IMG/VR virus record: IMGVR_UViG_3300045741_000267 | Coordinates: 1-44,873 of that record | Length of the DNA: 44,873 nucleotides | Direction: 5' to 3' (one strand) | Source: a virus | Shown here: piece by piece, positions 1 to 44,873 of the stretch | How the letters are laid out: each line of letters begins with the position of its first letter | How positions within the stretch are numbered: the stretch's first letter is position 1 | Program-made: the position numbers and the translations under genes | The notes under the pieces: model-generated | The model's input: only the letters and a program-made list of their open reading frames with translations | Told to the model about the DNA's origin: nothing | Databases searched by the model: none

Positions 1-428
1 TGTGGTGTGCGTACAAAGAGGAAATCCTCATGGTCACCAACGCTCTACGGAAAGAATACGGGGATGATCAAGTGGTCGAACTGCACGGTGGTGTGGATGA
101 GGTTGACCGAGATATTAATGTTAACGTAAAATTCCAGGGTGGGAAGGCTAAGTATCTAGTGGGTAACGCTGCCACCGGCGGGATGGGGTTGACCATGTCC
201 ACGGCTGAGATTGAGATCTATTTCTCAAACACATTCAACTTCATTGACCGGGAGCAGTCGGAAGAACGCGCATTCGGACCCAACAAGAAGAACGGGACGG
301 TGGTGATCGACCTAATAATGGACGGATCCATTGATAAACATATCTTGGAAGCGCTAACCCAGAAGAAAGACGTGTCCACTTATGTTCGTGATTCAATAGA
401 TTCAATTAAAGCGGAATTGGATAATTGA
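1..428 (+). CDS. SNF2-type DNA helicase, C-terminal part (left-edge fragment)
   Basis: An open frame runs in from the left edge (first full codon at base 3) and ends at 428. It reads WCAYKEEI, then a Rec-like segment with NAATGGMGLTMSTA and SEERAFGP. These match helicase motifs IV-VI of SNF2/RapA-type superfamily 2 ATPases: GGxGLT is motif V, and the QSEERAFGP segment is motif VI with Phe where Arg is usual. The N-terminal two thirds lies at the other end of the window (43594 to the edge), so both fragments are almost certainly one gene cut by linearising a circular map. No start codon belongs here; the ATG at 30 is internal. The motif VI change (normally QxxDRxxRxGQ) is visible and odd. Confidence 0.85.
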   Translation, partial: WCAYKEEILMVTNALRKEYGDDQVVELHGGVDEVDRDINVNVKFQGGKAKYLVGNAATGGMGLTMSTAEIEIYFSNTFNFIDREQSEERAFGPNKKNGTVVIDLIMDGSIDKHILEALTQKKDVSTYVRDSIDSIKAELDN

Positions 429-474
429 CATGCATTCGACTCGCATGGTAAAATCCATTATTGATAGAGCATAG
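425..474 (+). promoter_or_regulatory. sigma70-type promoter and ATAGAG leader box
   Basis: TTGACA at 425-430 and TAAAAT at 449-454 are separated by 18 bp, with TGG immediately before the -10. A leader box ATAGAGCATAG lies at 464-474, just before the next start codon. The -35 overlaps the helicase stop codon. Confidence 0.75.
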
Positions 475-485
475 TGGGTAACGAA

Positions 486-803
486 ATGGGTAAAGTCTTC
501 GTGACACAGGAAAATCCGGGCCTGAACTACATGCCCGCCGAAGAATTCGGCGAGATCGTGTTCTTGACCGGTCTGGATTTCAGCTTGGTGAAAAACAGTC
601 TAGCTAACATCGCGTTGGTGGAAGGCTTGAAACAACAGTTGGCCAAATTCCGGCCGGAAGAAGACTCGATTGTGGTCACTGGTTCACCGGTCGTCGCCGC
701 TGCCGTGTTCATGATTCTGGCCAGTTTTACATCTGAGGCAGTTGTACTGCATTGGAGTAATCGCGATCGGGCCTACCGCCCAATCACTGTAAGTGTCAGT
801 TGA
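486..803 (+). CDS. conserved phage protein of unknown function
   Basis: This encodes 105 residues. I chose ATG 486 because the only upstream alternative, GTG 474, overlaps the leader box. The text (VTQENPGLNY, PAEEFGEIVFLT, a hydrophobic VVAAAVFMI stretch, LHWSNRDRAYRPI) resembles a small protein seen in the replication regions of many phages, for which I know no function. It is the first gene after the promoter at 425-454 and is closed off by a terminator hairpin at 810-839, so it may be a single-gene transcript. Confidence 0.7.
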   Translation: MGKVFVTQENPGLNYMPAEEFGEIVFLTGLDFSLVKNSLANIALVEGLKQQLAKFRPEEDSIVVTGSPVVAAAVFMILASFTSEAVVLHWSNRDRAYRPITVSVS

Positions 804-809
804 GGGTTA

Positions 810-839
810 ACCCGGGGTGGCGACATTCCGGGTCTTTTT
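810..839 (+). terminator. rho-independent terminator
   Basis: ACCCGG (810-815) pairs with CCGGGT (828-833) and is followed by CTTTTTA. It sits seven bases after the 486-803 gene. Confidence 0.7.
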
Positions 840-850
840 ATAGAGCATAG
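840..850 (+). promoter_or_regulatory. ATAGAG leader box
   Basis: ATAGAGCATAG, identical to 464-474, lies directly on the tail of the terminator and 17 bases before the ATG at 868. No clear -35/-10 pair is seen here, so this box is not simply part of a promoter. Confidence 0.55.
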
Positions 851-867
851 ATTTTAAGGACAATGGT

Positions 868-1350
868 ATGGATGAGAATACAACAGCGGTGAATCCGGAT
901 GCGGTTTACATCGAAAAATATGCGGACCACGATTCCCGCGCCTTGGTGAAAGCCATGGACGAGAAACGCGGTCATAAAGACGAGTTGGAGGAAGCATTGA
1001 AGGGCATTAACGCCGAATATGACTACCTCCGCTTGAAGGCGATCCCCCAGCGGTTTGAGGCTGACGGTATCGAAAATCTGACGATCACCGGCATTGGTCG
1101 GGTAAGTCTTACCGGCGATGCTTATGTGCAATGCCCGGCTGATAAGAAGAACGAACTGCATGAGTATCTGCGGGACGTCGGTAAGGGCAGTTTGATTGTT
1201 GAGGGCGTTAACGCTGCGACGTTGAAAGCCCTCGCCAAGACGATGATGAAAAATGGCGAAGAGCTGCCGCCAATGATCAAGTTTACTCCCTTTACACGGG
1301 CCACAATCACTAAGGCCGGTGTGAGCAAAGCAAGCAAGTCTGAAGAGTAA
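868..1350 (+). CDS. conserved phage protein with N-terminal coiled coil
   Basis: This is 160 residues with AAGGA at 856-860 ahead of ATG 868. Residues about 25-60 are charged and helical (KAMDEKRGHKDELEEALKGI), typical of a coiled coil. The rest contains GIGRVSLTGDAYVQ and a Lys-rich tail. Similar proteins occur beside single-strand binding and helicase genes in other phages, so a DNA-metabolism accessory role is plausible but not shown. It lies between the SNF2 helicase and the next DNA-binding candidate. No catalytic motif is visible. Confidence 0.65.
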   Translation: MDENTTAVNPDAVYIEKYADHDSRALVKAMDEKRGHKDELEEALKGINAEYDYLRLKAIPQRFEADGIENLTITGIGRVSLTGDAYVQCPADKKNELHEYLRDVGKGSLIVEGVNAATLKALAKTMMKNGEELPPMIKFTPFTRATITKAGVSKASKSEE

Positions 1351-1352
1351 TC

Positions 1353-1390
1353 GAGGGATTTCCCTCAACGCATGGTCCCGGCGATCCGGG
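1353..1390 (+). other. two short hairpins between genes
   Basis: GAGGGA/TCCCTC at 1353-1366 and CCCGG/CCGGG at 1377-1390 fold as two adjacent small stems. No T-run follows, so attenuation or mRNA end protection is more likely than strong termination. Confidence 0.35.
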
Positions 1391-1414
1391 CTAGAATATT
1401 AAAGGTGAATTAAC

Positions 1415-2173
1415 ATGGCTAAAAATGAATTGAAAACAGTGAACGAAGAAAAATCTTTGATGACTGACCAAATCCCCGAGTATCTGCGTGATAAGACCAC
1501 TTCCCGTGGTGCTGAAAACGTCGGTTCCGACGATTTAGTGATCCCGCGCCTTGAGTTGGTCCAAGATCTGTCCCCCTGCCGCAAGAAAACCGATCCCAGC
1601 TACATCGTCGGTTGTGAAGAGGGTATGATGTACAATAACGTCACCCGTGAACTCTACGGGGCTAGCGCGTTGGTAATCCCTGTGTATTTCCGTAAAGAGT
1701 GGTTGATCTGGGTTGACCGTGACAATGGCGGTGGCTTCCGTGGTGCATTCCCAACCGAAGCCGAAGCAACAGCGGCCATGGCCCTACTGGAAGACGCTGA
1801 TAACTGTGAAGTGATCGATACTGCCCAACATTTCTGCCTGATCGTACCTGAACATGGTGGTAAGGTGGAAGAGGTGGTGGTGTCGATGAGCAAGAGCAAG
1901 ATGAAAGCATCCCGTAAGTGGAACAGCCTGATCCGTATCAATGGCGGTGACTCTTTCGGTCGCATCTACCGCTTGAGTGCCGTAATGCAGTCTAATTCCA
2001 AGAATCAAGACTATTACAGCTTCGATGTGGCAGCGGCTGGATTCCCCACTGAAGAGGTTTACAAACGTGCTGAAGATCTGTACAATACCATCTCTGCTGG
2101 TGGTGTACAGGTGGACCGTAAGTTTGAGTCCGCGGAATCCGGTGAATCTGCCGGTTCTAAGCAAGAGTATTAA
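1415..2173 (+). CDS. putative ssDNA-binding/recombination protein
   Basis: This is 252 residues from ATG 1415 with the weak ribosome site AAAGGTG upstream. Features are LVIPRLELVQDLSPC near residue 45, GMMYNNVTRELYG, VIPVYFRKEWLIW, a lysine-rich SMSKSKMKASRKWNSLI segment and an acidic, Ser/Gly-rich tail (ESAESGESAGSKQ). Proteins with this IPRL-Q-LSP...ELYG...V-P-Y-RKEW layout are common in phage replication modules and are often suspected to act like T7 gp2.5. The basic central strand region and flexible acidic tail fit an SSB-like role. That is inference; no OB-fold can be proved by eye. A strong terminator follows. Confidence 0.55.
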   Translation: MAKNELKTVNEEKSLMTDQIPEYLRDKTTSRGAENVGSDDLVIPRLELVQDLSPCRKKTDPSYIVGCEEGMMYNNVTRELYGASALVIPVYFRKEWLIWVDRDNGGGFRGAFPTEAEATAAMALLEDADNCEVIDTAQHFCLIVPEHGGKVEEVVVSMSKSKMKASRKWNSLIRINGGDSFGRIYRLSAVMQSNSKNQDYYSFDVAAAGFPTEEVYKRAEDLYNTISAGGVQVDRKFESAESGESAGSKQEY

Positions 2174-2182
2174 AATCCACGG

Positions 2183-2202
2183 CCCCGGTTCGCCGGGGTT
2201 TT
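2183..2202 (+). terminator. rho-independent terminator with UUCG loop
   Basis: CCCCGG, loop TTCG, CCGGGG and TTTT at 2183-2202 form a perfect six-pair stem closed by a stable UUCG tetraloop. Confidence 0.85.
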
Positions 2203-2212
2203 CGGTACCACC

Positions 2213-2223
2213 ATAGAGCAGAG
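2213..2223 (+). promoter_or_regulatory. ATAGAG leader box
   Basis: ATAGAGCAGAG lies after the terminator and 9 bases before ATG 2233. The following GAGAGGG doubles as a ribosome site. No promoter is obvious upstream. Confidence 0.5.
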
Positions 2224-2232
2224 AGGGTCACC

Positions 2233-2589
2233 ATGAAAGAAGATTTAGCAGCGCGGTTGTGGCGGGGATTTTGGATTCTGGGTGTTTACATTCGTTTCAC
2301 GTGGAACGCAAACTCCCGTGATGTGCCGTTTAAATACTCCCGCTATAAGACCAGCCGTGAGACTTCCCATTGGTTCTGGCGGTTTAATTGGGAGACGTTC
2401 AAAATGAGTAAAGAACCGTGTAAAAAGTGTGGTGGGTCTGGCGACTACGGTCTAGGCCAGACTTTCGGCGAGTGTTGGGATTGCGATGGGTCGGGGGAAG
2501 AAAATCTTAAGCGTTGGCTGATCGTGGCCGGTGCTGTAGTTGTTTTGGCCGTGATCGTCGGCATTATAGATATCGTGGTGGGTGCATGA
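2233..2589 (+). CDS. DnaJ-type zinc-finger membrane protein, unknown role
   Basis: This is 118 residues with AGAGAGGG before ATG 2233. The N-terminal ~55 residues are rich in Trp and Phe. Residues 63-87 hold two CxxCxGxG-like motifs (CKKCGGSG and CWDCDGSG), as in the DnaJ central zinc-binding domain. A hydrophobic segment (LIVAGAVVVLAVIVGIIDIV) ends the protein and should anchor it in the membrane. The stop overlaps the next start (ATGA), so it is translationally coupled to the UvrD-like helicase. No J-domain is present, so it is not a full co-chaperone. Confidence 0.7.
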   Translation: MKEDLAARLWRGFWILGVYIRFTWNANSRDVPFKYSRYKTSRETSHWFWRFNWETFKMSKEPCKKCGGSGDYGLGQTFGECWDCDGSGEENLKRWLIVAGAVVVLAVIVGIIDIVVGA

Positions 2590-4013
2590 AAGCTTGCGCC
2601 ATTTACGGTCCCCCGGGGTGTGGTAAGACTACTGAAATGCTTCGCCGCGTGGCTGAGGCTGGTACCCGTGTCAACCCAAGTGAGATCTGTTTTCTCTCAT
2701 TCACCAAGGCTGGGGCAGCTGAAGCGCTGAAGCGTCTGAACATCTCCCGGTCAGATAAGATTTGCACCATCCACTCGTTAATGTTCCGGTTAAATGGTAT
2801 GACCAGTGCCGGTGTGGTAGATTCCGCCAAGTTACGTAAGTTCGGGGATAAGGCCGGTTTCCGGTTTCGTGGCCAATCGAACGACACCGGTGAGCAAATG
2901 GAGATTGGTGACCAGTATCTAGCTATCCTGTCCCGGGCTGTGAACCGAATGGTTGATCTGTGGGATGAGTACCATGAATCAGATCGCCCCGGCGATTGGG
3001 AAGGCTTCCGGTTCTTCTGCGAGTCGTACAACGCATGGAAGCAGTCGAACGGCTATTGTGATTTTAACGACATGTTGTCCTTTTATGTGAAGAGCCGCCA
3101 TAACAGCCACACCCCCAAGATGAGTGTCGTGTTCGTGGACGAGGCCCAAGATCTGTCCAATCTACAATGGGAAGCTATCCGCACCTTGATCACCCAGTCG
3201 GGTGCGTCAGAAATCCACATTGCCGGGGATGACGATCAGGCTATTTACGAGTGGTCCGGAGCCAGTACCCACGGCATGTTAGCGTTTGAGGAAGAATTCA
3301 ATGCTATCCGCACAGTGCTGACCCAATCTTGGCGTGTACCTATTGCGGTTCACGGTATGGCCATGAAGGTGGTTCAGCGAATCGGCTCCCGGGTCGAGAA
3401 GATTTACTCACCGAAACCTGAACCCGGTTTAGTTGTGCGGTCATCCTACTTTAACCCGAAAAACATCGCCCCGGGCCGAGATACTCTGGTTCTGTGCCGT
3501 AACTACATCACTCGGAAAGAGATCGAGGATGAGCTGATTCGTCACCGAATCCCGTATGTTAACGAGGGGGGTCTCCCGGGCCTCTTCGGCACTCGACTGG
3601 CCGATGGGATACGGGCATTCAATAAGATGCAGCGAGGCGAACCCGTGTCCCCCAGTGAGCTAGAAAAAATAGCTTTGGTAGCCAACGAGAGAACCAAGCA
3701 CGAAGTTCAAACCCGGAATTTTAAACCGATGTTGGAGCGCGGGTTTATGCGATCGCTGGTGATCCCACCTCAGTTGGTGGATTTTTATCGCGACGCTGAT
3801 CTGACCGGTGAGCCACACATCCGGCTATCAACCATCCATTCGGCCAAGGGGCGCGAAGCTGATCATGTGATCATTCACCCGGGGCTGACCCAAAAAACGC
3901 TGGTGGACATGGAGAATAACCCGGACAGTGAAGCCCGTGTATGGTACGTGGCAGTGACCCGGGCCAAACACACCCTAGAGATACTTGAAGGAGATAACGC
4001 ATATGGCTTATGA
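2586..4013 (+). CDS. UvrD/Rep-family (superfamily 1A) DNA helicase
   Basis: This is 475 residues from ATG 2586, which overlaps the previous stop. The upstream in-frame ATG at 2514 would only add residues unlike any helicase. Walker A GPPGCGKTT is at residues 8-16, followed by motif Ia (LSFTKAGAAEAL). Motif II is VVFVDEAQDL, motif III is GDDDQAIYEWSGA, motif V is STIHSAKGREADHV and motif VI is VWYVAVTRAKHTL. This set defines a 3'-5' UvrD/PcrA or Dda-like helicase that unwinds replication or recombination intermediates. It is shorter than bacterial UvrD (about 700 residues), consistent with reduced 1B/2B subdomains. It is coupled to the neighbours on both sides. Confidence 0.92.
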   Translation: MKACAIYGPPGCGKTTEMLRRVAEAGTRVNPSEICFLSFTKAGAAEALKRLNISRSDKICTIHSLMFRLNGMTSAGVVDSAKLRKFGDKAGFRFRGQSNDTGEQMEIGDQYLAILSRAVNRMVDLWDEYHESDRPGDWEGFRFFCESYNAWKQSNGYCDFNDMLSFYVKSRHNSHTPKMSVVFVDEAQDLSNLQWEAIRTLITQSGASEIHIAGDDDQAIYEWSGASTHGMLAFEEEFNAIRTVLTQSWRVPIAVHGMAMKVVQRIGSRVEKIYSPKPEPGLVVRSSYFNPKNIAPGRDTLVLCRNYITRKEIEDELIRHRIPYVNEGGLPGLFGTRLADGIRAFNKMQRGEPVSPSELEKIALVANERTKHEVQTRNFKPMLERGFMRSLVIPPQLVDFYRDADLTGEPHIRLSTIHSAKGREADHVIIHPGLTQKTLVDMENNPDSEARVWYVAVTRAKHTLEILEGDNAYGL

Positions 4014-4197
4014 GCCCAAAGACAATTCCGGCATCCTTTCCCGAAATCAGCGGAAAGAGCAGCCAAGTCACCCGGATCACACTGGTTCGGCCACCATTAA
4101 CGGGGTTGAGTATTGGATTAGCGCTTGGGTGAAAGACGGCACCCGGGGCAAGTTCTTCTCACTGGCGTTTAAACCAAAGGACAACGATAATGGCTAA
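4003..4197 (+). CDS. small conserved phage protein
   Basis: This is 64 residues. ATG 4003 is chosen because GAAGGAG lies 9-10 bases upstream. The core GSATINGVEYWISAWVKD-GKFFSLAFK is a pattern found in many short phage and plasmid proteins that sit among DNA-replication genes. Its function is unknown to me. It overlaps the helicase end and the exonuclease start, so it belongs to the same translation-coupled run. Confidence 0.65.
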   Translation: MAYEPKDNSGILSRNQRKEQPSHPDHTGSATINGVEYWISAWVKDGTRGKFFSLAFKPKDNDNG

Positions 4198-4894
4198 GGC
4201 AATTTTATTCGACACTGAAACAACTGGGTTCAACGACCCGGAGGTGATCGAGGCGGCTTGGGTCGAATTGTTCGAGAAAATTGAGAGTGATACAGACCTC
4301 AATCAAGACATGACTGAGTATGTTGAACGGTTTCAACCGAGTAAGGCCATTGAGTTGGGGGCGTTGGCTACTCACCACATTCTCGATGAAGAGTTGGTAG
4401 GATTGCGCCCATCAGCTGAATTCAAGCTCCCGAATGGGGTTGAATATCTGGTCGGTCATAACATTGATTTTGATTGGCGCGTTATCGGTTGCCCACCTAT
4501 TAAGCGGATCTGCACTCTGGCGCTTGCCCGTTGGTTATGGCCGGATCTGGATTCTCATACTCAAACAGCGCTAATGTACTTTGCGAGCACCAATAGGATG
4601 GTCACTCGAACCAAGGCCAGCTTTGCGCACTCGGCACTCCACGATGTGCGGAACTGCTTGCCGCTGTTGTATCACATGATCTATTGCGCCGAATTATCCA
4701 CGGCGGTTAAACTGGAAACATGGGAAGATCTATGGCAGCTATCAGAGTTGGCCCGGATCCCCACTAAAATGCCGTTCGGCAAGTATCGGGGTGAGCTGAT
4801 TTCCGGGATCCCGTCGAGCTACGTTACTTGGTTGATGAAGCAACCAGATCTCGATCCGTACTTGATGGGAGCGCTGAAAAGGCGGGTGTGGTGA
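4190..4894 (+). CDS. DnaQ-like 3'-5' exonuclease (ExoX-type)
   Basis: This is 234 residues. Exo I motif FDTETTG places Asp8 and Glu10, Exo II is GHNIDFDWR, and Exo III is HSALHDVRN, giving a DEDDh active site that uses two metals to remove 3' nucleotides. The C-terminus MPFGKYRGELISGIPSSYV is the DUF3820-like module found at the end of exodeoxyribonuclease X. The protein is separate from the polymerase, which has its own exonuclease domain, so a repair, recombination or host-DNA degradation role fits better than proofreading. The last bases overlap the following zinc protein. Confidence 0.88.
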   Translation: MAKAILFDTETTGFNDPEVIEAAWVELFEKIESDTDLNQDMTEYVERFQPSKAIELGALATHHILDEELVGLRPSAEFKLPNGVEYLVGHNIDFDWRVIGCPPIKRICTLALARWLWPDLDSHTQTALMYFASTNRMVTRTKASFAHSALHDVRNCLPLLYHMIYCAELSTAVKLETWEDLWQLSELARIPTKMPFGKYRGELISGIPSSYVTWLMKQPDLDPYLMGALKRRVW

Positions 4895-5115
4895 TGCACG
4901 AAGTGATTAATCGAGTGGCCAGTAAACCCCATTCCTGTACATGGTGTGGGGAAAAGATCAGTAGGCACGAGTCGTATATGTTTCAGAAGGGCATCAACGA
5001 GGGCAGCTGGTACGAAAACAAAATGCATCCGGAGTGCTTCGACGACTACCGCTCTCTTAAGGGTGGTGACTATGTGCCGTATCAACAAGATAGACCCAAG
5101 AAGGGGGGCGAGTAA
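4894..5115 (+). CDS. small zinc-binding protein
   Basis: This is 73 residues. The start is ATG 4894 (GTGATG; GTG 4891 is possible), overlapping the exonuclease stop. CTWCGEKI, then H-x2-E and a later MHPECFDDY give a C-x2-C ... H-x2-C set that should bind one zinc. Short treble-clef-like proteins of this type are common in phage replication operons. Nothing shows a specific partner. Confidence 0.6.
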   Translation: MHEVINRVASKPHSCTWCGEKISRHESYMFQKGINEGSWYENKMHPECFDDYRSLKGGDYVPYQQDRPKKGGE

Positions 5116-5306
5116 TGGATGTGAAACCGCGAGCATGGATGCGCAGGTGGGCGTATGACGGTGAAACCCCACAAAAGGTGAGGGATGTGGATGGGCATAT
5201 GAAATGGCCGGGTAAGTTCAAGTTAAAGCCGATCACGATTGTTAAGTGTCTCCCTGATGATGTCCCCCTATATGTGATCAAAGAAGCCGTGGACGGGGGT
5301 GAGTGA
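5115..5306 (+). CDS. hypothetical protein
   Basis: This is 63 residues in a TAATG overlap with the previous gene and directly abutting the polymerase start. It is basic with several Trp (WMRRWAYDG, MKWPGKFKLKP). I do not recognise it. The tight packing on both sides supports it being real. Confidence 0.55.
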   Translation: MDVKPRAWMRRWAYDGETPQKVRDVDGHMKWPGKFKLKPITIVKCLPDDVPLYVIKEAVDGGE

Positions 5307-7135
5307 TGGAAGTCCCCCGTTTAAGTGAATTCCCGGTTATCGCAATCGACACCGAAACCACCGGTCTGCATTGGTGGAAAGATAAGGTGTTCGGGATATC
5401 GGTGTCGACCCCCGGAGGGCAGGACTGGTATTGGGATATCCGGGAGGAACCCCGCGCGGTTGAGTTCCTCCGTGACGAGATCCCTAAATGCCAATGGGTG
5501 GTCGCTCATAATGCCAAGTTTGACTGGCACATGTTGCGATGTCTTGGGATCAACCTGCCCCGGGATCGCACCGATGACACCATGATCCGAGCAGCGATTA
5601 TCGACGAACACTTGTTATCGTACGATCTAGGCAGTCTGGGGCACAAATACGTCGGTGCTGGTAAAGATGAGGATATCTGGCAGGAGCTGGCCGACATCTT
5701 CGGGGGCAAACCCACCAAACACGCTCAGGTCGGCAACCTGCCCAGAGCACCGAGACATATCGTTGCCCGCTATGCCAAGATGGATACCCGAGTCACTCTG
5801 ATGCTCTGGCAGCACCAGAACACCCTGATCGAAGAGCAGAATCTGCAAGCCGTTTGCGATCTGGAACGTCGCTTGCTTCCGGTGATCGTTGATATGGAGT
5901 TGGGTGGGGTTAAAGTCAACACCGAGATGGCTGAACAAGCCGTGGTTAAGATCAGCTCCCAAGCTAGTACCGCCCAATATCAGTTGGACAGCCTCGCTGG
6001 ATTTGCGGTCAACCCTAATCCGTCCGGTTCAATCAAGAAGCTGTTCGAGCCCAAACAAGACAAGGCTGGTAATTGGGTTCTGAATGACGGCACCGTGGCT
6101 GGGACCACTGAGGCCGGTGGAGTAAGTATCGATGCTTCTGTGTTGCGCCGAATGAAGCACCCGGCAGCCTCAGTCATTCTGAAGTTGCGAAAGTTGCTGA
6201 AGACCCGGGATACATTCTTAAAGGGCCACATTCTAGGTCACCACCATAACGGGGTGATCCATGCTAACTACAACCAAACCAAGTCGGACAACGACTTAGG
6301 GACCGGCACTGGGCGGCTGTCGGTTAACGACCCCGCGCTACAACAGATTCATAAGCGCGACACCGAGATTGCCAGTGTGGTCCGGGCTATGTTCCTACCG
6401 GATTCATTGGGGCATGACTGGGTTTGTAACGATTGGGCTCAAATGGACTTTCGCGTGTTTGCCCACTACGTTAACGACCCGGCGATCATCGCCATGTATC
6501 GTAAAGACCCTGACACTGATTTCCATCAGGTGACGTCGGACCTGACCGGCCTGCCGCGCTCACCACGGTTCGCCGGTGACGCCAACGCTAAGCAGATCAA
6601 TCTTGGGTTGGTGTTTGGCATGGGCCAGGGGAAATTGGCACAGGAAATGGGATTACCATTCACCGTCGAACCGAACACCCGTACTGGGGGCACATGGAAC
6701 AAACCGGGGGCAGAAGCGTTGGAAGTGTTCAATAAATACCACTCATCGATCCCGGGTGTGCAGGAACTGTTACGGAATGCATCATCGGTGGCCAAGTCCC
6801 GTGGCTATGTCCGGACCATCATCGGAAGACGTATCCGGTTCCCCAAGGGGCAGTTCACCCACAAGGCCGGGGGTTTAATATTCCAGGGTTCGGCGGCAGA
6901 CGCCTTGAAGGTTAAGATCATCGAGGTACATGATTACTTATCGTCTCTCAACGACGGGAGTCGGTTGGTGCTTAATGTACACGATGAATTCGATACTTCT
7001 ATACTTAAAGGGAACAAACTGGTAAGGGATGAGATATCCCGGATCGTGACTGACTTCAGTGGTCCGATTAAGTTCAGGGTACCGATTCGAACAGATCAGG
7101 GGGTGGCGGATAACTGGTGGGATGCATGTAAGTAG
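5306..7135 (+). CDS. dpoZ: family A DNA polymerase with 3'-5' exonuclease, candidate Z-genome polymerase
   Basis: This is 609 residues from ATG 5306. Residues 1-180 form the exonuclease: D15-T-E17 (Exo I), AHNAKFDWHML (Exo II) and YAKMDTRV (Exo III). The polymerase palm has motif A D376-W-A-Q-M-D-F-R383, motif B around K429-Q-I-N-L-G-L-V-F-G438, and motif C H559-D-E561. Compared with E. coli Pol I (DYSQIELR; KAINFGLIYG), the steric-gate Glu is Asp, the O-helix Phe762 position is Leu433 and the Tyr766 position is Phe437. No 5' nuclease domain is present. Being in the same early region as PurZ, MazZ and DatZ genes suggests the DpoZ type that tolerates or prefers dZTP. The family is certain; the Z preference is inferred. 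Confidence 0.93.
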   Translation: MEVPRLSEFPVIAIDTETTGLHWWKDKVFGISVSTPGGQDWYWDIREEPRAVEFLRDEIPKCQWVVAHNAKFDWHMLRCLGINLPRDRTDDTMIRAAIIDEHLLSYDLGSLGHKYVGAGKDEDIWQELADIFGGKPTKHAQVGNLPRAPRHIVARYAKMDTRVTLMLWQHQNTLIEEQNLQAVCDLERRLLPVIVDMELGGVKVNTEMAEQAVVKISSQASTAQYQLDSLAGFAVNPNPSGSIKKLFEPKQDKAGNWVLNDGTVAGTTEAGGVSIDASVLRRMKHPAASVILKLRKLLKTRDTFLKGHILGHHHNGVIHANYNQTKSDNDLGTGTGRLSVNDPALQQIHKRDTEIASVVRAMFLPDSLGHDWVCNDWAQMDFRVFAHYVNDPAIIAMYRKDPDTDFHQVTSDLTGLPRSPRFAGDANAKQINLGLVFGMGQGKLAQEMGLPFTVEPNTRTGGTWNKPGAEALEVFNKYHSSIPGVQELLRNASSVAKSRGYVRTIIGRRIRFPKGQFTHKAGGLIFQGSAADALKVKIIEVHDYLSSLNDGSRLVLNVHDEFDTSILKGNKLVRDEISRIVTDFSGPIKFRVPIRTDQGVADNWWDACK

Positions 7136-7200
7136 TTGACAGTGGTCGTTGTTCCGTGGTAGAATAACGACTGATTTACTTTTATCAATAGAGAATAGAG
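7136..7200 (+). promoter_or_regulatory. strong sigma70-type promoter with leader box for the Z-cassette operon
   Basis: TTGACA (7136-7141) and TAGAAT (7160-7165) with an 18-bp spacer ending in TGG, then the leader box ATAGAGAATAGAG at 7188-7200. It begins right after the polymerase stop and is the only clear promoter before the PurZ-MazZ-DatZ genes. Confidence 0.8.
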
Positions 7201-7207
7201 AGACACC

Positions 7208-7309
7208 GTGACCAAAATCCAAATTGCTTGCTCACTGTATTTAATGATCGGCTTAAGCTTCGGTTATTTGCTTGGCGCTGCCGACATGTTAATGGGGGCG
7301 CTGAAATGA
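7208..7309 (+). CDS. 33-residue membrane peptide
   Basis: A very short gene starting with GTG 7208, eight bases after the leader box, with GAGAG as ribosome site. The peptide begins MTKIQIACSLYLMIGLSFGY and is almost entirely one hydrophobic helix with no charged residues in the centre. Its stop overlaps the next ATG (ATGA at 7306-7309), which strongly supports translation. It could insert in the host membrane; its role is unknown. Confidence 0.6.
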   Translation: MTKIQIACSLYLMIGLSFGYLLGAADMLMGALK

Positions 7310-7623
7310 GTAAATTGCGCGGTTACATCGAAGAAGCTTGTGAATCCATTGACGCGTCGGTGTTTTCCGGGGATGTTCTGGCTTCACCGATCGAGCGGGA
7401 AGAGTTAATGACTTATATCGGGCGTTGGATCCGCGCCATCCGGCAAGAGGAAGAGCTGTCCGATATCCCTCTTGATGTTAAACCAATCGAGGCGTGGGGG
7501 CTGGTCACACCTGATGTTAAAGGCCATGACGGCCCCGACTTCGGTGACGGACATGATTGGGAAGGTTTCCCCGGCGGTTGTGAGCGGTTTAATTGTGCAC
7601 CCGGATGCGATAAGAGGGGGTAA
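7306..7623 (+). CDS. hypothetical acidic protein
   Basis: This is 105 residues from ATG 7306 (overlaps the peptide stop). The N-terminal half is helical and charged. The C-terminus is rich in Gly, Asp and Cys (GGCERFNCAPGCDKR), possibly metal binding. I do not recognise the family. Confidence 0.6.
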   Translation: MSKLRGYIEEACESIDASVFSGDVLASPIEREELMTYIGRWIRAIRQEEELSDIPLDVKPIEAWGLVTPDVKGHDGPDFGDGHDWEGFPGGCERFNCAPGCDKRG

Positions 7624-7626
7624 GTG

Positions 7627-7782
7627 ATGCGACTGATAAAGCTGGCCATTGAGGGCAGTAATTGGGTCATGGCCGGATCAGCGATCGGGTTTTTAATGCA
7701 GAGGGAGTACATATTCTCAGGGCTGTGTGTTCTCTACGTTTGGTTGGATTTCGGTAGTGCATTCAAAAGGAAAGAGGATTGA
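7627..7782 (+). CDS. 51-residue small membrane protein
   Basis: ATG 7627 (GTG 7624 is also possible) opens a 51-residue frame ending at 7782. It contains a hydrophobic stretch (WVMAGSAIGFLM) and a second (FSGLCVLYVWLDFG), so one or two membrane passes, then a basic tail. It fits exactly between the flanking genes. Function is unknown. Confidence 0.5.
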   Translation: MRLIKLAIEGSNWVMAGSAIGFLMQREYIFSGLCVLYVWLDFGSAFKRKED

Positions 7783-7783
7783 C

Positions 7784-8113
7784 ATGAGTAGTGGACTAGT
7801 TAAAGAAGCAGCGACCTATCACCACATTCTGGTCGCCAACGCCATGCATGCGATCGGATATCGCTGGTCTAAACCTCGCCGGGTTACCAATGTGCGGGTG
7901 ATGTTGGGTTGGTTGCCACGCCATGATATCGAGATGGTGGTGGGGCTACTTCGAAAGGGACCAAAGACACTGCACACCGGTCGCGGAGTACCTAAGTGGT
8001 CACCAGAAATCCAAAATCTGAGGGTGGGGAAACTGGTTGCGTCGACCATACCCGGTCTGATTGTGGGGTCGGTTGATGTAGACCCGGGATTAACCAAGAA
8101 GGGGGTGGATTAA
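7784..8113 (+). CDS. hypothetical basic protein
   Basis: This is 109 residues from ATG 7784, with AAAGAGG upstream. The sequence is basic and without recognisable catalytic motifs (MLGWLPRHDIEMVVGLL, KTLHTGRGVPKW). The stop overlaps the next start (TAATG). Unknown family. Confidence 0.55.
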   Translation: MSSGLVKEAATYHHILVANAMHAIGYRWSKPRRVTNVRVMLGWLPRHDIEMVVGLLRKGPKTLHTGRGVPKWSPEIQNLRVGKLVASTIPGLIVGSVDVDPGLTKKGVD

Positions 8114-8574
8114 TGAGTGATCAATTGCCGACAGTTGTTGAAGCTGTCGAATTCCGTCGCAATGCCTATGGGCTGACATGCGCGGAGTGGGCCAAGGTCA
8201 TAGATATGACTGAAGTCCATTACAGAGAGTTCCTGTTCGAGATGCGAGATCTAAACCCACGGCAAATGGCTAAATGCTTCGAATTTGGGATCCCCGCCAC
8301 CCTCCTCTTTCAATGCGCCCCCGATAAGGGTATGGCCGAGATCAAGGGTATTTTAAAGCGCCCCAAGGGTCGAAGATGTATCGGTGGACCTAAAGACGGG
8401 TATTTCATTGATGTAGCACCCGGTACCACAGAATTACGTATGAACTTCGATCCCGGACCGTTTGTAACCCCCTACCGTGCCGCCACTGGCGGAGGGTTGG
8501 AGTCACTTAATGTGGGCCGATATATATTAACGTACATCGAGGGGTCTAACCCTGTGTGGAAGTGGGAGAACTAG
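8113..8574 (+). CDS. HTH (XRE/HigA-like) protein
   Basis: This is 153 residues. Residues about 10-70 read as a helix-turn-helix of the Cro/CI-HigA type: VEFRRNAYGLTCAEWAKVI (helices 1-2), DMTEVHYREF (recognition helix region) and MRDLNPRQMAKCFEFGIP. The C-terminal half (GPKDGYFIDV, YRAATGGGLESLNVGRYIL) is unrelated to known repressors. It is a candidate transcription regulator of the early or late promoters, encoded upstream of PurZ. DNA binding is inferred from the fold pattern only. No toxin partner is adjacent. Confidence 0.6.
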   Translation: MSDQLPTVVEAVEFRRNAYGLTCAEWAKVIDMTEVHYREFLFEMRDLNPRQMAKCFEFGIPATLLFQCAPDKGMAEIKGILKRPKGRRCIGGPKDGYFIDVAPGTTELRMNFDPGPFVTPYRAATGGGLESLNVGRYILTYIEGSNPVWKWEN

Positions 8575-8576
8575 TT

Positions 8577-8804
8577 GTGACTATACACTACCCGGTTGGG
8601 TTGGAAAACCGGTATAATACCACCCGCATTATTGATTCTAAGGGGCAGTTAATCGCTCGCACCGAAATGGGCGCTGCAGCGGCTGTTGAAATCCGGGACG
8701 CACTGAACCACTGGGGCAATGTCAAGAAAGCCCGGGCTGCGCAAATTGAGGCCACCCACCGTATCAACAAGTTTGAAATTAACCCAAGGAGAGAAACACC
8801 ATGA
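8577..8804 (+). CDS. hypothetical protein
   Basis: This is 75 residues from GTG 8577, chosen because GGAGAA (8565-8570) is well placed and the previous gene ends at 8574. GTG 8556 and 8562 are alternatives. It is a short alpha/beta protein with an Ala- and Lys-rich helix. The end overlaps the PurZ start (ATGA), so it is coupled to it. Confidence 0.55.
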   Translation: MTIHYPVGLENRYNTTRIIDSKGQLIARTEMGAAAAVEIRDALNHWGNVKKARAAQIEATHRINKFEINPRRETP

Positions 8805-9946
8805 GCAAGCCAACACGTAAAGTAAGTTTAATCATCGACCTGCAGTTTGGATCCACCGGTAAGGGGGCATTGGCTGGTTATCTGGCCACCCGGGACAAGC
8901 CCGACACCGTAGTTACCGCTTGGGCGGCAAACGCTGGTCACACATTCATCGACGGTAATGACCGGAAGTATGTTCACACCATGCTGGCCAACGGGGTCGT
9001 GTCCACCGGCTTGAAGCAAGTCCTGATTGGCCCCGGTTCTATCATCGACCCTGATAATCTCCTAAAAGAGATCAAACAATGTGCCGACAAGCTGGTGGGG
9101 GTGGATATTGTGGTTCACCAAAATGCTGCCGTGATCACCGACATTCACCGGGATGAGGAAGCAGCTCAAGGTGGATCCATGACCAAGATCGGGTCTACCA
9201 AAAAGGGCTGCGGGGCTGCTGCCATCCAGCGGATTCGTCGTGAACCGAAGTATAACAACACTGCCAAAGAAGAGCTGTTGGGGGTCGGCCACCCGGTGAT
9301 GCGCTTCATCCGTGTGGCCACACCAGCCGAGTACAATGCCTGTTTGGATAAGGCCGAAAACATTCTAGTTGAGGGTGCACAGGGTCACTCGTTATCGATG
9401 TACCATGGTTTCTACCCCTATTGCACTTCCCGCGATGTGTCCACTGCCCAGATCCTTGCCGATTGTGGAATCCCACCGTTCGGATTCGCCGATATTAAGG
9501 TAATCGGGACAGCACGCACGTACCCTATTCGTGTGGCCAACCGTTTCAACGAGGCGGGTGATCAGGTGGGTTGGTCCGGGCCGTGTTACCCGGACCAAGA
9601 GGAAACGTCTTTCGAGGCCATCGGTCAACAGGTCGAATTGACCACCGTGACCAAGCTCCCGCGTCGGATCTTCACATTCTCTCTGATGCAGATCAAAGAG
9701 GCTGTTCGTCAGAATGGTGTTGATGAGATCTTCTTGAACTTCGTTAATTACTGTTCGCCAATCGATGCCTACGCTATCGTTCAACAGATCACCGAGGTGT
9801 GCAAGGTCAGCTACTTAGGTTACGGGCCTGGAATTGAAGATATGGTTGAGACGAATAGTAGCATTCAACCACCGTTGGACTTCGGGGTTGAAGACCGTAA
9901 GATAATCGGGTATGACCTAGCTAAGGACGACCATGCCGACATTTAA
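8801..9946 (+). CDS. purZ: PurZ: succinoaminodeoxyadenylate synthetase (PurA paralogue)
   Basis: This is 381 residues after a strong AAGGAG. It belongs to the adenylosuccinate synthetase family: the P-loop-like FGSTGKGA at 16-23, NAGHT at 44-48 (His47 equals PurA His41), GSTKKGCGAA and VEGAQG. PurA has GDEGKGK, with Asp as general base; here the Asp is Ser18. Replacement by a small residue makes room for the 2-amino group of dGMP and is the hallmark of phage PurZ. Expected reaction: dGMP + aspartate + ATP (or dATP) to N6-succino-2-amino-dAMP, then host PurB gives dZMP. It is shorter than bacterial PurA (about 430). MazZ and DatZ genes follow, overlapping or adjacent. Family is certain; PurZ specificity rests on Ser18 and context. 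Confidence 0.93.
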   Translation: MSKPTRKVSLIIDLQFGSTGKGALAGYLATRDKPDTVVTAWAANAGHTFIDGNDRKYVHTMLANGVVSTGLKQVLIGPGSIIDPDNLLKEIKQCADKLVGVDIVVHQNAAVITDIHRDEEAAQGGSMTKIGSTKKGCGAAAIQRIRREPKYNNTAKEELLGVGHPVMRFIRVATPAEYNACLDKAENILVEGAQGHSLSMYHGFYPYCTSRDVSTAQILADCGIPPFGFADIKVIGTARTYPIRVANRFNEAGDQVGWSGPCYPDQEETSFEAIGQQVELTTVTKLPRRIFTFSLMQIKEAVRQNGVDEIFLNFVNYCSPIDAYAIVQQITEVCKVSYLGYGPGIEDMVETNSSIQPPLDFGVEDRKIIGYDLAKDDHADI

Positions 9947-10439
9947 ATCCGACAGTATCCGAGGATTAACCACCGAGATCACTGGGTGGGCTAATGAAAC
10001 GTTCCCTGACCGTACCCCGGCTTCGGCTCTTTTGAAGCTGTTCGGTGAGATTGGGGAGCTGATCGAGTCCCCGCGCTCACCGGGGGAGTACGCGGACATC
10101 TGTATTTTGCTGTTCGACTTAGCTAATATGCACGGGATCGATCTTGGGCAGGCCATTTGGGATAAAATGCAGATTAACAAAGGCCGCACATGGTCGTTAT
10201 CCGAGTCCGGCACCTATCGACATATCGAGGGCGAATGTCAGCAAGTGGAAGAGTATGCAGATCCCGACTCAGTGGCCACCTTGACCCTGCCGTACAATCT
10301 CGGGTATGAGGATGCCAAGGATGGGTTAAGCCCTAGATCCGTGCTCACTCTGTCCGGGGCTGATGTCCCAACCACAATGGACAACACGCGCAACTATCTA
10401 GCTGGTTACAATTCTTTCCCCGGGGGTGAGCATGGCTAA
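9933..10439 (+). CDS. mazZ: MazZ: MazG-like (d)GTP pyrophosphohydrolase with C-terminal extension
   Basis: This is 168 residues, overlapping PurZ by 14 bases with AAGGAC upstream. Residues 1-90 are an all-alpha NTP pyrophosphatase module: E39-I-G-E42 and E52-Y-A-D55 give the metal-binding ExxE and ExxD pairs. In Z phages the enzyme turns dGTP/GTP into (d)GMP, the PurZ substrate. Residues about 92-168 are an extension not needed by the MazG fold, with LGYEDAKDGL and LAGYN motifs reminiscent of short phage GYxDG-type proteins. The specific dGTP activity is inferred from its place between PurZ and DatZ. Confidence 0.85.
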   Translation: MPTFKSDSIRGLTTEITGWANETFPDRTPASALLKLFGEIGELIESPRSPGEYADICILLFDLANMHGIDLGQAIWDKMQINKGRTWSLSESGTYRHIEGECQQVEEYADPDSVATLTLPYNLGYEDAKDGLSPRSVLTLSGADVPTTMDNTRNYLAGYNSFPGGEHG

Positions 10440-10980
10440 CTCATTAACGCTATCCCAAAAGCTCCGAGCATCCCACGTGAAGCGGTGGCAAATTGTGAAC
10501 GTGTCCCGTCAGCAAACGATCGCTGAACACATGTTCAACGTGAACCTGATCGCTATGGAAATCGGGCGCAGAATGGGCATTAACCGCGCTGGGATGGAGT
10601 ACATTAGTCGGTGGGCGTTAATTCACGATATCCCCGAGGTGGTGACCGGTGACATTGCCACTCCAACCAAGCAAGCAATGCGGGCAGCGGTCCCGGATTC
10701 GGACCCAATCCATCACGTGGAATTGAGCCTAGATGATGAGTATAAGGAGTTGTACTTGACCATGAAAAAAGATATGCCGGTGGAACTGGATGTGGTTAAG
10801 TTGGCGGACATGATCGATGCTGCTGTGTTCCTGCTGGATCACGGTATTGGAAGGCACGCGGAGCAGGTCCGGCTCACGATTGTCCACGATATGCGTAAAA
10901 AGGTCACCGACTGCGCCAAAAAATACACGGGTGCTAATTGGTCCGTGGTAACAGACATTTACAACAAATTAGTGGGTTAA
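10432..10980 (+). CDS. datZ: DatZ: HD-domain dATP triphosphohydrolase
   Basis: This is 182 residues from ATG 10432 (GGGGGTGAG just upstream). With this start the residues R18, W19 and H33 fall at the same numbers as in E. coli YfbR, followed by H65-D66, E69, D74 and the second-half D126 in KLADMIDA: the complete HD metal set. In Z-genome phages this family removes dATP (to deoxyadenosine and triphosphate) so adenine is not built into DNA. It overlaps MazZ by 8 bases. A generic 5'-nucleotidase is the alternative, made less likely by context. Confidence 0.87.
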   Translation: MANSLTLSQKLRASHVKRWQIVNVSRQQTIAEHMFNVNLIAMEIGRRMGINRAGMEYISRWALIHDIPEVVTGDIATPTKQAMRAAVPDSDPIHHVELSLDDEYKELYLTMKKDMPVELDVVKLADMIDAAVFLLDHGIGRHAEQVRLTIVHDMRKKVTDCAKKYTGANWSVVTDIYNKLVG

Positions 10981-10995
10981 AAACGGAGAGCAACA

Positions 10996-11328
10996 ATGAT
11001 CAAAGCGCGATTCATCAATCTTCTCAAGTCCCAACTGGAGGACTTAATTAAACTGACCCAAACTAAGGGGGAAGAGTACGCCCGGTCAGACGACCAGCTA
11101 GCCAACTTCAAGCGGCAAGCGGCTGAACTTGGTATGGCCAAGGAAAAGGTACTTGGAATATTCTTAAACAAGCACTTGGATTCAATTAAGGGGTATATAG
11201 CCGACACCGAAAAGCCGATGTCCGAGCCCATCGAAGGGCGCATCGATGATGCTATCTTATACTTGGTTCTTCTGAAGGCGATGGTAGTTGAAAAACGCGA
11301 GTCGGACGCGGGATCACCCTGCGGTTGA
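10996..11328 (+). CDS. DUF1599-like nucleotide-modification-associated protein
   Basis: This is 110 residues with GGAG before ATG 10996. The pattern KGEEYARSDDQLANFKRQA, KHLDSIKGYI and EGRIDDAILYLVLLKAM matches the all-alpha family called nucleotide modification associated domain 1 (DUF1599), related in layout to MazG-type folds. It is the last gene of the Z-cassette transcript and ends at a convergent border. Role unknown; a nucleotide-pool function beside PurZ/MazZ/DatZ is a reasonable guess. Confidence 0.65.
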   Translation: MIKARFINLLKSQLEDLIKLTQTKGEEYARSDDQLANFKRQAAELGMAKEKVLGIFLNKHLDSIKGYIADTEKPMSEPIEGRIDDAILYLVLLKAMVVEKRESDAGSPCG

Positions 11329-11730
11329 TATCAGTTCGGTGAACTCATCCCAGTTCACCTGCTTTTCCCAAACCCGGTAGGCATCCCTAAGCAGAACAAC
11401 ATAGGGAACCACCGGGTTGTTGACTAAGTGGAGTTGGCTGTGACGCAATAGAATGAACTTTGGCCCCACTCGCATGAACAGGAAGCAGAGCCCGGTCCGG
11501 TTACCGTGCTTAACCAGCCAGTTCCTTTGTTCGGGGGTGAAGTGCTTGAATCTTAGCGATTTATTGGGGGCGGGTTCCGTGGCGGTGAATTTTAATTCAA
11601 TCCATCCGCCAACGGTTGTGGAATAGGACAAATCGGGGATACCAGTGGTGTACTTGTCTTCGTGACGTTGGGCGTCCCATCTGGACCCCATACCGTCACG
11701 AAGATACTCCCAGAATTTATGCTCCGACAC
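11314..11730 (-). CDS. VRR-NUC-like PD-(D/E)xK endonuclease
   Basis: This is 138 residues. GIPDLSY (Asp33), then GGWIELKFT (Glu45, Lys47) gives the D...E-x-K active site, in a protein of the size and layout of phage VRR-NUC or Holliday-junction-type nucleases. HFTPEQRNWLVKHG is the helix that follows in this family. It probably cuts branched DNA during recombination or before packaging. Its 3' end overlaps the DUF1599 gene tail to tail by 15 bases; its 5' end overlaps the next leftward gene. Confidence 0.8.
   Translation of the reverse strand: MSEHKFWEYLRDGMGSRWDAQRHEDKYTTGIPDLSYSTTVGGWIELKFTATEPAPNKSLRFKHFTPEQRNWLVKHGNRTGLCFLFMRVGPKFILLRHSQLHLVNNPVVPYVVLLRDAYRVWEKQVNWDEFTELISTAG
11338..11366 (+). 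terminator. terminator-like hairpin at convergent border
   Basis: GGTGAACT (11338-11345) pairs perfectly with AGTTCACC (11352-11359) over a 6-base loop, followed by TGCTTTT. It lies 10 bases after the rightward DUF1599 gene and inside the 3' end of the leftward nuclease gene, so it would stop the rightward transcript. Confidence 0.55.
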
Positions 11731-12187
11731 TCTCGATCCAGATGTAGTAGGTGGTCACGATTTCCGGGTTAGTTTTTGACTTATAAACAGCAAAAATCGA
11801 ACTGTCGGTAATACGAGTGTTAGACTCAACAATCCAATCGTCAGGATGTTCGTCATCACCAGCCATGCAAGTACACTCATGAACGAGCTTGGCGATGGCA
11901 CCGTAGAAGACGACCGTATGATCACTCCCCGGAAGCTTAATAGACGGCGATTTAAATTTAAAAGCATAGTCACTGGTCTCCCGGGTGTAGGAGTCCCACA
12001 CCATAACGTTAACGGACATGAGCTTGGGTGTGATCTTGAAGACGTCGGAGGGGAACCACTGACATTTCCCCTCTTTCGAGGCGTTGACCCAGACGATCCC
12101 CGCTCCTTTACGGATGGCGTTAATCAACCACTTGTCAGACTGATCGCCCCGGTAAGGGAGCAAATCACCGATTTTGATCTCAGTCAT
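11717..12187 (-). CDS. hypothetical protein
   Basis: This is 156 residues. ATG at 12187 is supported by GGAGGTG five bases upstream; a start at 12220 would lack one. It is Trp-rich, with a CTCMAGDDEHPDDW segment. The function is not recognised. It overlaps both neighbours in the leftward operon. Confidence 0.65.
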   Translation of the reverse strand: MTEIKIGDLLPYRGDQSDKWLINAIRKGAGIVWVNASKEGKCQWFPSDVFKITPKLMSVNVMVWDSYTRETSDYAFKFKSPSIKLPGSDHTVVFYGAIAKLVHECTCMAGDDEHPDDWIVESNTRITDSSIFAVYKSKTNPEIVTTYYIWIESVGA

Positions 12188-12386
12188 GTTGCACCTCCAT
12201 TGCGAAAGCAACGGCATCATTCACCGAGTCGGCCATTGACTCACAATTGCTTGGATATTCAATGGGATCGCCGTGCGGGTCAAACAACTCAACACAACCC
12301 CCGGAATTCTCGATGGATAATAGAATCTGCCAACCACCCGGCAAGTGCTCTGCCGCATTATCGATCGCTTCCTCAAAGGCACCCAT
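12180..12386 (-). CDS. small hypothetical protein
   Basis: This is 68 residues, ATG at 12386, overlapping the stop of the preceding leftward gene. It is acidic with helical ends (FEEAIDNAAEHL, SVNDAVAFAMEV). Unknown family; support comes from the overlaps and the AAGGCGG upstream. Confidence 0.55.
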   Translation of the reverse strand: MGAFEEAIDNAAEHLPGGWQILLSIENSGGCVELFDPHGDPIEYPSNCESMADSVNDAVAFAMEVQHD

Positions 12387-12877
12387 CACACACCGCCTTT
12401 TTTAGGGAACTTAACTTCAGACAGCTTACGAATGCGGTTTCCGAGGGTCATTCGTTGCATTCCGGGGTTGAGATGGCTATATCTGGCCGTTAGAGCCTCG
12501 ACAGACTCACCTAAGTTGAAAGCGGCCACTTTATAAACGTAGCCCAATTCCATGCCACGCAAGAGAGACGCGATTTTATCGCCGCAATCCAGCGTTTGCC
12601 GACCGGATGAGGTCGTAAACCCGGGGGCGGCGATGTAGTTACTGATATTTGCAACGGATTTACCAATTTTCCAGATCCGTGGACCTTTAGGGGTGACTTC
12701 TTCATCTGGCGTTTGTTCGATATTTGCCACCACCGGGGTGAGAGAGCCGTTACGGACTCGTCTCTTGGTCCCCATGACCTTAATTAGGGTCCAGCCGCCA
12801 TTCACTAAGACTGATTCACAAGGGTGGTCTACACCTGTTGCCGGGTCACGGTAAGTGTGGGTTACTTTAATTGTCAT
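12386..12877 (-). CDS. hypothetical protein, first gene of leftward operon
   Basis: This is 163 residues from ATG at 12877. It begins with a beta-rich 45 residues (VTHTYRDPATGVDHP, VNGGWTLIKVMG) and continues with a helical, basic second half with KIGKSVANISNYIAAPGF and ESVEALTARYSHLNPGMQR, which could be a helix-turn-helix but is not a clear match. The leader box lies seven bases upstream. Confidence 0.6.
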   Translation of the reverse strand: MTIKVTHTYRDPATGVDHPCESVLVNGGWTLIKVMGTKRRVRNGSLTPVVANIEQTPDEEVTPKGPRIWKIGKSVANISNYIAAPGFTTSSGRQTLDCGDKIASLLRGMELGYVYKVAAFNLGESVEALTARYSHLNPGMQRMTLGNRIRKLSEVKFPKKGGV

Positions 12878-12883
12878 GATGCC

Positions 12884-12956
12884 CTCTATTCTCTATTGGT
12901 ACGGTTGGTAAAACTCACTAGACCTCTATTTTACCACAAGCAATTCAAATCAACAA
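12884..12956 (-). promoter_or_regulatory. leftward promoter with ATAGAG leader box
   Basis: Read leftward: TTGTTG (12956-12951), 17 bp ending in TGG, TAAAAT (12933-12928), then ATAGAGAATAGAG (12896-12884) seven bases before the ATG at 12877. Confidence 0.7.
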
Positions 12957-12999
12957 TATATCTCTCCCAGAATGTGACAGTCCGGCACTACAGCAATAT

Positions 13000-13283
13000 C
13001 TGTACGGTTGTACAGTCCCTCCCTAAAGTGGATGTACAGGTCACCGTACAGACGAAAACCGCGAACGACGGGACGGAATAGGGGGTCAGCCCGGGTTGTA
13101 CAGTTGTTCAACTCGCGCGCGAAAAGATATTGACCGGTATCGATCAAAATCCGCCGTACAACCGTACAACCGTACAACACCCTCAAAAACCCCGTCCTTG
13201 AGCCAAGGAGCTTGTACAGTCGTTGTACAGTCAATACCATATGACCGTACAGAATTAATTCAGAATCGATCCAAAACTGGCCA
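13000..13283. repeat. non-coding element A: GTAC-centred repeats, duplicated at 41.7 kb
   Basis: No gene is present between 12878 and 13427. At least 11 GTAC-centred sites occur, e.g. TTGTACAGT at 13008, 13096, 13212 and 13223, CCGTACAG at 13044 and 13245, and three perfect tandem copies of CCGTACAA at 13154-13177. Landmarks ACTCGCG (13111), the end of the tandem (13177), CTTGAGCCA (13197), TTGTACAGT (13212, 13223) and CCGTACAG (13245) recur in the same order at 41783, 41849, 41869, 41884, 41895 and 41917 with identical spacing. ACTGGCCA (13276) is also shared. This is a selected element: a replication origin with iterons or an operator cluster are the main options. Confidence 0.85.
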
Positions 13284-13350
13284 GAAATATTAAAAGGTAC
13301 TATTCCCTTTTACTTTTCCCGTAAGTGCGTTAAAGATAGTGGGTGGGGAA

Positions 13351-13404
13351 TTTCAATTGCAGCCATGCAATGGTAAAATAGAGTGGCAATTGCAAGCGTG
13401 CAAT
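13351..13404 (+). promoter_or_regulatory. late-operon promoter flanked by two palindromic operators
   Basis: -10 TAAAAT at 13374-13379 with TGG before it; the -35 TTTCAA (13351-13356) is poor. Palindromes ATTGCA-N4-TGCAAT lie at 13356-13371 and 13389-13404, exactly 33 bp apart (about three turns). One covers the spacer, the other the start of the transcript. A weak -35 plus paired dyads suggests control by a dimeric regulator. Confidence 0.7.
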
Positions 13405-13427
13405 ACAAACACATGGGGCAAATTGAG

Positions 13428-14006
13428 ATGGCTACGAAATTAACTGACATGGATTGGGTTCAGGTTCGGATTGAACGAGAGACCCGGGGCACCAGCTTCC
13501 CAGCATTGGCAAAGCAGTGGGGAATTAGTCATCAGCGTATCCAGTCCAAAGCACGGGAGCAGGGGTGGTCCGATGGCACCGATGGCAACAATAAGGCCAA
13601 CATTCTCGCCCGTGAGCGTGCTGCAGGGATAGCGGCAGCCAGTGACCCCGCCCGTGAAGCCACTATTAGTAAAGCGGCTGATGATAAAGTCGCCATATTG
13701 GTCAACCACCGTAAGGATTGGGCTCAACATCGTGAGATTTACGACCTAGGTGAGATGGCCGCAGGTCTGATCCCGGGTGAAGAAGATGTAGACATCGATG
13801 ACCCGGATAAGTTGGATCTTAGTGATAACGTTAGCTTGCAAAGGCTGAATCTCGGGATGTCCATGCTCAAGCTCAAGTGCGCTAAGGTAGCTGCCGACGT
13901 ACTTAAATTGCGTCAGGATGGTGAGCGTAGAGCCTACAACATCTCTGATGAAGATTTCAACAAGAATAATGCACCTAAGAGCCTTGCCGATTTTTATGGT
14001 GAATAA
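13428..14006 (+). CDS. terS: terminase small subunit
   Basis: This is 192 residues, taken from ATG 13428 (starts at 13383 or 13413 lie inside the operator region). The N-terminal ~45 residues form a helix-turn-helix (SFPALAKQWGISHQRIQSKAREQGW) for binding the packaging site. A middle helical part (NHRKDWAQHREIYDLGEMA) fits oligomerisation. The acidic stretch EEDVDIDDPDKLDLSD is notable. It opens the late operon and overlaps TerL. Confidence 0.85.
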   Translation: MATKLTDMDWVQVRIERETRGTSFPALAKQWGISHQRIQSKAREQGWSDGTDGNNKANILARERAAGIAAASDPAREATISKAADDKVAILVNHRKDWAQHREIYDLGEMAAGLIPGEEDVDIDDPDKLDLSDNVSLQRLNLGMSMLKLKCAKVAADVLKLRQDGERRAYNISDEDFNKNNAPKSLADFYGE

Positions 14007-15405
14007 CGAGCCATCACGGTTGAATCCTGCGCTTCGAGAGTTCTGGCGGACCAAGGCCAGATACCGTGTTTTGTTGGGTGGCCGAGCATCAAGTAAGTCG
14101 TGGGACGCTGCTGGGTTTGCCATCTATCTGGCGTCTAACTACCGGGTCAGATTCCTTTGTGCCCGTCAGTTTCAAAACCGCATCGCTGATTCCGTGTATG
14201 CTCTATTAGAGATCCAAGCAGAACGATTTAAAGTCCATGATGAATTCCATTTTACCGATAACTCGATCATCCATAAAGGCACTGGGTCCGAGTTCCTGTT
14301 TTATGGGATCGCTCGTAATTTAAAAGAGATTAAGTCCACCGAGAACATAGACATCTTCTGGTTAGAAGAAGGTGACCAGCTCGACGCTGAACAATGGAAG
14401 CTGATCGAGCCTACCGTACTGCGCAAACAAGGATCACAGGCATGGATCGTGTTTAATCCCCGGTTCGCCTCTGATTTTGTGTACCAGCGCTTCATTGTGA
14501 GCCCACCACCTAAGACTATCTCCCGTCACATTAATTGGGATGAGAATCCTTTCTTGTCTGACGACATGAGGGAGATCATCATTAATGCAAAAGAAGAGGA
14601 CGAGGATGAGTACAACCATGTTTATTTGGGCATCCCTCTGACCGATGATGAGCGGGTTATTATCAAACGCTCTTGGATCGAGGCCGCTATAGACGCCCAC
14701 ATTAAGTTGGGGTTTGAGCCTGAGGGCCGTAAAGTGATCGGGTTCGATGTAGCTGATGATGGTGACGATAAGTGTGCCAATGTTGAGGCGCATGGCTCTG
14801 TGGCTCTGTGGTGTGAAGAGTGGAAAGGCGGCGAGGATGAGTTACTTAAATCGTGTTCACGTACATACCTGAACGCGTCCGAGCGTGGTACAATGATAAG
14901 GTATGACTGTATTGGTGTTGGCGCTGGTGCAGGAGCTAAGTTCGATGAGTTGAACCAAGGCAGGGTGCAAAAGGTGAAGTATGCTAAATTTAATGCCGGT
15001 GATGCTGTACATGAGCCCGAACGGTTCTATGTCCAGAACAGACAAGAGCGAATCAAGAACAAGAACTACTTCGGTAACCTCAAGTCACAAACGTGGTGGT
15101 TGATCGCCGACCGGTTTAGAAATACGTACAATGCTATCCGATATGGTACGCACTACGAGCCCGATCAATTAATCAGCATCTCATCTAAGATGCCGCATTT
15201 AGAGAAGCTCAAAACAGAATTGTCGACCCCTCGCCGCGATTTTGACCAAAATGGCCGGGTTAAGGTGGAGAGTAAAAAGGATCTGGCTAAACGGAACATC
15301 GCCAGCCCCAACATCGCTGATGCTTTCGTGATGTGCTTTGCCCCTGAGGGTCACGGTCAAATAAAAATTAGTAATGCAGCCGTAACCAACGCTGCACGCA
15401 GGTAA
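13996..15405 (+). CDS. terL: terminase large subunit
   Basis: This is 469 residues from ATG 13996 (GTG 13999 possible). The ATPase has Walker A GGRASSKS (28-35), adenine-binding CARQFQNRI, and Walker B IDIFWLEEGDQL. The nuclease starts with VIGFDVADDGDDK, supplying the first metal-binding Asp, and ends near ASPNIADAFVMCF with a further acidic residue. It translocates DNA into the prohead and cuts it. The layout matches the terminase_3/XtmB-type group. The end type (pac or cos) cannot be read from sequence alone. Confidence 0.93.
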   Translation: MVNNEPSRLNPALREFWRTKARYRVLLGGRASSKSWDAAGFAIYLASNYRVRFLCARQFQNRIADSVYALLEIQAERFKVHDEFHFTDNSIIHKGTGSEFLFYGIARNLKEIKSTENIDIFWLEEGDQLDAEQWKLIEPTVLRKQGSQAWIVFNPRFASDFVYQRFIVSPPPKTISRHINWDENPFLSDDMREIIINAKEEDEDEYNHVYLGIPLTDDERVIIKRSWIEAAIDAHIKLGFEPEGRKVIGFDVADDGDDKCANVEAHGSVALWCEEWKGGEDELLKSCSRTYLNASERGTMIRYDCIGVGAGAGAKFDELNQGRVQKVKYAKFNAGDAVHEPERFYVQNRQERIKNKNYFGNLKSQTWWLIADRFRNTYNAIRYGTHYEPDQLISISSKMPHLEKLKTELSTPRRDFDQNGRVKVESKKDLAKRNIASPNIADAFVMCFAPEGHGQIKISNAAVTNAARR

Positions 15406-15426
15406 ATTTACATAAAGGGCAGTACC

Positions 15427-17058
15427 ATGGTATGGACCGTCATTAAAAACCTATTCCCCCACATCAGCCAAGACACATCCCCGGTGGCCCCCGGTGTGGT
15501 TTCCGTCAAGAAGCAGCCCAAAGGCATATCCAACGCGGCCATCGCCCGGGCCAAGGAGAAAACCGAAGCGCATCGGCCCTACCATTACCCCCTGAAACCA
15601 CCCACGATGGCTCCCGGTGTGGTCCCTGAGGGTGTGACACCTGCCGTGGCTATGGATGCTGCGGTTTACGACTACGCTATGACCAGCTACAACGGTGTTG
15701 GTTATTCCAGTGGGGGATTTCCAGGGTTCCAGTACTTATCTATGTTGGCGACCCGGGCCGAGTACCAAGCATTCTCTAACACCCTGTCTTCAGAGTTGAC
15801 CCGTGAGTGGATTAAGTTCTCCAGTGCAAACGACAATGTTGAGAAGATCGCCCAGATTGAAGCCGAAATGACCCGACTCGGTGTCCGCGATGTTTTCCAA
15901 GAGGCCGCTGCGCATGAGGTGATGTTCGGTCGAGCCCAGATCTTCATCAATATCAGGGGCCATGACAATAAAATGCCTTTGATCCTATCAGATAAGACTA
16001 TCAGCCCCGGCTCACTCAAGAGCCTGTCCGCTGTTGAGGCTGTTTGGACCACACCCAATAGCTATAACGCCCTAGACCCATCAGCACCGGACTTCTACAC
16101 CCCAACCAGCTGGTTCATGTTGGGCAAGGAAACGCATTCATCCCGGTTAATGACCGTGATCACCCGTGAGTTACCGGACATCCTCAAACCCGCGTACAAC
16201 TTCGCTGGTATGTCGCTGTACCAGTTGGCCGAGCCATATGTGGATAATTGGCTGCGCACCCGTCAGAGTGTGTCTGACCTCATTAACAACTTCTCCATCA
16301 CCGCCCTCGCCACGGCCATGGACCAAGTGCTACAGGGCAACGATGATGGATCTGACCTGATCAAACGCGCAGAGCTATTCACCGCATATCGCAGTAACAA
16401 GGGATTAATGCTACTTGATAAAGATCGTGAAGAGTTAGTGCAAGTTAATACCCCCTTGAGTGGTCTACATGAACTTCAAGCCCAATCTCAAGAGCACATG
16501 TGTTCGGTGAGCCGTATACCAGCGATCGTCTTAACTGGGATCAGCCCCAGCGGGTTGAATGCTTCTAGTGATGGCGAGATCCGGATCTTCTACGACTGGA
16601 TCAAAGCCCAGCAAAACGCCCACTGGCGTGAGCCCCTGACCGTGGTCGTTAAGGTGGTTCAACTATCCCTGTTCGGCGAGATTGACCCGGACATCACGTT
16701 TGACTTTGTGCCCCTGTACCAAATGACCCCGGCTGAAGAGTCAGAGATCCGCTTGAAAAATTCCCAAGCCGCCACAGCCTATATCGGTGCTGGCGTAATT
16801 GATCCAACCGAAGAGCGTGAACGTATTGCCCGTGATCCACATAGTGGGTACAACAGTATCGATGTTGACGATATACCCGTACCGCCCAATGAACCAGCCC
16901 CGGGCGAATCAGATCCAATGGAGGACGACGCATCCCCGGCGCAGGACAAGAGCGTAAGTGAGGCCCAACACAAGGCAATGGAAGCGGCAGCACATGGCCA
17001 CAGCACACTGGGTATCCCTGAGGAAGTCGGTAAAGAATATGTCTCAAAAGATAGTTAG
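15427..17058 (+). CDS. portal protein (DUF1073 type)
   Basis: This is 543 residues with AAAGGG before ATG 15427. It matches the DUF1073 portal family: SAVEAVWTTPNSYNA, FYTPTSWFMLGKETHSSR, SLYQLAEPYVDNWLRT and SRIPAIVLTGISPSGLNASSDGE. The N-terminal 70 residues are Pro-rich and basic and the C-terminal 50 acidic and flexible. Twelve copies are expected to form the ring through which DNA is packed and to which the neck binds. It overlaps the next gene by 20 bases. Confidence 0.92.
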   Translation: MVWTVIKNLFPHISQDTSPVAPGVVSVKKQPKGISNAAIARAKEKTEAHRPYHYPLKPPTMAPGVVPEGVTPAVAMDAAVYDYAMTSYNGVGYSSGGFPGFQYLSMLATRAEYQAFSNTLSSELTREWIKFSSANDNVEKIAQIEAEMTRLGVRDVFQEAAAHEVMFGRAQIFINIRGHDNKMPLILSDKTISPGSLKSLSAVEAVWTTPNSYNALDPSAPDFYTPTSWFMLGKETHSSRLMTVITRELPDILKPAYNFAGMSLYQLAEPYVDNWLRTRQSVSDLINNFSITALATAMDQVLQGNDDGSDLIKRAELFTAYRSNKGLMLLDKDREELVQVNTPLSGLHELQAQSQEHMCSVSRIPAIVLTGISPSGLNASSDGEIRIFYDWIKAQQNAHWREPLTVVVKVVQLSLFGEIDPDITFDFVPLYQMTPAEESEIRLKNSQAATAYIGAGVIDPTEERERIARDPHSGYNSIDVDDIPVPPNEPAPGESDPMEDDASPAQDKSVSEAQHKAMEAAAHGHSTLGIPEEVGKEYVSKDS

Positions 17059-17833
17059 ATCAGTAGCAGCCAATCGGGGGACCGAGGCTGCTTACCGGAA
17101 AAAACTTCAAACACTGGTCGCCGAGATGCATACGTCATTCGAGTACTGGATTAAGGCCGAGTACCACCGGAATCCGCCCCGGGTGGCCGTCTTGGTAGAA
17201 CAGGCTCAAGATGCCGCCCCCGCCCCCGCCCCCATGATGTCAAAGCTGTTGAAGCAGCTTGGCAAGCGTTGGATTAAGAAGTTCGAAGACGCCGCCCCCG
17301 GGATCGCTGAAGCGTACCTCAAAGGCATGTTCAAGGTCACCGATTCCGCCTTCCGTCGTGCACTCAAAGATGCGGGGTTATCGGTTGAATTCACCATGAC
17401 TGCCCCCGTCCGAGATGCTTTCAATGCATCCTTACAAGAGAATGTTGGTCTGATCAGTTCGCTACCCATGCAGCATTATGCCAAAATCGAAGGCATTGTG
17501 ATGCGGTCATATTCCACTGGTCGCGATCTTGAGACCATGGTTAAGGAACTAAAGGAAGTCTACCCATTCACCCAGAAGCGAGCAGAATTGATCGCCCGCG
17601 ATCAGTCGAACAAGGCTAATGCTGTAGTGCAGCGGACCCGCCAAATGGAACTAGGTATAACCGAGGCAATCTGGATGCACTCGCATGCCGGAAAGAACCC
17701 CCGCCCTACCCACGTAGCTGCCAACGGTAAGAAGTACAAAATAGCTGAAGGATGTCTGATCGACGGTAAGTACATACTTCCCGGGGAAGAGATCAACTGC
17801 AGGTGCACGAGCCGGTCCGTACTACCTTTCTGA
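17039..17833 (+). CDS. MuF-like minor head protein
   Basis: This is 264 residues from ATG 17039, overlapping the portal gene end. The C-terminal third (TQKRAELIARDQSNKANAV, WMHSHAGKNPRPTHVAANGK, GEEINCRCTSRSVLPF) is the classic MuF/SPP1 gp7 domain ending in the INCRC motif. Such proteins sit inside the capsid near the portal and may be ejected with DNA. The N-terminal part is helical with an Ala/Pro-rich stretch (AAPAPAPM). Confidence 0.9.
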   Translation: MSQKIVRSVAANRGTEAAYRKKLQTLVAEMHTSFEYWIKAEYHRNPPRVAVLVEQAQDAAPAPAPMMSKLLKQLGKRWIKKFEDAAPGIAEAYLKGMFKVTDSAFRRALKDAGLSVEFTMTAPVRDAFNASLQENVGLISSLPMQHYAKIEGIVMRSYSTGRDLETMVKELKEVYPFTQKRAELIARDQSNKANAVVQRTRQMELGITEAIWMHSHAGKNPRPTHVAANGKKYKIAEGCLIDGKYILPGEEINCRCTSRSVLPF

Positions 17834-17837
17834 TAGA

Positions 17838-17867
17838 TTGACGGTCCATTATTTGACATGGTACGAT
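17838..17867 (+). promoter_or_regulatory. internal promoter inside the head-gene module
   Basis: TTGACG (17838-17843), 18 bp ending in TGG, TACGAT (17862-17867). It has the same architecture as the early promoters, placed in the gap between the MuF-like gene and the next gene. Confidence 0.5.
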
Positions 17868-17903
17868 GCTGATAATGCGGTCAAACTATTCCACGGGGTT
17901 TAA

Positions 17904-19016
17904 ATGAGCGATACACCAGATATTTTCAAACCCGGCGGTGCTGCCAGTATCGGACACCAACTGGTCGCTGATGGGGCCAACGTCGGCGCTGCCAACCCAC
18001 TGCCCGTGACAATAGGTGGTTCCACTGGTGGTGTGGTACCGGTTAAACAAGCTCCCGGCGAAACGTTCGATATGACCCCACATGCTGGGTCGACTTTTGT
18101 CGTAACCGGCATCACAAGCCCAGACGATCAAGTTACCACATTTAGTTTTACGGCTGCAGCTCAGGAGCAGGTGATCAATCTTGCGGGGGCTGGGACGGCA
18201 TATCTAATTATTGATACTCTGGGTGCTGGTGGTCTGATCACCGTTAAATTCAGTCAAAACGGTTCTACTTACGGACCGTCGGTGCAAGGCACCCCCATTC
18301 GCGTATCAACTCAGACTTACAATGGTCCACCGATCTCCAGCCTATCAGCCGGTCAAACCATCTACCGCTTCAACACGGTAGGCATCCAAAACATGAAGGT
18401 CACAGCCGCAGTATTACCTACGGGCACTGCTGTTGGGTCAGTCCGGGTCAGCTCCAACGTCGGTATGGTTGCGGTCGATGGCCCTGTAAGCACAGAAAGC
18501 TTACAGGACACCCAAGTATTCAGCTTCACGGATCTGTCTACTTTCGCATCTACGGTCACAGACATTCTGGCCATTCGTTCAAGTGGTAAGCTCAACATTT
18601 GCCGTATCGAGCTGTTCGCCAATGCGGCTACCGCTGCCAACATTCCATTCAAAGTGATCCAGCGGACCGCGGTAAACACAGTGGAAACAGGTGCAACCAG
18701 CATGGATGCATCGGCTAAATTCGATACACAGGACGGGTTCCAGTCCGACACAACCACGGCTAAAACTTATGGGGCCACAGCGCCCACACTAAATGGCACC
18801 GCGACAACGTTATGGACTGATGAACTTTATGTTAGAGCTGCCGGAACCCCCGGACCGGTACAAAAAACCGTCATTACGTTCGGTTCCGAATACTGGAAGT
18901 CGGTGAAACGTCGTAATCCAGAACAGTTCAGCGTGAGTTTTAATGGTATCTCATCCGCGTCGTTACCTGCTGCCCTTAAGATCTCCGGTAATATTGTTGT
19001 GACATCTGGAACCTAA
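17904..19016 (+). CDS. putative virion surface protein, unknown
   Basis: This is 370 residues, ATG 17904. It is rich in Thr, Ser, Gly and Val and predicted to be almost all beta. It has repeated jelly-roll-like stretches (GAGTAYLIIDTLGAGG, SSGKLNICRIELFANA) and no enzymatic motif. Head fibres and decoration proteins look like this. It has its own promoter upstream and is followed four bases later by the glycoside hydrolase, suggesting the two act together. Not recognised as a named family. Confidence 0.6.
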   Translation: MSDTPDIFKPGGAASIGHQLVADGANVGAANPLPVTIGGSTGGVVPVKQAPGETFDMTPHAGSTFVVTGITSPDDQVTTFSFTAAAQEQVINLAGAGTAYLIIDTLGAGGLITVKFSQNGSTYGPSVQGTPIRVSTQTYNGPPISSLSAGQTIYRFNTVGIQNMKVTAAVLPTGTAVGSVRVSSNVGMVAVDGPVSTESLQDTQVFSFTDLSTFASTVTDILAIRSSGKLNICRIELFANAATAANIPFKVIQRTAVNTVETGATSMDASAKFDTQDGFQSDTTTAKTYGATAPTLNGTATTLWTDELYVRAAGTPGPVQKTVITFGSEYWKSVKRRNPEQFSVSFNGISSASLPAALKISGNIVVTSGT

Positions 19017-19019
19017 GCC

Positions 19020-20552
19020 GTGACCGCGACTTATCGAGGTACCATCATCGCAAACAGCCTAGCAGTGGACACCACGTTCACAGGGCCAATTACGGTACCT
19101 TCTGGGTTTGTAGGGATTCACAATAACAGTATCGGCTCTGGTCACGCTGCGATCACAGACCCCGCCGTTATCACTGTGGCATTGATAAACGGTAAGGTGG
19201 TCCCCACTGTGGTGTACCCGGGGTCGGGTTACTATTATTCGGCGCACAAATGGACACTTGTTGTATTTAGTGGCGGTGACTCACCAACCCCCGCAGTTGG
19301 GTATCCGACCATTGACCCGGCTTTAGGTGGTATCACTGGGGTCGTAATTACGGACCATGGCCATTATACAGCCGTCCCACCCTCGATATCTCTTGTGCGC
19401 GTCGGTGGGCCCAATTTACCGGTGGTCCCTGATTCAATTCAATCAATTCGGACTCACGACTATATTGGGTCTTTTGCTGTCGGTGCCACATGTTGGTACA
19501 CCACCGACCCATCGGACGGGTCCGGTAATTACAATTGGGCTGCGCTAGATGAATGTATTTTGTGGCATGGCGGTTTAGGCCGTGAGATTATGTACGGTCT
19601 TCACGGCACCCCCACGAATTACGCAACATCCTTGGCATACATCGGTGTCAGCTTTGAGAATCAACTTGGGGCCAGTTCCCCCTTAAACGCTGCCGGGTTG
19701 GTTGTGGGTCAAGACAACCACGGTCTCTGGGGGTTTATAAAGGCTCTGGTATTGCGGTATAACATTAACACAGATCAGAGGATCAACCCCCACACCGGGC
19801 AGTATTTCCCACCCAACATGAAATTCATTAAAGAGATCGAAGTGTGGAATGAGCCCACCTTCGGTGCAAACGGTACGGCCATACCCGGACAAAATGGTAA
19901 ATACTGGCTTGGTACAGCGCAACAATTAGTTGATATCGCCCGTATTGTTAATCTGTCCGCGAAAGCAATCGACCCGGACATTCAAATTGTGGGGTGTGGG
20001 TTCACTGCTGGGTATCCCATGGGGGTGGGCACCACCAGTGCCAATCACTTTTACAATTTTCTTGTGGCTGTCGACAGCGTCCAAGGCCTAGGGGGTTACG
20101 ATTGGTGTGACGGTTTCTCACTACACCCGTACGACCTATTGGAGACCGGATCACATTTCATGCGGGCGACCTCCCGATATTTTGCGCCAAAGATCGCCGA
20201 GATGCGGTCAGCTATTTCCGCAGTAAGTTCATTAAAGCCTGTTTATTGTACAGAATGGGGGTTCTATGACCCCGACACCGTATTTCAAAAGGTCAACAAC
20301 CCGATACTGAACGGTATCCAAATAAACCGGATCTACGCAGAACATCTACAACAAGGTGTGCGTAAGTCGTTCGGGTATTCCTTGGAGTCCATATACTTTG
20401 GTTACCCAACGTTTAACCCATATGGGTCGGCGTATCTGGAAGCGGTCGGATTAGGTATAGCCCCGGGCAAAACACTGATTACAGTCAAGCGCGATAAGTC
20501 AGCAGCCAAGCAGTTAATATATAGCGATGGCTCGACGTATTACACGACATAG
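19020..20552 (+). CDS. clan GH-A glycoside hydrolase (GH39/GH5-like), virion-associated
   Basis: This is 510 residues from GTG 19020. A beta N-terminal domain (about 1-140) precedes a TIM-barrel. EVWNEPTFG supplies the acid/base Glu278 and VYCTEWGFYDP the nucleophile Glu412, the two-glutamate pair of retaining clan GH-A enzymes; GLHGTPTNY and GFSLHPYD are further barrel strands. It probably cleaves host capsule, O-antigen or exopolysaccharide. It is placed in the head module, not with tail fibres, which is unusual. Substrate cannot be told from sequence. Confidence 0.75.
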   Translation: MTATYRGTIIANSLAVDTTFTGPITVPSGFVGIHNNSIGSGHAAITDPAVITVALINGKVVPTVVYPGSGYYYSAHKWTLVVFSGGDSPTPAVGYPTIDPALGGITGVVITDHGHYTAVPPSISLVRVGGPNLPVVPDSIQSIRTHDYIGSFAVGATCWYTTDPSDGSGNYNWAALDECILWHGGLGREIMYGLHGTPTNYATSLAYIGVSFENQLGASSPLNAAGLVVGQDNHGLWGFIKALVLRYNINTDQRINPHTGQYFPPNMKFIKEIEVWNEPTFGANGTAIPGQNGKYWLGTAQQLVDIARIVNLSAKAIDPDIQIVGCGFTAGYPMGVGTTSANHFYNFLVAVDSVQGLGGYDWCDGFSLHPYDLLETGSHFMRATSRYFAPKIAEMRSAISAVSSLKPVYCTEWGFYDPDTVFQKVNNPILNGIQINRIYAEHLQQGVRKSFGYSLESIYFGYPTFNPYGSAYLEAVGLGIAPGKTLITVKRDKSAAKQLIYSDGSTYYTT

Positions 20553-20558
20553 GGTACA

Positions 20559-21851
20559 ATGAAAACCGCTCACATCCTAAAATTAGCATTCGACAAATCC
20601 TCCCGCCACATTGACGCGGACGGTCGTTTACATGTGATGCGATCTCACATTTCGAAGGCTATGGTGAGCCCCTATTATGGGCGCGAGATCCCAGAATTTG
20701 AGAGTTTAGGTCTGGTCGCTGATCAGGTGTACCGTTTGTTGCGTGATCCGGTTGAATTAGAACGAGGTGCCGAGACATTCGCCCGGTTGCCGGTTCTGTC
20801 TCAACATGTCCCTGTCACAGTTGATACTATGGAGCAGGACGAGGATCAGAAGAAGCTCGTCGTTGGGTCCATTGGGTCCGATGTGTCATTCAACCCCCCC
20901 TACTTAGATGCGGACCTGTGCATTTGGGACAGCAAGGCAATAGCGGGGATTGACAGCGATCAGGTCCGCGAGTTATCATGTGCATACCGTTATGTCCCTG
21001 TAATGGAGTCCGGTGTGTTTGAAGGTGAGCCATATGACGGTCGTATGACTGAGATTAGAGGTAACCACCTAGCGCTGGTTGAGGTCGGACGCGCTGGGCC
21101 TGATGTAGTTGTATCCGATCATAACCCATTCAAAACCAAGGAAACCGCTATGAAAATGAGCAAATTAGGGCGTGCCCTGTTTGTAACATTGTCTGCGTTC
21201 TCTCCGGTGCTTGCAGCGGATTCCGCCATGCCTGCACTGGTGGGTGCTGCGAACAAAAAAACGTTCAATAAGGCCGACATTAAAGCGAAGCTGATCGCGT
21301 TGGATTCCGACATGGACCCAGAGCAGTTGGATAATGTTATTGATGCCCTTCTGGACGTGGAACAAGATCCAAAACCAATGGAGCCCGCCGCCCCAGCCGT
21401 TGATGAGGCACCTGTTGACAAGCTGCGCAGTCTTCTGGCAGGTAAAGTTGACGACGCCACAATGGATGCTGCCTGTGCATTAATGGCTCCCGCCCCAGCT
21501 GCCGACTCCCCCTCTGGGCTGGAAGTAACTGATAAGGGATCTGTGAATGGCCACGCCATGGATGCCGCTCTGGGTAAGTTTAAAACCGAGTTCCGCCAAG
21601 CCGAAGAAGCTAAACGCGACGTCCGCAGTATCGTTGGCGACGTTATCGGTATGGACTCAGCCGCCGAAGTCTATAAGTTTGCCTTGGATCACATGAAGGT
21701 CGATTGCACGGACATTAACGACGCTCTTGCACTGCGCGCTTTGTTCCGCGTGGCGTCAGAAAACAAACTCGCCGCCAAACCCCCTAAGCTTGCGCATGAT
21801 AGCGCTGGCTTGGAAAAGGCTTTCCCTAACGCTGTCCGCTTCGGTCAGTAA
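20559..21851 (+). CDS. prohead protease (DUF2213) fused to scaffold
   Basis: This is 430 residues, ATG 20559. Residues 1-190 match the DUF2213 head maturation protease: HVMRSHISKAMVSPYYGREIP, LPVLSQHVPV, RELSCAYRYVPV and IRGNHLALVEVGRAGPDV. His in GNHLALV and Ser in LSCAY are the likely catalytic pair of this herpesvirus-like fold. Residues 198-430 are Ala/Asp-rich and helical, as in scaffolds. An internal ribosome site can make the scaffold alone (next entry). It is followed by decoration and capsid genes, the usual order. Confidence 0.88.
   Translation: MKTAHILKLAFDKSSRHIDADGRLHVMRSHISKAMVSPYYGREIPEFESLGLVADQVYRLLRDPVELERGAETFARLPVLSQHVPVTVDTMEQDEDQKKLVVGSIGSDVSFNPPYLDADLCIWDSKAIAGIDSDQVRELSCAYRYVPVMESGVFEGEPYDGRMTEIRGNHLALVEVGRAGPDVVVSDHNPFKTKETAMKMSKLGRALFVTLSAFSPVLAADSAMPALVGAANKKTFNKADIKAKLIALDSDMDPEQLDNVIDALLDVEQDPKPMEPAAPAVDEAPVDKLRSLLAGKVDDATMDAACALMAPAPAADSPSGLEVTDKGSVNGHAMDAALGKFKTEFRQAEEAKRDVRSIVGDVIGMDSAAEVYKFALDHMKVDCTDINDALALRALFRVASENKLAAKPPKLAHDSAGLEKAFPNAVRFGQ
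21150..21851 (+). CDS. scaffolding protein from internal in-frame start
   Basis: ATG 21150 lies in frame inside the protease gene (its residue 198) and has AAGGAAA at 21138-21144, a better ribosome site than that of the full gene. The product would be 233 residues, mostly helical and acidic, as for lambda Nu3 inside C. Its first 25 residues (SKLGRALFVTLSAFSPVLA) look oddly like a signal peptide. Existence of the short form is inferred. Confidence 0.55.
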   Translation: MKMSKLGRALFVTLSAFSPVLAADSAMPALVGAANKKTFNKADIKAKLIALDSDMDPEQLDNVIDALLDVEQDPKPMEPAAPAVDEAPVDKLRSLLAGKVDDATMDAACALMAPAPAADSPSGLEVTDKGSVNGHAMDAALGKFKTEFRQAEEAKRDVRSIVGDVIGMDSAAEVYKFALDHMKVDCTDINDALALRALFRVASENKLAAKPPKLAHDSAGLEKAFPNAVRFGQ

Positions 21852-21865
21852 CTGGAGGTATTAAA

Positions 21866-22987
21866 ATGCCATTTCAAAGACAAGTAAATACGACCCAAGC
21901 CCCAGCAGTCGCGGGCGACTTCGCATCAACTAATCCCCGTGCTTCGGTGTTAGCTGGCCCCGGTGGGCTGATCGCTGGCCCAAGTGGTGTGACTGTTGGC
22001 CGCTTTGCATGGGTCGACGACGTTGATGGTGTCACCGTCGACAACTACGGCACTTATACCGGTGCTCCCAGCGGCTTCGTTCATCGCGATAACAACGCAC
22101 TGATCACTGAGTATTTAGGTGAGTCGAGCATGGTGATCCCTAAAGGCTTCCCAGTTACCTTGTTCAATGAGGGTGATTTCTGGGCTAAAGTCGCAGGCGC
22201 CACCGCTGCCACTGTTGGCGCTTCGGTTTATGCCAACTACAACGATGGTACGATTACGATCGGTTCAGCGTCTACTGGTGCTTCCGTAACGGCCACGATT
22301 GGTTCTACCAGCACTGCGGTATTAGGCGCGACTTTCACCGCTTCTGCTGACACTGACGCAACTCAATTGGTGGTCACTTCGGTTACCGGTTTGATCAGCA
22401 TTGGCGATACTGTTGCCGGTACCGGTATCACCGGTGGAACTACCATCCTGTCGCAGGTGAGCGGTACGGCTGGTGGTGCGGGTACTTACAAGCTCAGCGC
22501 AACCAACACGGCCAGTGCAGCTACTGTCACCGCTTTCGGTAAGACCATCAAGACAACCGCAGTTACCGGTTTGATCAGCATTGGTGATACTGTTGCTGGT
22601 GGTGCTGGTTTCCCATCAGGTGCTACTATCGTGGCTCAGGTAAGCGGCACGGCTGGTGGTATTGGTGTTTACACCCTTAGTGCTGCCGGTACCGCGTACA
22701 CCGCAAGTGCTACCGGTGTTACCTCCTTCGGCAGTGTGCTGAATGTCACCGCTGTTGGTTCTGGTACCCTGTACATTGGTGCACCTACCAATACCCCCAC
22801 CGGTGCGGTCATCACCGCTCAGGTGAGCGGGGCCACTGGCGGTGTTGGTGTCTATACTCTAGACACCCGCGCCTCAGCTTATACCGCTTCCGGTACTGTT
22901 ACGACTGTCGGTGGTGTGCTGACTGCGTTCAAAGCCCAATCGGTCGCCGCTGTCGGTGAACTTGTTAAAATCTCAACCCGAGGCTAA
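21866..22987 (+). CDS. capsid decoration/cement protein with inserted repeats
   Basis: This is 373 residues with GGAGGT before ATG 21866. The N-terminal 130 residues (GRFAWVDDVDGVTVDN, VIPKGFPVTLFNEGDFWAKV) match structural cement proteins that sit next to DUF2184 capsid genes. The N-terminal part seems to break at about residue 130 and to resume at the end (LTAFKAQSVAAVGELVKIS). Between are about three copies of a Thr/Ser/Gly repeat containing V-TGLISIGDTVAG and AQVSGTAGG-G-Y-LS, an adhesin-like surface module. Confidence 0.72.
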   Translation: MPFQRQVNTTQAPAVAGDFASTNPRASVLAGPGGLIAGPSGVTVGRFAWVDDVDGVTVDNYGTYTGAPSGFVHRDNNALITEYLGESSMVIPKGFPVTLFNEGDFWAKVAGATAATVGASVYANYNDGTITIGSASTGASVTATIGSTSTAVLGATFTASADTDATQLVVTSVTGLISIGDTVAGTGITGGTTILSQVSGTAGGAGTYKLSATNTASAATVTAFGKTIKTTAVTGLISIGDTVAGGAGFPSGATIVAQVSGTAGGIGVYTLSAAGTAYTASATGVTSFGSVLNVTAVGSGTLYIGAPTNTPTGAVITAQVSGATGGVGVYTLDTRASAYTASGTVTTVGGVLTAFKAQSVAAVGELVKISTRG

Positions 22988-22990
22988 ACT

Positions 22991-24028
22991 ATGAAAAACG
23001 CTACTCTTCGTGAATTACAGTCCCGCGCGGGCATCGTTTTCATGGGTGCCGCCGATGCGGAATTCCAGCTGAAAAACATTGCCCACGATATCAACGTGGC
23101 GATGGATGCCCAACCGGGTTTGATCACCACAAGCAATGCAGGTATCCCGGCATTCTTGTCAACGTTTATCGACCCTAAGCTGATTGAGGTGCTTGTTGCC
23201 CCGATGAAAGCGGCCGAAGTCGTCGGTAACGAGATCAAAAAAGGGGATTGGACCACAGAAACAGCAATGTTTCCAGTGATCGAATCCACCGGTGAAGTAT
23301 CCAGCTACGGCGACTACTCAGAAAATGGGTCCGCTGGTGCTAACGTTAACTTCCCACAACGCCAGTCGTACCATTACCAAGTTCAAACCCAATGGGGTGA
23401 GCGCGAGCTGCAAAAAGCTGGCCTCGCTCGCATTGATTGGGCAAACCGCTTGAATATCGCATCTGTTCTGACTTTGAACAAGTTCCAGAACAAGAGCTAC
23501 TTCTTTGGTGTGGCTGGCCTTCAAAACTACGGTCTGTTAAACGACCCGGGTCTTACCGCTGCCATCACCCCAACCACCAAAGTGGCTGGTGGCACTGGCT
23601 GGGCTAACGCGACTGGTACTGAGGTTTTGGCCGACATCACCAAGCTGTACGTTCAGCTGCAAAACCAAGCCAACGCCCAGATTGATCGCAATACCAAAAT
23701 GACGCTGGCCATGTCTCCTTTGGCTGACGGTAATGGTATGACCAAAGTGACCGACTTCAACGTATCAGTGCAAGAGAAGATCGCTAAGATCTACCCTAAC
23801 ATGACCGTTGTTACCGCTCCTGAGTATACCACTGCTTCTGGTGAATTGGTTCAGCTGATCGCTGATGAAATTGAAGGACAGCGCACTGTCGACGTGGCGT
23901 TCACTGAAAAGTTACGCGCCCACCCGATTATTGTTCAGTCTTCCAGTTTCAAACAGAAGAAGTCACAAGGTACATGGGGTTCTATCGTGTATCGCCCAGT
24001 GTTCATCGCCCAGATGTTGGGTGTGTAA
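22991..24028 (+). CDS. major capsid protein (DUF2184 type)
   Basis: This is 345 residues, ATG 22991 with GAGG upstream. It matches the DUF2184 HK97-fold capsid family: FLSTFIDPKLIEVLVAPMKA, SSYGDYSENGSAGANVNF, YHYQVQTQWGERELQKAGLA, KNKSYFFGVAGLQ-like text and the C-terminal QGTWGSIVYRPVFIAQMLGV. An N-terminal helical 25-60 residues may be removed by the upstream protease. Confidence 0.93.
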   Translation: MKNATLRELQSRAGIVFMGAADAEFQLKNIAHDINVAMDAQPGLITTSNAGIPAFLSTFIDPKLIEVLVAPMKAAEVVGNEIKKGDWTTETAMFPVIESTGEVSSYGDYSENGSAGANVNFPQRQSYHYQVQTQWGERELQKAGLARIDWANRLNIASVLTLNKFQNKSYFFGVAGLQNYGLLNDPGLTAAITPTTKVAGGTGWANATGTEVLADITKLYVQLQNQANAQIDRNTKMTLAMSPLADGNGMTKVTDFNVSVQEKIAKIYPNMTVVTAPEYTTASGELVQLIADEIEGQRTVDVAFTEKLRAHPIIVQSSSFKQKKSQGTWGSIVYRPVFIAQMLGV

Positions 24029-24038
24029 TACTTCCAAC

Positions 24039-24072
24039 GGGGGCAGAACATCGCCCCTACCATTTCTATTTA
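24039..24072 (+). other. hairpin after capsid gene (weak terminator or attenuator)
   Basis: GGGGC (24040-24044) pairs with GCCCC (24053-24057) over 8 bases, followed by a pyrimidine-rich stretch without a long T-run. It could lower read-through from the highly expressed capsid gene. Confidence 0.4.
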
Positions 24073-24088
24073 AATTGGAGAGATTTAA

Positions 24089-24409
24089 ATGTCAAACGTA
24101 ATGATCGGCTGCCGCTTACCAAACGGAATCTACTTAGATGTGGGTGATAAAACTGTCAAGCTAAACGGGCTAAACAGCAGTGAAATCGCCATCCCTTATG
24201 CCACCACCAGTGTGGATGAGGGTTTCTGGAAAGAATGGTACGAAAAGCATGGGCAATTCCCCGCTGTTTTATCTGGGGCGATCTTTGTAGCTCAGAATCA
24301 CAAAGAGCTAGCTGCCAAAGCCGCTGAAGTGAAAAAAGAAAAAACCGGGTTGGAACGTTTAAACCCTAATGAGCATGGCGTTAAAGACGCCACCGTGGGG
24401 GACGACTAA
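24089..24409 (+). CDS. small head-module protein, unknown
   Basis: This is 106 residues with TTGGAGAG before ATG 24089. It has the segment VDEGFWKEWYEKHGQFPAVLSGAIF and a Lys/Glu-rich C-terminal helix. Similar short genes follow capsid genes in phages with DUF2184 capsids. No function known to me. Confidence 0.65.
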   Translation: MSNVMIGCRLPNGIYLDVGDKTVKLNGLNSSEIAIPYATTSVDEGFWKEWYEKHGQFPAVLSGAIFVAQNHKELAAKAAEVKKEKTGLERLNPNEHGVKDATVGDD

Positions 24410-24411
24410 AG

Positions 24412-24810
24412 ATGGCAGTCGTGAGTTTCAATCCAACCGCGTTTAAAACCCGCTATCCGGAATTCACGACTGTTGCTGATGGTACCCTAGGCGCTTGCTT
24501 CGATGAAGCGACGTTATACCTATCAAATACGGACGCCAGTCCCGTGCAGGATATCGCCCGTCGTACTATTTACTTGAGCATGCTGACCGCCCACATCGCT
24601 TTCATTGGCGGTACGTTAAACCCGGGCGGGATTCCCAACCCCGTGGGTCGTGTCTCTACCGCAGGTGAGGGATCGGTGTCAGCTAACCTGGAATATTCAA
24701 CCCCGGGTTCCCAAGCTTGGTTCGTCCAGACACAGTATGGCGCAGCATTCTGGCAGGCTACGAGTTCCCTCCGTGGCTTCCGTTACATCGTTCAACCAAC
24801 GAGATTTTAA
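24412..24810 (+). CDS. head-tail connector protein (DUF4054)
   Basis: This is 132 residues. FNPTAFKTRYPEFTTVADGTLGACFDEATLYLSN and YLSMLTAHIAF, then a C-terminal TQYGAAFWQATSSLRGFRY match DUF4054, a gp6/adaptor-like neck protein. The stop overlaps the next start by one base. Confidence 0.8.
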   Translation: MAVVSFNPTAFKTRYPEFTTVADGTLGACFDEATLYLSNTDASPVQDIARRTIYLSMLTAHIAFIGGTLNPGGIPNPVGRVSTAGEGSVSANLEYSTPGSQAWFVQTQYGAAFWQATSSLRGFRYIVQPTRF

Positions 24811-25262
24811 TGGCTGAATTCGGCGATACCCTATCTAACAGACTCAAAGCCAGTGCCCAGAGGATGGGCACTGGTGTAGTTAAAGTCGGGTTCATGGAAA
24901 ACGCCACCTACCCTGATGGGACACCCGTGGCAGCGGTGGCCTACTGGAATGAGTTCGGTACCGGCACTCAAAAACCACGGCCCTTTTTCCGGAGGATGGT
25001 AGCCAAAGAATCCGGATCGTGGGCGGGTAAGCTTGGCCGGATCATGAAAATTACCGGTGATAGTAAAAAGGCGCTGGCACTGATGGGTGAAGATATATCG
25101 GGGGCGCTCCAACAAAGCATCAATGAATTCACAACCCCAGAGCTGGCCCAGAGCACGATCGCTGCTAAGGGTTTCGCAAAACCGCTGATCGACACTGGCG
25201 ACATGTTAAGATCTGTGGCGTATCAGGTTAATGAAGAGCCATCTGTTAAAGTAGGTGGCTAA
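24810..25262 (+). CDS. neck/tail-completion protein (HK97 gp10-like)
   Basis: This is 150 residues from ATG 24810. A longer frame from 24717 would overlap the DUF4054 gene by about 90 bases. KVGFMENATYPDGTPVAAVAYWNEFGT and KPRPFFRRMV followed by a helical region ending in KPLIDTGDMLRSVAYQV is the typical pattern of gp10-like head-closure proteins. Confidence 0.8.
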   Translation: MAEFGDTLSNRLKASAQRMGTGVVKVGFMENATYPDGTPVAAVAYWNEFGTGTQKPRPFFRRMVAKESGSWAGKLGRIMKITGDSKKALALMGEDISGALQQSINEFTTPELAQSTIAAKGFAKPLIDTGDMLRSVAYQVNEEPSVKVGG

Positions 25263-25263
25263 T

Positions 25264-25635
25264 ATGTACCTACGCGGAATCGCTAATCAAGTAAGTCAAC
25301 TGGTCAACCCCAACATCATGGTGACGGTTCTGGTATCCACAGGGTACACCGTAGGCGCTGGCCATAGGCAAATTCCTAGTTATGCTGACCCAGTTACCGG
25401 ACCTGCCCAAGTGCAGGCGATGGATTCAGTCGACCTGAAACAAATGGAAGGCCTGAATATCCAAGGCGTGATTAAAGCGATCTACCTGCGGGGCGTTCTG
25501 GCTGGGGTAATTCGCCCAGACTCAACGGGTGGTGACATCGTGCAGATCGAGGGCCGTGATTGGTTGGTGGTTAAAGTCCTAGAGGGCTGGCCCGACTGGA
25601 CCAAAGCGGCCATAGTGCTACAAGGTGGGCAGTAA
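25264..25635 (+). CDS. neck/tail protein, unknown
   Basis: This is 123 residues from ATG 25264, with AGGTGG five bases upstream; GTG 25255 lacks a site. VQAMDSVDLKQMEGLNIQG, AIYLRGVLAGVIRPDSTGGD and IEGRDWLVVKVLEGWPDW are typical of small beta-rich head-completion proteins between gp10-like and tail terminator genes. Stop and next start overlap. Confidence 0.7.
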   Translation: MYLRGIANQVSQLVNPNIMVTVLVSTGYTVGAGHRQIPSYADPVTGPAQVQAMDSVDLKQMEGLNIQGVIKAIYLRGVLAGVIRPDSTGGDIVQIEGRDWLVVKVLEGWPDWTKAAIVLQGGQ

Positions 25636-26138
25636 TGTACACACCCAGCATTGTAATTGATCAGGTAATAGACGCGCTGGCCGCTTTTGTGGTACCATTG
25701 TGTCCGGGGTATGAGATCGTTCGTGCGCAAGTGAACAGGGTCTCAATGCCAGTGTCGCCCTGTATAGTGTTAACTGAATTACTGACTGTGGACCTAGAAA
25801 CACCCGTTATTGATTACGACGGCACATTAGGTCAAGCGAGCATATCTGGACCTAAAAGAATAGACGTACAAATCGACTATTACGGCCCCGGGGCCGGTGA
25901 TCAATGCAACGCAGTTAAGACAGTATTCAGAACACCTTATGCGACAGAGCAGTTCCCGACGAACATACAGCCACTATATTGTTCGGATGGTCTGCAAACT
26001 CCGTTAATCACGGGTGAACAACAATGGCAGAGCCGGTTCACATCGACGGCTTCGCTACAGTACAATCCAGTCGTTATCGTCCCGCAGGATTCCGCAGACG
26101 AGGCTTCTATGGGTACGGTGGGTGCTGCTGACATATAG
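25635..26138 (+). CDS. tail terminator-like protein (LIC_12616-type)
   Basis: This is 167 residues. PCIVLTELLTVDLETPV, RIDVQIDYYGPGAGDQC and EQQWQSRFTSTASLQYN match a family placed just before sheath genes in DUF3383 phages. It probably caps the tail tube at the neck. Confidence 0.72.
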   Translation: MYTPSIVIDQVIDALAAFVVPLCPGYEIVRAQVNRVSMPVSPCIVLTELLTVDLETPVIDYDGTLGQASISGPKRIDVQIDYYGPGAGDQCNAVKTVFRTPYATEQFPTNIQPLYCSDGLQTPLITGEQQWQSRFTSTASLQYNPVVIVPQDSADEASMGTVGAADI

Positions 26139-26168
26139 CAGCGATTCTATTTTCAATGAGGTGAAAAC

Positions 26169-27698
26169 ATGACGATTCCAGCAAGCGAGATTGTCCAAGT
26201 AAACCCCGGTGTTGTTGGTACTGGCGGCAATCCGCTGGCGCTAAATGGGGTCATCTTGACAAAAAGTACACTAATCCCAACCAATTCAGTGCAGTCGTTC
26301 TCAAGTGCCGCTGCTGTCAGTTCGTTCTTCGGACCAGCATCAACTGAGTACGTGTTGGCTCAAATCTATTTTCTTGGCAATGACAACTCCACTCAAAAAC
26401 CGGGTACGCTTTTATTCGCCCCTTATGTTGATACTGGTGGCCGTGGGGCGTGGTTACGGTCCGGGTCATTTGCCACTGCCACGCTGGCCGACATCACCGC
26501 ATTGTCGGGTGTGTTAACGCTGACCGTGGACGGTGTTTCGTTCACCTCCAGCTCCATCAATCTGGCCACTGCATCTAGCTTTAGTGATGCCGCTACGAAG
26601 ATCGCTGCCGGGTTCACCGGTGCTGGTAAACCAACATGTTCTTGGAATGCGGTTAACTCTACATTTACACTGGATTCTCCGACCCTTGGCGCTTCATCCA
26701 CGATTACAGTGTGTACTGGTACCCTGTCCGCTGGCCTGAAATTCACCGCTGCCACAGGTGCTACGCTGTCACAAGGTGACGTTGCCGATACCCCCGGCAC
26801 TGCGATGGACGCGGTTAAAGCCGCGACTCAAAACTGGGTGTCGTTCACTACTGTGTTCGAACCAATCACCGCTGATAAACAACTGTTTGCGGTGTGGGCC
26901 TCCAACCAGAACCAGCGCTACATGTATGTGGCTTGGGACACCGACGCACAAGCAATCGTTAATGGGTCCACGACCTGCTTCGGTTACTTAGCTAAATCCC
27001 TCGCTTACGATGGCGTTGTGGCCGTTTCCGGTGATGCTGCTCAGGCCGCTTTGCAGGGGACCACATTGGCGATTCTGACGATGAATCTAGCCGTGTTCGT
27101 TCTCGGCGCTGTCGCCTCAATTGACTTCGCCCGCACCAATGGTCGGATTACTGCTGCGTTCAAGTCCCAATCCGGGTTCATCCCCACAGTGACTGTTCAA
27201 CAAACCGCCACCAATCTGCTAGCCAACGGTTACAGCTTCTATGGTTCTTACGCCACGGCCAACGATCAATTCAATTTCCTGTACAATGGCCAGATGTCCG
27301 GTAAGTGGAAATGGATTGATACATTCGTTGACCAAGTGTATCTGAACTCACAATTCCAGCTCGCGCTGATATCTTTGCTGACCAGTGTGAATTCGATCCC
27401 ATACAACCAATCGGGCTATTCCCTGATTCGTTCAGCTATGATCGATCCGATTTCATCGGCCATCAACTTCGGCGGAATCCGTGCCGGTGTAACAATGTCA
27501 GCTCAACAAAAAGCCATCGTGAACCAAGCAGCTGGGCTGGACGTTTCCTCGATCATTGAGCAGCAGGGCTACTACCTGCAGATCCTCGATCCGGGTGCGC
27601 AGGTTCGTGGCAATCGTGGCACCCCAGTTATCAACTTCTGGTATACTGATGGCGGTGCTGTTCAAAAGATCACAGTCGCCTCGATCGACATTCTTTAA
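26169..27698 (+). CDS. contractile tail sheath protein (DUF3383)
   Basis: This is 509 residues with GAGGTGA before ATG 26169. It matches DUF3383: IVQVNPGVVGTGGNPLALNGVIL, VSSFFGPASTEYVLAQIYF, a Thr/Ser-rich inserted domain (about residues 105-215) and the conserved C-terminal part (FNFLYNGQMSGKWKWIDTFVDQVYLN, IPYNQSGYSLI, NRGTPVINFWYTDGGAVQKI). Such proteins form the sheath of contractile tails, so this identifies the virus as a myovirus type. Confidence 0.88.
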   Translation: MTIPASEIVQVNPGVVGTGGNPLALNGVILTKSTLIPTNSVQSFSSAAAVSSFFGPASTEYVLAQIYFLGNDNSTQKPGTLLFAPYVDTGGRGAWLRSGSFATATLADITALSGVLTLTVDGVSFTSSSINLATASSFSDAATKIAAGFTGAGKPTCSWNAVNSTFTLDSPTLGASSTITVCTGTLSAGLKFTAATGATLSQGDVADTPGTAMDAVKAATQNWVSFTTVFEPITADKQLFAVWASNQNQRYMYVAWDTDAQAIVNGSTTCFGYLAKSLAYDGVVAVSGDAAQAALQGTTLAILTMNLAVFVLGAVASIDFARTNGRITAAFKSQSGFIPTVTVQQTATNLLANGYSFYGSYATANDQFNFLYNGQMSGKWKWIDTFVDQVYLNSQFQLALISLLTSVNSIPYNQSGYSLIRSAMIDPISSAINFGGIRAGVTMSAQQKAIVNQAAGLDVSSIIEQQGYYLQILDPGAQVRGNRGTPVINFWYTDGGAVQKITVASIDIL

Positions 27699-27708
27699 GG
27701 GGTAAGTA

Positions 27709-28146
27709 ATGTCTAACACGACAATCACAAGTGCCAATAGTGTATTCACCCTCGTTATCCCGGGGCTGTTTCCAGCTCCTGTTCAACTACGTGGGTATGC
27801 TGTTGACAAGGCCTTTGCAGTTGAGTCCGTGGATTTGGCTGAGGTTCAGATGGGTGTTGACGGCCGTATGACCGCTGGCTATGTTCCCAACGCAACTAAA
27901 ACAACCATTTCGCTACAAGCTGATAGTCCGAGTCGGGATATCTTCTCTGCTTGGATTCAAGCGACCAAAACGGCAAGGGAAGTGTTCTTTGCATCGGGAT
28001 CTATCTCGTTGCCGAGCACGGGGGAGACCTACACCCTAACCCGTGGTGTGCTGCAAAACGTCCCACAAGTACCAACAGCGGCTAAGGTATTACAGGCTAT
28101 GGATTTTGTTATCGTTTGGGAAAATATCTCTCGTTCGCTGCTTTAA
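27709..28146 (+). CDS. tail tube protein
   Basis: This is 145 residues with AGGGGTAAG before ATG 27709. NSVFTLVIPGLFPAPVQLRG, VDLAEVQMGVDGRMTAG and VFFASGSISLPSTGETYTL match the DUF3277-like tubes paired with DUF3383 sheaths. The order sheath, tube, chaperones is standard. Confidence 0.82.
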   Translation: MSNTTITSANSVFTLVIPGLFPAPVQLRGYAVDKAFAVESVDLAEVQMGVDGRMTAGYVPNATKTTISLQADSPSRDIFSAWIQATKTAREVFFASGSISLPSTGETYTLTRGVLQNVPQVPTAAKVLQAMDFVIVWENISRSLL

Positions 28147-28157
28147 TGCGTTGAAAA

Positions 28158-28212
28158 CAGTGTGGCCTAGGTTGATCACCGAAGCGCTGACTCTCCCAGC
28201 GTGGCCACACTG
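28158..28212 (+). other. long hairpin before chaperone genes
   Basis: CAGTGTGGCC (28158-28167) pairs perfectly with GGCCACACTG (28203-28212), with a further inner stem (AGCGCTG with CAGCGT). There is no T-run. It lies 32 bases before the chaperone start, and may control the tube-to-chaperone ratio by blocking read-through or by mRNA processing. Confidence 0.55.
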
Positions 28213-28244
28213 CCCCCACTGGAGAGATAACGGAGAGTTATCAC

Positions 28245-28691
28245 ATGGCAAGACATACCATCACCCACACAGTCACAGACCCGGGCCGGGATAACGGCAA
28301 GGTGTTTGTGATTACAGAAATGTCCGCATTAAGTGCTGAATCATGGGCCTTTCGCGCGATACTAGCATTGATCAAAAATGGTGTCAATCTCCCCGATGGA
28401 TTTGAGAATTCCGGCATGGCCGGGATCGCTGAAATCGGGATCAAGGCACTATCAGGATTGGATTACGAAACCGCCAAGCCACTATTAGACGAGATGCTGA
28501 CCTGTATTAAGTTCATCCCAGACCCGAAAAAACCCCACCTGTCGCGCCCCCTGTTTGAAGAGGATGTTGAAGAGGTTATCACTTATGGTAAACTACGGAT
28601 GGAGGTTTGGAAGCTGCACGTGGGTTTTTTGAAAGCCGCCGTCCCCTCAAAATCAGCTACACCGGCGGCGGCTCAGGTAAGCAGTTCATAA
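28245..28691 (+). CDS. tail assembly chaperone (short form)
   Basis: This is 148 residues with CGGAGAG before ATG 28245. It is a helical, acidic protein (FRAILALIKNGVNLPDGF, DYETAKPLLDEMLTCIKF). It acts like lambda gpG: it coats the tape measure during tail assembly. A slippery heptamer near the end gives a longer product by -1 frameshift. Confidence 0.82.
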   Translation: MARHTITHTVTDPGRDNGKVFVITEMSALSAESWAFRAILALIKNGVNLPDGFENSGMAGIAEIGIKALSGLDYETAKPLLDEMLTCIKFIPDPKKPHLSRPLFEEDVEEVITYGKLRMEVWKLHVGFLKAAVPSKSATPAAAQVSSS

Positions 28692-28849
28692 GTTACGTGA
28701 ACATCCCGGTGACCATCGGTACGCTAATATCAAAGAATCGCGCGACCCTAAACGAGTTAGATACGGTGTACGGGGTCCGTGATTGCTACGATATGCTAGA
28801 AATCGTCATGGTGGATGAGTTTAACCAATGGCTAGCTAATAAGGAATAA
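28245..28849 (+). CDS. tail assembly chaperone -1 frameshift fusion
   Basis: The heptamer T TTT TTG lies at 28625-28631 in the correct phase of the 28245 frame. Slippage by -1 there enters the frame that ends at 28849, giving 129 + 72 = 201 residues (…HVGFL then ESRRPLKI…). The second frame has no good start of its own (only TTG 28607). A G/GT-type fusion just upstream of the tape measure is a conserved phage trait. The 3' half, FISYVNIPVTIGTL, ends in FNQWLANKE. Confidence 0.85.
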
Positions 28850-28850
28850 A

Positions 28851-30743
28851 ATGGCAACGGTTATCGACAGTCTAATAGTTACACTAGGTTTGGACTCCAC
28901 CGGGTTCAATGTCAACAGACAAAAGGTGGACAGTGGACTACGGGAAACGGGTAACCAAGCCGACCAAACCGGTAAGAAGCTGAAAAAAGCTGGTAAAGAT
29001 GGATCTGAATCCTTTCAGTCACTGTCGAAAACCGCTGCCCAATTCCTAGCTATTATTGGCGGGACAATGGCCATCAAGGCGTTTGTCCAAGATGTCTTAG
29101 AATCCAGTGCCGCTCTGGACCGCTTATCTAAAAATCTCGGTGAGAACGTTAACACAATATCGGCATGGTCACAAGCTGCCGAGCAGGCTGGCGGCACTGC
29201 CAGTGGTCTGCAAGGTACGATGGACATGCTTAGTAAGTCCCAGACCGAGTTGATGCTCACCGGTGAGTCATCGTTGATTCCGTATTTCACATCATTGGGT
29301 ATCTCACTGGCTGATACCAATGGTAAAGCCCGACCTGTCAACGACCTGCTGATGGATATGGCTACGTCATTTGGACGCATGGACCGGACCACAGCGAACA
29401 ACATGGGCCGGATGATGGGCCTCGACCAAGGCACAATGAATCTGTTGCTTAAAGGCCGTCAAGAAATCGAAATGACGATCAAACGTCAGAAAGAGTATGG
29501 AGCCGTAACCAAGCAGCAAGCTGAGGAAGCAAGTAGGCTGAAGCGAGCCATTACCGAAGGCCGCCAAAGCTTCGAAGCGTTTGGCCGGGAATTACTGTCT
29601 GCAGCCACCCCGGCCCTTGAAAAGTTGCTGGCGGTGTTCTCAGATATGGGCGCTTGGATGCGTGAAAACCAAGAATTCGTAACTACGTTCCTGAAGATTG
29701 TGGCAGTGGGATTAGGTCTGATCGCTGCCGCTGTGACTCCAATTAACCTGACCATCGCCGCTGTTGTTGCTTTGGCTGGGGCCATCGCTCTATTGTACCA
29801 AGACTATCAAACATGGAAGCGGGGTGGTGAGAGCTTTATCGATTGGGGTAAATGGGAGCCCGGATTCAAAGCCGCCGGGAATGCCATCCGTTGGATTCGA
29901 GATCTGTTAGGTGACTTGATCTATAGAGCTATCGCTGCCGCCGACGTTCTGGCTGCTGTGTTCGAGCAAGATTGGGAGCGTGCCAAGTTCGCTGCAGGTG
30001 AGTTCATCAGCGGTAACGGTAAAAAGTATGGCTCCCAAGACCCTGAGGGTATACCGCCAGTACCGACAACAGCACCCGGGTCGAAACTAGCCACTGTCAG
30101 CACGGTTAATTCCACTAGCAAGTCCCCCGCTGGCACACCCGCACAAGAAAACGCGGCCATATCCTATTTCCAACGCATGGGTTGGTCAAAAGAACAGGCT
30201 GCGGGGATTGTAGCTAATATGAAACGCGAATCCAACCTACGTCCAGATGCCATTGGTGATGGGGGTAAAGCATTCGGGATCGCCCAATGGCATCCAGACC
30301 GCCAAGCGCAATTTAAGAAAGTATTCGGCAAACCGATTCAGGGTTCAACACTGGAAGAGCAATTAGCATTCGTTAATTACGAGCTGACACAGGGCAATGA
30401 GACAGGAGCAGGCAACAAACTAAGAGGCGCTAAAACCGCCCAAGAAGCTGGGGGAATAGTATCTCGGTATTATGAGAGACCTATGAATGCCGATAGTGAG
30501 TCATTAATGCGTGGGGGTATAGCTACCAACCTGCTCAATGGCTTCCCGGGGGCGTCCGTTGCGTCCCGGACACCGGGCGCTATGGCGTTTAACCAGCCAG
30601 CCAATGCCGGGAATCAATCAACCGTGACGATCGGTGAGGTAAAAGTATATACCAGTGCCACTGACGCCGACGGCATAGCCAAGGACATGGGATCGTCGCT
30701 GAATAGCTTATATGCGTCAAACGCCAATTACGGGAATTTCTAG
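28851..30743 (+). CDS. tape measure protein with tail lysozyme domain
   Basis: This is 630 residues starting with AAGGA upstream of ATG 28851. The N-terminal half is helical with coiled-coil parts, a hydrophobic segment (FLKIVAVGLGLIAAAVTP, AVVALAGAIALLYQ) and the fold typical of tape measures. Residues about 430-560 (ISYFQRMGWSKEQAAGIVANMKRESN, AFGIAQWHPDRQAQF) match the Phage_lysozyme2 domain, which probably digests peptidoglycan during injection. A length of 630 predicts a rather short tail. Confidence 0.87.
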   Translation: MATVIDSLIVTLGLDSTGFNVNRQKVDSGLRETGNQADQTGKKLKKAGKDGSESFQSLSKTAAQFLAIIGGTMAIKAFVQDVLESSAALDRLSKNLGENVNTISAWSQAAEQAGGTASGLQGTMDMLSKSQTELMLTGESSLIPYFTSLGISLADTNGKARPVNDLLMDMATSFGRMDRTTANNMGRMMGLDQGTMNLLLKGRQEIEMTIKRQKEYGAVTKQQAEEASRLKRAITEGRQSFEAFGRELLSAATPALEKLLAVFSDMGAWMRENQEFVTTFLKIVAVGLGLIAAAVTPINLTIAAVVALAGAIALLYQDYQTWKRGGESFIDWGKWEPGFKAAGNAIRWIRDLLGDLIYRAIAAADVLAAVFEQDWERAKFAAGEFISGNGKKYGSQDPEGIPPVPTTAPGSKLATVSTVNSTSKSPAGTPAQENAAISYFQRMGWSKEQAAGIVANMKRESNLRPDAIGDGGKAFGIAQWHPDRQAQFKKVFGKPIQGSTLEEQLAFVNYELTQGNETGAGNKLRGAKTAQEAGGIVSRYYERPMNADSESLMRGGIATNLLNGFPGASVASRTPGAMAFNQPANAGNQSTVTIGEVKVYTSATDADGIAKDMGSSLNSLYASNANYGNF

Positions 30744-30745
30744 CC

Positions 30746-31522
30746 ATGCCACGTATCGCCTTTCCTGATATCCCTAAATTCCCGGGCGTCCCAGCGCTTC
30801 CAAGGACCGGGGCAGCGTTGCCGGGCCTGATCAGGATATCTGTTGGGATCTTACAGAATAAGCTACTCACCAGCGTCATTCAGGGTGGCCAGTGGGGCAT
30901 ATTCGACAAATCTGGCAAGCAACTCGGTAACTTCCAAGATGCCAACTCGAAATTCCTACAGGCCATCAACTACGTGGGACTGGGCAATGCTTATTCCACC
31001 GGTGGTGTTTATTCCACTGGCAGCGTTGAATACAGTAAAGAGATGAAGGTTAGCGATTATCCGTTGGAGAAAGGGTCATTCGCCAACTACAATAAAGTGG
31101 AGCAGCCTAGTACCCCGAGTGTGACCCTGTGTTTCAGCGGCAGCGAGAGCGAGCGGACCAAGTTCCTCGAAGCGATCGATAAAGCAACTAAATCGACCGA
31201 CCTGTACAGCGTGGTTACCCCCGAGGTGACCTACATTAACTACAGCTTGGAACACTACAACTACCAGCGCACCAGTACCAAGGGTGCTACACTATTGATC
31301 GTCGAAATCGGTTTAAAAGAGATTCGACAGGTGTCCGCGGTTTATGCCAAGACGGAAAAACCCCCCATTACCAGTCCCAAGAATCCTAATTCAAAAACGA
31401 TGCAGGACAACGGCAAAACCCAAGCTAGAGCCCCGGATGTGTCCACGCTCAAGAAGCTGGGCGACGCGTTCCCCAACTTTGCCGCCAAAACAGGTGAATT
31501 TTTAACAGGGCTGATAAAATAA
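30746..31522 (+). CDS. Dit-like distal tail/baseplate protein
   Basis: This is 258 residues. VEYSKEMKVSDYPLEKGSFANYNKV followed by CFSGSESERTKFLEAIDKA matches the Dit-like N-terminal domain of contractile phage baseplates. The C-terminus is basic and Pro-rich, then helical. It lies between tape measure and plug genes, as is usual. Confidence 0.75.
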   Translation: MPRIAFPDIPKFPGVPALPRTGAALPGLIRISVGILQNKLLTSVIQGGQWGIFDKSGKQLGNFQDANSKFLQAINYVGLGNAYSTGGVYSTGSVEYSKEMKVSDYPLEKGSFANYNKVEQPSTPSVTLCFSGSESERTKFLEAIDKATKSTDLYSVVTPEVTYINYSLEHYNYQRTSTKGATLLIVEIGLKEIRQVSAVYAKTEKPPITSPKNPNSKTMQDNGKTQARAPDVSTLKKLGDAFPNFAAKTGEFLTGLIK

Positions 31523-31523
31523 G

Positions 31524-31835
31524 ATGCTATCGATCCCTCTCCAGCCCCAACCAGCCCAGACAGTTAAAGTCGTTCTAGATGGCCAGAACTGCCAGATCTA
31601 TATTTATCAAAAAGACCAAGGCCTATTCGTTGACGTGAACTCTAATGGGGTCGATATCGTTACTTGCGTTATCGCTCGCAATGTTGACCCATTAATCTGC
31701 CGCACTTACGCGGGGTTCGTTGGTGATCTAATGTTCGTCGACAATCAGGGGGTATCGGACCCTGTGTCTACTGGATTGGGTGATCGCTACTCTTTAGTGT
31801 ACCTATCGGCGTCTGATTATGACCTCATTCGCTAA
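31524..31835 (+). CDS. baseplate plug protein
   Basis: This is 103 residues. IPLQPQPAQTVKVVLDGQNCQIYIYQK, LICRTYAGFVGDLMFVDNQG and YSLVYLSASDYDLIR match the small plug-like proteins that precede hub genes in many myophages. It overlaps the next gene by 17 bases. Confidence 0.75.
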   Translation: MLSIPLQPQPAQTVKVVLDGQNCQIYIYQKDQGLFVDVNSNGVDIVTCVIARNVDPLICRTYAGFVGDLMFVDNQGVSDPVSTGLGDRYSLVYLSASDYDLIR

Positions 31836-32691
31836 TAAAAAGCAGCTTAAAATAGTCGTCACACTGGGTACTAAAAAATTCGGGTCCAGTGATCACGATC
31901 GAGTCACACTTACCGGATTTCGGGCTGCTGTTACCATTGATAAAGCGGGTGGGGTGACCATGAGCACACTACGCGCCAAAATCTACGGCGTTAAGCAACA
32001 AGACATGAACAGCATTACTACACTTCAATGGAAAGTCGGGACGTTAATCCCCAACACCGTGGAAGTGTTCGCGATTGATGGCGACCTAGAGAGTAGAGTA
32101 TTCGCCGGTAACATCGTCAATGCATGGGCTGACTACCAGAACATGCCGGACGTCTTCTTACATATCCAAGCCCAATCAGCCTATTTCGACCAACTGAAAT
32201 CCATTCCACCTAGGAGCTTTAAAGGGTCGGTCGATGTTGCCATAACAATGAAGCAGATCGCTGATGGTATGGGGCTGGCATTCGAGAACAACGGGGTTGA
32301 TATCAAGCTGACCGACGTATACTTACCTAACACCGCCACTGAACAGATGAAGGAGCTAGCCAAGGCTGCCAACATCGACGTGTATTTGGACGACAGTGTA
32401 TTGGCGATCGCTAAGCGGTATGGCCCCCGGTCCTCGATCATCCCGGTGATATCAGCCAATTCCGGGCTGGTTGGGTACCCAACATTCGACGGTACCGGAG
32501 TCAACTTCAAATCACTCTTCAACCCTAATGTCACATTTGGGGGATTGATCCAATTGGAAACAGATGTGGAGCAAGCCCGGGGGCAGTGGATTGTAACCAG
32601 CGTTGCGCACCAATTGGAGAGCGAAAAGCCCGGGGGCGCTTGGTTCACAACGATCAGAGGGAATCTAAACGGCTATGCCATTACCAAATGA
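31819..32691 (+). CDS. baseplate hub protein (gpD/gp27-like)
   Basis: This is 290 residues. GGVTMSTLRAKIYGV, QWKVGTLIPNTVEVFAIDGDL, VFAGNIVNAWADY and FNPNVTFGGLIQLETDVE read as the two-barrel hub fold ending in VTSVAHQLESEKPGGAW, a signature of phage hub proteins that sit on the spike. It overlaps the spike gene. Confidence 0.75.
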   Translation: MTSFANKKQLKIVVTLGTKKFGSSDHDRVTLTGFRAAVTIDKAGGVTMSTLRAKIYGVKQQDMNSITTLQWKVGTLIPNTVEVFAIDGDLESRVFAGNIVNAWADYQNMPDVFLHIQAQSAYFDQLKSIPPRSFKGSVDVAITMKQIADGMGLAFENNGVDIKLTDVYLPNTATEQMKELAKAANIDVYLDDSVLAIAKRYGPRSSIIPVISANSGLVGYPTFDGTGVNFKSLFNPNVTFGGLIQLETDVEQARGQWIVTSVAHQLESEKPGGAWFTTIRGNLNGYAITK

Positions 32692-33439
32692 GCAGGAGAT
32701 ATCTTTAGGGCGACAAATACCTAATGACACATGGGGTGAGTTTAACAACATGTCGTTCTTGGTCCAGCAGGCTCTGGGTAAAATGCAGACAGCCACACTG
32801 GTGCGGGTCGAGGCATGCACCAACAGTGGTGGATTGTCCCCCGTTGGATTCGTCGATGTCACACCGTTAATCAACCAGATCGATGGTCAGGGCAATGCCC
32901 AACCTCACGCGACCATCTTTAACGTGCCGTACTCACGCGCACAGGGCGGGGCCAATGCCGTCATCATGGACCCGGTTGTGGGGGATATTGGTATATGCGT
33001 ATTTGCAAATCGCGATCTATCTAAGGTTAAATCCACCAAAAAGCAGGCCAACCCCGGTAGCTATCGTTCATTTTCGTTCTCAGATGGGCTGTACATTGGA
33101 GGTGTTTTAAATGGGACACCGACCCAATACACTCAATTCAACAATTCTGGAATAACGATCCACTCCCCTACTGCCATCACCCTTAGTGCGCCAGACATTC
33201 AACTGATAGCGCCGACAATTGAATTAAACGCCAGTGCCTCTGTGTCAGTTACAACGCCAGTGTTTACCGTTACTGGCTCGACGGTGCTTGTAGGTGGATT
33301 GTCGCAAAGTGGCGGGAATGCTATAATGTCGGGGACACTTACTGTAACCGGCGACATCACTGGCGCAGGTAAGAGCGTAAGCACCCACATCCATGGTGGA
33401 GTTCAAACGGGCATAGGGAACACGGGCACCCCAGTATGA
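32675..33439 (+). CDS. baseplate spike (Gp138/gpV-like)
   Basis: This is 254 residues from ATG 32675 overlapping the hub end. The first 110 residues fit the Gp138 N-terminal OB fold (LVRVEACTNSGG, VMDPVVGDIGICVFA-like text). A beta-helical stretch of repeats (ITIHSPTAITLSAPDIQLIA, SASVSVTTPVFTVTG) follows. The tip has STHIHGG, the HxH iron-binding motif of spikes that puncture the outer membrane. Confidence 0.85.
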   Translation: MPLPNEQEISLGRQIPNDTWGEFNNMSFLVQQALGKMQTATLVRVEACTNSGGLSPVGFVDVTPLINQIDGQGNAQPHATIFNVPYSRAQGGANAVIMDPVVGDIGICVFANRDLSKVKSTKKQANPGSYRSFSFSDGLYIGGVLNGTPTQYTQFNNSGITIHSPTAITLSAPDIQLIAPTIELNASASVSVTTPVFTVTGSTVLVGGLSQSGGNAIMSGTLTVTGDITGAGKSVSTHIHGGVQTGIGNTGTPV

Positions 33440-33795
33440 CGACCTACGATACACTACTTCTCGACCAAACTGAATGGGATCTAGTCGTAGACTCAGCCGG
33501 TAATATTGCCATGGGTTCACCTGCATATGCACTTGCTCAGGATGTAGCCAGTGCAATTAAGTTGTTTTTAGGCGAATTGTGGTATGATACTACAAAAGGC
33601 ATCCCCTACTTCGAGGACATTCTCGGACAGGCACCACCCTCATCCCTAATTACAGCCAACATGGAGCAGGCCGCTATGACTGTCCCCGGTGTGGTTTCTG
33701 CTCAATGTACCATTACGTCATTCAATGATCGCGAATTGAATGGCATCGTTCTATTTATCGATGAAAACGGTGTGCAAAATGGCGTTTCCTTCTAG
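33436..33795 (+). CDS. baseplate wedge protein (gp25/W-like)
   Basis: This is 119 residues. Start overlaps the spike stop. NIAMGSPAYALAQDVASAIKLFLGELWYDTTKGIPYFEDILGQ matches GpW/gp25. It contains no lysozyme active site; a structural role only. Confidence 0.88.
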   Translation: MTTYDTLLLDQTEWDLVVDSAGNIAMGSPAYALAQDVASAIKLFLGELWYDTTKGIPYFEDILGQAPPSSLITANMEQAAMTVPGVVSAQCTITSFNDRELNGIVLFIDENGVQNGVSF

Positions 33796-34996
33796 CGTAC
33801 CACCGATTCAATTTACTACAGCCGGTCTGATCATCCCATCAGAAACGGATGTCCTCGCCGGTGTTCAAGCTGATATCAATGCTGCGTTCGGTGGTGGACT
33901 TAACCCCGCACTTGAAACACCTCAAGGTCAAATCGCCTCAAGTGAGGCCGCGATCATCAATGATAAGAATGCAGAGATTGCCTTAGTCGTCAATCAGATC
34001 GACCCCAAATACGCGGATGGTCGGTTCCAAGATGCCATTGGGCGCATTTATTTTATTGACCGTAAACCCGCCACACCCACTGCGGTTCAATGCACATTGA
34101 ATGGCTTGAACGGGACAGTGATCCCCGCTGGTACTCTGGCAAAAGACACATCTGGTAACACATATATTCTGGCCGGGTCCGTCACGATTGGTGTGACTGG
34201 TAATGTTACAGGTGAATTCCAAAATATCGTCACCGGGCCAATTCCCTGCCCCGCCGCAACATTGACGCAAGTCTACCAAGCGATCCCGGGCTGGGATACC
34301 ATCACTAATGCTGCCGACGGTTCAATCGGGGCCAATGTTGAGAGCCGATTCGATTTCGAATTCCGCCGCAAAAATTCCGTGGCCATCAACGCACTGGGGA
34401 CACCGCAAGCTATCTATGCTAATGTTTTCGCTGTCGAGAATGTCTTAGATGTCTACGTTAAAGATAACCCAACCGGGTCCACGGTCAACACCGGTACCAC
34501 TAATTATCCCATTATCGCCCATTCAGTCTATGTGGCTGTGGTTGGTGGCCTTGATGCCGACATAGCGCAGGCCATATGGAGCAAGAAAGACTTGGGTTGC
34601 GACTATAACGGAGATACCTCCGTGACCGTTACAGATTCAAGTGGCTATAGCTACCCCCAGCCAACCTACGTGGTTAAATTCGAGCGCCCAACACCCCTGC
34701 CGATTAAATTCGCTGTAGAGATCGTTGATAGTCCCAGCCTGCCGTCCAATATCGTAGACTTGGTTAAAGCGGCCATCATTGCCCGATTCAACGGTGTGGA
34801 CGGCACATCGCGGGAGCGGATTGGGTCTACTGTGCTGGCAAGCCGGTATTATCCAGCTGTTGCATTGGCGTCCACCTATGTATCGCTGCTAAGTATCCTG
34901 ATTGGTACCTCCACGGCCACTTTAACTCAGGTAGGCGTCGGCATCGATCAGAATCCAACCATCACCGCGTCAGATATTACGGTGACACTGGTATGA
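33779..34996 (+). CDS. baseplate J-like protein
   Basis: This is 405 residues from ATG 33779. The start at 33740 would overlap the W-like gene by 56 bases. The Baseplate_J pattern runs through ADINAAFGGGLNPALETPQGQIASSEAA, CTLNGLNGTVIPAGTLAKDTSGN and DFEFRRKNSVAINALGTPQAIYANV. It forms the inner wedge that links the hub to tail fibres. It overlaps the next gene by four bases. Confidence 0.88.
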   Translation: MAFPSSVPPIQFTTAGLIIPSETDVLAGVQADINAAFGGGLNPALETPQGQIASSEAAIINDKNAEIALVVNQIDPKYADGRFQDAIGRIYFIDRKPATPTAVQCTLNGLNGTVIPAGTLAKDTSGNTYILAGSVTIGVTGNVTGEFQNIVTGPIPCPAATLTQVYQAIPGWDTITNAADGSIGANVESRFDFEFRRKNSVAINALGTPQAIYANVFAVENVLDVYVKDNPTGSTVNTGTTNYPIIAHSVYVAVVGGLDADIAQAIWSKKDLGCDYNGDTSVTVTDSSGYSYPQPTYVVKFERPTPLPIKFAVEIVDSPSLPSNIVDLVKAAIIARFNGVDGTSRERIGSTVLASRYYPAVALASTYVSLLSILIGTSTATLTQVGVGIDQNPTITASDITVTLV

Positions 34997-35649
34997 TTAA
35001 TTTCGAACAGACGATCATCAGTCAGTATGGAAACAGCCCTACTATTCTGGGGCTGATCGAGGGGATGAACGAGAACATCGACCCTCGCGCGGATATTGAC
35101 TCTTTCTACTCGTTTGTTTGGAACGTTAACACGGCACAGGGGTTCGGATTGGATATCTGGGGTGAGATAGTCAATGTCTCTCGCTATATTCTAGTCCCCC
35201 CGGACATGCGTAACTTCGGATTTAATGAGGCGGGTACCAGCGGGCAACCGTTTGACCAAGCCCCTTTTTATAATGGGCCATATGCTTCCGAAACTCAAGC
35301 ACTATCTGATGATACATACCGGAAGTTGATCCTAGTTAAAGCGCTAGCCAATGTATCAGCTACTAATGCACGATCGCTCAATCAGCTCTTACAGAACATG
35401 TTCAAGGATCGTGGTCGCTGCTATGTTAATGACACCGGTGGTATGTCCTTCCGTTATGTATTTGAATTCGATTTAACTACATCCGAATTCGCCATTATGA
35501 CCCAATCAGGAGCGCTACCTAGACCGGCTGGCGTCCAAGCAACATTTATTGTGATGCCGCGTCGAACATTCGGGTTTTCTGAAGCCGGTGGTGCACCATT
35601 CGACTCAGGGCCATTTTTACCAGAGGGATCAACCTATGCAATTATCTAA
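34993..35649 (+). CDS. tail/baseplate protein (DUF2612)
   Basis: This is 218 residues. AQGFGLDIWGEIVNVSR, FGFNEAGTSGQPFDQAPFYNG and DDTYRKLILVKALANVSATNARSLN match DUF2612, gpI-like, placed between J and the tail fibre. A second copy of the FGF-EAG--PFD--PF motif near the end is an internal repeat, seen in other members. Overlaps the tail fibre start. Confidence 0.85.
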   Translation: MINFEQTIISQYGNSPTILGLIEGMNENIDPRADIDSFYSFVWNVNTAQGFGLDIWGEIVNVSRYILVPPDMRNFGFNEAGTSGQPFDQAPFYNGPYASETQALSDDTYRKLILVKALANVSATNARSLNQLLQNMFKDRGRCYVNDTGGMSFRYVFEFDLTTSEFAIMTQSGALPRPAGVQATFIVMPRRTFGFSEAGGAPFDSGPFLPEGSTYAII

Positions 35650-38131
35650 TAAACCGTCAAAACTGCTTTTACCGTTCGCCGCAACGGGTGGTAAGCGAGT
35701 GATCCCTGTGGATTCCCAAATCGGGATCACTGCGGGGGCTGCTTCACTGGTTGACGGGTTTCCGCCCCTAACCCGAATCCCAGAAACTGCGGGCGGTGTC
35801 GGCCCATCTGGGCTGGATATGAACGGTATCTTAAACGAGATGTCCGCAGTGGACCGGTGGAGTAATGCCGGTGGCGGGTACCCGTTCGATGCAACGTTTG
35901 CCAACGATGTCAACGTAGGCGGTTACCCTAAGGGCGCTCGTGTTCTCCGGACTGACGGACTGGGTTACTGGCTTAACACAGTGGACAATAACGTTACCGA
36001 CCCTGAGGATGCTGGTACAGCTGTTGGCTGGTACCCAGATTTTACCGTTGGTGTCAGTGCGATCACCATGACCAACGCTAACGTAACTCTGACCCCTCTC
36101 CAATACGGGAAACCAATCATCGTTATCACGGGCGTGCAGTCTGCTAACCTTAATCTTATTATGCCAACTCTGGTCGATGATTGGATTATTGTTAACCGCA
36201 CCACCGGAACCGGTACCATCACGGCCAAGACTGCTGCTGGTACAGGTATCCCACTTCTGCGCAACTACAGCACCTTAGCATTTTGTGATGGCACCAACAT
36301 TGTACCGGTACGCCCTAATAATTCCGCCGTTCAAGTGCAATACTACGTTACGGGTGGTTCTGGCACTGAAGCTGACCCGTGGACCGGTTGGGACACCGCC
36401 ATCGCTTGGGCAGCCCGTACCACCTACCAATTCGATGATGGTTGGTACGCTTATGTAACCAGCCCGAATTTCGCCTTTGACGACCTCCAACTGCTCTTGA
36501 ACCGTGGTACTGTGATTAAGTGTACCGGCACCGGGTACGTAATGGTGTGTGACGCAGGTGCGGTAACGGGTAACGTTATCCGGGTTGACATTTCCGGTGG
36601 CCGTCTTGAGGGCAATGCTGGCTCTGCCGGTGGTTTCCTCCAACGTGCTTGCTCCCGCTCTGTGTTCTCACTGTCTTTCCGCAATATTCCAGGCACTTGC
36701 TTCGAGGATGTTTACGGTGTCCTAAACCGCTACACACTTGATCATACCGCCTTCGTTTATGGTGAAACGGTCTCCCCCGCCCGCTTACTGACTGTGACCC
36801 GTCGCGGCGTTAGCGAGCAATCGAGCGATAATGAATACTACGTCATCGCGGAAAATTGCACCGCCCCCGGCCTAAATTTAAGCTTCTGCTTAAACTCTCG
36901 CTTTTACGGGGGTACTTCTGAGTCTAATGTGGGCGGCATTTATATTGAGACCAGTTCCAGTTATAACACGTTTTTTGGTCTTGATCTGGAAGTCAACGGT
37001 GTCGGTCTCGACATCGAATGTCGTGGCGACCACAATATGTTTTTACAGTGCCTCTCGACGGGTACGGCGCAAATCCAAGGTCGAAACAATAAGATTTTGG
37101 GCGGTACCTATAATACCCTTCGCGCGTGGGGTACGGGCAACAGCTTCGACGGGTGTATGTACTCAAACGGCGGCGGCACGTTCGACACTTCGGGCGGCAC
37201 GGCATGGACTAAGCGCTTAGTGTGGAACGCTAATACGGCGCTTTTCGACAACGACGAGACGCCCAACACGATCAAGGGCTTGACCATCGGTACCTCTGGA
37301 CTGTCGATCGACGCTGCCGCCACTGTTGGTGCTCCCGGTGGCTACACCTCCGGCAACGTCTTACTGAAGATCCGGGATAAAAACGGATCCGGTGGCTTCC
37401 ACACCTTTGAGACTGTCAACGGCTCTGCGGGCAATGCTGCGGTATGTGGACTACGTTTAACAGCTTCCTCCGTTACAGGTCGTGCATTGAACGCGGGTGG
37501 TACGGTTAACGCGTCCGGGGCCGACTACGCCGAATACTTCCGTAAGGTCTATGGCTGTCCCTACATTCAAAAGGGTGATATTGTAGGTATTGACGCAAAC
37601 GGCGAGATCACCGACCAGTTTGCCGATGCCATTAACTTCTTGATTAAATCCACGGACCCGTCTCTGGTTGGTGGTGACACTTGGGCGCAGAACTTAGGTG
37701 AACGCCCAGAGATCACTGTAGGTGCCCGCCCCGCCGATTTATGTAACCCACCACCTGTGCTTGACCCAGAGAACCCGACTGAAAAAGAGCAAGTTGCGAC
37801 AGCCCGCTATGTTCAGCAATTAATCGATTGTGCTCAGGCTCAAGAGAATTATGACGCCGCTTTGGCACTAGAAGTCGCCGCCCAAGTTGAGTACGACACC
37901 GCCCATGAGATTGAGCGTACCAAATATGACCGGTTAGCTATCGCTGGTCAAGTGCCAGTTAATGTGACCGGGGCCGTTCCGGGTGATTACATCATACCCA
38001 CCAACGCCGGAGGCTTCATTACAGGCACCGCTGTCGCGAATCCAACATTCGCACAATATAAAACAGCCATCGGTAAAGTGATCCGGATCGACGACACCGG
38101 GCGTGCTGTTGTTATCGTTAAACCACTATAA
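35636..38131 (+). CDS. tail fibre / tailspike with C-terminal G2-like chaperone
   Basis: This is 831 residues from ATG 35636 (AGAGGG upstream; the longer frame to 35588 lacks a site). Residues 1-130 are a virion-attachment domain (FPPLTRIPETAGGVGPSGLDMNGILNEM...). The middle has a right-handed beta-helix look (asparagine ladders, SSYNTFFGLDLEVNG, DHNMFLQCLS). From about residue 620 there is SGADYAEYFRKVYG, similar to the Peptidase_G2 intramolecular chaperone that trims itself after trimer folding. A short helical segment (VEYDTAHEIERTKYD) is inserted near the end. Receptor is unknown. Confidence 0.82.
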   Translation: MQLSNKPSKLLLPFAATGGKRVIPVDSQIGITAGAASLVDGFPPLTRIPETAGGVGPSGLDMNGILNEMSAVDRWSNAGGGYPFDATFANDVNVGGYPKGARVLRTDGLGYWLNTVDNNVTDPEDAGTAVGWYPDFTVGVSAITMTNANVTLTPLQYGKPIIVITGVQSANLNLIMPTLVDDWIIVNRTTGTGTITAKTAAGTGIPLLRNYSTLAFCDGTNIVPVRPNNSAVQVQYYVTGGSGTEADPWTGWDTAIAWAARTTYQFDDGWYAYVTSPNFAFDDLQLLLNRGTVIKCTGTGYVMVCDAGAVTGNVIRVDISGGRLEGNAGSAGGFLQRACSRSVFSLSFRNIPGTCFEDVYGVLNRYTLDHTAFVYGETVSPARLLTVTRRGVSEQSSDNEYYVIAENCTAPGLNLSFCLNSRFYGGTSESNVGGIYIETSSSYNTFFGLDLEVNGVGLDIECRGDHNMFLQCLSTGTAQIQGRNNKILGGTYNTLRAWGTGNSFDGCMYSNGGGTFDTSGGTAWTKRLVWNANTALFDNDETPNTIKGLTIGTSGLSIDAAATVGAPGGYTSGNVLLKIRDKNGSGGFHTFETVNGSAGNAAVCGLRLTASSVTGRALNAGGTVNASGADYAEYFRKVYGCPYIQKGDIVGIDANGEITDQFADAINFLIKSTDPSLVGGDTWAQNLGERPEITVGARPADLCNPPPVLDPENPTEKEQVATARYVQQLIDCAQAQENYDAALALEVAAQVEYDTAHEIERTKYDRLAIAGQVPVNVTGAVPGDYIIPTNAGGFITGTAVANPTFAQYKTAIGKVIRIDDTGRAVVIVKPL

Positions 38132-38141
38132 GGAGCCATCT

Positions 38142-38474
38142 GTGACAATGGAGACAGCCGAAAGTATGAGCAGGCCGGAATTGATCGCAATGGTATGTGG
38201 TCTCGCCGGGTCTTTATGGACCATGGCAGGGCTCCCACCCATGCCATGGTACGGGCGTATTGGGCTAATAGCGTTCATGTTGGTCTTTGTATATGCTGTG
38301 GTCACGGCTGTGGCTGCTTTTGTGCGCTTGGAACCCGGGTATTATGGGATTCTGGGATTAACATCTGGGATCGGGTGCATTCCGGTTACCAAATGGGCCA
38401 GTGCTGTGCTAAGTGACCCTGAGGCGCTGATTAGACGGTTCATTAACCTAAGAGGTGGTAAAAATGGAGACTAA
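38142..38474 (+). CDS. holin candidate 1 (membrane protein)
   Basis: This is 110 residues. GTG 38142 has AGGAG six bases upstream; ATG 38148 is an alternative. It carries hydrophobic segments LIAMVCGLAGSLWTMAGL, IGLIAFMLVFVYAVVTAVAAF and ILGLTSGIGCIPV and a basic tail (IRRFINLRGGK), the layout of a class I holin. It is directly before the endolysin. Confidence 0.7.
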   Translation: MTMETAESMSRPELIAMVCGLAGSLWTMAGLPPMPWYGRIGLIAFMLVFVYAVVTAVAAFVRLEPGYYGILGLTSGIGCIPVTKWASAVLSDPEALIRRFINLRGGKNGD

Positions 38475-38763
38475 CATCGTCCACATGATCACTGTGGCCA
38501 TGCTGGGGGCCGCTTGCTTTGAGGCCGGGAGCAAGCGGATATCGGCCATGAAGGATGCGTGTTTAGGTATGCGCACGGCGTGGATATTGTGCACACTCGG
38601 GGGATTCTGCTGGATCTTATCCAGTCTCCCGGACGTGCCATTCACACAATTCTTCACCGTGGGCGTATTCCTGTTGGGGCTATTTGCCGTGGTCTGGGCG
38701 ATCGCTGACAGACGGATTAAGTCCGGGTGTGTGCCAACGCCACAACGAAGGGGAAAGCCATGA
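38464..38763 (+). CDS. holin candidate 2 / antiholin (membrane protein)
   Basis: This is 99 residues from ATG 38464 (AGAGG upstream), overlapping the first holin candidate by 11 bases. It has hydrophobic segments (HMITVAMLGAACFEAG, AWILCTLGGFCWILSSL, FFTVGVFLLGLFAVVWAIA) and a basic tail. Two adjacent membrane proteins before an endolysin suggest a holin/antiholin pair; which is which cannot be told. Confidence 0.6.
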   Translation: METNIVHMITVAMLGAACFEAGSKRISAMKDACLGMRTAWILCTLGGFCWILSSLPDVPFTQFFTVGVFLLGLFAVVWAIADRRIKSGCVPTPQRRGKP

Positions 38764-39377
38764 TCACACTGAACACGATGACAAACGTACTTAACAAGAT
38801 GGCCCCCACACAATCACTGAAATGGGCAGCGCACCTGTACTCTGCGTGTATGGCGTATGACATCAACACCCCTCAGCGATTGGCCATGTTTGTGGCCCAG
38901 ATTCTCCATGAAAGCGGTGGATTGTCCCGGACCGAGGAAAACCTGAACTACTCCGCTAAACGGTTACTCGAAGTATTTCCGCGCTACTTTAAAACCGCAA
39001 TGGACGCCAACTCCGTGGTCGGTCATCCAGACCTGATAGCTCGCCGCATCTACGGTGGGCGCATGGGTAATGACCCAGCGCCATCGAATGACGGCTACAG
39101 CTACCGGGGCCGGGGTTTGATTCAGCTAACTGGCAAGGATAACTATAAGATAGCCGGTGCGTCCATTGGGTTGGACCTAGTTAAAAATCCGGGGCTGGCT
39201 GTAGAGCCGAGTATCGCGGCCAAGATAGCTGCATGGTACTTTTCTTCCCACGGATGCAACCAACACGCGGATAAGGGCGATATCCCCGCGTGTACCAAAG
39301 CCATCAATGGTGGGTTGATAGGGTTAAGCGACCGGACAGCGCTGTACCATAAAGCGCTACAGATGGTGACATCATGA
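38760..39377 (+). CDS. endolysin (GH19 chitinase-like muramidase)
   Basis: This is 205 residues from ATG 38760 (GAAGGGGA before it), overlapping the previous stop. It fits GH19: FVAQILHESGGLSRTEENLNYSAKRL with the catalytic Glu in HESGG, and SYRGRGLIQLTGKDNYK. Such enzymes cleave the glycan strands of peptidoglycan. No signal peptide is visible, so it depends on the holin. Confidence 0.92.
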   Translation: MITLNTMTNVLNKMAPTQSLKWAAHLYSACMAYDINTPQRLAMFVAQILHESGGLSRTEENLNYSAKRLLEVFPRYFKTAMDANSVVGHPDLIARRIYGGRMGNDPAPSNDGYSYRGRGLIQLTGKDNYKIAGASIGLDLVKNPGLAVEPSIAAKIAAWYFSSHGCNQHADKGDIPACTKAINGGLIGLSDRTALYHKALQMVTS

Positions 39378-39754
39378 TATGGACCTATCTGGTGACAAAC
39401 CCGCTTGTCAGGAAGTTTGGCATTTATGCCCTGATTGCCCTAATCCTTGTAGCAAGCGTAGCGACATGGAAGATTCAGGTTGCAGCACTGAGAGCGGAAA
39501 GAGATGCGGCCAATCAGAAGATTGGAACGCTAGAGACAGAATCAAAACAGTTACGCTCTGCCCTCGAAATGGCAAAGCTGCAGCAAGAAGCGGCCACCAA
39601 GGCCCAAGAAAACCGGGTGATCGAGCAGGGTCAAATCGAGGTGAAAAAGCATGAATCGACCAAACAAAACGCCATTATTCTGCAAAAACCGGACAACAAG
39701 CCGCTTGCTGACACTCGTCTTACTGACGACATGCTTGGTATCCTGCGGCAGTGA
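39374..39754 (+). CDS. Rz-like i-spanin
   Basis: This is 126 residues. A single N-terminal transmembrane segment (IYALIALILVASVATW) is followed by a long periplasmic coiled coil (ALRAERDAANQKIGTLETESKQLRSAL...). It is the inner membrane subunit that fuses to the outer membrane with Rz1 at the last step of lysis. It overlaps the endolysin and contains the start of Rz1. Confidence 0.85.
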   Translation: MIWTYLVTNPLVRKFGIYALIALILVASVATWKIQVAALRAERDAANQKIGTLETESKQLRSALEMAKLQQEAATKAQENRVIEQGQIEVKKHESTKQNAIILQKPDNKPLADTRLTDDMLGILRQ

Positions 39755-39944
39755 TCCGGTACCAGCGCCGATACAGTGCCACGTATCACCACTTCTGGTG
39801 GCTCCGACGGTCAAACCGACGTTCGTTGGATCAACCGTCGGTGAGCTGGTTAATTACTCAGCAGTTGAACTGCCAGCTGCATTAGAAGCGTGCAATGCCG
39901 ATAAACGAGCCATCGCCGACTCATTAATACTGCCGTCTAAGTAG
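39651..39944 (+). CDS. Rz1-like o-spanin lipoprotein (overlapping frame)
   Basis: This is 97 residues in another frame, starting inside Rz with GAGGTGA upstream. A signal sequence (SRLLTLVLLTTCLVSC) ends in the lipobox LVSC with Cys32, then a Pro-rich mature part. The overlap of o-spanin with i-spanin is a standard arrangement in Gram-negative phages. It is the last late gene and meets the leftward genes tail to tail. Confidence 0.82.
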   Translation: MNRPNKTPLFCKNRTTSRLLTLVLLTTCLVSCGSDPVPAPIQCHVSPLLVAPTVKPTFVGSTVGELVNYSAVELPAALEACNADKRAIADSLILPSK

Positions 39945-40122
39945 CGGTGTTCTCTGATGCTCTCCGATGGGGGCACTCAGAAGGAAATTTAAATTCCGCT
40001 TGCATCTGGTTACGCTCATCTTCCAAACGCGCTATCTGGAGTTGAATGCCGCTAATTAATTCCCATTTAGATAGTATCTCTAACTCTATTTGAATCAGTC
40101 GTTGTTTGTCTACGGTCATCAT
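39937..40122 (-). CDS. small coiled-coil protein
   Basis: This is 61 residues from ATG at 40122 (GGAG seven bases upstream; 40119 is possible). It is mostly one amphipathic helix (RLIQIELEILSKWELISGIQ, ARLEDERNQMQAEF), suggesting a short dimer. Unknown function. Its 3' end overlaps Rz1 tail to tail by eight bases. Confidence 0.55.
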   Translation of the reverse strand: MMTVDKQRLIQIELEILSKWELISGIQLQIARLEDERNQMQAEFKFPSECPHRRASENTAT

Positions 40123-40358
40123 CCACTTCTCCTGTTAAAGTAAGTAGCCGGGATTTTGGGGCGATTGAATGAGCCCTTAGCGGGGGTGAACGGTAACGTT
40201 AAATCTTCATACCTAACATCGGGATTACTCGTCCCGCCCTCCGCTGCGATCCGAATGTAACCGGAACCCCAACCCACGTAAATGTCATCGTGGCCTTCCC
40301 GCTGATACACGCCCTTGCGGTAAAGAACCACAGACGCACCACTGACAATGAAAAACAT
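40119..40358 (-). CDS. small hypothetical protein
   Basis: This is 79 residues with GGAGGCAG before its ATG at 40358. It is beta-rich (ASVVLYRKGVYQREGHDD, VGWGSGYIRIAAEG). Its stop overlaps the next gene start, so the pair is coupled. Not recognised. Confidence 0.55.
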   Translation of the reverse strand: MFFIVSGASVVLYRKGVYQREGHDDIYVGWGSGYIRIAAEGGTSNPDVRYEDLTLPFTPAKGSFNRPKIPATYFNRRSG

Positions 40359-40390
40359 ACTGCCTCCAAAGGGATCGAATCCCCACTCAA

Positions 40391-40708
40391 CTAAAACCTG
40401 AAAAAGCCAGGTTCAACACCTAAGTAACCACCAATAGCGTTGGGGCGGTTCAATAATCCGGTAAGATCAATGCAGCCAACCCAACGACCCCGAGATTCGA
40501 TGTAAACCACTACATAATTAGCGGACTTCGGAACTGGTTGGGAACTGTTGGGAACACCAACACGGGTGAAGTAGTTGGCCATATTCCGGGCAGCTTTAGC
40601 GGTGGCCTTTTCAGCTGCCGCCTCCGTGGCGTAGTTCTTGAATGAAATTTTAGCATTCCCATGACATTGTAGTTCGATCTGGGTTATGCAATGTTTAATA
40701 ATGTTCAT
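40391..40708 (-). CDS. hypothetical protein
   Basis: This is 105 residues from ATG at 40708; the ATAGAG leader box (40717-40729) lies nine bases upstream. It carries a helical Ala-rich stretch (YATEAAAEKATAKAARNM) then a beta part with RGRWVGCIDLTGLLN. No family recognised. Confidence 0.55.
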   Translation of the reverse strand: MNIIKHCITQIELQCHGNAKISFKNYATEAAAEKATAKAARNMANYFTRVGVPNSSQPVPKSANYVVVYIESRGRWVGCIDLTGLLNRPNAIGGYLGVEPGFFRF

Positions 40709-40716
40709 GGTGTTCC

Positions 40717-40729
40717 CTCTATCCTCTAT
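40717..40729 (-). promoter_or_regulatory. ATAGAG leader box
   Basis: Read leftward ATAGAGGATAGAG, nine bases before the ATG at 40708 and touching the 3' end of the preceding gene. AGAGGA within it can act as a ribosome site. No promoter is evident in the 20-base gap. Confidence 0.55.
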
Positions 40730-40995
40730 TAAGCAAAAGCCAGCTCATAATGGGTGACCCCAGATATTGTGCGGGTCGCAAGCAACTTGACACGTTTCAT
40801 CAAACTTAATTGATGTTTAGCAGCTTCCAAAGAGATACCAACCCCGGTCAGAGGTTGTGGTAATGCCACGATACGTGAAATGGGGAAGGAATCAGTCCAG
40901 ATGGCAAGTACGCACTGCAAAACAACTTGACTGTCGCTGGACCAAGCTGCGGTTTTACGATAGGTCTCGATCATTTGTTCGGCTTGATTACGCAT
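40729..40995 (-). CDS. possible winged-helix regulator
   Basis: This is 88 residues with the leader box nine bases before ATG at 40995. The final 40 residues (ISLEAAKHQLSLMKRVKLLATRTISGVTHYELAF) fit a winged helix: helix, recognition helix, then a two-stranded wing. The first 45 residues are helical. It could bind DNA, perhaps the GTAC sites or the late operator. Based on pattern only. Confidence 0.45.
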   Translation of the reverse strand: MRNQAEQMIETYRKTAAWSSDSQVVLQCVLAIWTDSFPISRIVALPQPLTGVGISLEAAKHQLSLMKRVKLLATRTISGVTHYELAFA

Positions 40996-41003
40996 GGTAT
41001 TCT

Positions 41004-41073
41004 CTCTATTCTCTATGTTGGGTGTTTGTCAAAACCACACCTCTATTATACAGCAAAATGTTTGTAAACACAA
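41004..41073 (-). promoter_or_regulatory. leftward promoter with ATAGAG leader box
   Basis: Read leftward: TTGTGT (41073-41068), 17 bp, TATAAT (41050-41045), then ATAGAGAATAGAG (41016-41004). The -35 is the same as that of the primase promoter at 41962. Confidence 0.72.
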
Positions 41074-41088
41074 CTGCCGTTCGTCGGC

Positions 41089-41535
41089 TCACAATTTAAC
41101 AAACTCGATCAGCCCGTCCAACCCACCCCCGCCAACATGACCTGACCTGCAGATCCACTTACCGGGTCCGGGCCAGAAGTCGATAAACCCCCTTGGACCA
41201 GTGACGATTAAGTGCGCGCCCCCATTCTTAACCTCGAACTGAACTCCGGCTTTTCTCAACAACTCAGGGGACTCATGTCGTCGGACAGCTTTAACATCCG
41301 TCGGGTCTTTAGGTACCAGACCGGACCATGACGATCTTTTTAGTTCTACAGCCATGTCCACCTGAACACTGTCGATGTCAGGTAGGGGGCAGCTACTTGG
41401 AATAGGCCCGCACACGGCGATGCCATTTCGAACCTCAGACGTTATCACAACACCGGTGGTTCTACATGAAAATGGGCGTTGACCTAAGACCGAATTCGGG
41501 CAGTCACCACAAGACTTAATTACCATACACTTCAT
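41089..41535 (-). CDS. small zinc protein with phage-common C-terminal domain
   Basis: This is 148 residues. ATG at 41535 is chosen because it follows a leader box with AGGA, while the longer frame to 41676 would start upstream of the promoter -10. Residues 1-55 hold C-GDC, C and a later CGPIPSSCPLPD, probably a zinc site. The second half (LRKAGVQFEVKNGGAHLIV, GFIDFWPGPGKW) matches a short domain shared by many phage early proteins of unknown function. It is the first gene of its leftward transcript. Confidence 0.6.
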   Translation of the reverse strand: MKCMVIKSCGDCPNSVLGQRPFSCRTTGVVITSEVRNGIAVCGPIPSSCPLPDIDSVQVDMAVELKRSSWSGLVPKDPTDVKAVRRHESPELLRKAGVQFEVKNGGAHLIVTGPRGFIDFWPGPGKWICRSGHVGGGGLDGLIEFVKL

Positions 41536-41537
41536 TG

Positions 41538-41577
41538 CTCTATCCTCTATAAGTAAGGGACTCCATTTAGAGTCCCT
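41538..41577 (-). promoter_or_regulatory. leader box and stable hairpin in 5' leader
   Basis: Read leftward: AGGGACTC (41577-41570), 6-base loop, GAGTCCCT (41563-41556), a perfect 8-pair stem, then ATAGAGGATAGAG (41550-41538) three bases before the ATG. The leader from the promoter at 41667 is about 125 bases, long for a phage early gene. Confidence 0.6.
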
Positions 41578-41666
41578 CAGGGTTGGTTGGGCCGCGATCT
41601 GTTCACATACAATGCCCTTTATGGTAAGTTGGGTGGGTGTCAACGTGTCGGTAAACCTGAACCCGT

Positions 41667-41695
41667 ATTCTACCACGGTGGTTCAGTGTTGTCAA
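41667..41695 (-). promoter_or_regulatory. leftward promoter
   Basis: Read leftward: TTGACA (41695-41690), 17 bp ending in TGG, TAGAAT (41672-41667). It borders repeat element B. Confidence 0.78.
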
Positions 41696-41703
41696 CTGAT
41701 CGG

Positions 41704-41942
41704 TTGTACAGTCATGGTCGTTGAGGTGGTGTACTACCCAGAGCCCTCAAGGACGGGTCTGAGGTAGGGTGTACAATTCACACTCGCGTACGAGGTGATT
41801 GTTACCTCAATATCAATCAGACCCGGTGAACGATTGTACAACTGTACAACACCCGGTAGGGGGCCGTTCTTGAGCCATCCTCATTGTACAGTCGTTGTAC
41901 AGTCAACCCCCGCTGACCGTACAGTTCAGTAAAAACTGGCCA
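41704..41942. repeat. non-coding element B: second copy of the GTAC repeat element
   Basis: No gene lies between 41536 and 42024. GTAC-centred sites occur at 41704, 41730, 41770, 41834 and 41842 (tandem TTGTACAA-CTGTACAA), 41884, 41895 and 41917, with ACTCGCG at 41783, CTTGAGCCA at 41869 and ACTGGCCA at 41935. Order and distances match element A at 13.1 kb; only ACTGGCCA is shifted by 13 bases. The tandem has two 8-mers here and three in A, in the same total window. The primase promoter starts 20 bases after the element. Confidence 0.85.
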
Positions 41943-41961
41943 AGAGAGTTGAATTAACTAG

Positions 41962-42009
41962 TTGTGTTTCTGCCTTCGTGGTGTTATAATAACCACTATA
42001 GAGAATATA
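41962..42009 (+). promoter_or_regulatory. primase operon promoter and leader box
   Basis: TTGTGT (41962-41967), 17 bp, TATAAT (41985-41990), then ATAGAGAATATA (41998-42009) and AGAGG (42015-42019) before GTG 42025. Confidence 0.75.
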
Positions 42010-42024
42010 TAACCAGAGGTGAAT

Positions 42025-43590
42025 GTGGATAACAACCAGTTAAAGAGATTTTCCGCCCTGTTTAAGGGCAACACCCGATCATATGGGCAATTGTTCCCTA
42101 ATAAACCTAAGTCCAAGGCGATGCTAACTGTCAAGGAGCCCTACGACGACGGTGTGATTGGCGACCACCTATCCGGGTTGGTGGGTTTAGGTATTGCCCC
42201 TATCCGGGACGACGGGATGGCATACTGGGGGGCCATTGATATTGATAATCACGGCAGCACTGAAGATTTAGACTTGATTTCCATTGAAAACAAGATCAAG
42301 TTGATGTCACTCCCCTTGATCACGTGTCGATCTAAGTCCGGGGGCGCTCACCTGTACTTGTTTGGCCGGGAACCTCTCCGCGCCGATATGCTCAAAACAG
42401 TCCTTACCAAGTGGATGAATGACCTGAAGCTGGAAGGGTCCGATTGCGTGTTCCCCAAGCAGACCCGGTTACCGTTGGATTCCAATGGCGATAAAGCCTT
42501 AGGGAACTGGATCAACCTACCCTACTTCGGGGGTGACGACACTGACCGTTACGCGATAGATTCTGGTGAGAGGTGTTCATTCGATCTGTTCCTCACCAAC
42601 GCCGAAACGACAGCCATTACTCAGGAGCAGCTGGAGGGGTTGTTCGGCTCAGAGCATTCCGAGGCACCTCCGTGCATAAGGAAAGCCTTACGAGAGGGCA
42701 TCGGTGAGGGTTCTCGCAATGATACCCTGTTCCACATCACCATTTACAATCGAAAACGGAACCCCGAGGGTGCACGGGAGATGTCCCATTCCATGCAACC
42801 GGAACTGTTCACCAATCCGCTAAGCTTCTCTGAGGCAGATAAGGTGATCAAATCCGCTGCCCGGAAGAGTTATGGATATTTATGTAAAAAAGACCCATGG
42901 ATGGGGTGGTGCGATAAAGAGGCCTGCCGGAAGGTGAAGTACGGCATTAGTGAATCTGAATATGAAACCCTGTTGGCTGACACCAAGCTGCCCCTGTTTA
43001 GTGATCTGGTCAAGTACATGAACACCGAACCAGTGATGTGGGAAGTAAAGATGAATGGGGTACCTATAACCCTGTCCACCGAAGAGTTGATGGATTATCG
43101 GGTGGTCCGAGTCCGGGCCATGGAGAAACTACATACAGTATTGCCATCTAAGATTAAAGCAGGCCAGTGGACCGATGAGATACTGGCCAACCTAATGCAC
43201 TCTTTGGTTATCGAAGAGGCACCGTTAGAGTCCTCACCTATGGGTGTACTGAATCTCAGGCTGGAAGAGTTCCTGCGCAAGTCCGACCTATCTTCCGAGG
43301 GTATTGATCCACGAGATCGGGAATGCCTGTTGCGCGGTATGCCAGTGGTCCAGATGCACAAGGGCGATAAAGTGGTAATGTTCAGGTCGATCGATTATGA
43401 GGACTATCTAAAACGGACCCGGACCGAAGTTCCTCGTAGCAAAAATCTATGGCATCGTTGTAACCGGGAAATGGGAGTGTGTTTTGATCGAGTGCGGGTT
43501 AAACAGCAGTTAGTATCCATTTGGTACGTCGATTTTAAGAAAATCAGTGAAGTTAAACACGAAGCAGTCGACTTTAATCCGGAGTTCTAA
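42025..43590 (+). CDS. archaeo-eukaryotic-type primase (TOTE/primase-polymerase-like)
   Basis: This is 521 residues from GTG 42025, AGAGG five bases upstream; GTG 42019 overlaps that site. AEP motif I is AID72-I-D74 (YWGAIDIDNH), motif II is S103-K-S-G-G-A-H109 and basic residues around FPKQTRLPL follow, as in TOTE-system and phage primase-polymerases. Residues 180-320 include a Cys cluster (CKKDPWMGWCDKEACRKVKYG), probably a PriCT/zinc segment. The last 200 residues are helical and not recognised. It would prime synthesis for the family A polymerase; direct polymerase activity is possible. Confidence 0.82.
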   Translation: MDNNQLKRFSALFKGNTRSYGQLFPNKPKSKAMLTVKEPYDDGVIGDHLSGLVGLGIAPIRDDGMAYWGAIDIDNHGSTEDLDLISIENKIKLMSLPLITCRSKSGGAHLYLFGREPLRADMLKTVLTKWMNDLKLEGSDCVFPKQTRLPLDSNGDKALGNWINLPYFGGDDTDRYAIDSGERCSFDLFLTNAETTAITQEQLEGLFGSEHSEAPPCIRKALREGIGEGSRNDTLFHITIYNRKRNPEGAREMSHSMQPELFTNPLSFSEADKVIKSAARKSYGYLCKKDPWMGWCDKEACRKVKYGISESEYETLLADTKLPLFSDLVKYMNTEPVMWEVKMNGVPITLSTEELMDYRVVRVRAMEKLHTVLPSKIKAGQWTDEILANLMHSLVIEEAPLESSPMGVLNLRLEEFLRKSDLSSEGIDPRDRECLLRGMPVVQMHKGDKVVMFRSIDYEDYLKRTRTEVPRSKNLWHRCNREMGVCFDRVRVKQQLVSIWYVDFKKISEVKHEAVDFNPEF

Positions 43591-43593
43591 AAG

Positions 43594-44873
43594 ATGAAAA
43601 TAAAGATCAGTTATAATCAGAATTGCGGTCGATTTGTGCTGGACCCGCACTTTAACCTGAATGGTCTAGTTAGGAACATGCCCAACCGACGGTGGGACAC
43701 TAAAAAGAAAACATGGTCCGCCCCCAATATCAGGGCCAATGTCACCTACCTACAGCAGTTAAACGTCACCCACCCCGGGGCGATTGAGTGGGTGGGTGAC
43801 GCGGAGTCGGTATTGAATGACGCACTGGAAGCGGCTAAATCCACTGTAACCAAAATGAGCAGTGGCAATAAATTCCCCAGTTGGTACCCGTTTAAAACCA
43901 AGCCCCGGGCCAAGCAGTTAGAGGCGCTTAATAAGGTGTACGGGGCGAAGGCGTTTGCATTGTTCATGGATATGCGAACCGGTAAAACCAAGGTGATCAT
44001 CGACATGATTGCGGCCATGACCATGGAAGGTAAAGCCGATCGGGTTCTGATCGTCTGCCCGTTGTCCATCCGGAAGAACTGGGGTCACGAGGTATCGGTG
44101 CACTCCCCCATCCCGGTGGATATGTATTTTTTAGATACTAGTAAGCCCAAGAAGTTCGACGAGTGGGTGGGAACCCCTCACGATTCTAAGTGGTTGTGCG
44201 TCGGTGTTGAGTCATTGGGATCTGGATCAGCGGTCGATTATTGTAAGCGGTTCTTGTGCAGCGGGGTCCGGACGGTTATGATCATCGACGAATCATCTAA
44301 AATCAAAAACCACTCCGCCACTCGCGCTAAGAATTGTGTGGCATTGCGCAATATGGCCGAGACCCGGGGTATTATGACCGGTACACCGATCGCCCACGGG
44401 CCGATGGACCTGTTCATGCAGTTCGAATTCTTGGATTCCAACATCATCGGGATGGGTGACTATTACTCATTTAGGAATCGCTACGCCGTGATGGGTGGCT
44501 TTGACAACAAGCAGATTATCGGGTACGATAACTTACCGGAATTGATGGAGATCATCGAGCCATTTGTGTTTCAAGTCCGGAAGGGCGAGGTATTCCCGGA
44601 CGCCCCCGATAAGATCTACATCCGGCGAGAAGTGGCCATGACAGCGGAGCAGAAAAAGATCTTCAACCAGATCAAGAAGGATAAGCTGATTCAATCCGGT
44701 GACAAGTCCTTAACCATCCAAAATGCATTGGAGAAGATGCTGCGCCTACAGGAGGTGTCCGGGGGTATTGTATCTTATTCAGTTGAGAATCCGGTTAAAG
44801 GCGGCCCCAAGTATTACCGGGAATTGATTACCGGGGGTAACCCTAAGCTCACCGAGTTGATCGCATGTACCGA
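43594..44873 (+). CDS. SNF2-type helicase, N-terminal part (runs off right edge)
   Basis: 426 full codons from ATG 43594 with no stop before the edge. Residues 1-90 (GRFVLDP, RRWDTKKKTWSAP) resemble the HARP-like substrate module of SMARCAL1-type enzymes. Walker A is MDMRTGKTKVI, motif Ia is VLIVCPLSIRKNW, motif II is IIDESSKIKN (DESS), and motif III is GIMTGTPIAHGP. The remainder is the 1-428 fragment. It may remodel forks or displace bound proteins. It starts three bases after the primase stop, so they are co-translated. Confidence 0.9.
   Translation, partial: MKIKISYNQNCGRFVLDPHFNLNGLVRNMPNRRWDTKKKTWSAPNIRANVTYLQQLNVTHPGAIEWVGDAESVLNDALEAAKSTVTKMSSGNKFPSWYPFKTKPRAKQLEALNKVYGAKAFALFMDMRTGKTKVIIDMIAAMTMEGKADRVLIVCPLSIRKNWGHEVSVHSPIPVDMYFLDTSKPKKFDEWVGTPHDSKWLCVGVESLGSGSAVDYCKRFLCSGVRTVMIIDESSKIKNHSATRAKNCVALRNMAETRGIMTGTPIAHGPMDLFMQFEFLDSNIIGMGDYYSFRNRYAVMGGFDNKQIIGYDNLPELMEIIEPFVFQVRKGEVFPDAPDKIYIRREVAMTAEQKKIFNQIKKDKLIQSGDKSLTIQNALEKMLRLQEVSGGIVSYSVENPVKGGPKYYRELITGGNPKLTELIACT

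Follow-up and report, generated by a model that had tools for sequence, protein, structure and literature searches.

An ATAGAG direct repeat before the start codons of non-virion genes in a probable Z-genome phage and its relatives: a candidate mRNA leader element

Results and Discussion

The Phage Contig and Its Box Copies

The window analysed here, a stretch of 44,873 nucleotides (positions 1 to 44,873 of IMG/VR record IMGVR_UViG_3300045741_000267), is a circularly permuted tailed-phage contig. It carries PurZ, MazZ-like and DatZ genes (8801–10980) together with a gene for a polA-type polymerase (5306–7135). Because of this gene content the phage probably possesses a 2-aminoadenine (Z) genome. 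A host search among genome contigs returned only two MAG contigs as matches, and the window gave no match when scanned for Rfam families and tRNAs. TGTACA-type palindromic repeats (TTGTACAG...) are abundant in two intergenic regions (12985–13240 and 41700–41920), which flank the early modules and have an operator- or origin-like look.

The element under study, termed the box, is a 13-letter direct repeat, ATAGAG-N-ATAGAG, with the consensus ATAGAGNATAGAG (AUAGAGGAUAGAG in its RNA form). When up to two mismatches were allowed, this consensus matched the window 14 times, compared to a mean of 1.48 and a maximum of 4 in shuffled sequences. A sequence-only reading of the window had listed nine boxes. 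All nine were recovered by motif matching, and all are in gene orientation with an ATG or GTG about 2–15 nt downstream. Five of them are exact copies, three contain one mismatch and one contains two. The other five two-mismatch matches are located within the virion-gene block, away from starts, and look like background.

On the plus strand, the one-mismatch box ATAGAGCATAGTG (464–476) precedes gene 486–803 and follows the −10 element of a sigma70-like promoter (425–454; TTGACA at 425–430, TAAAAT at 449–454) by approximately 9 nt. The one-mismatch box ATAGAGCATAGAT (840–852) stands before gene 868–1350, which has a separate Shine-Dalgarno sequence AAGGA, and directly 5′ of this box lies a terminator-like hairpin (810–833, folding z −2.9). 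Similarly, a hairpin CCCCGG-TTCG-CCGGGG (2183–2198) is found 5′ of the one-mismatch box ATAGAGCAGAGAG (2213–2225) before gene 2233–2589. The exact copy ATAGAGAATAGAG at 7188–7200 is located 7 nt before the GTG at 7208, downstream of a sigma70-like promoter (7136–7165; TTGACA, TAGAAT). The two-mismatch box ATAGAGAATATAT (41998–42010) lies at the predicted 5′ end of the mRNA of the primase gene (42025–43590). This gene has a separate Shine-Dalgarno sequence, AGAGGTG, and a sigma70-like promoter (41962–41990; TTGTGT, TATAAT) with an inverted repeat around the −10 element.

All four boxes on the minus strand are exact copies. The form ATAGAGAATAGAG occurs at 12884–12896 before gene 12386–12877, where it is also kept before the homologues, and at 41004–41016 before gene 40729–40995, downstream of a TATAAT promoter. 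The form ATAGAGGATAGAG at 40717–40729 is operon-internal, shares bases with the stop codon of the gene before it and precedes gene 40391–40708. A second copy of this form (41538–41550) is located 2 nt before the ATG at 41535 of gene 41089–41535, and an 11-bp hairpin (41553–41578, z −5.9) ends 3 nt before it. Thus, to the boxes at 840, 2213 and 40717, previously described as not following good promoters, the one at 41538 has to be added, which likewise has no close promoter and follows a hairpin. A half-copy had been noted at 13378. The letters are present, but instead of a full box they make up AAAATAGAG, which resembles a −10 element and lies 5′ of the gene for the small terminase. The resemblance of CACTATAGAGAA at 41994 to a T7-like promoter was rejected as an explanation, since it is absent at the other boxes.

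Conservation of the Box in Related Phages

Polymerase-based searches yielded 80 viral contigs with polymerases 45–71% identical to that of the window. Full records were read for 23 relatives (24 with the window), and nine cultured Z-phages were compared. Genes were called using a simple purpose-written caller. The motif search in relatives, which had been proposed as a check, revealed that the box recurs in start-proximal position across the 24 records, where box counts are not independent because the records are related to each other. A same-strand called start was found 0–25 nt downstream of 44 of 48 exact boxes and of 24 of 31 boxes with one mismatch. Some boxes without a called start reflect missed gene calls, for example 41538 in the window. 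The start codon was ATG for 67 of the 68 start-associated boxes.

The orientation is strict. Near starts, sense and antisense boxes occur at a ratio of 67:1, and ATAGAG in 60-nt leaders at a ratio of 213:10. Three records (G010–G012) contain 11–12 boxes each, every one in the coding direction, with no occurrence of the reversed control pattern. Furthermore, an ATAGAG-like 8-mer tops the ranking of start-associated words in most of the 24 records, and the box persists over a range of 35–67% G+C.

The start motif divides into ATAGAGNATAGAG, ATAGAGGAC and GAGATNAGAG forms that follow the clades of the polymerase tree. The ATAGAGNATAG form occurs in the neighbourhoods of the window and of G010 and also in L239/L248, the ATAGAGGAC form in one clade of 33 rows, and the GAGATNAGAG form mainly among cultured phages of Acinetobacter, Klebsiella, Salmonella and Providencia. 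Five cultured phages contain 34 copies of GAGATNAGAG, 33 of which have an ATG within 12 nt. The arrangement (A/G)GAG, three nucleotides, AGAG is common to both box forms. None of these start motifs was detected in four outgroup phages (Stenotrophomonas, Vibrio, Alteromonas).

Genes Preceded by the Box

The box had been described as absent from structural genes, and this was confirmed. In the window it precedes none of the 13 virion genes with their own leader, compared to 7 of 15 other leader genes (Fisher 0.007). The corresponding values for relative G011 are 0 of 7 and 12 of 16 (Fisher 0.001), which amounts to 0 of 20 virion genes in the two genomes covered by this test. Box-bearing genes are mostly the first in their transcript, and translationally coupled genes have plain Shine-Dalgarno sites. 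The conserved box families include 474–803, 868–1350, 12386–12877, helicase and primase. Promoterless operon-internal boxes are also conserved, for example before the homologues of gene 868. Judged from function and position, from which the term early is derived, the box genes would be replication and early genes. Conservation differs between gene families: the box is present in 13 of 19 leaders of family 474–803 and in 0 of 22 leaders of family 1415–2173 (p 1.5e-6). Gene 1415–2173 belongs to family PF23977 (Pam3 gp34-like), which is present in 24 of 24 records.

Relation of the Box to the Ribosome-Binding Site

The distance from box to start codon is short and tight (mean 5.6, SD 4.3). The median gap is 2 nt when the linker N is G and 7 nt otherwise (p 9e-6). 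Thus, the linker sets the spacing to the AUG, and the box overlaps the Shine-Dalgarno region. The shift is as expected if GAGG of the first half or GAG of the second half acts as the Shine-Dalgarno sequence. The box might therefore merely be the ribosome-binding site favoured in this lineage, a Shine-Dalgarno sequence plus A/G-rich spacer with no function past ribosome pairing. Purine-rich leaders are common, and related phages possess other start motifs such as GAGATNAGAG. Nevertheless, we regard this explanation as unlikely. Pairing with the anti-Shine-Dalgarno sequence is slightly worse at box sites than at other leader sites (median −5.8 versus −6.4 kcal/mol, p 0.04), and values of −6 kcal/mol or below are reached by 31% of box sites versus 59% of the others. 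The invariant A/T letters remain unpaired with 16S rRNA. In leaders with a separate Shine-Dalgarno sequence (primase, gene 868 and others) the whole box stands upstream of it, and its first ~10 letters are largely kept, so ribosome register alone does not define the box. The position profile of the box was built from similarity-selected sequences, and its absolute information content is inflated. Moreover, the conserved family with its own leader but without a box argues, by its gene-specific pattern, against a mere favoured ribosome-binding site.

Promoters and Hairpins Upstream of the Box

Promoter-like sequences precede 55 of 79 boxes (70%) compared to 11% of random positions, and in 20 of these 55 promoter-borne cases the predicted +1 is no more than 11 nt away from the first base of the box. 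Transcription starts, like start codons and early timing, are predictions throughout. Inverted repeats (e.g., GTGGTGTTATAATAACCAC) bracket the −10 element of several box promoters (window 41980–41997; 14591 in G011; 5186 and 37156 in G012; these two are the records of L183 and L184).

This proximity to transcript starts is also what a DNA-level transcription element would produce, be it an operator, a stoperator-like roadblock or a signal in the initially transcribed region. Asymmetric DNA sites with one orientation do exist, namely the stoperators of L5 (PMC3203893). Such a role is nevertheless quite improbable for the box. Its distance from the −10 element varies between 7 and 39 nt (SD 8.3), whereas its place depends on the start codon and its register on the Shine-Dalgarno sequence. 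Promoterless copies are kept before orthologues, and hairpins fold between +1 and the box. The related proposal that the box is the initiating region of a second kind of promoter is not supported in view of the variable −10 distance, the usual presence of sigma70-like hexamers and the several promoterless boxes. A fixed distance to the transcription start, separate from any sigma70-like promoter, was not found.

The longer spacers between +1 and the box showed a clear folding signal, with 25 of 35 folding better than 90% of shuffles (3.5 expected). A hairpin test in 40-nt windows gave a partial signal (mean z −1.5 versus −0.5 for controls), which became clear by restriction to the +1-to-box region. 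Whether the 5′ end is flush or the spacer folded, the box would be the first part of the mRNA left unpaired in most promoter-borne leaders. Boxes without a close promoter often stand behind a terminator-like hairpin (840, 41538 and several in relatives). The hairpins are not universal, being absent in G003 and several other records.

Comparable leaders were observed in a second phage group (G030, L084, L138), in the order hairpin-CAAC-(A)GAAAGGATAGAG-ATG. PurZ and polymerase were not found in these fragments. The stems show covariation: in a small set of six, picked for forming equal-size hairpins, substitutions affect both partners in 7 of 9 pairs, and the covariation score was reached by 0 of 500 shuffles. 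In DSL-LC04 (L298), a cultured relative of this group, inspection by eye showed another start motif, ACATACAGGAGAAA, after small hairpins.

Finally, a RegB-like RNA-processing site creating new 5′ ends before early genes would suit the Shine-Dalgarno location at early-type genes, as for RegB sites in T4, and the promoterless copies standing after hairpins, but it is very improbable, as no nuclease candidate was identified and ATAGAG is not avoided sense-specifically in coding regions (0.76 sense, 0.64 antisense), which counts against a cleavage or strong-occlusion site.

Search for a Recognizing Factor

Analysis of gene co-occurrence revealed no phage protein family that combines conservation with restriction to box-bearing phages. 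The core families 474–803, helicase (2586–4013) and primase are present in box-bearing phages and in L014–L018 but not in L019–L022, a distribution that may simply follow phylogeny. The best-correlated small uncharacterized protein, that of the 474–803 family, has a predicted SAVED/CARF-like fold, which is not that of an obvious RNA binder.

The product of gene 486–803 is a small Pam3 gp32-like protein (PF23992) encoded by the first gene after the helicase, and its homologues are kept in nearly all box-bearing Z-phages. Its AlphaFold model (pLDDT 97) matched mostly SAVED/CARF domains in the PDB (Cap5, Cad1, ring nucleases) with Z scores up to 8.2. According to this model, a cyclic-nucleotide binder or counter-defence protein is possible.

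DUF3310, which has been suggested for the start-associated sequence (SAS) of mycobacteriophages (PMC11373665), was also searched for and gave no match; the positive control gave no match either. A phage antisense RNA containing the complementary box was rejected. In single-direction genomes such as G010–G012, every box with at most one mismatch lies in the coding strand, and sense transcripts would therefore contain no full complement.

Proposed Function

Position, orientation, conservation, gene specificity and hairpin excess of the box are established here by sequence comparison. From the strict orientation, the promoterless copies, the overlap with the ribosome-binding site and the order hairpin-box-AUG we infer action as RNA rather than DNA. 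The box is probably an element of the mRNA 5′ leader which controls translation initiation and/or mRNA lifetime of a set of non-virion genes. In the proposed arrangement a sigma70-type promoter would be followed by a flush 5′ end or small 5′ hairpin, AUAGAG-N-AUAGAG and AUG, with the box placed on or beside the ribosome-binding site. The genes concerned are non-virion genes and mostly head a transcript. Either the ribosome or an RNA-binding factor of phage or host origin would dock on the purine-rich stretch, and this docking would set translation initiation and/or mRNA lifetime jointly for the gene set. Stabilization of the mRNA by a 5′ polypurine stretch or stem-loop fits the leader layout, by analogy, and a regulator of translation acting in trans agrees with the gene-set pattern.

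The suggestion of the sequence-only reading that the box is a site of translational control or of an RNA-binding protein is thus supported in kind by sense orientation, ribosome-binding-site overlap, promoterless internal copies, hairpin-box-AUG leaders and gene-specific conservation; the search for the binding factor itself was unsuccessful. More tentatively, a dedicated RNA-binding factor might read AUAGAG-N-AUAGAG and its clade variants and act as a switch on how the entire early set is translated or degraded. This would constitute an RNA regulon spanning the lineage of Z-genome phages, and the second group has a similar leader of hairpin plus box.

Comparison with Known Systems

A limited search of the open-access literature found no paper in which ATAGAG-N-ATAGAG or GAGATNAGAG is described as a start motif of phages. 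Several known systems are comparable. In T4, the signals on which RegA and RegB act likewise lie at ribosome-binding sites of early genes (PMC3014915). Their sequence is unrelated to the box, and no RegA or RegB counterpart was identified here. T4-type phages also contain PeSL cassettes, units of early promoter and stem-loop strewn between early genes. In contrast to these, the conserved part here is the box at the ribosome-binding site and not the promoter.

A 5′ polypurine stretch or 5′ stem-loop can stabilize mRNA, as described for katG and for Bacillus cases cited there (PMC2358910). Such STAB-SD or polypurine stabilizers share with the box a stretch rich in purines at or close to the 5′ end (from predicted transcription starts) and ribosome-binding site, often with a 5′-terminal stem-loop. 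However, they belong to single genes and have strong 16S complementarity, whereas the box tags a gene set and pairs weakly.

The closest parallel in kind is SAS/ESAS of cluster K mycobacteriophages, which is start-associated and functionally unexplained (PMC3203893; PMC11373665; PMC12699233). Both SAS and the box are 13-nt asymmetric repeats in one orientation a few nucleotides upstream of ATG, restricted to non-structural genes and conserved beyond Shine-Dalgarno pairing, and some copies of both stand behind a promoter with inverted repeats. The inverted repeats around the −10 element of box promoters recall ESAS promoters. In contrast, the SAS consensus GGGATAGGAGCCC is not matched by the direct repeat of the box, and SAS occurs in temperate actinophages, the box in Z-genome phages. 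The inverted repeats of SAS have been read as DNA sites, whereas the spacers between +1 and the box often fold as small hairpins. Judged by sequence and phage lineage, the box is therefore of the same kind as SAS but of another family. SAS has been known since 2011 in one mycobacteriophage cluster, without a function. The same kind of element, with another sequence, now appears in a large environmental lineage including cultured Acinetobacter, Klebsiella, Salmonella and Providencia phages, which makes it testable in easy hosts. One RNA signal would let a virus control a whole gene set, and, by this comparison, phages may control early gene sets at the RNA level more often than the T4 examples imply.

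Follow-up and report, generated by a model that had tools for sequence, protein, structure and literature searches.

Does the 44,873-bp stretch of viral DNA analysed here (IMG/VR virus record IMGVR_UViG_3300045741_000267, hereafter the window) carry a genuine system for replacing adenine by 2-aminoadenine (Z), and do these genes belong to the same phage as the contractile tail encoded further along the contig? Our analysis indicates that the window is very probably the near-complete genome of a contractile-tailed phage that carries a working Z-genome system made up of PurZ, MazZ-1, DatZ and a phiVC8-type DpoZ. The identity of the genes, their residues, order and phylogeny, and the presence of the tail genes are established for this phage, whose PurZ and DpoZ are 45-51% and 39-49% identical, respectively, to those of S-2L, phiVC8 and SH-Ab 15497.

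The purZ-mazZ-datZ cassette

The features considered in this study are listed in Table 1. The preliminary description recognized a cassette of three overlapping genes for PurZ-, MazZ- and DatZ-like proteins, and this was borne out: all three frames are open and lie on the + strand, their matches are far above chance, and the purZ/mazZ and mazZ/datZ overlaps are 14 bp each (should the ATG at position 10432 be the start of DatZ, the second shrinks to 8 bp). The interval assigned to the cassette (8801-11328) covers these three genes, but its end takes in a fourth ORF, since datZ ends at position 10980.

Table 1. Features of the Z replication module and of the structural module in the window.
Feature	Coordinates	Strand	Basis
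Pam3 gp34-like replication-module protein	1415..2173	+	PF23977, 237 bits
UvrD/PcrA-like helicase of the Z replication module	2514..4013	+	PF00580, phrog_1967
dpoZ, family A DNA polymerase with 3'-5' exonuclease, phiVC8-type, 610 aa	5303..7135	+	NF038380, 7pbk, residues
purZ, succino-2-amino-deoxyadenylate synthetase, 381 aa	8801..9946	+	NF038379, PDB 7odx, residues, tree
mazZ (MazZ-1 type), putative (d)GTP diphosphohydrolase, 168 aa	9933..10439	+	7ody, PF04447, residues
datZ, putative HD-domain dATP triphosphohydrolase, 184 aa, GTG start (ATG alternative 10432)	10426..10980	+	phrog_7076, 6zpa, residues
phrog_6802 protein, four-helix (predicted)	10996..11328	+	phrog_6802; directly after datZ
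Terminase small and large subunits, start of the structural module	13383..15405	+	phrog_1206, phrog_3717, PF04466
DUF3383 tail sheath, 509 aa	26169..27698	+	PF11863, phrog_205
Probable tail tube / virion structural protein	27709..28146	+	phrog_1964, PF22764 E217_Gp32
Tape measure protein with tail lysozyme domain	28851..30743	+	phrog_9570, PF18013
Baseplate region	31819..34996	+	phrog_196, phrog_3216, phrog_120, phrog_6; PF22759, PF18946, PF04865
Baseplate hub	31819-32691	+	
Spike-like protein with Apex motif	32675-33439	+	
Baseplate wedge	33436-33795	+	
Baseplate J	33740-34996	+	PF04865, 49.2 bits
AEP-type primase of the Z replication module	42019..43590	+	phrog_21866 (E=2e-116), PF22548

The product of purZ scored 357.7 bits (E=4e-107) against NF038379, above the curated cut-off of 300, matched phrog_1211 (E=1.5e-85) and had PDB entry 7odx (S-2L PurZ) as its best structural counterpart (E=6.5e-92). 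We take 7odx, 7ody and 6zpa to be the S-2L proteins, and alignment to the S-2L genes agrees with this assignment. The residues by which PurZ, the MazZ pocket and DpoZ were judged come from published work (PMC8342488, PMC8599892, PMC12884076). A PurZ is distinguished by Ser in place of the catalytic Asp13 of PurA (PMC12884076), and the window protein carries S18 at this site (S23 of S-2L); T281 corresponds to S-2L T273, and the site of S-2L Q308 is occupied by N316, an Asn being present in most other PurZ too.

The placement of this protein with PurZ rather than PurA, for which a phylogenetic test had been proposed, was confirmed by a tree of 104 sequences. Nine bacterial-type PurA formed one clade with 100% support, and three PurZ0 phages grouped with one MAG sequence, also at 100%. 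The window PurZ fell outside both groups, within a set of 77 PurZ (98% support) that includes those of S-2L, phiVC8 and SH-Ab 15497. It would be expected to form the dZMP precursor from dGMP and aspartate.

DatZ matched phrog_7076 (E=1.6e-34) and, best among PDB entries, 6zpa (S-2L DatZ, E=7e-19). It has kept H35, H67, D68, E71 and D128, equivalent to H34, H66, D67, E70 and D119 of S-2L, which we take to be the metal-binding and catalytic residues. MazZ had 7ody (S-2L MazZ) as its best PDB match (E=6e-19), scored 35.5 bits against PF04447 (cut-off 23) and bears a C-terminal extension of approx. 65 aa that the S-2L protein does not have. Its presumed metal ligands, which we read from the MazG motif and the general fold, are conserved (E39, E42, E52 and D55, for E35, E38, E50 and D53 of S-2L), as are I58 and D62, while G38 stands at the position of S-2L E34. 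The last three correspond in S-2L to the guanine-pocket residues I56 and D60 and to a site that is variable among MazZ (PMC8342488). The families and key residues ascribed to PurZ, MazZ and DatZ all hold, and the cassette itself is a standard, intact-looking Z gene set of known kind.

As regards the ORF directly downstream of datZ, a search for evidence of a second MazG-like hydrolase found no matching sequence in Pfam or PDB and nothing credible in NCBIfam; its predicted fold gave only non-significant structural matches, some of them to MazG-like folds.

The polymerase, the replication module and the proposed pathway

A family A polymerase had been noted just upstream of the cassette. The enzyme is present and is a DpoZ, but its gene lies 1.67 kb away, with several small ORFs in between. 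DpoZ scored 831 bits against NF038380 (aminoadenine-incorporating DNA polymerase; cut-off 500), and its best PDB match (E=2e-134) was 7pbk, a record named simply 'DNA polymerase I' that we regard as phiVC8 DpoZ. The marks of the DpoZ clade are found at L434, F438 and G524 (phiVC8 L455, F459 and G548), together with the HD dyad at 560-561. For all four proteins, then, the best PDB match is a solved enzyme of the Z pathway.

These genes recur in a conserved setting. In a set of 101 IMG/VR PurZ loci (the window included), each followed by 3 kb of sequence or more, datZ was located downstream of purZ in 100 and mazZ-1 adjoined purZ in 91, which shows that the gene order is conserved. The UvrD/PcrA-like helicase is syntenic in most of the Z contigs compared, and homologues of the primase adjoin the Z module in most of them. 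The Pam3 gp34-like protein is conserved in Z phages (53-54% identity in those of the SH-Ab 15497 type) and occurs in non-Z phages too. The wider module, which siphovirus-type Z phages share, comprises the primase, two Pam3-like genes, the UvrD helicase, DpoZ, purZ, mazZ and datZ, often accompanied by the phrog_6802 gene and a small VRR-NUC-like gene. The label VRR-NUC-like is our own reading, Pfam giving a weak match to RecU only. We infer that the Z genes move as part of a conserved unit for replication, made up of the primase, the helicases, DpoZ and purZ-mazZ-datZ.

A pathway can be proposed for the window phage from the resemblance of its enzymes to homologues characterized elsewhere. MazZ would cut (d)GTP to (d)GMP, and PurZ would convert dGMP and aspartate, with ATP or dATP, into succino-2-amino-dAMP. 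Host PurB and host kinases, which act at the corresponding steps of the general pathway and are assumed to accept the Z intermediates, would complete the synthesis of dZTP. Meanwhile DatZ would strip dATP from the pool, and DpoZ would prefer Z to A for insertion opposite T, its exonuclease favouring the removal of A. The outcome would be virion DNA in which Z fully replaces A, shielded from enzymes that read A. In the window lineage, the Z replication module is joined to a contractile structural module. Each of the phage-encoded steps is established for homologues (PMC8342488, PMC8065100, PMC8599892, PMC12884076).

It could be argued that the cassette works and yet replaces A only in part, some dZTP being made while A stays common in the virion DNA. 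The phiVC8 DpoZ does incorporate traces of adenine when dATP is present (PMC8599892), and the S-2L triad, once placed in E. coli, relies on the polymerase of the host (PMC8342488). The window, however, encodes DatZ as well as a DpoZ with all clade marks, the combination invoked to explain why phiVC8 DNA contains no A at all (PMC8599892), and we therefore consider partial replacement unlikely. Far less probable still, to a degree that makes it hardly credible, is that purZ is an ordinary purA acquired as a metabolic gene. Its product does match the PurA Pfam family PF00709, but the PurA models score far below their own cut-offs on it, Ser replaces the catalytic Asp, the tree excludes PurA with full support, and mazZ, datZ and dpoZ are all present. 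On tree placement and residues this reading was rejected.

Z genes joined to a contractile structural module

The attribution of a contractile tail with a DUF3383 sheath to this virus proved sound, as genes for the sheath, tube, hub, wedge and baseplate J are all present. The sheath scored 398.5 bits against PF11863 (cut-off 34.9) and matched phrog_205 (tail sheath) with E=2e-87; judged from gene content, the tail is contractile. The large terminase subunit (TerL) is 59-62% identical to those of Edwardsiella phage GF-2 and Pseudomonas phage Orisa01, and the sheath is 44-46% identical to its best matches in deposited phages and 78% identical to that of an IMG/VR contig (L077).

Other genomes combine the same two parts. 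Among IMG/VR PurZ relatives (396 confirmed, 80 of them listed), a DUF3383 sheath was detected in at least four of the 82 other PurZ contigs searched (G096, G104, G108 and G110), a lower bound because many of these contigs are fragments. For G096, the Pfam match was weak (36.6 bits) and that to phrog_205 'tail sheath' reached 111 bits. None of 50 PurZ-contig records searched for PF04984, the canonical sheath family, contained it. In G104 (IMGVR_UViG_3300010231_000012, 47.5 kb), the Z module is joined to a sheath (407 bits, 45% identity), MCP, portal and baseplate J (451 bits) homologous to those of the window, and PurZ is approx. 56% identical. A cultured phage, Burkholderia phage Bm1 (PP183292.1), likewise carries purZ, datZ, dpoZ and a DUF3383 sheath, with a small MazZ-like gene between purZ and datZ, and its contractile sheath is visible by TEM (PMC12003559). 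It differs from the window in genome size (67.5 kb), in its sheath (23% identity) and in its PurZ (39% identity by MAFFT, 42% by tblastn). Since the PurZ of Bm1 groups with that of BUCT555 on the tree, this phage represents a separate combination of Z genes and sheath. Thus six genomes, one of them that of a cultured phage, place the full Z enzyme set behind a contractile tail.

Might the window nevertheless be a chimera, assembled from a Z phage of siphovirus type and a phage with a contractile tail? The closest PurZ relatives among the matches listed (G002 and G003) have a tape measure different from that of the window, G003 also has another portal type, and neither a DUF3383 nor a PF04984 sheath was found in them. 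Conversely, PurZ was found in none of the sheath and TerL relatives searched, some of which are fragments, and the window sheath is nested among contigs in which PurZ was not detected. Against this stands the structure of the contig, whose two ends lie within one SNF2-type helicase gene (in the numbering of the L004 homologue, the right end encodes residues 6-431 and the left end residues 442-577). Approximately 10 codons are absent between them, which indicates that the window is a near-complete permuted genome in which both junctions of the modules were assembled. Moreover, the G+C content is flat along the whole length (48-54%), and the same combination is present in G104 and in cultured Bm1. 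We conclude that a chimera is very unlikely.

A single origin of the sheath-bearing Z phages was also rejected. In AU tests, performed with a simpler model on a 46-row subset of the 104-row PurZ tree, the grouping of all six sheath-bearing PurZ as one clade was rejected (p=5.7e-5), as was that of the five without Bm1 (p=1.3e-4); a clade of the window, G096 and G104 was not rejected (p=0.46). The number of joining events is therefore at least two, without being fixed by these tests. Together with the nesting of the window sheath among contigs lacking detected PurZ, the failure of these PurZ to form one clade indicates that the Z module was joined to contractile modules more than once. The simplest reading is that a conserved Z replication module and differing structural modules were exchanged, presumably en bloc, and that this happened in more than one lineage. 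Taken together, the six sheath-bearing genomes and trees calling for two or more joinings suggest a Z trait that spreads with its replication module, irrespective of the type of virion. We think it rather probable that this module is a chassis-independent unit, joined to contractile modules at least twice and probably at least three times, and that contractile-tailed viruses whose DNA is fully A-free, passing Z-DNA through sheath-driven tails, form a recurrent unrecognised class.

Comparison with known Z phages

The expectation that a contractile virus would widen the range of Z phages stands relative to the papers searched: those that name tail types list only Siphoviridae and Podoviridae (PMC8599892, PMC8342488), a further one distinguishes at least seven Z-phage groups and makes no mention of tail type (PMC12884076), and no report of a contractile-tailed Z phage was found in the literature searched, subscription papers (e.g. 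Zhou 2021, Pezo 2021) lying outside its scope. It does not stand relative to GenBank, where Bm1 had already been deposited with purZ, datZ, dpoZ and a DUF3383 sheath, apparently unremarked; the words adenylosuccinate, aminoadenine, diaminopurine, PurZ, dATP and 2-amino do not occur in the text of the Bm1 paper (PMC12003559). Z chemistry in a contractile-tailed phage is thus directly testable on an existing isolate, and DpoZ and PurZ sequences from new lineages are added.

On the structural side, the window resembles Edwardsiella phages GF-2 and Edno5 and Pseudomonas phages Orisa01-03 (41-46 kb), which have a DUF3383 sheath (37-44% identical) and a TerL at the identity given above; they are absent from the close-PurZ phage records (60 of 61 listed).

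Cyanophage S-2L has the same tight purZ-mazZ-datZ order and provides the closest solved structures for all three enzymes, but it is a siphovirus with a non-selective PrimPol and no DpoZ (PMC8342488). Vibrio phage phiVC8 shares the DpoZ clade marks with the window, but is a podovirus with a short tail and a PurZ 45% identical to that of the window; the window MazZ profile found no match in the region near phiVC8 purZ, where the middle gene encodes 86 aa. SH-Ab 15497 (Acinetobacter) and its relatives K21lambda1 (Klebsiella), PMBT28 (Salmonella) and PSA28 (Pseudomonas) differ from the window in their longer MazZ, which in SH-Ab 15497 is fused to DUF5664 (PMC12884076), and, in the three tested (SH-Ab 15497, K21lambda1 and PSA28), in that no DUF3383 sheath was found. 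With the window they share PurZ at 50-53% and DpoZ at 47-49% identity, and they carry, in the same order, the Pam3-gp34-like gene, the UvrD helicase, DpoZ, purZ, the MazZ-1 domain and datZ.

Genes downstream of the cassette and the contig ends

The gene that follows datZ (see the table) encodes a phrog_6802 protein, for which AlphaFold gave a confident four-helix fold (pLDDT 88); comparison of this predicted fold with the PDB yielded no significant match. Homologues occur downstream of datZ in 18 of the 101 PurZ loci (IMG/VR loci with at least 3 kb of sequence downstream of purZ, the window included), among them those of three contigs encoding PurZ and a DUF3383 sheath (G096, G104 and G108), and the family is also present in other phages, for example Rhodothermus RM378 and several Arthrobacter phages. 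The product is possibly an additional nucleotide hydrolase. Most of the Z contigs that were compared also encode homologues of the first and third of the minus-strand genes beyond it.

The left and right ends of the window do not overlap. It is a near-complete, permuted genome, since one SNF2-type helicase gene spans both contig ends.

Coordinates of features in the window
Feature	Position	Strand	Remarks
SNF2-type helicase, one gene in two pieces	1-428 and 43590-44873		~10 codons missing between pieces
MazZ C-terminal extension, ~65 aa	10240-10439	+	GY-rich motifs GYEDA, YLAGYN
phrog_6802 protein, 110 aa	10996-11328	+	starts 15 bp past datZ end
Three small genes	11314-12877	-	downstream of Z cassette
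First minus-strand gene, VRR-NUC/RecU-like	11314-11730	-	weak match
Third minus-strand gene	12386-12877	-	

PurZ-like genes in bacterial MAGs and plasmids

Phylogenetic analysis revealed a separate, supported PurZ-like clade, composed of L180 (Bacillus phage vB_BpsS-140) and seven homologues from Clostridia and Bacilli MAGs (L191, L196, L197, L199, L201, L204 and L205); the MAG sequences were retrieved with the motif patterns GSTGK (Ser-type) and TTVTK. The MazZ, DatZ and DpoZ of the window found no match in L191 and L197, the two MAG loci tabulated. Three further PurZ homologues, L215 (Gammaproteobacteria MAG, JALVAL010000103.1), L188 and L189, lie on contigs that binning assigned to bacterial genomes and that also gave matches to DatZ and DpoZ; these are probably phage contigs binned with their hosts, or prophages.

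PurZ/PurA-like genes (~27-33% identity) were also observed on large plasmids of Rhizobium, Sinorhizobium, Agrobacterium and Methylobacterium (NZ_CP021125.1, NZ_CP050089.1, NC_017324.1 and others), on one of which the gene is adjoined by purB.

Comparison with other Z loci

Of 73 IMG/VR PurZ loci whose upstream sequence extends for 6 kb or more, only 31 encode a DpoZ-like polymerase within 6 kb upstream of purZ. The remaining loci may use a PrimPol, as does the cyanophage S-2L, or may have their polymerase located elsewhere. The C-terminal extension of the window MazZ is absent from the MazZ proteins of both S-2L and G104; the MazZ of G096 has it in part.

Follow-up and report, generated by a model that had tools for sequence, protein, structure and literature searches.

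The window analysed here, a viral contig of 44,873 bases (IMG/VR record IMGVR_UViG_3300045741_000267), carries on its forward strand a member of the adenylosuccinate synthetase family with a serine at the position of a catalytic aspartate. The gene and the two codons on which attention first centred are these:

8801..9946, + strand: purZ, succino-2-amino-deoxyadenylate synthase, 381 aa (NF038379, phrog_1211, best PDB relative 7odx, AlphaFold2 model)
8852..8854, + strand: codon TCC for Ser18, the equivalent of E. coli PurA Asp13 (translation and alignment)
8939..8941, + strand: codon CAC for His47 of NAGHT, conserved (translation and alignment)

In PurA, Asp13 is the general base. Translation of bases 8801-8869 gives the first 23 residues of the frame, MSKPTRKVSLIIDLQFGSTGKGA, and a stretch resembling a ribosome-binding site, AAGGAGAG, lies upstream of the purZ ATG. 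FGSTGKGA occupies residues 16-23 and NAGHT residues 44-48, and GSTGKG occurs a single time in the six-frame translation of the window. The earlier note had reported FGSTGKGA with Ser18 and a retained His47, and translation bears out both (TCC at 8852-8854, CAC at 8939). The frame matches Pfam PF00709 (adenylosuccinate synthetase) at 2.9e-38.

A Z replication module joined to a contractile-tail module

Around purZ lie genes for a complete set of pathway partners, and beyond them a second, structural half of the genome. The further features are as follows:

9933..10439, + strand: mazZ-like dGTP pyrophosphohydrolase, MazZ-1 type, without N-terminal fusion (PF04447 1.2e-8, above cut-off)
10426..10980, + strand: datZ, dATP triphosphohydrolase, an HD protein (phrog_7076 1.6e-34)
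5303..7135, + strand: dpoZ, DNA polymerase of family A, from the group that incorporates aminoadenine (NF038380 831.2 bits, cut-off 500)
2514..4013, + strand: UvrD-like helicase of the Z-phage replication module (Pfam, PHROG, genome comparison)
42019..43590, + strand: PrimPol-type primase of the Z-phage replication module (PF22548 6.5e-14, phrog_21866 2e-116; matched in 7 of 8 Z genomes)
13918..15405, + strand: large terminase, with which the structural half begins (phrog_3717 7e-69)
15427..38131, + strand: contractile-tail structural module with portal, protease, capsid, sheath, tape measure, baseplate and fibre (PHROG, Pfam, relatives)
26169..27698, + strand: tail sheath, DUF3383 type (PF11863 6.5e-119, phrog_205 2.1e-87)

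The three genes purZ, mazZ and datZ (8801-10980) are all present, adjacent, co-directional and overlapping. The window MazZ keeps all of the metal and guanine residues E35, E38, E50, D53, I56, D60 and R83 of S-2L MazZ, as taken from PMC8342488 (whose text writes E53); at I16, N20, E34 and A92 it differs from S-2L, as do the other four MazZ-1 rows. In DatZ, 13 of 13 checked S-2L positions are identical, including W20 and I22; the residues are those named in PMC8065100, where Ile22 excludes the 2-amino group. DpoZ scores above its cut-off in 46 of 50 PurZ-bearing records, the window counted, and S-2L is among those without it. A DnaQ-like exonuclease gene lies between helicase and dpoZ (4190-4894); a single one of 15 compared genomes, a PurZ contig, has a match to it, weak (28%) and at another map position.

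For 61 ORFs of the window, matches were sought in eight PurZ genomes and in seven relatives that carry the sheath. ORFs starting at 30, 474, 868, 1415, 2514, 5303, 8801 and 10426 match all eight PurZ genomes, those at 9933 and 42019 match seven of the eight, and none of these ten has a match in any of the seven sheath-bearing relatives. Conversely, 22 ORFs from 15427 to 38131 match 7/7 sheath-bearing relatives, and among the eight PurZ genomes only one (G035) matches structural ORFs, namely two of the 22, at 26% and 34%. ORFs 17904 and 19020 and the terminase at 13918 match neither compared set. The layout is thus a mosaic, with the structural half at 13918-38131 and the Z replication module at 42019-44873 and 1-12877. 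Among the products of the structural half are a tape measure, a sheath of DUF3383 type and a Baseplate_J protein. Its terminase shares 59% identity with the one in Pseudomonas phages Orisa and Orimi, whose sheath is likewise related, at 44% identity. Two ORFs of 370 and 510 aa among the head genes (17904-20552) have no Pfam or PHROG match, and the ORF at 1415-2173, which recurs in all eight PurZ genomes and in many Pseudomonas phage records, is a homologue of phage Pam3 gp34 (PF23977).

A combination of this kind raises the question of a chimeric assembly, in which the Z genes would not come from the same genome as the contractile-tail genes; such an error would leave the reading of PurZ untouched. 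The sheath profile was found in none of 74 other PurZ contigs and none of 14 isolates (Aeromonas phage 56 served as positive control), PurZ was found in 0/99 sheath or terminase relatives (99 of 113 loci), and none of the tested viral-contig relatives of either half has both modules; these absences are weak evidence because many contigs are short fragments. PF04984 was dropped as a sheath detector since it misses the sheaths of the window and of Aeromonas phage 56 (0/50), and its null result says only that no other sheath type visible to PF04984 is present. Against a chimera, G+C is even (0.487-0.542 in 2-kb windows), and Burkholderia phage Bm1, discussed below, shows that the combination exists. 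The Z half stands at both contig ends with the structural half between, so that a false assembly would need two joins. Furthermore, with the contig closed on itself, about 456 bases separate its two outermost ORFs, near the 473-566 bases calculated by hand from the genome comparison for seven Z genomes (the eighth has no match), so that the contig resembles a single entire genome, circularly permuted. It contains no exact terminal repeat of 20-399 bases, and a near-identity search of bases 1-25000 against phage records gave no match. We regard a chimera as improbable and read the contig as an almost complete genome, circularly permuted, that arose by exchange of modules.

Assignment to the PurZ family

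The NCBI PurZ model NF038379 gives the window protein 357.7 bits, above its cut-off of 300, and gives S-2L PurZ 349.8, phiVC8 PurZ 397.2 and Bm1 PurZ 320.0 bits. Also above the cut-off are the PurZ0 proteins of phages Wayne (366.7) and Archimedes (325.0), and one phage row, that of Ochrobactrum phage OH, falls below it (241.3). E. coli PurA reaches 126.7, and two chromosomal serine-bearing proteins score 198.4 and 232.6, so that in this set of ten the cellular enzymes lie below the cut-off; the model does not tell PurZ0 from PurZ. The match to phrog_1211 is 1.5e-85, and PHROGs describes that family as '2-aminooxy adenylosuccinate synthetase'.

The best PDB relative of the protein is 7odx, the S-2L PurZ (E 6.5e-92). 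An AlphaFold2 model (31 sequences, pLDDT 85.4, pTM 0.86) superposes on 7odx with a VIA Z of 43.5 (2.2 A over 345 residues), the top hit in both Foldseek and VIA, and on the liganded phiVC8-type entries with Z of about 43; archaeal PurA 5k7x (34.9), PurZ0 7vf6 (34.6) and E. coli PurA 1cg4 (31.7) are more distant. A 72-row tree places the window inside a phage PurZ clade (33-row set, support 97); it was built by a quick method, and its 72 rows, out of 170 available, are the window, E. coli, 38 of 80 genome loci and 32 of 88 phage loci; E. coli PurA and one locus (L243) have long end branches. A serine-type relative from Bacillus phage vB_BpsS-140 (L198, 2959-4077) takes a basal position in the PurZ clade, and the 6.9 kb around that gene have no match to the window datZ or mazZ.

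The residues listed for S-2L PurZ in PMC8342488 were mapped onto the window by sequence alignment rather than on a ligand-bound model, and 26 of 28 active-site positions proved identical. Ser18 aligns with S-2L Ser23, and the dGMP pocket is the same throughout (S-2L G22, S23, N49, A50, G130, S131, T132, R146, Q190, Y203, C204, T205, R240 and V241). The two positions that differ are Tyr21, which is Phe16 in the window, and Gln308, which is Asn316; phiVC8 also has Phe and Asn. Asn316, at the column of S-2L Gln308 and phiVC8 Asn297, suggests by analogy with these two phages that the donor is an adenine nucleotide, and S-2L PurZ was shown to use (d)ATP (PMC8342488). In PMC12884076, PurZ0 and PurZ are said to prefer ATP and GTP 'respectively', a wording that does not agree with the (d)ATP use by S-2L PurZ.

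That purZ has decayed, or serves another purpose and plays no part in Z-DNA, is very unlikely, with the 381-aa frame open and both active site and partner genes intact. Still less credible is an enzyme of PurZ0 type, with a guanine nucleotide donor and a DutZ/DmtZ pathway. PurZ0 also has the serine and, as noted, passes NF038379; the window has GSTGKG rather than GSEAKG, Asn316 rather than the Asp found in 4/4 PurZ0 rows, DatZ and MazZ-1 rather than DutZ/DmtZ as neighbours, and a fold nearer to PurZ than to 7vf6, and the PurZ0 rows form a separate clade in the tree. Equally remote is a housekeeping-type PurA copy boosting AMP from IMP, which would share the fold and the PF00709 family: the ordinary PurA models score far below their cut-offs (TIGR00184 139.2 bits against 395.55), the catalytic Asp of PurA is Ser18 here, and PurZ, DpoZ, MazZ and DatZ occur together.

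The window gene is a clear member of PurZ, a known phage family, and we put the probability that it is the purZ of a 2-aminoadenine (Z-genome) phage at roughly 96%. Sequence, family membership, active-site conservation, gene context and fold could all be observed directly for this protein. Its substrate, its chemistry, its adenine donor and the presence of Z in the DNA would follow from those of its relatives S-2L and phiVC8. On that analogy, MazZ would turn dGTP into dGMP, which PurZ would condense with L-aspartate, using (d)ATP, to succino-2-amino-dAMP, Ser18 lying beside the 2-amino group of dGMP where PurA carries its catalytic Asp. Host PurB and kinases would convert the product to dZTP, DatZ would destroy dATP, and DpoZ would insert dZTP opposite T. 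Since DpoZ would build in dZTP opposite T, adenine would be replaced in the phage DNA and host restriction presumably blunted.

How far the serine reaches

Previous work with phage enzymes found Asp13 replaced by Ser in all PurZ compared (PMC8515928) and Ser in 100% of 147 phage PurZ and PurZ0 sequences (PMC12884076). Both agree with the earlier note, which was right to call the gene PurZ and to place an Asp-to-Ser change at the position of E. coli Asp13; it correctly read an established hallmark of the family in a protein that is a new member. In our own material, serine stands at this site in 14/14 chosen isolates, in all four phage PurZ0 rows and in 70/70 readable viral-contig relatives (74 loci, four truncated). 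The patterns used to collect these contigs left out the residue, and Ser18 is therefore not a matter of chance. Housekeeping PurA has Asp there, in GDEGKGK, in 20/20 bacterial genomes examined.

The same note held that loss of the Asp by itself marks PurZ. This does not hold, as Ser is also found in PurZ0 and, among the matches listed, in most chromosomal paralogues. Among the listed bacterial and archaeal genome loci (80 of 342 confirmed), 69 have Ser, nine Asp, one Gly and one a gap; because one of the two search patterns fixes Ser, biasing the scan, and only these 80 are listed, such counts speak for existence and not for commonness. In the 72-row tree, the rows without Asp (Ser, and one Gly) form a single clade of 67 rows with support 100. 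It contains phage PurZ and PurZ0, along with two 12-row bacterial groups and small pairs of archaeal and of Patescibacteria type; outside it lie the five rows with Asp, one from E. coli and four from archaea. Ser thus marks the whole 67-row clade and is common to proteins without known Z synthesis. It is necessary and not sufficient for a PurZ call; as a sufficient functional mark it was rejected, since PurZ0 and chromosomal paralogues share it and two of the latter fail the PurZ model. Judging from the aligned residues, PurZ proper would be recognised by Ser together with Asn (or Gln) at 316 and, mostly, GSTGKG. The window gene is accordingly assigned from the protein as a whole and from its gene neighbourhood, and the shortcut is corrected: Ser at this site must not serve alone to call PurZ. 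The note's proposal that the change makes space for the 2-amino group fits the S-2L structure, in which the serine adjoins N2 of dGMP, though at a distance (3.7 A) that the authors consider too long for the once-proposed hydrogen bond (PMC8342488).

The chromosomal relatives form a subject of their own. Accessory serine-type genes resembling adenylosuccinate synthetase occur on bacterial chromosomes (L310, 1906-5258; L302, 891-5152; L248, L249, L274 and others of L247-L320). Their operons follow two repeated layouts, both of which include a nucleotide kinase; one adds DUF7002, the other a dCTP-deaminase-like protein. Among the matches listed, 62 genome loci combine Ser or Gly at 18 with Asp at 316; a DUF7002 gene lies near 30 of these and a dCTP-deaminase-like gene near 28, and since one locus has both, 57/62 have one or the other. 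Neither gene was found near any of the nine Asp18 genome loci among the matches listed. Pfam searches of sample loci showed in the first type a nucleotide-kinase-like domain fused to the synthetase and followed by DUF7002 (then, in L310 only, a NUDIX gene), and in the second an RNase H-DUF429-kinase fusion, the synthetase and a DCD-domain protein. PADLOC gave only weak matches on these operons, and in L267 a gene further upstream resembles parts of CapP and DarG. All 20 checked genomes with a paralogue also have a full-length PurA (564-621 bits) with GDEGKGK. No mention of the term DUF7002 was found in the searched literature, and among the listed matches for adenylosuccinate synthetase with anti-phage defense or deoxynucleotides, none recognisably concerned these operons. 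It is conceivable, though we think it unlikely, that the serine is older and wider than phage PurZ, that the chromosomal proteins are (d)GMP enzymes, and that phage PurZ is an offshoot of a cellular pathway and not of ordinary PurA. If the paralogues do act on (d)GMP, bacteria themselves would produce nucleotides of the 2-aminoadenine type, perhaps as a defence against phages.

Comparison with known Z-genome phages

S-2L resembles the window in PurZ fold, active site and serine, in the gene order purZ-mazZ-datZ, in the MazZ-1 type and in PrimPol. It differs in that the PurZ proteins are about 47% identical, with the Gln308/Asn316 exchange described above, in that the window DpoZ has no match in S-2L, and in the virion genes. 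Phage phiVC8 (6fm1) likewise has PurZ and DatZ, and at both columns in which the window and S-2L disagree it shows the residues of the window, Phe and Asn, whereas its MazZ is the MazZ-2 variant (PMC8342488), which has no blastp match to the window MazZ, and its structural gene set is different. Phage PurZ0 (7vf6 of Gordonia phage Archimedes; Arthrobacter phage Wayne) shares the serine and the match to the PurZ model and is set apart by its loop, its Asp at the 316 column, its clade and its neighbours annotated as deoxyuridine triphosphatase.

The less ordinary point is the Z pathway in a contractile-tail genome. A 2021 survey placed all phages with datZ and purZ in the Siphoviridae or Podoviridae (PMC8342488), and the abstract of the DpoZ paper assigns Z phages to the same pair of families (PMC8599892). 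Of the PurZ papers that mention myoviruses, none, as far as visible, reports a contractile-tailed Z phage. The idea that such a phage lacked precedent was dropped once Bm1 was found. Burkholderia phage Bm1 (PP183292) is a myovirus whose tail was seen to be contractile by electron microscopy (PMC12003559), and the terms PurZ, adenylosuccinate and aminoadenine are absent from the main text of that paper. Like the window, Bm1 combines a tail sheath and baseplate with PurZ (320 bits), DpoZ (909 bits), DatZ and a MazZ-like gene (L322, 34728-37748 and 14131-15666). Its MazZ was considered as MazZ-2, an assignment rejected on its 36% identity to the MazZ-1-type protein of the window. The two phages are nonetheless distant: structural proteins are 26-31% identical, PurZ, DpoZ, MazZ and DatZ 28-43%, and Bm1 has 67.5 kb. 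Because Bm1 carries the same genes at such a distance, the window represents a second, separate contractile-tailed lineage with a Z module and not the first.

The window therefore adds one well-supported member to the Z-genome phages. It shows the Z replication module passing as a unit from one virion type to another, in this case to a contractile-tail set, and together with Bm1 it makes two distant contractile-tailed lineages. Should Z-DNA be confirmed in Bm1 or in a relative of the window, the published statement that confines Z-cluster phages to siphoviruses and podoviruses would fall.
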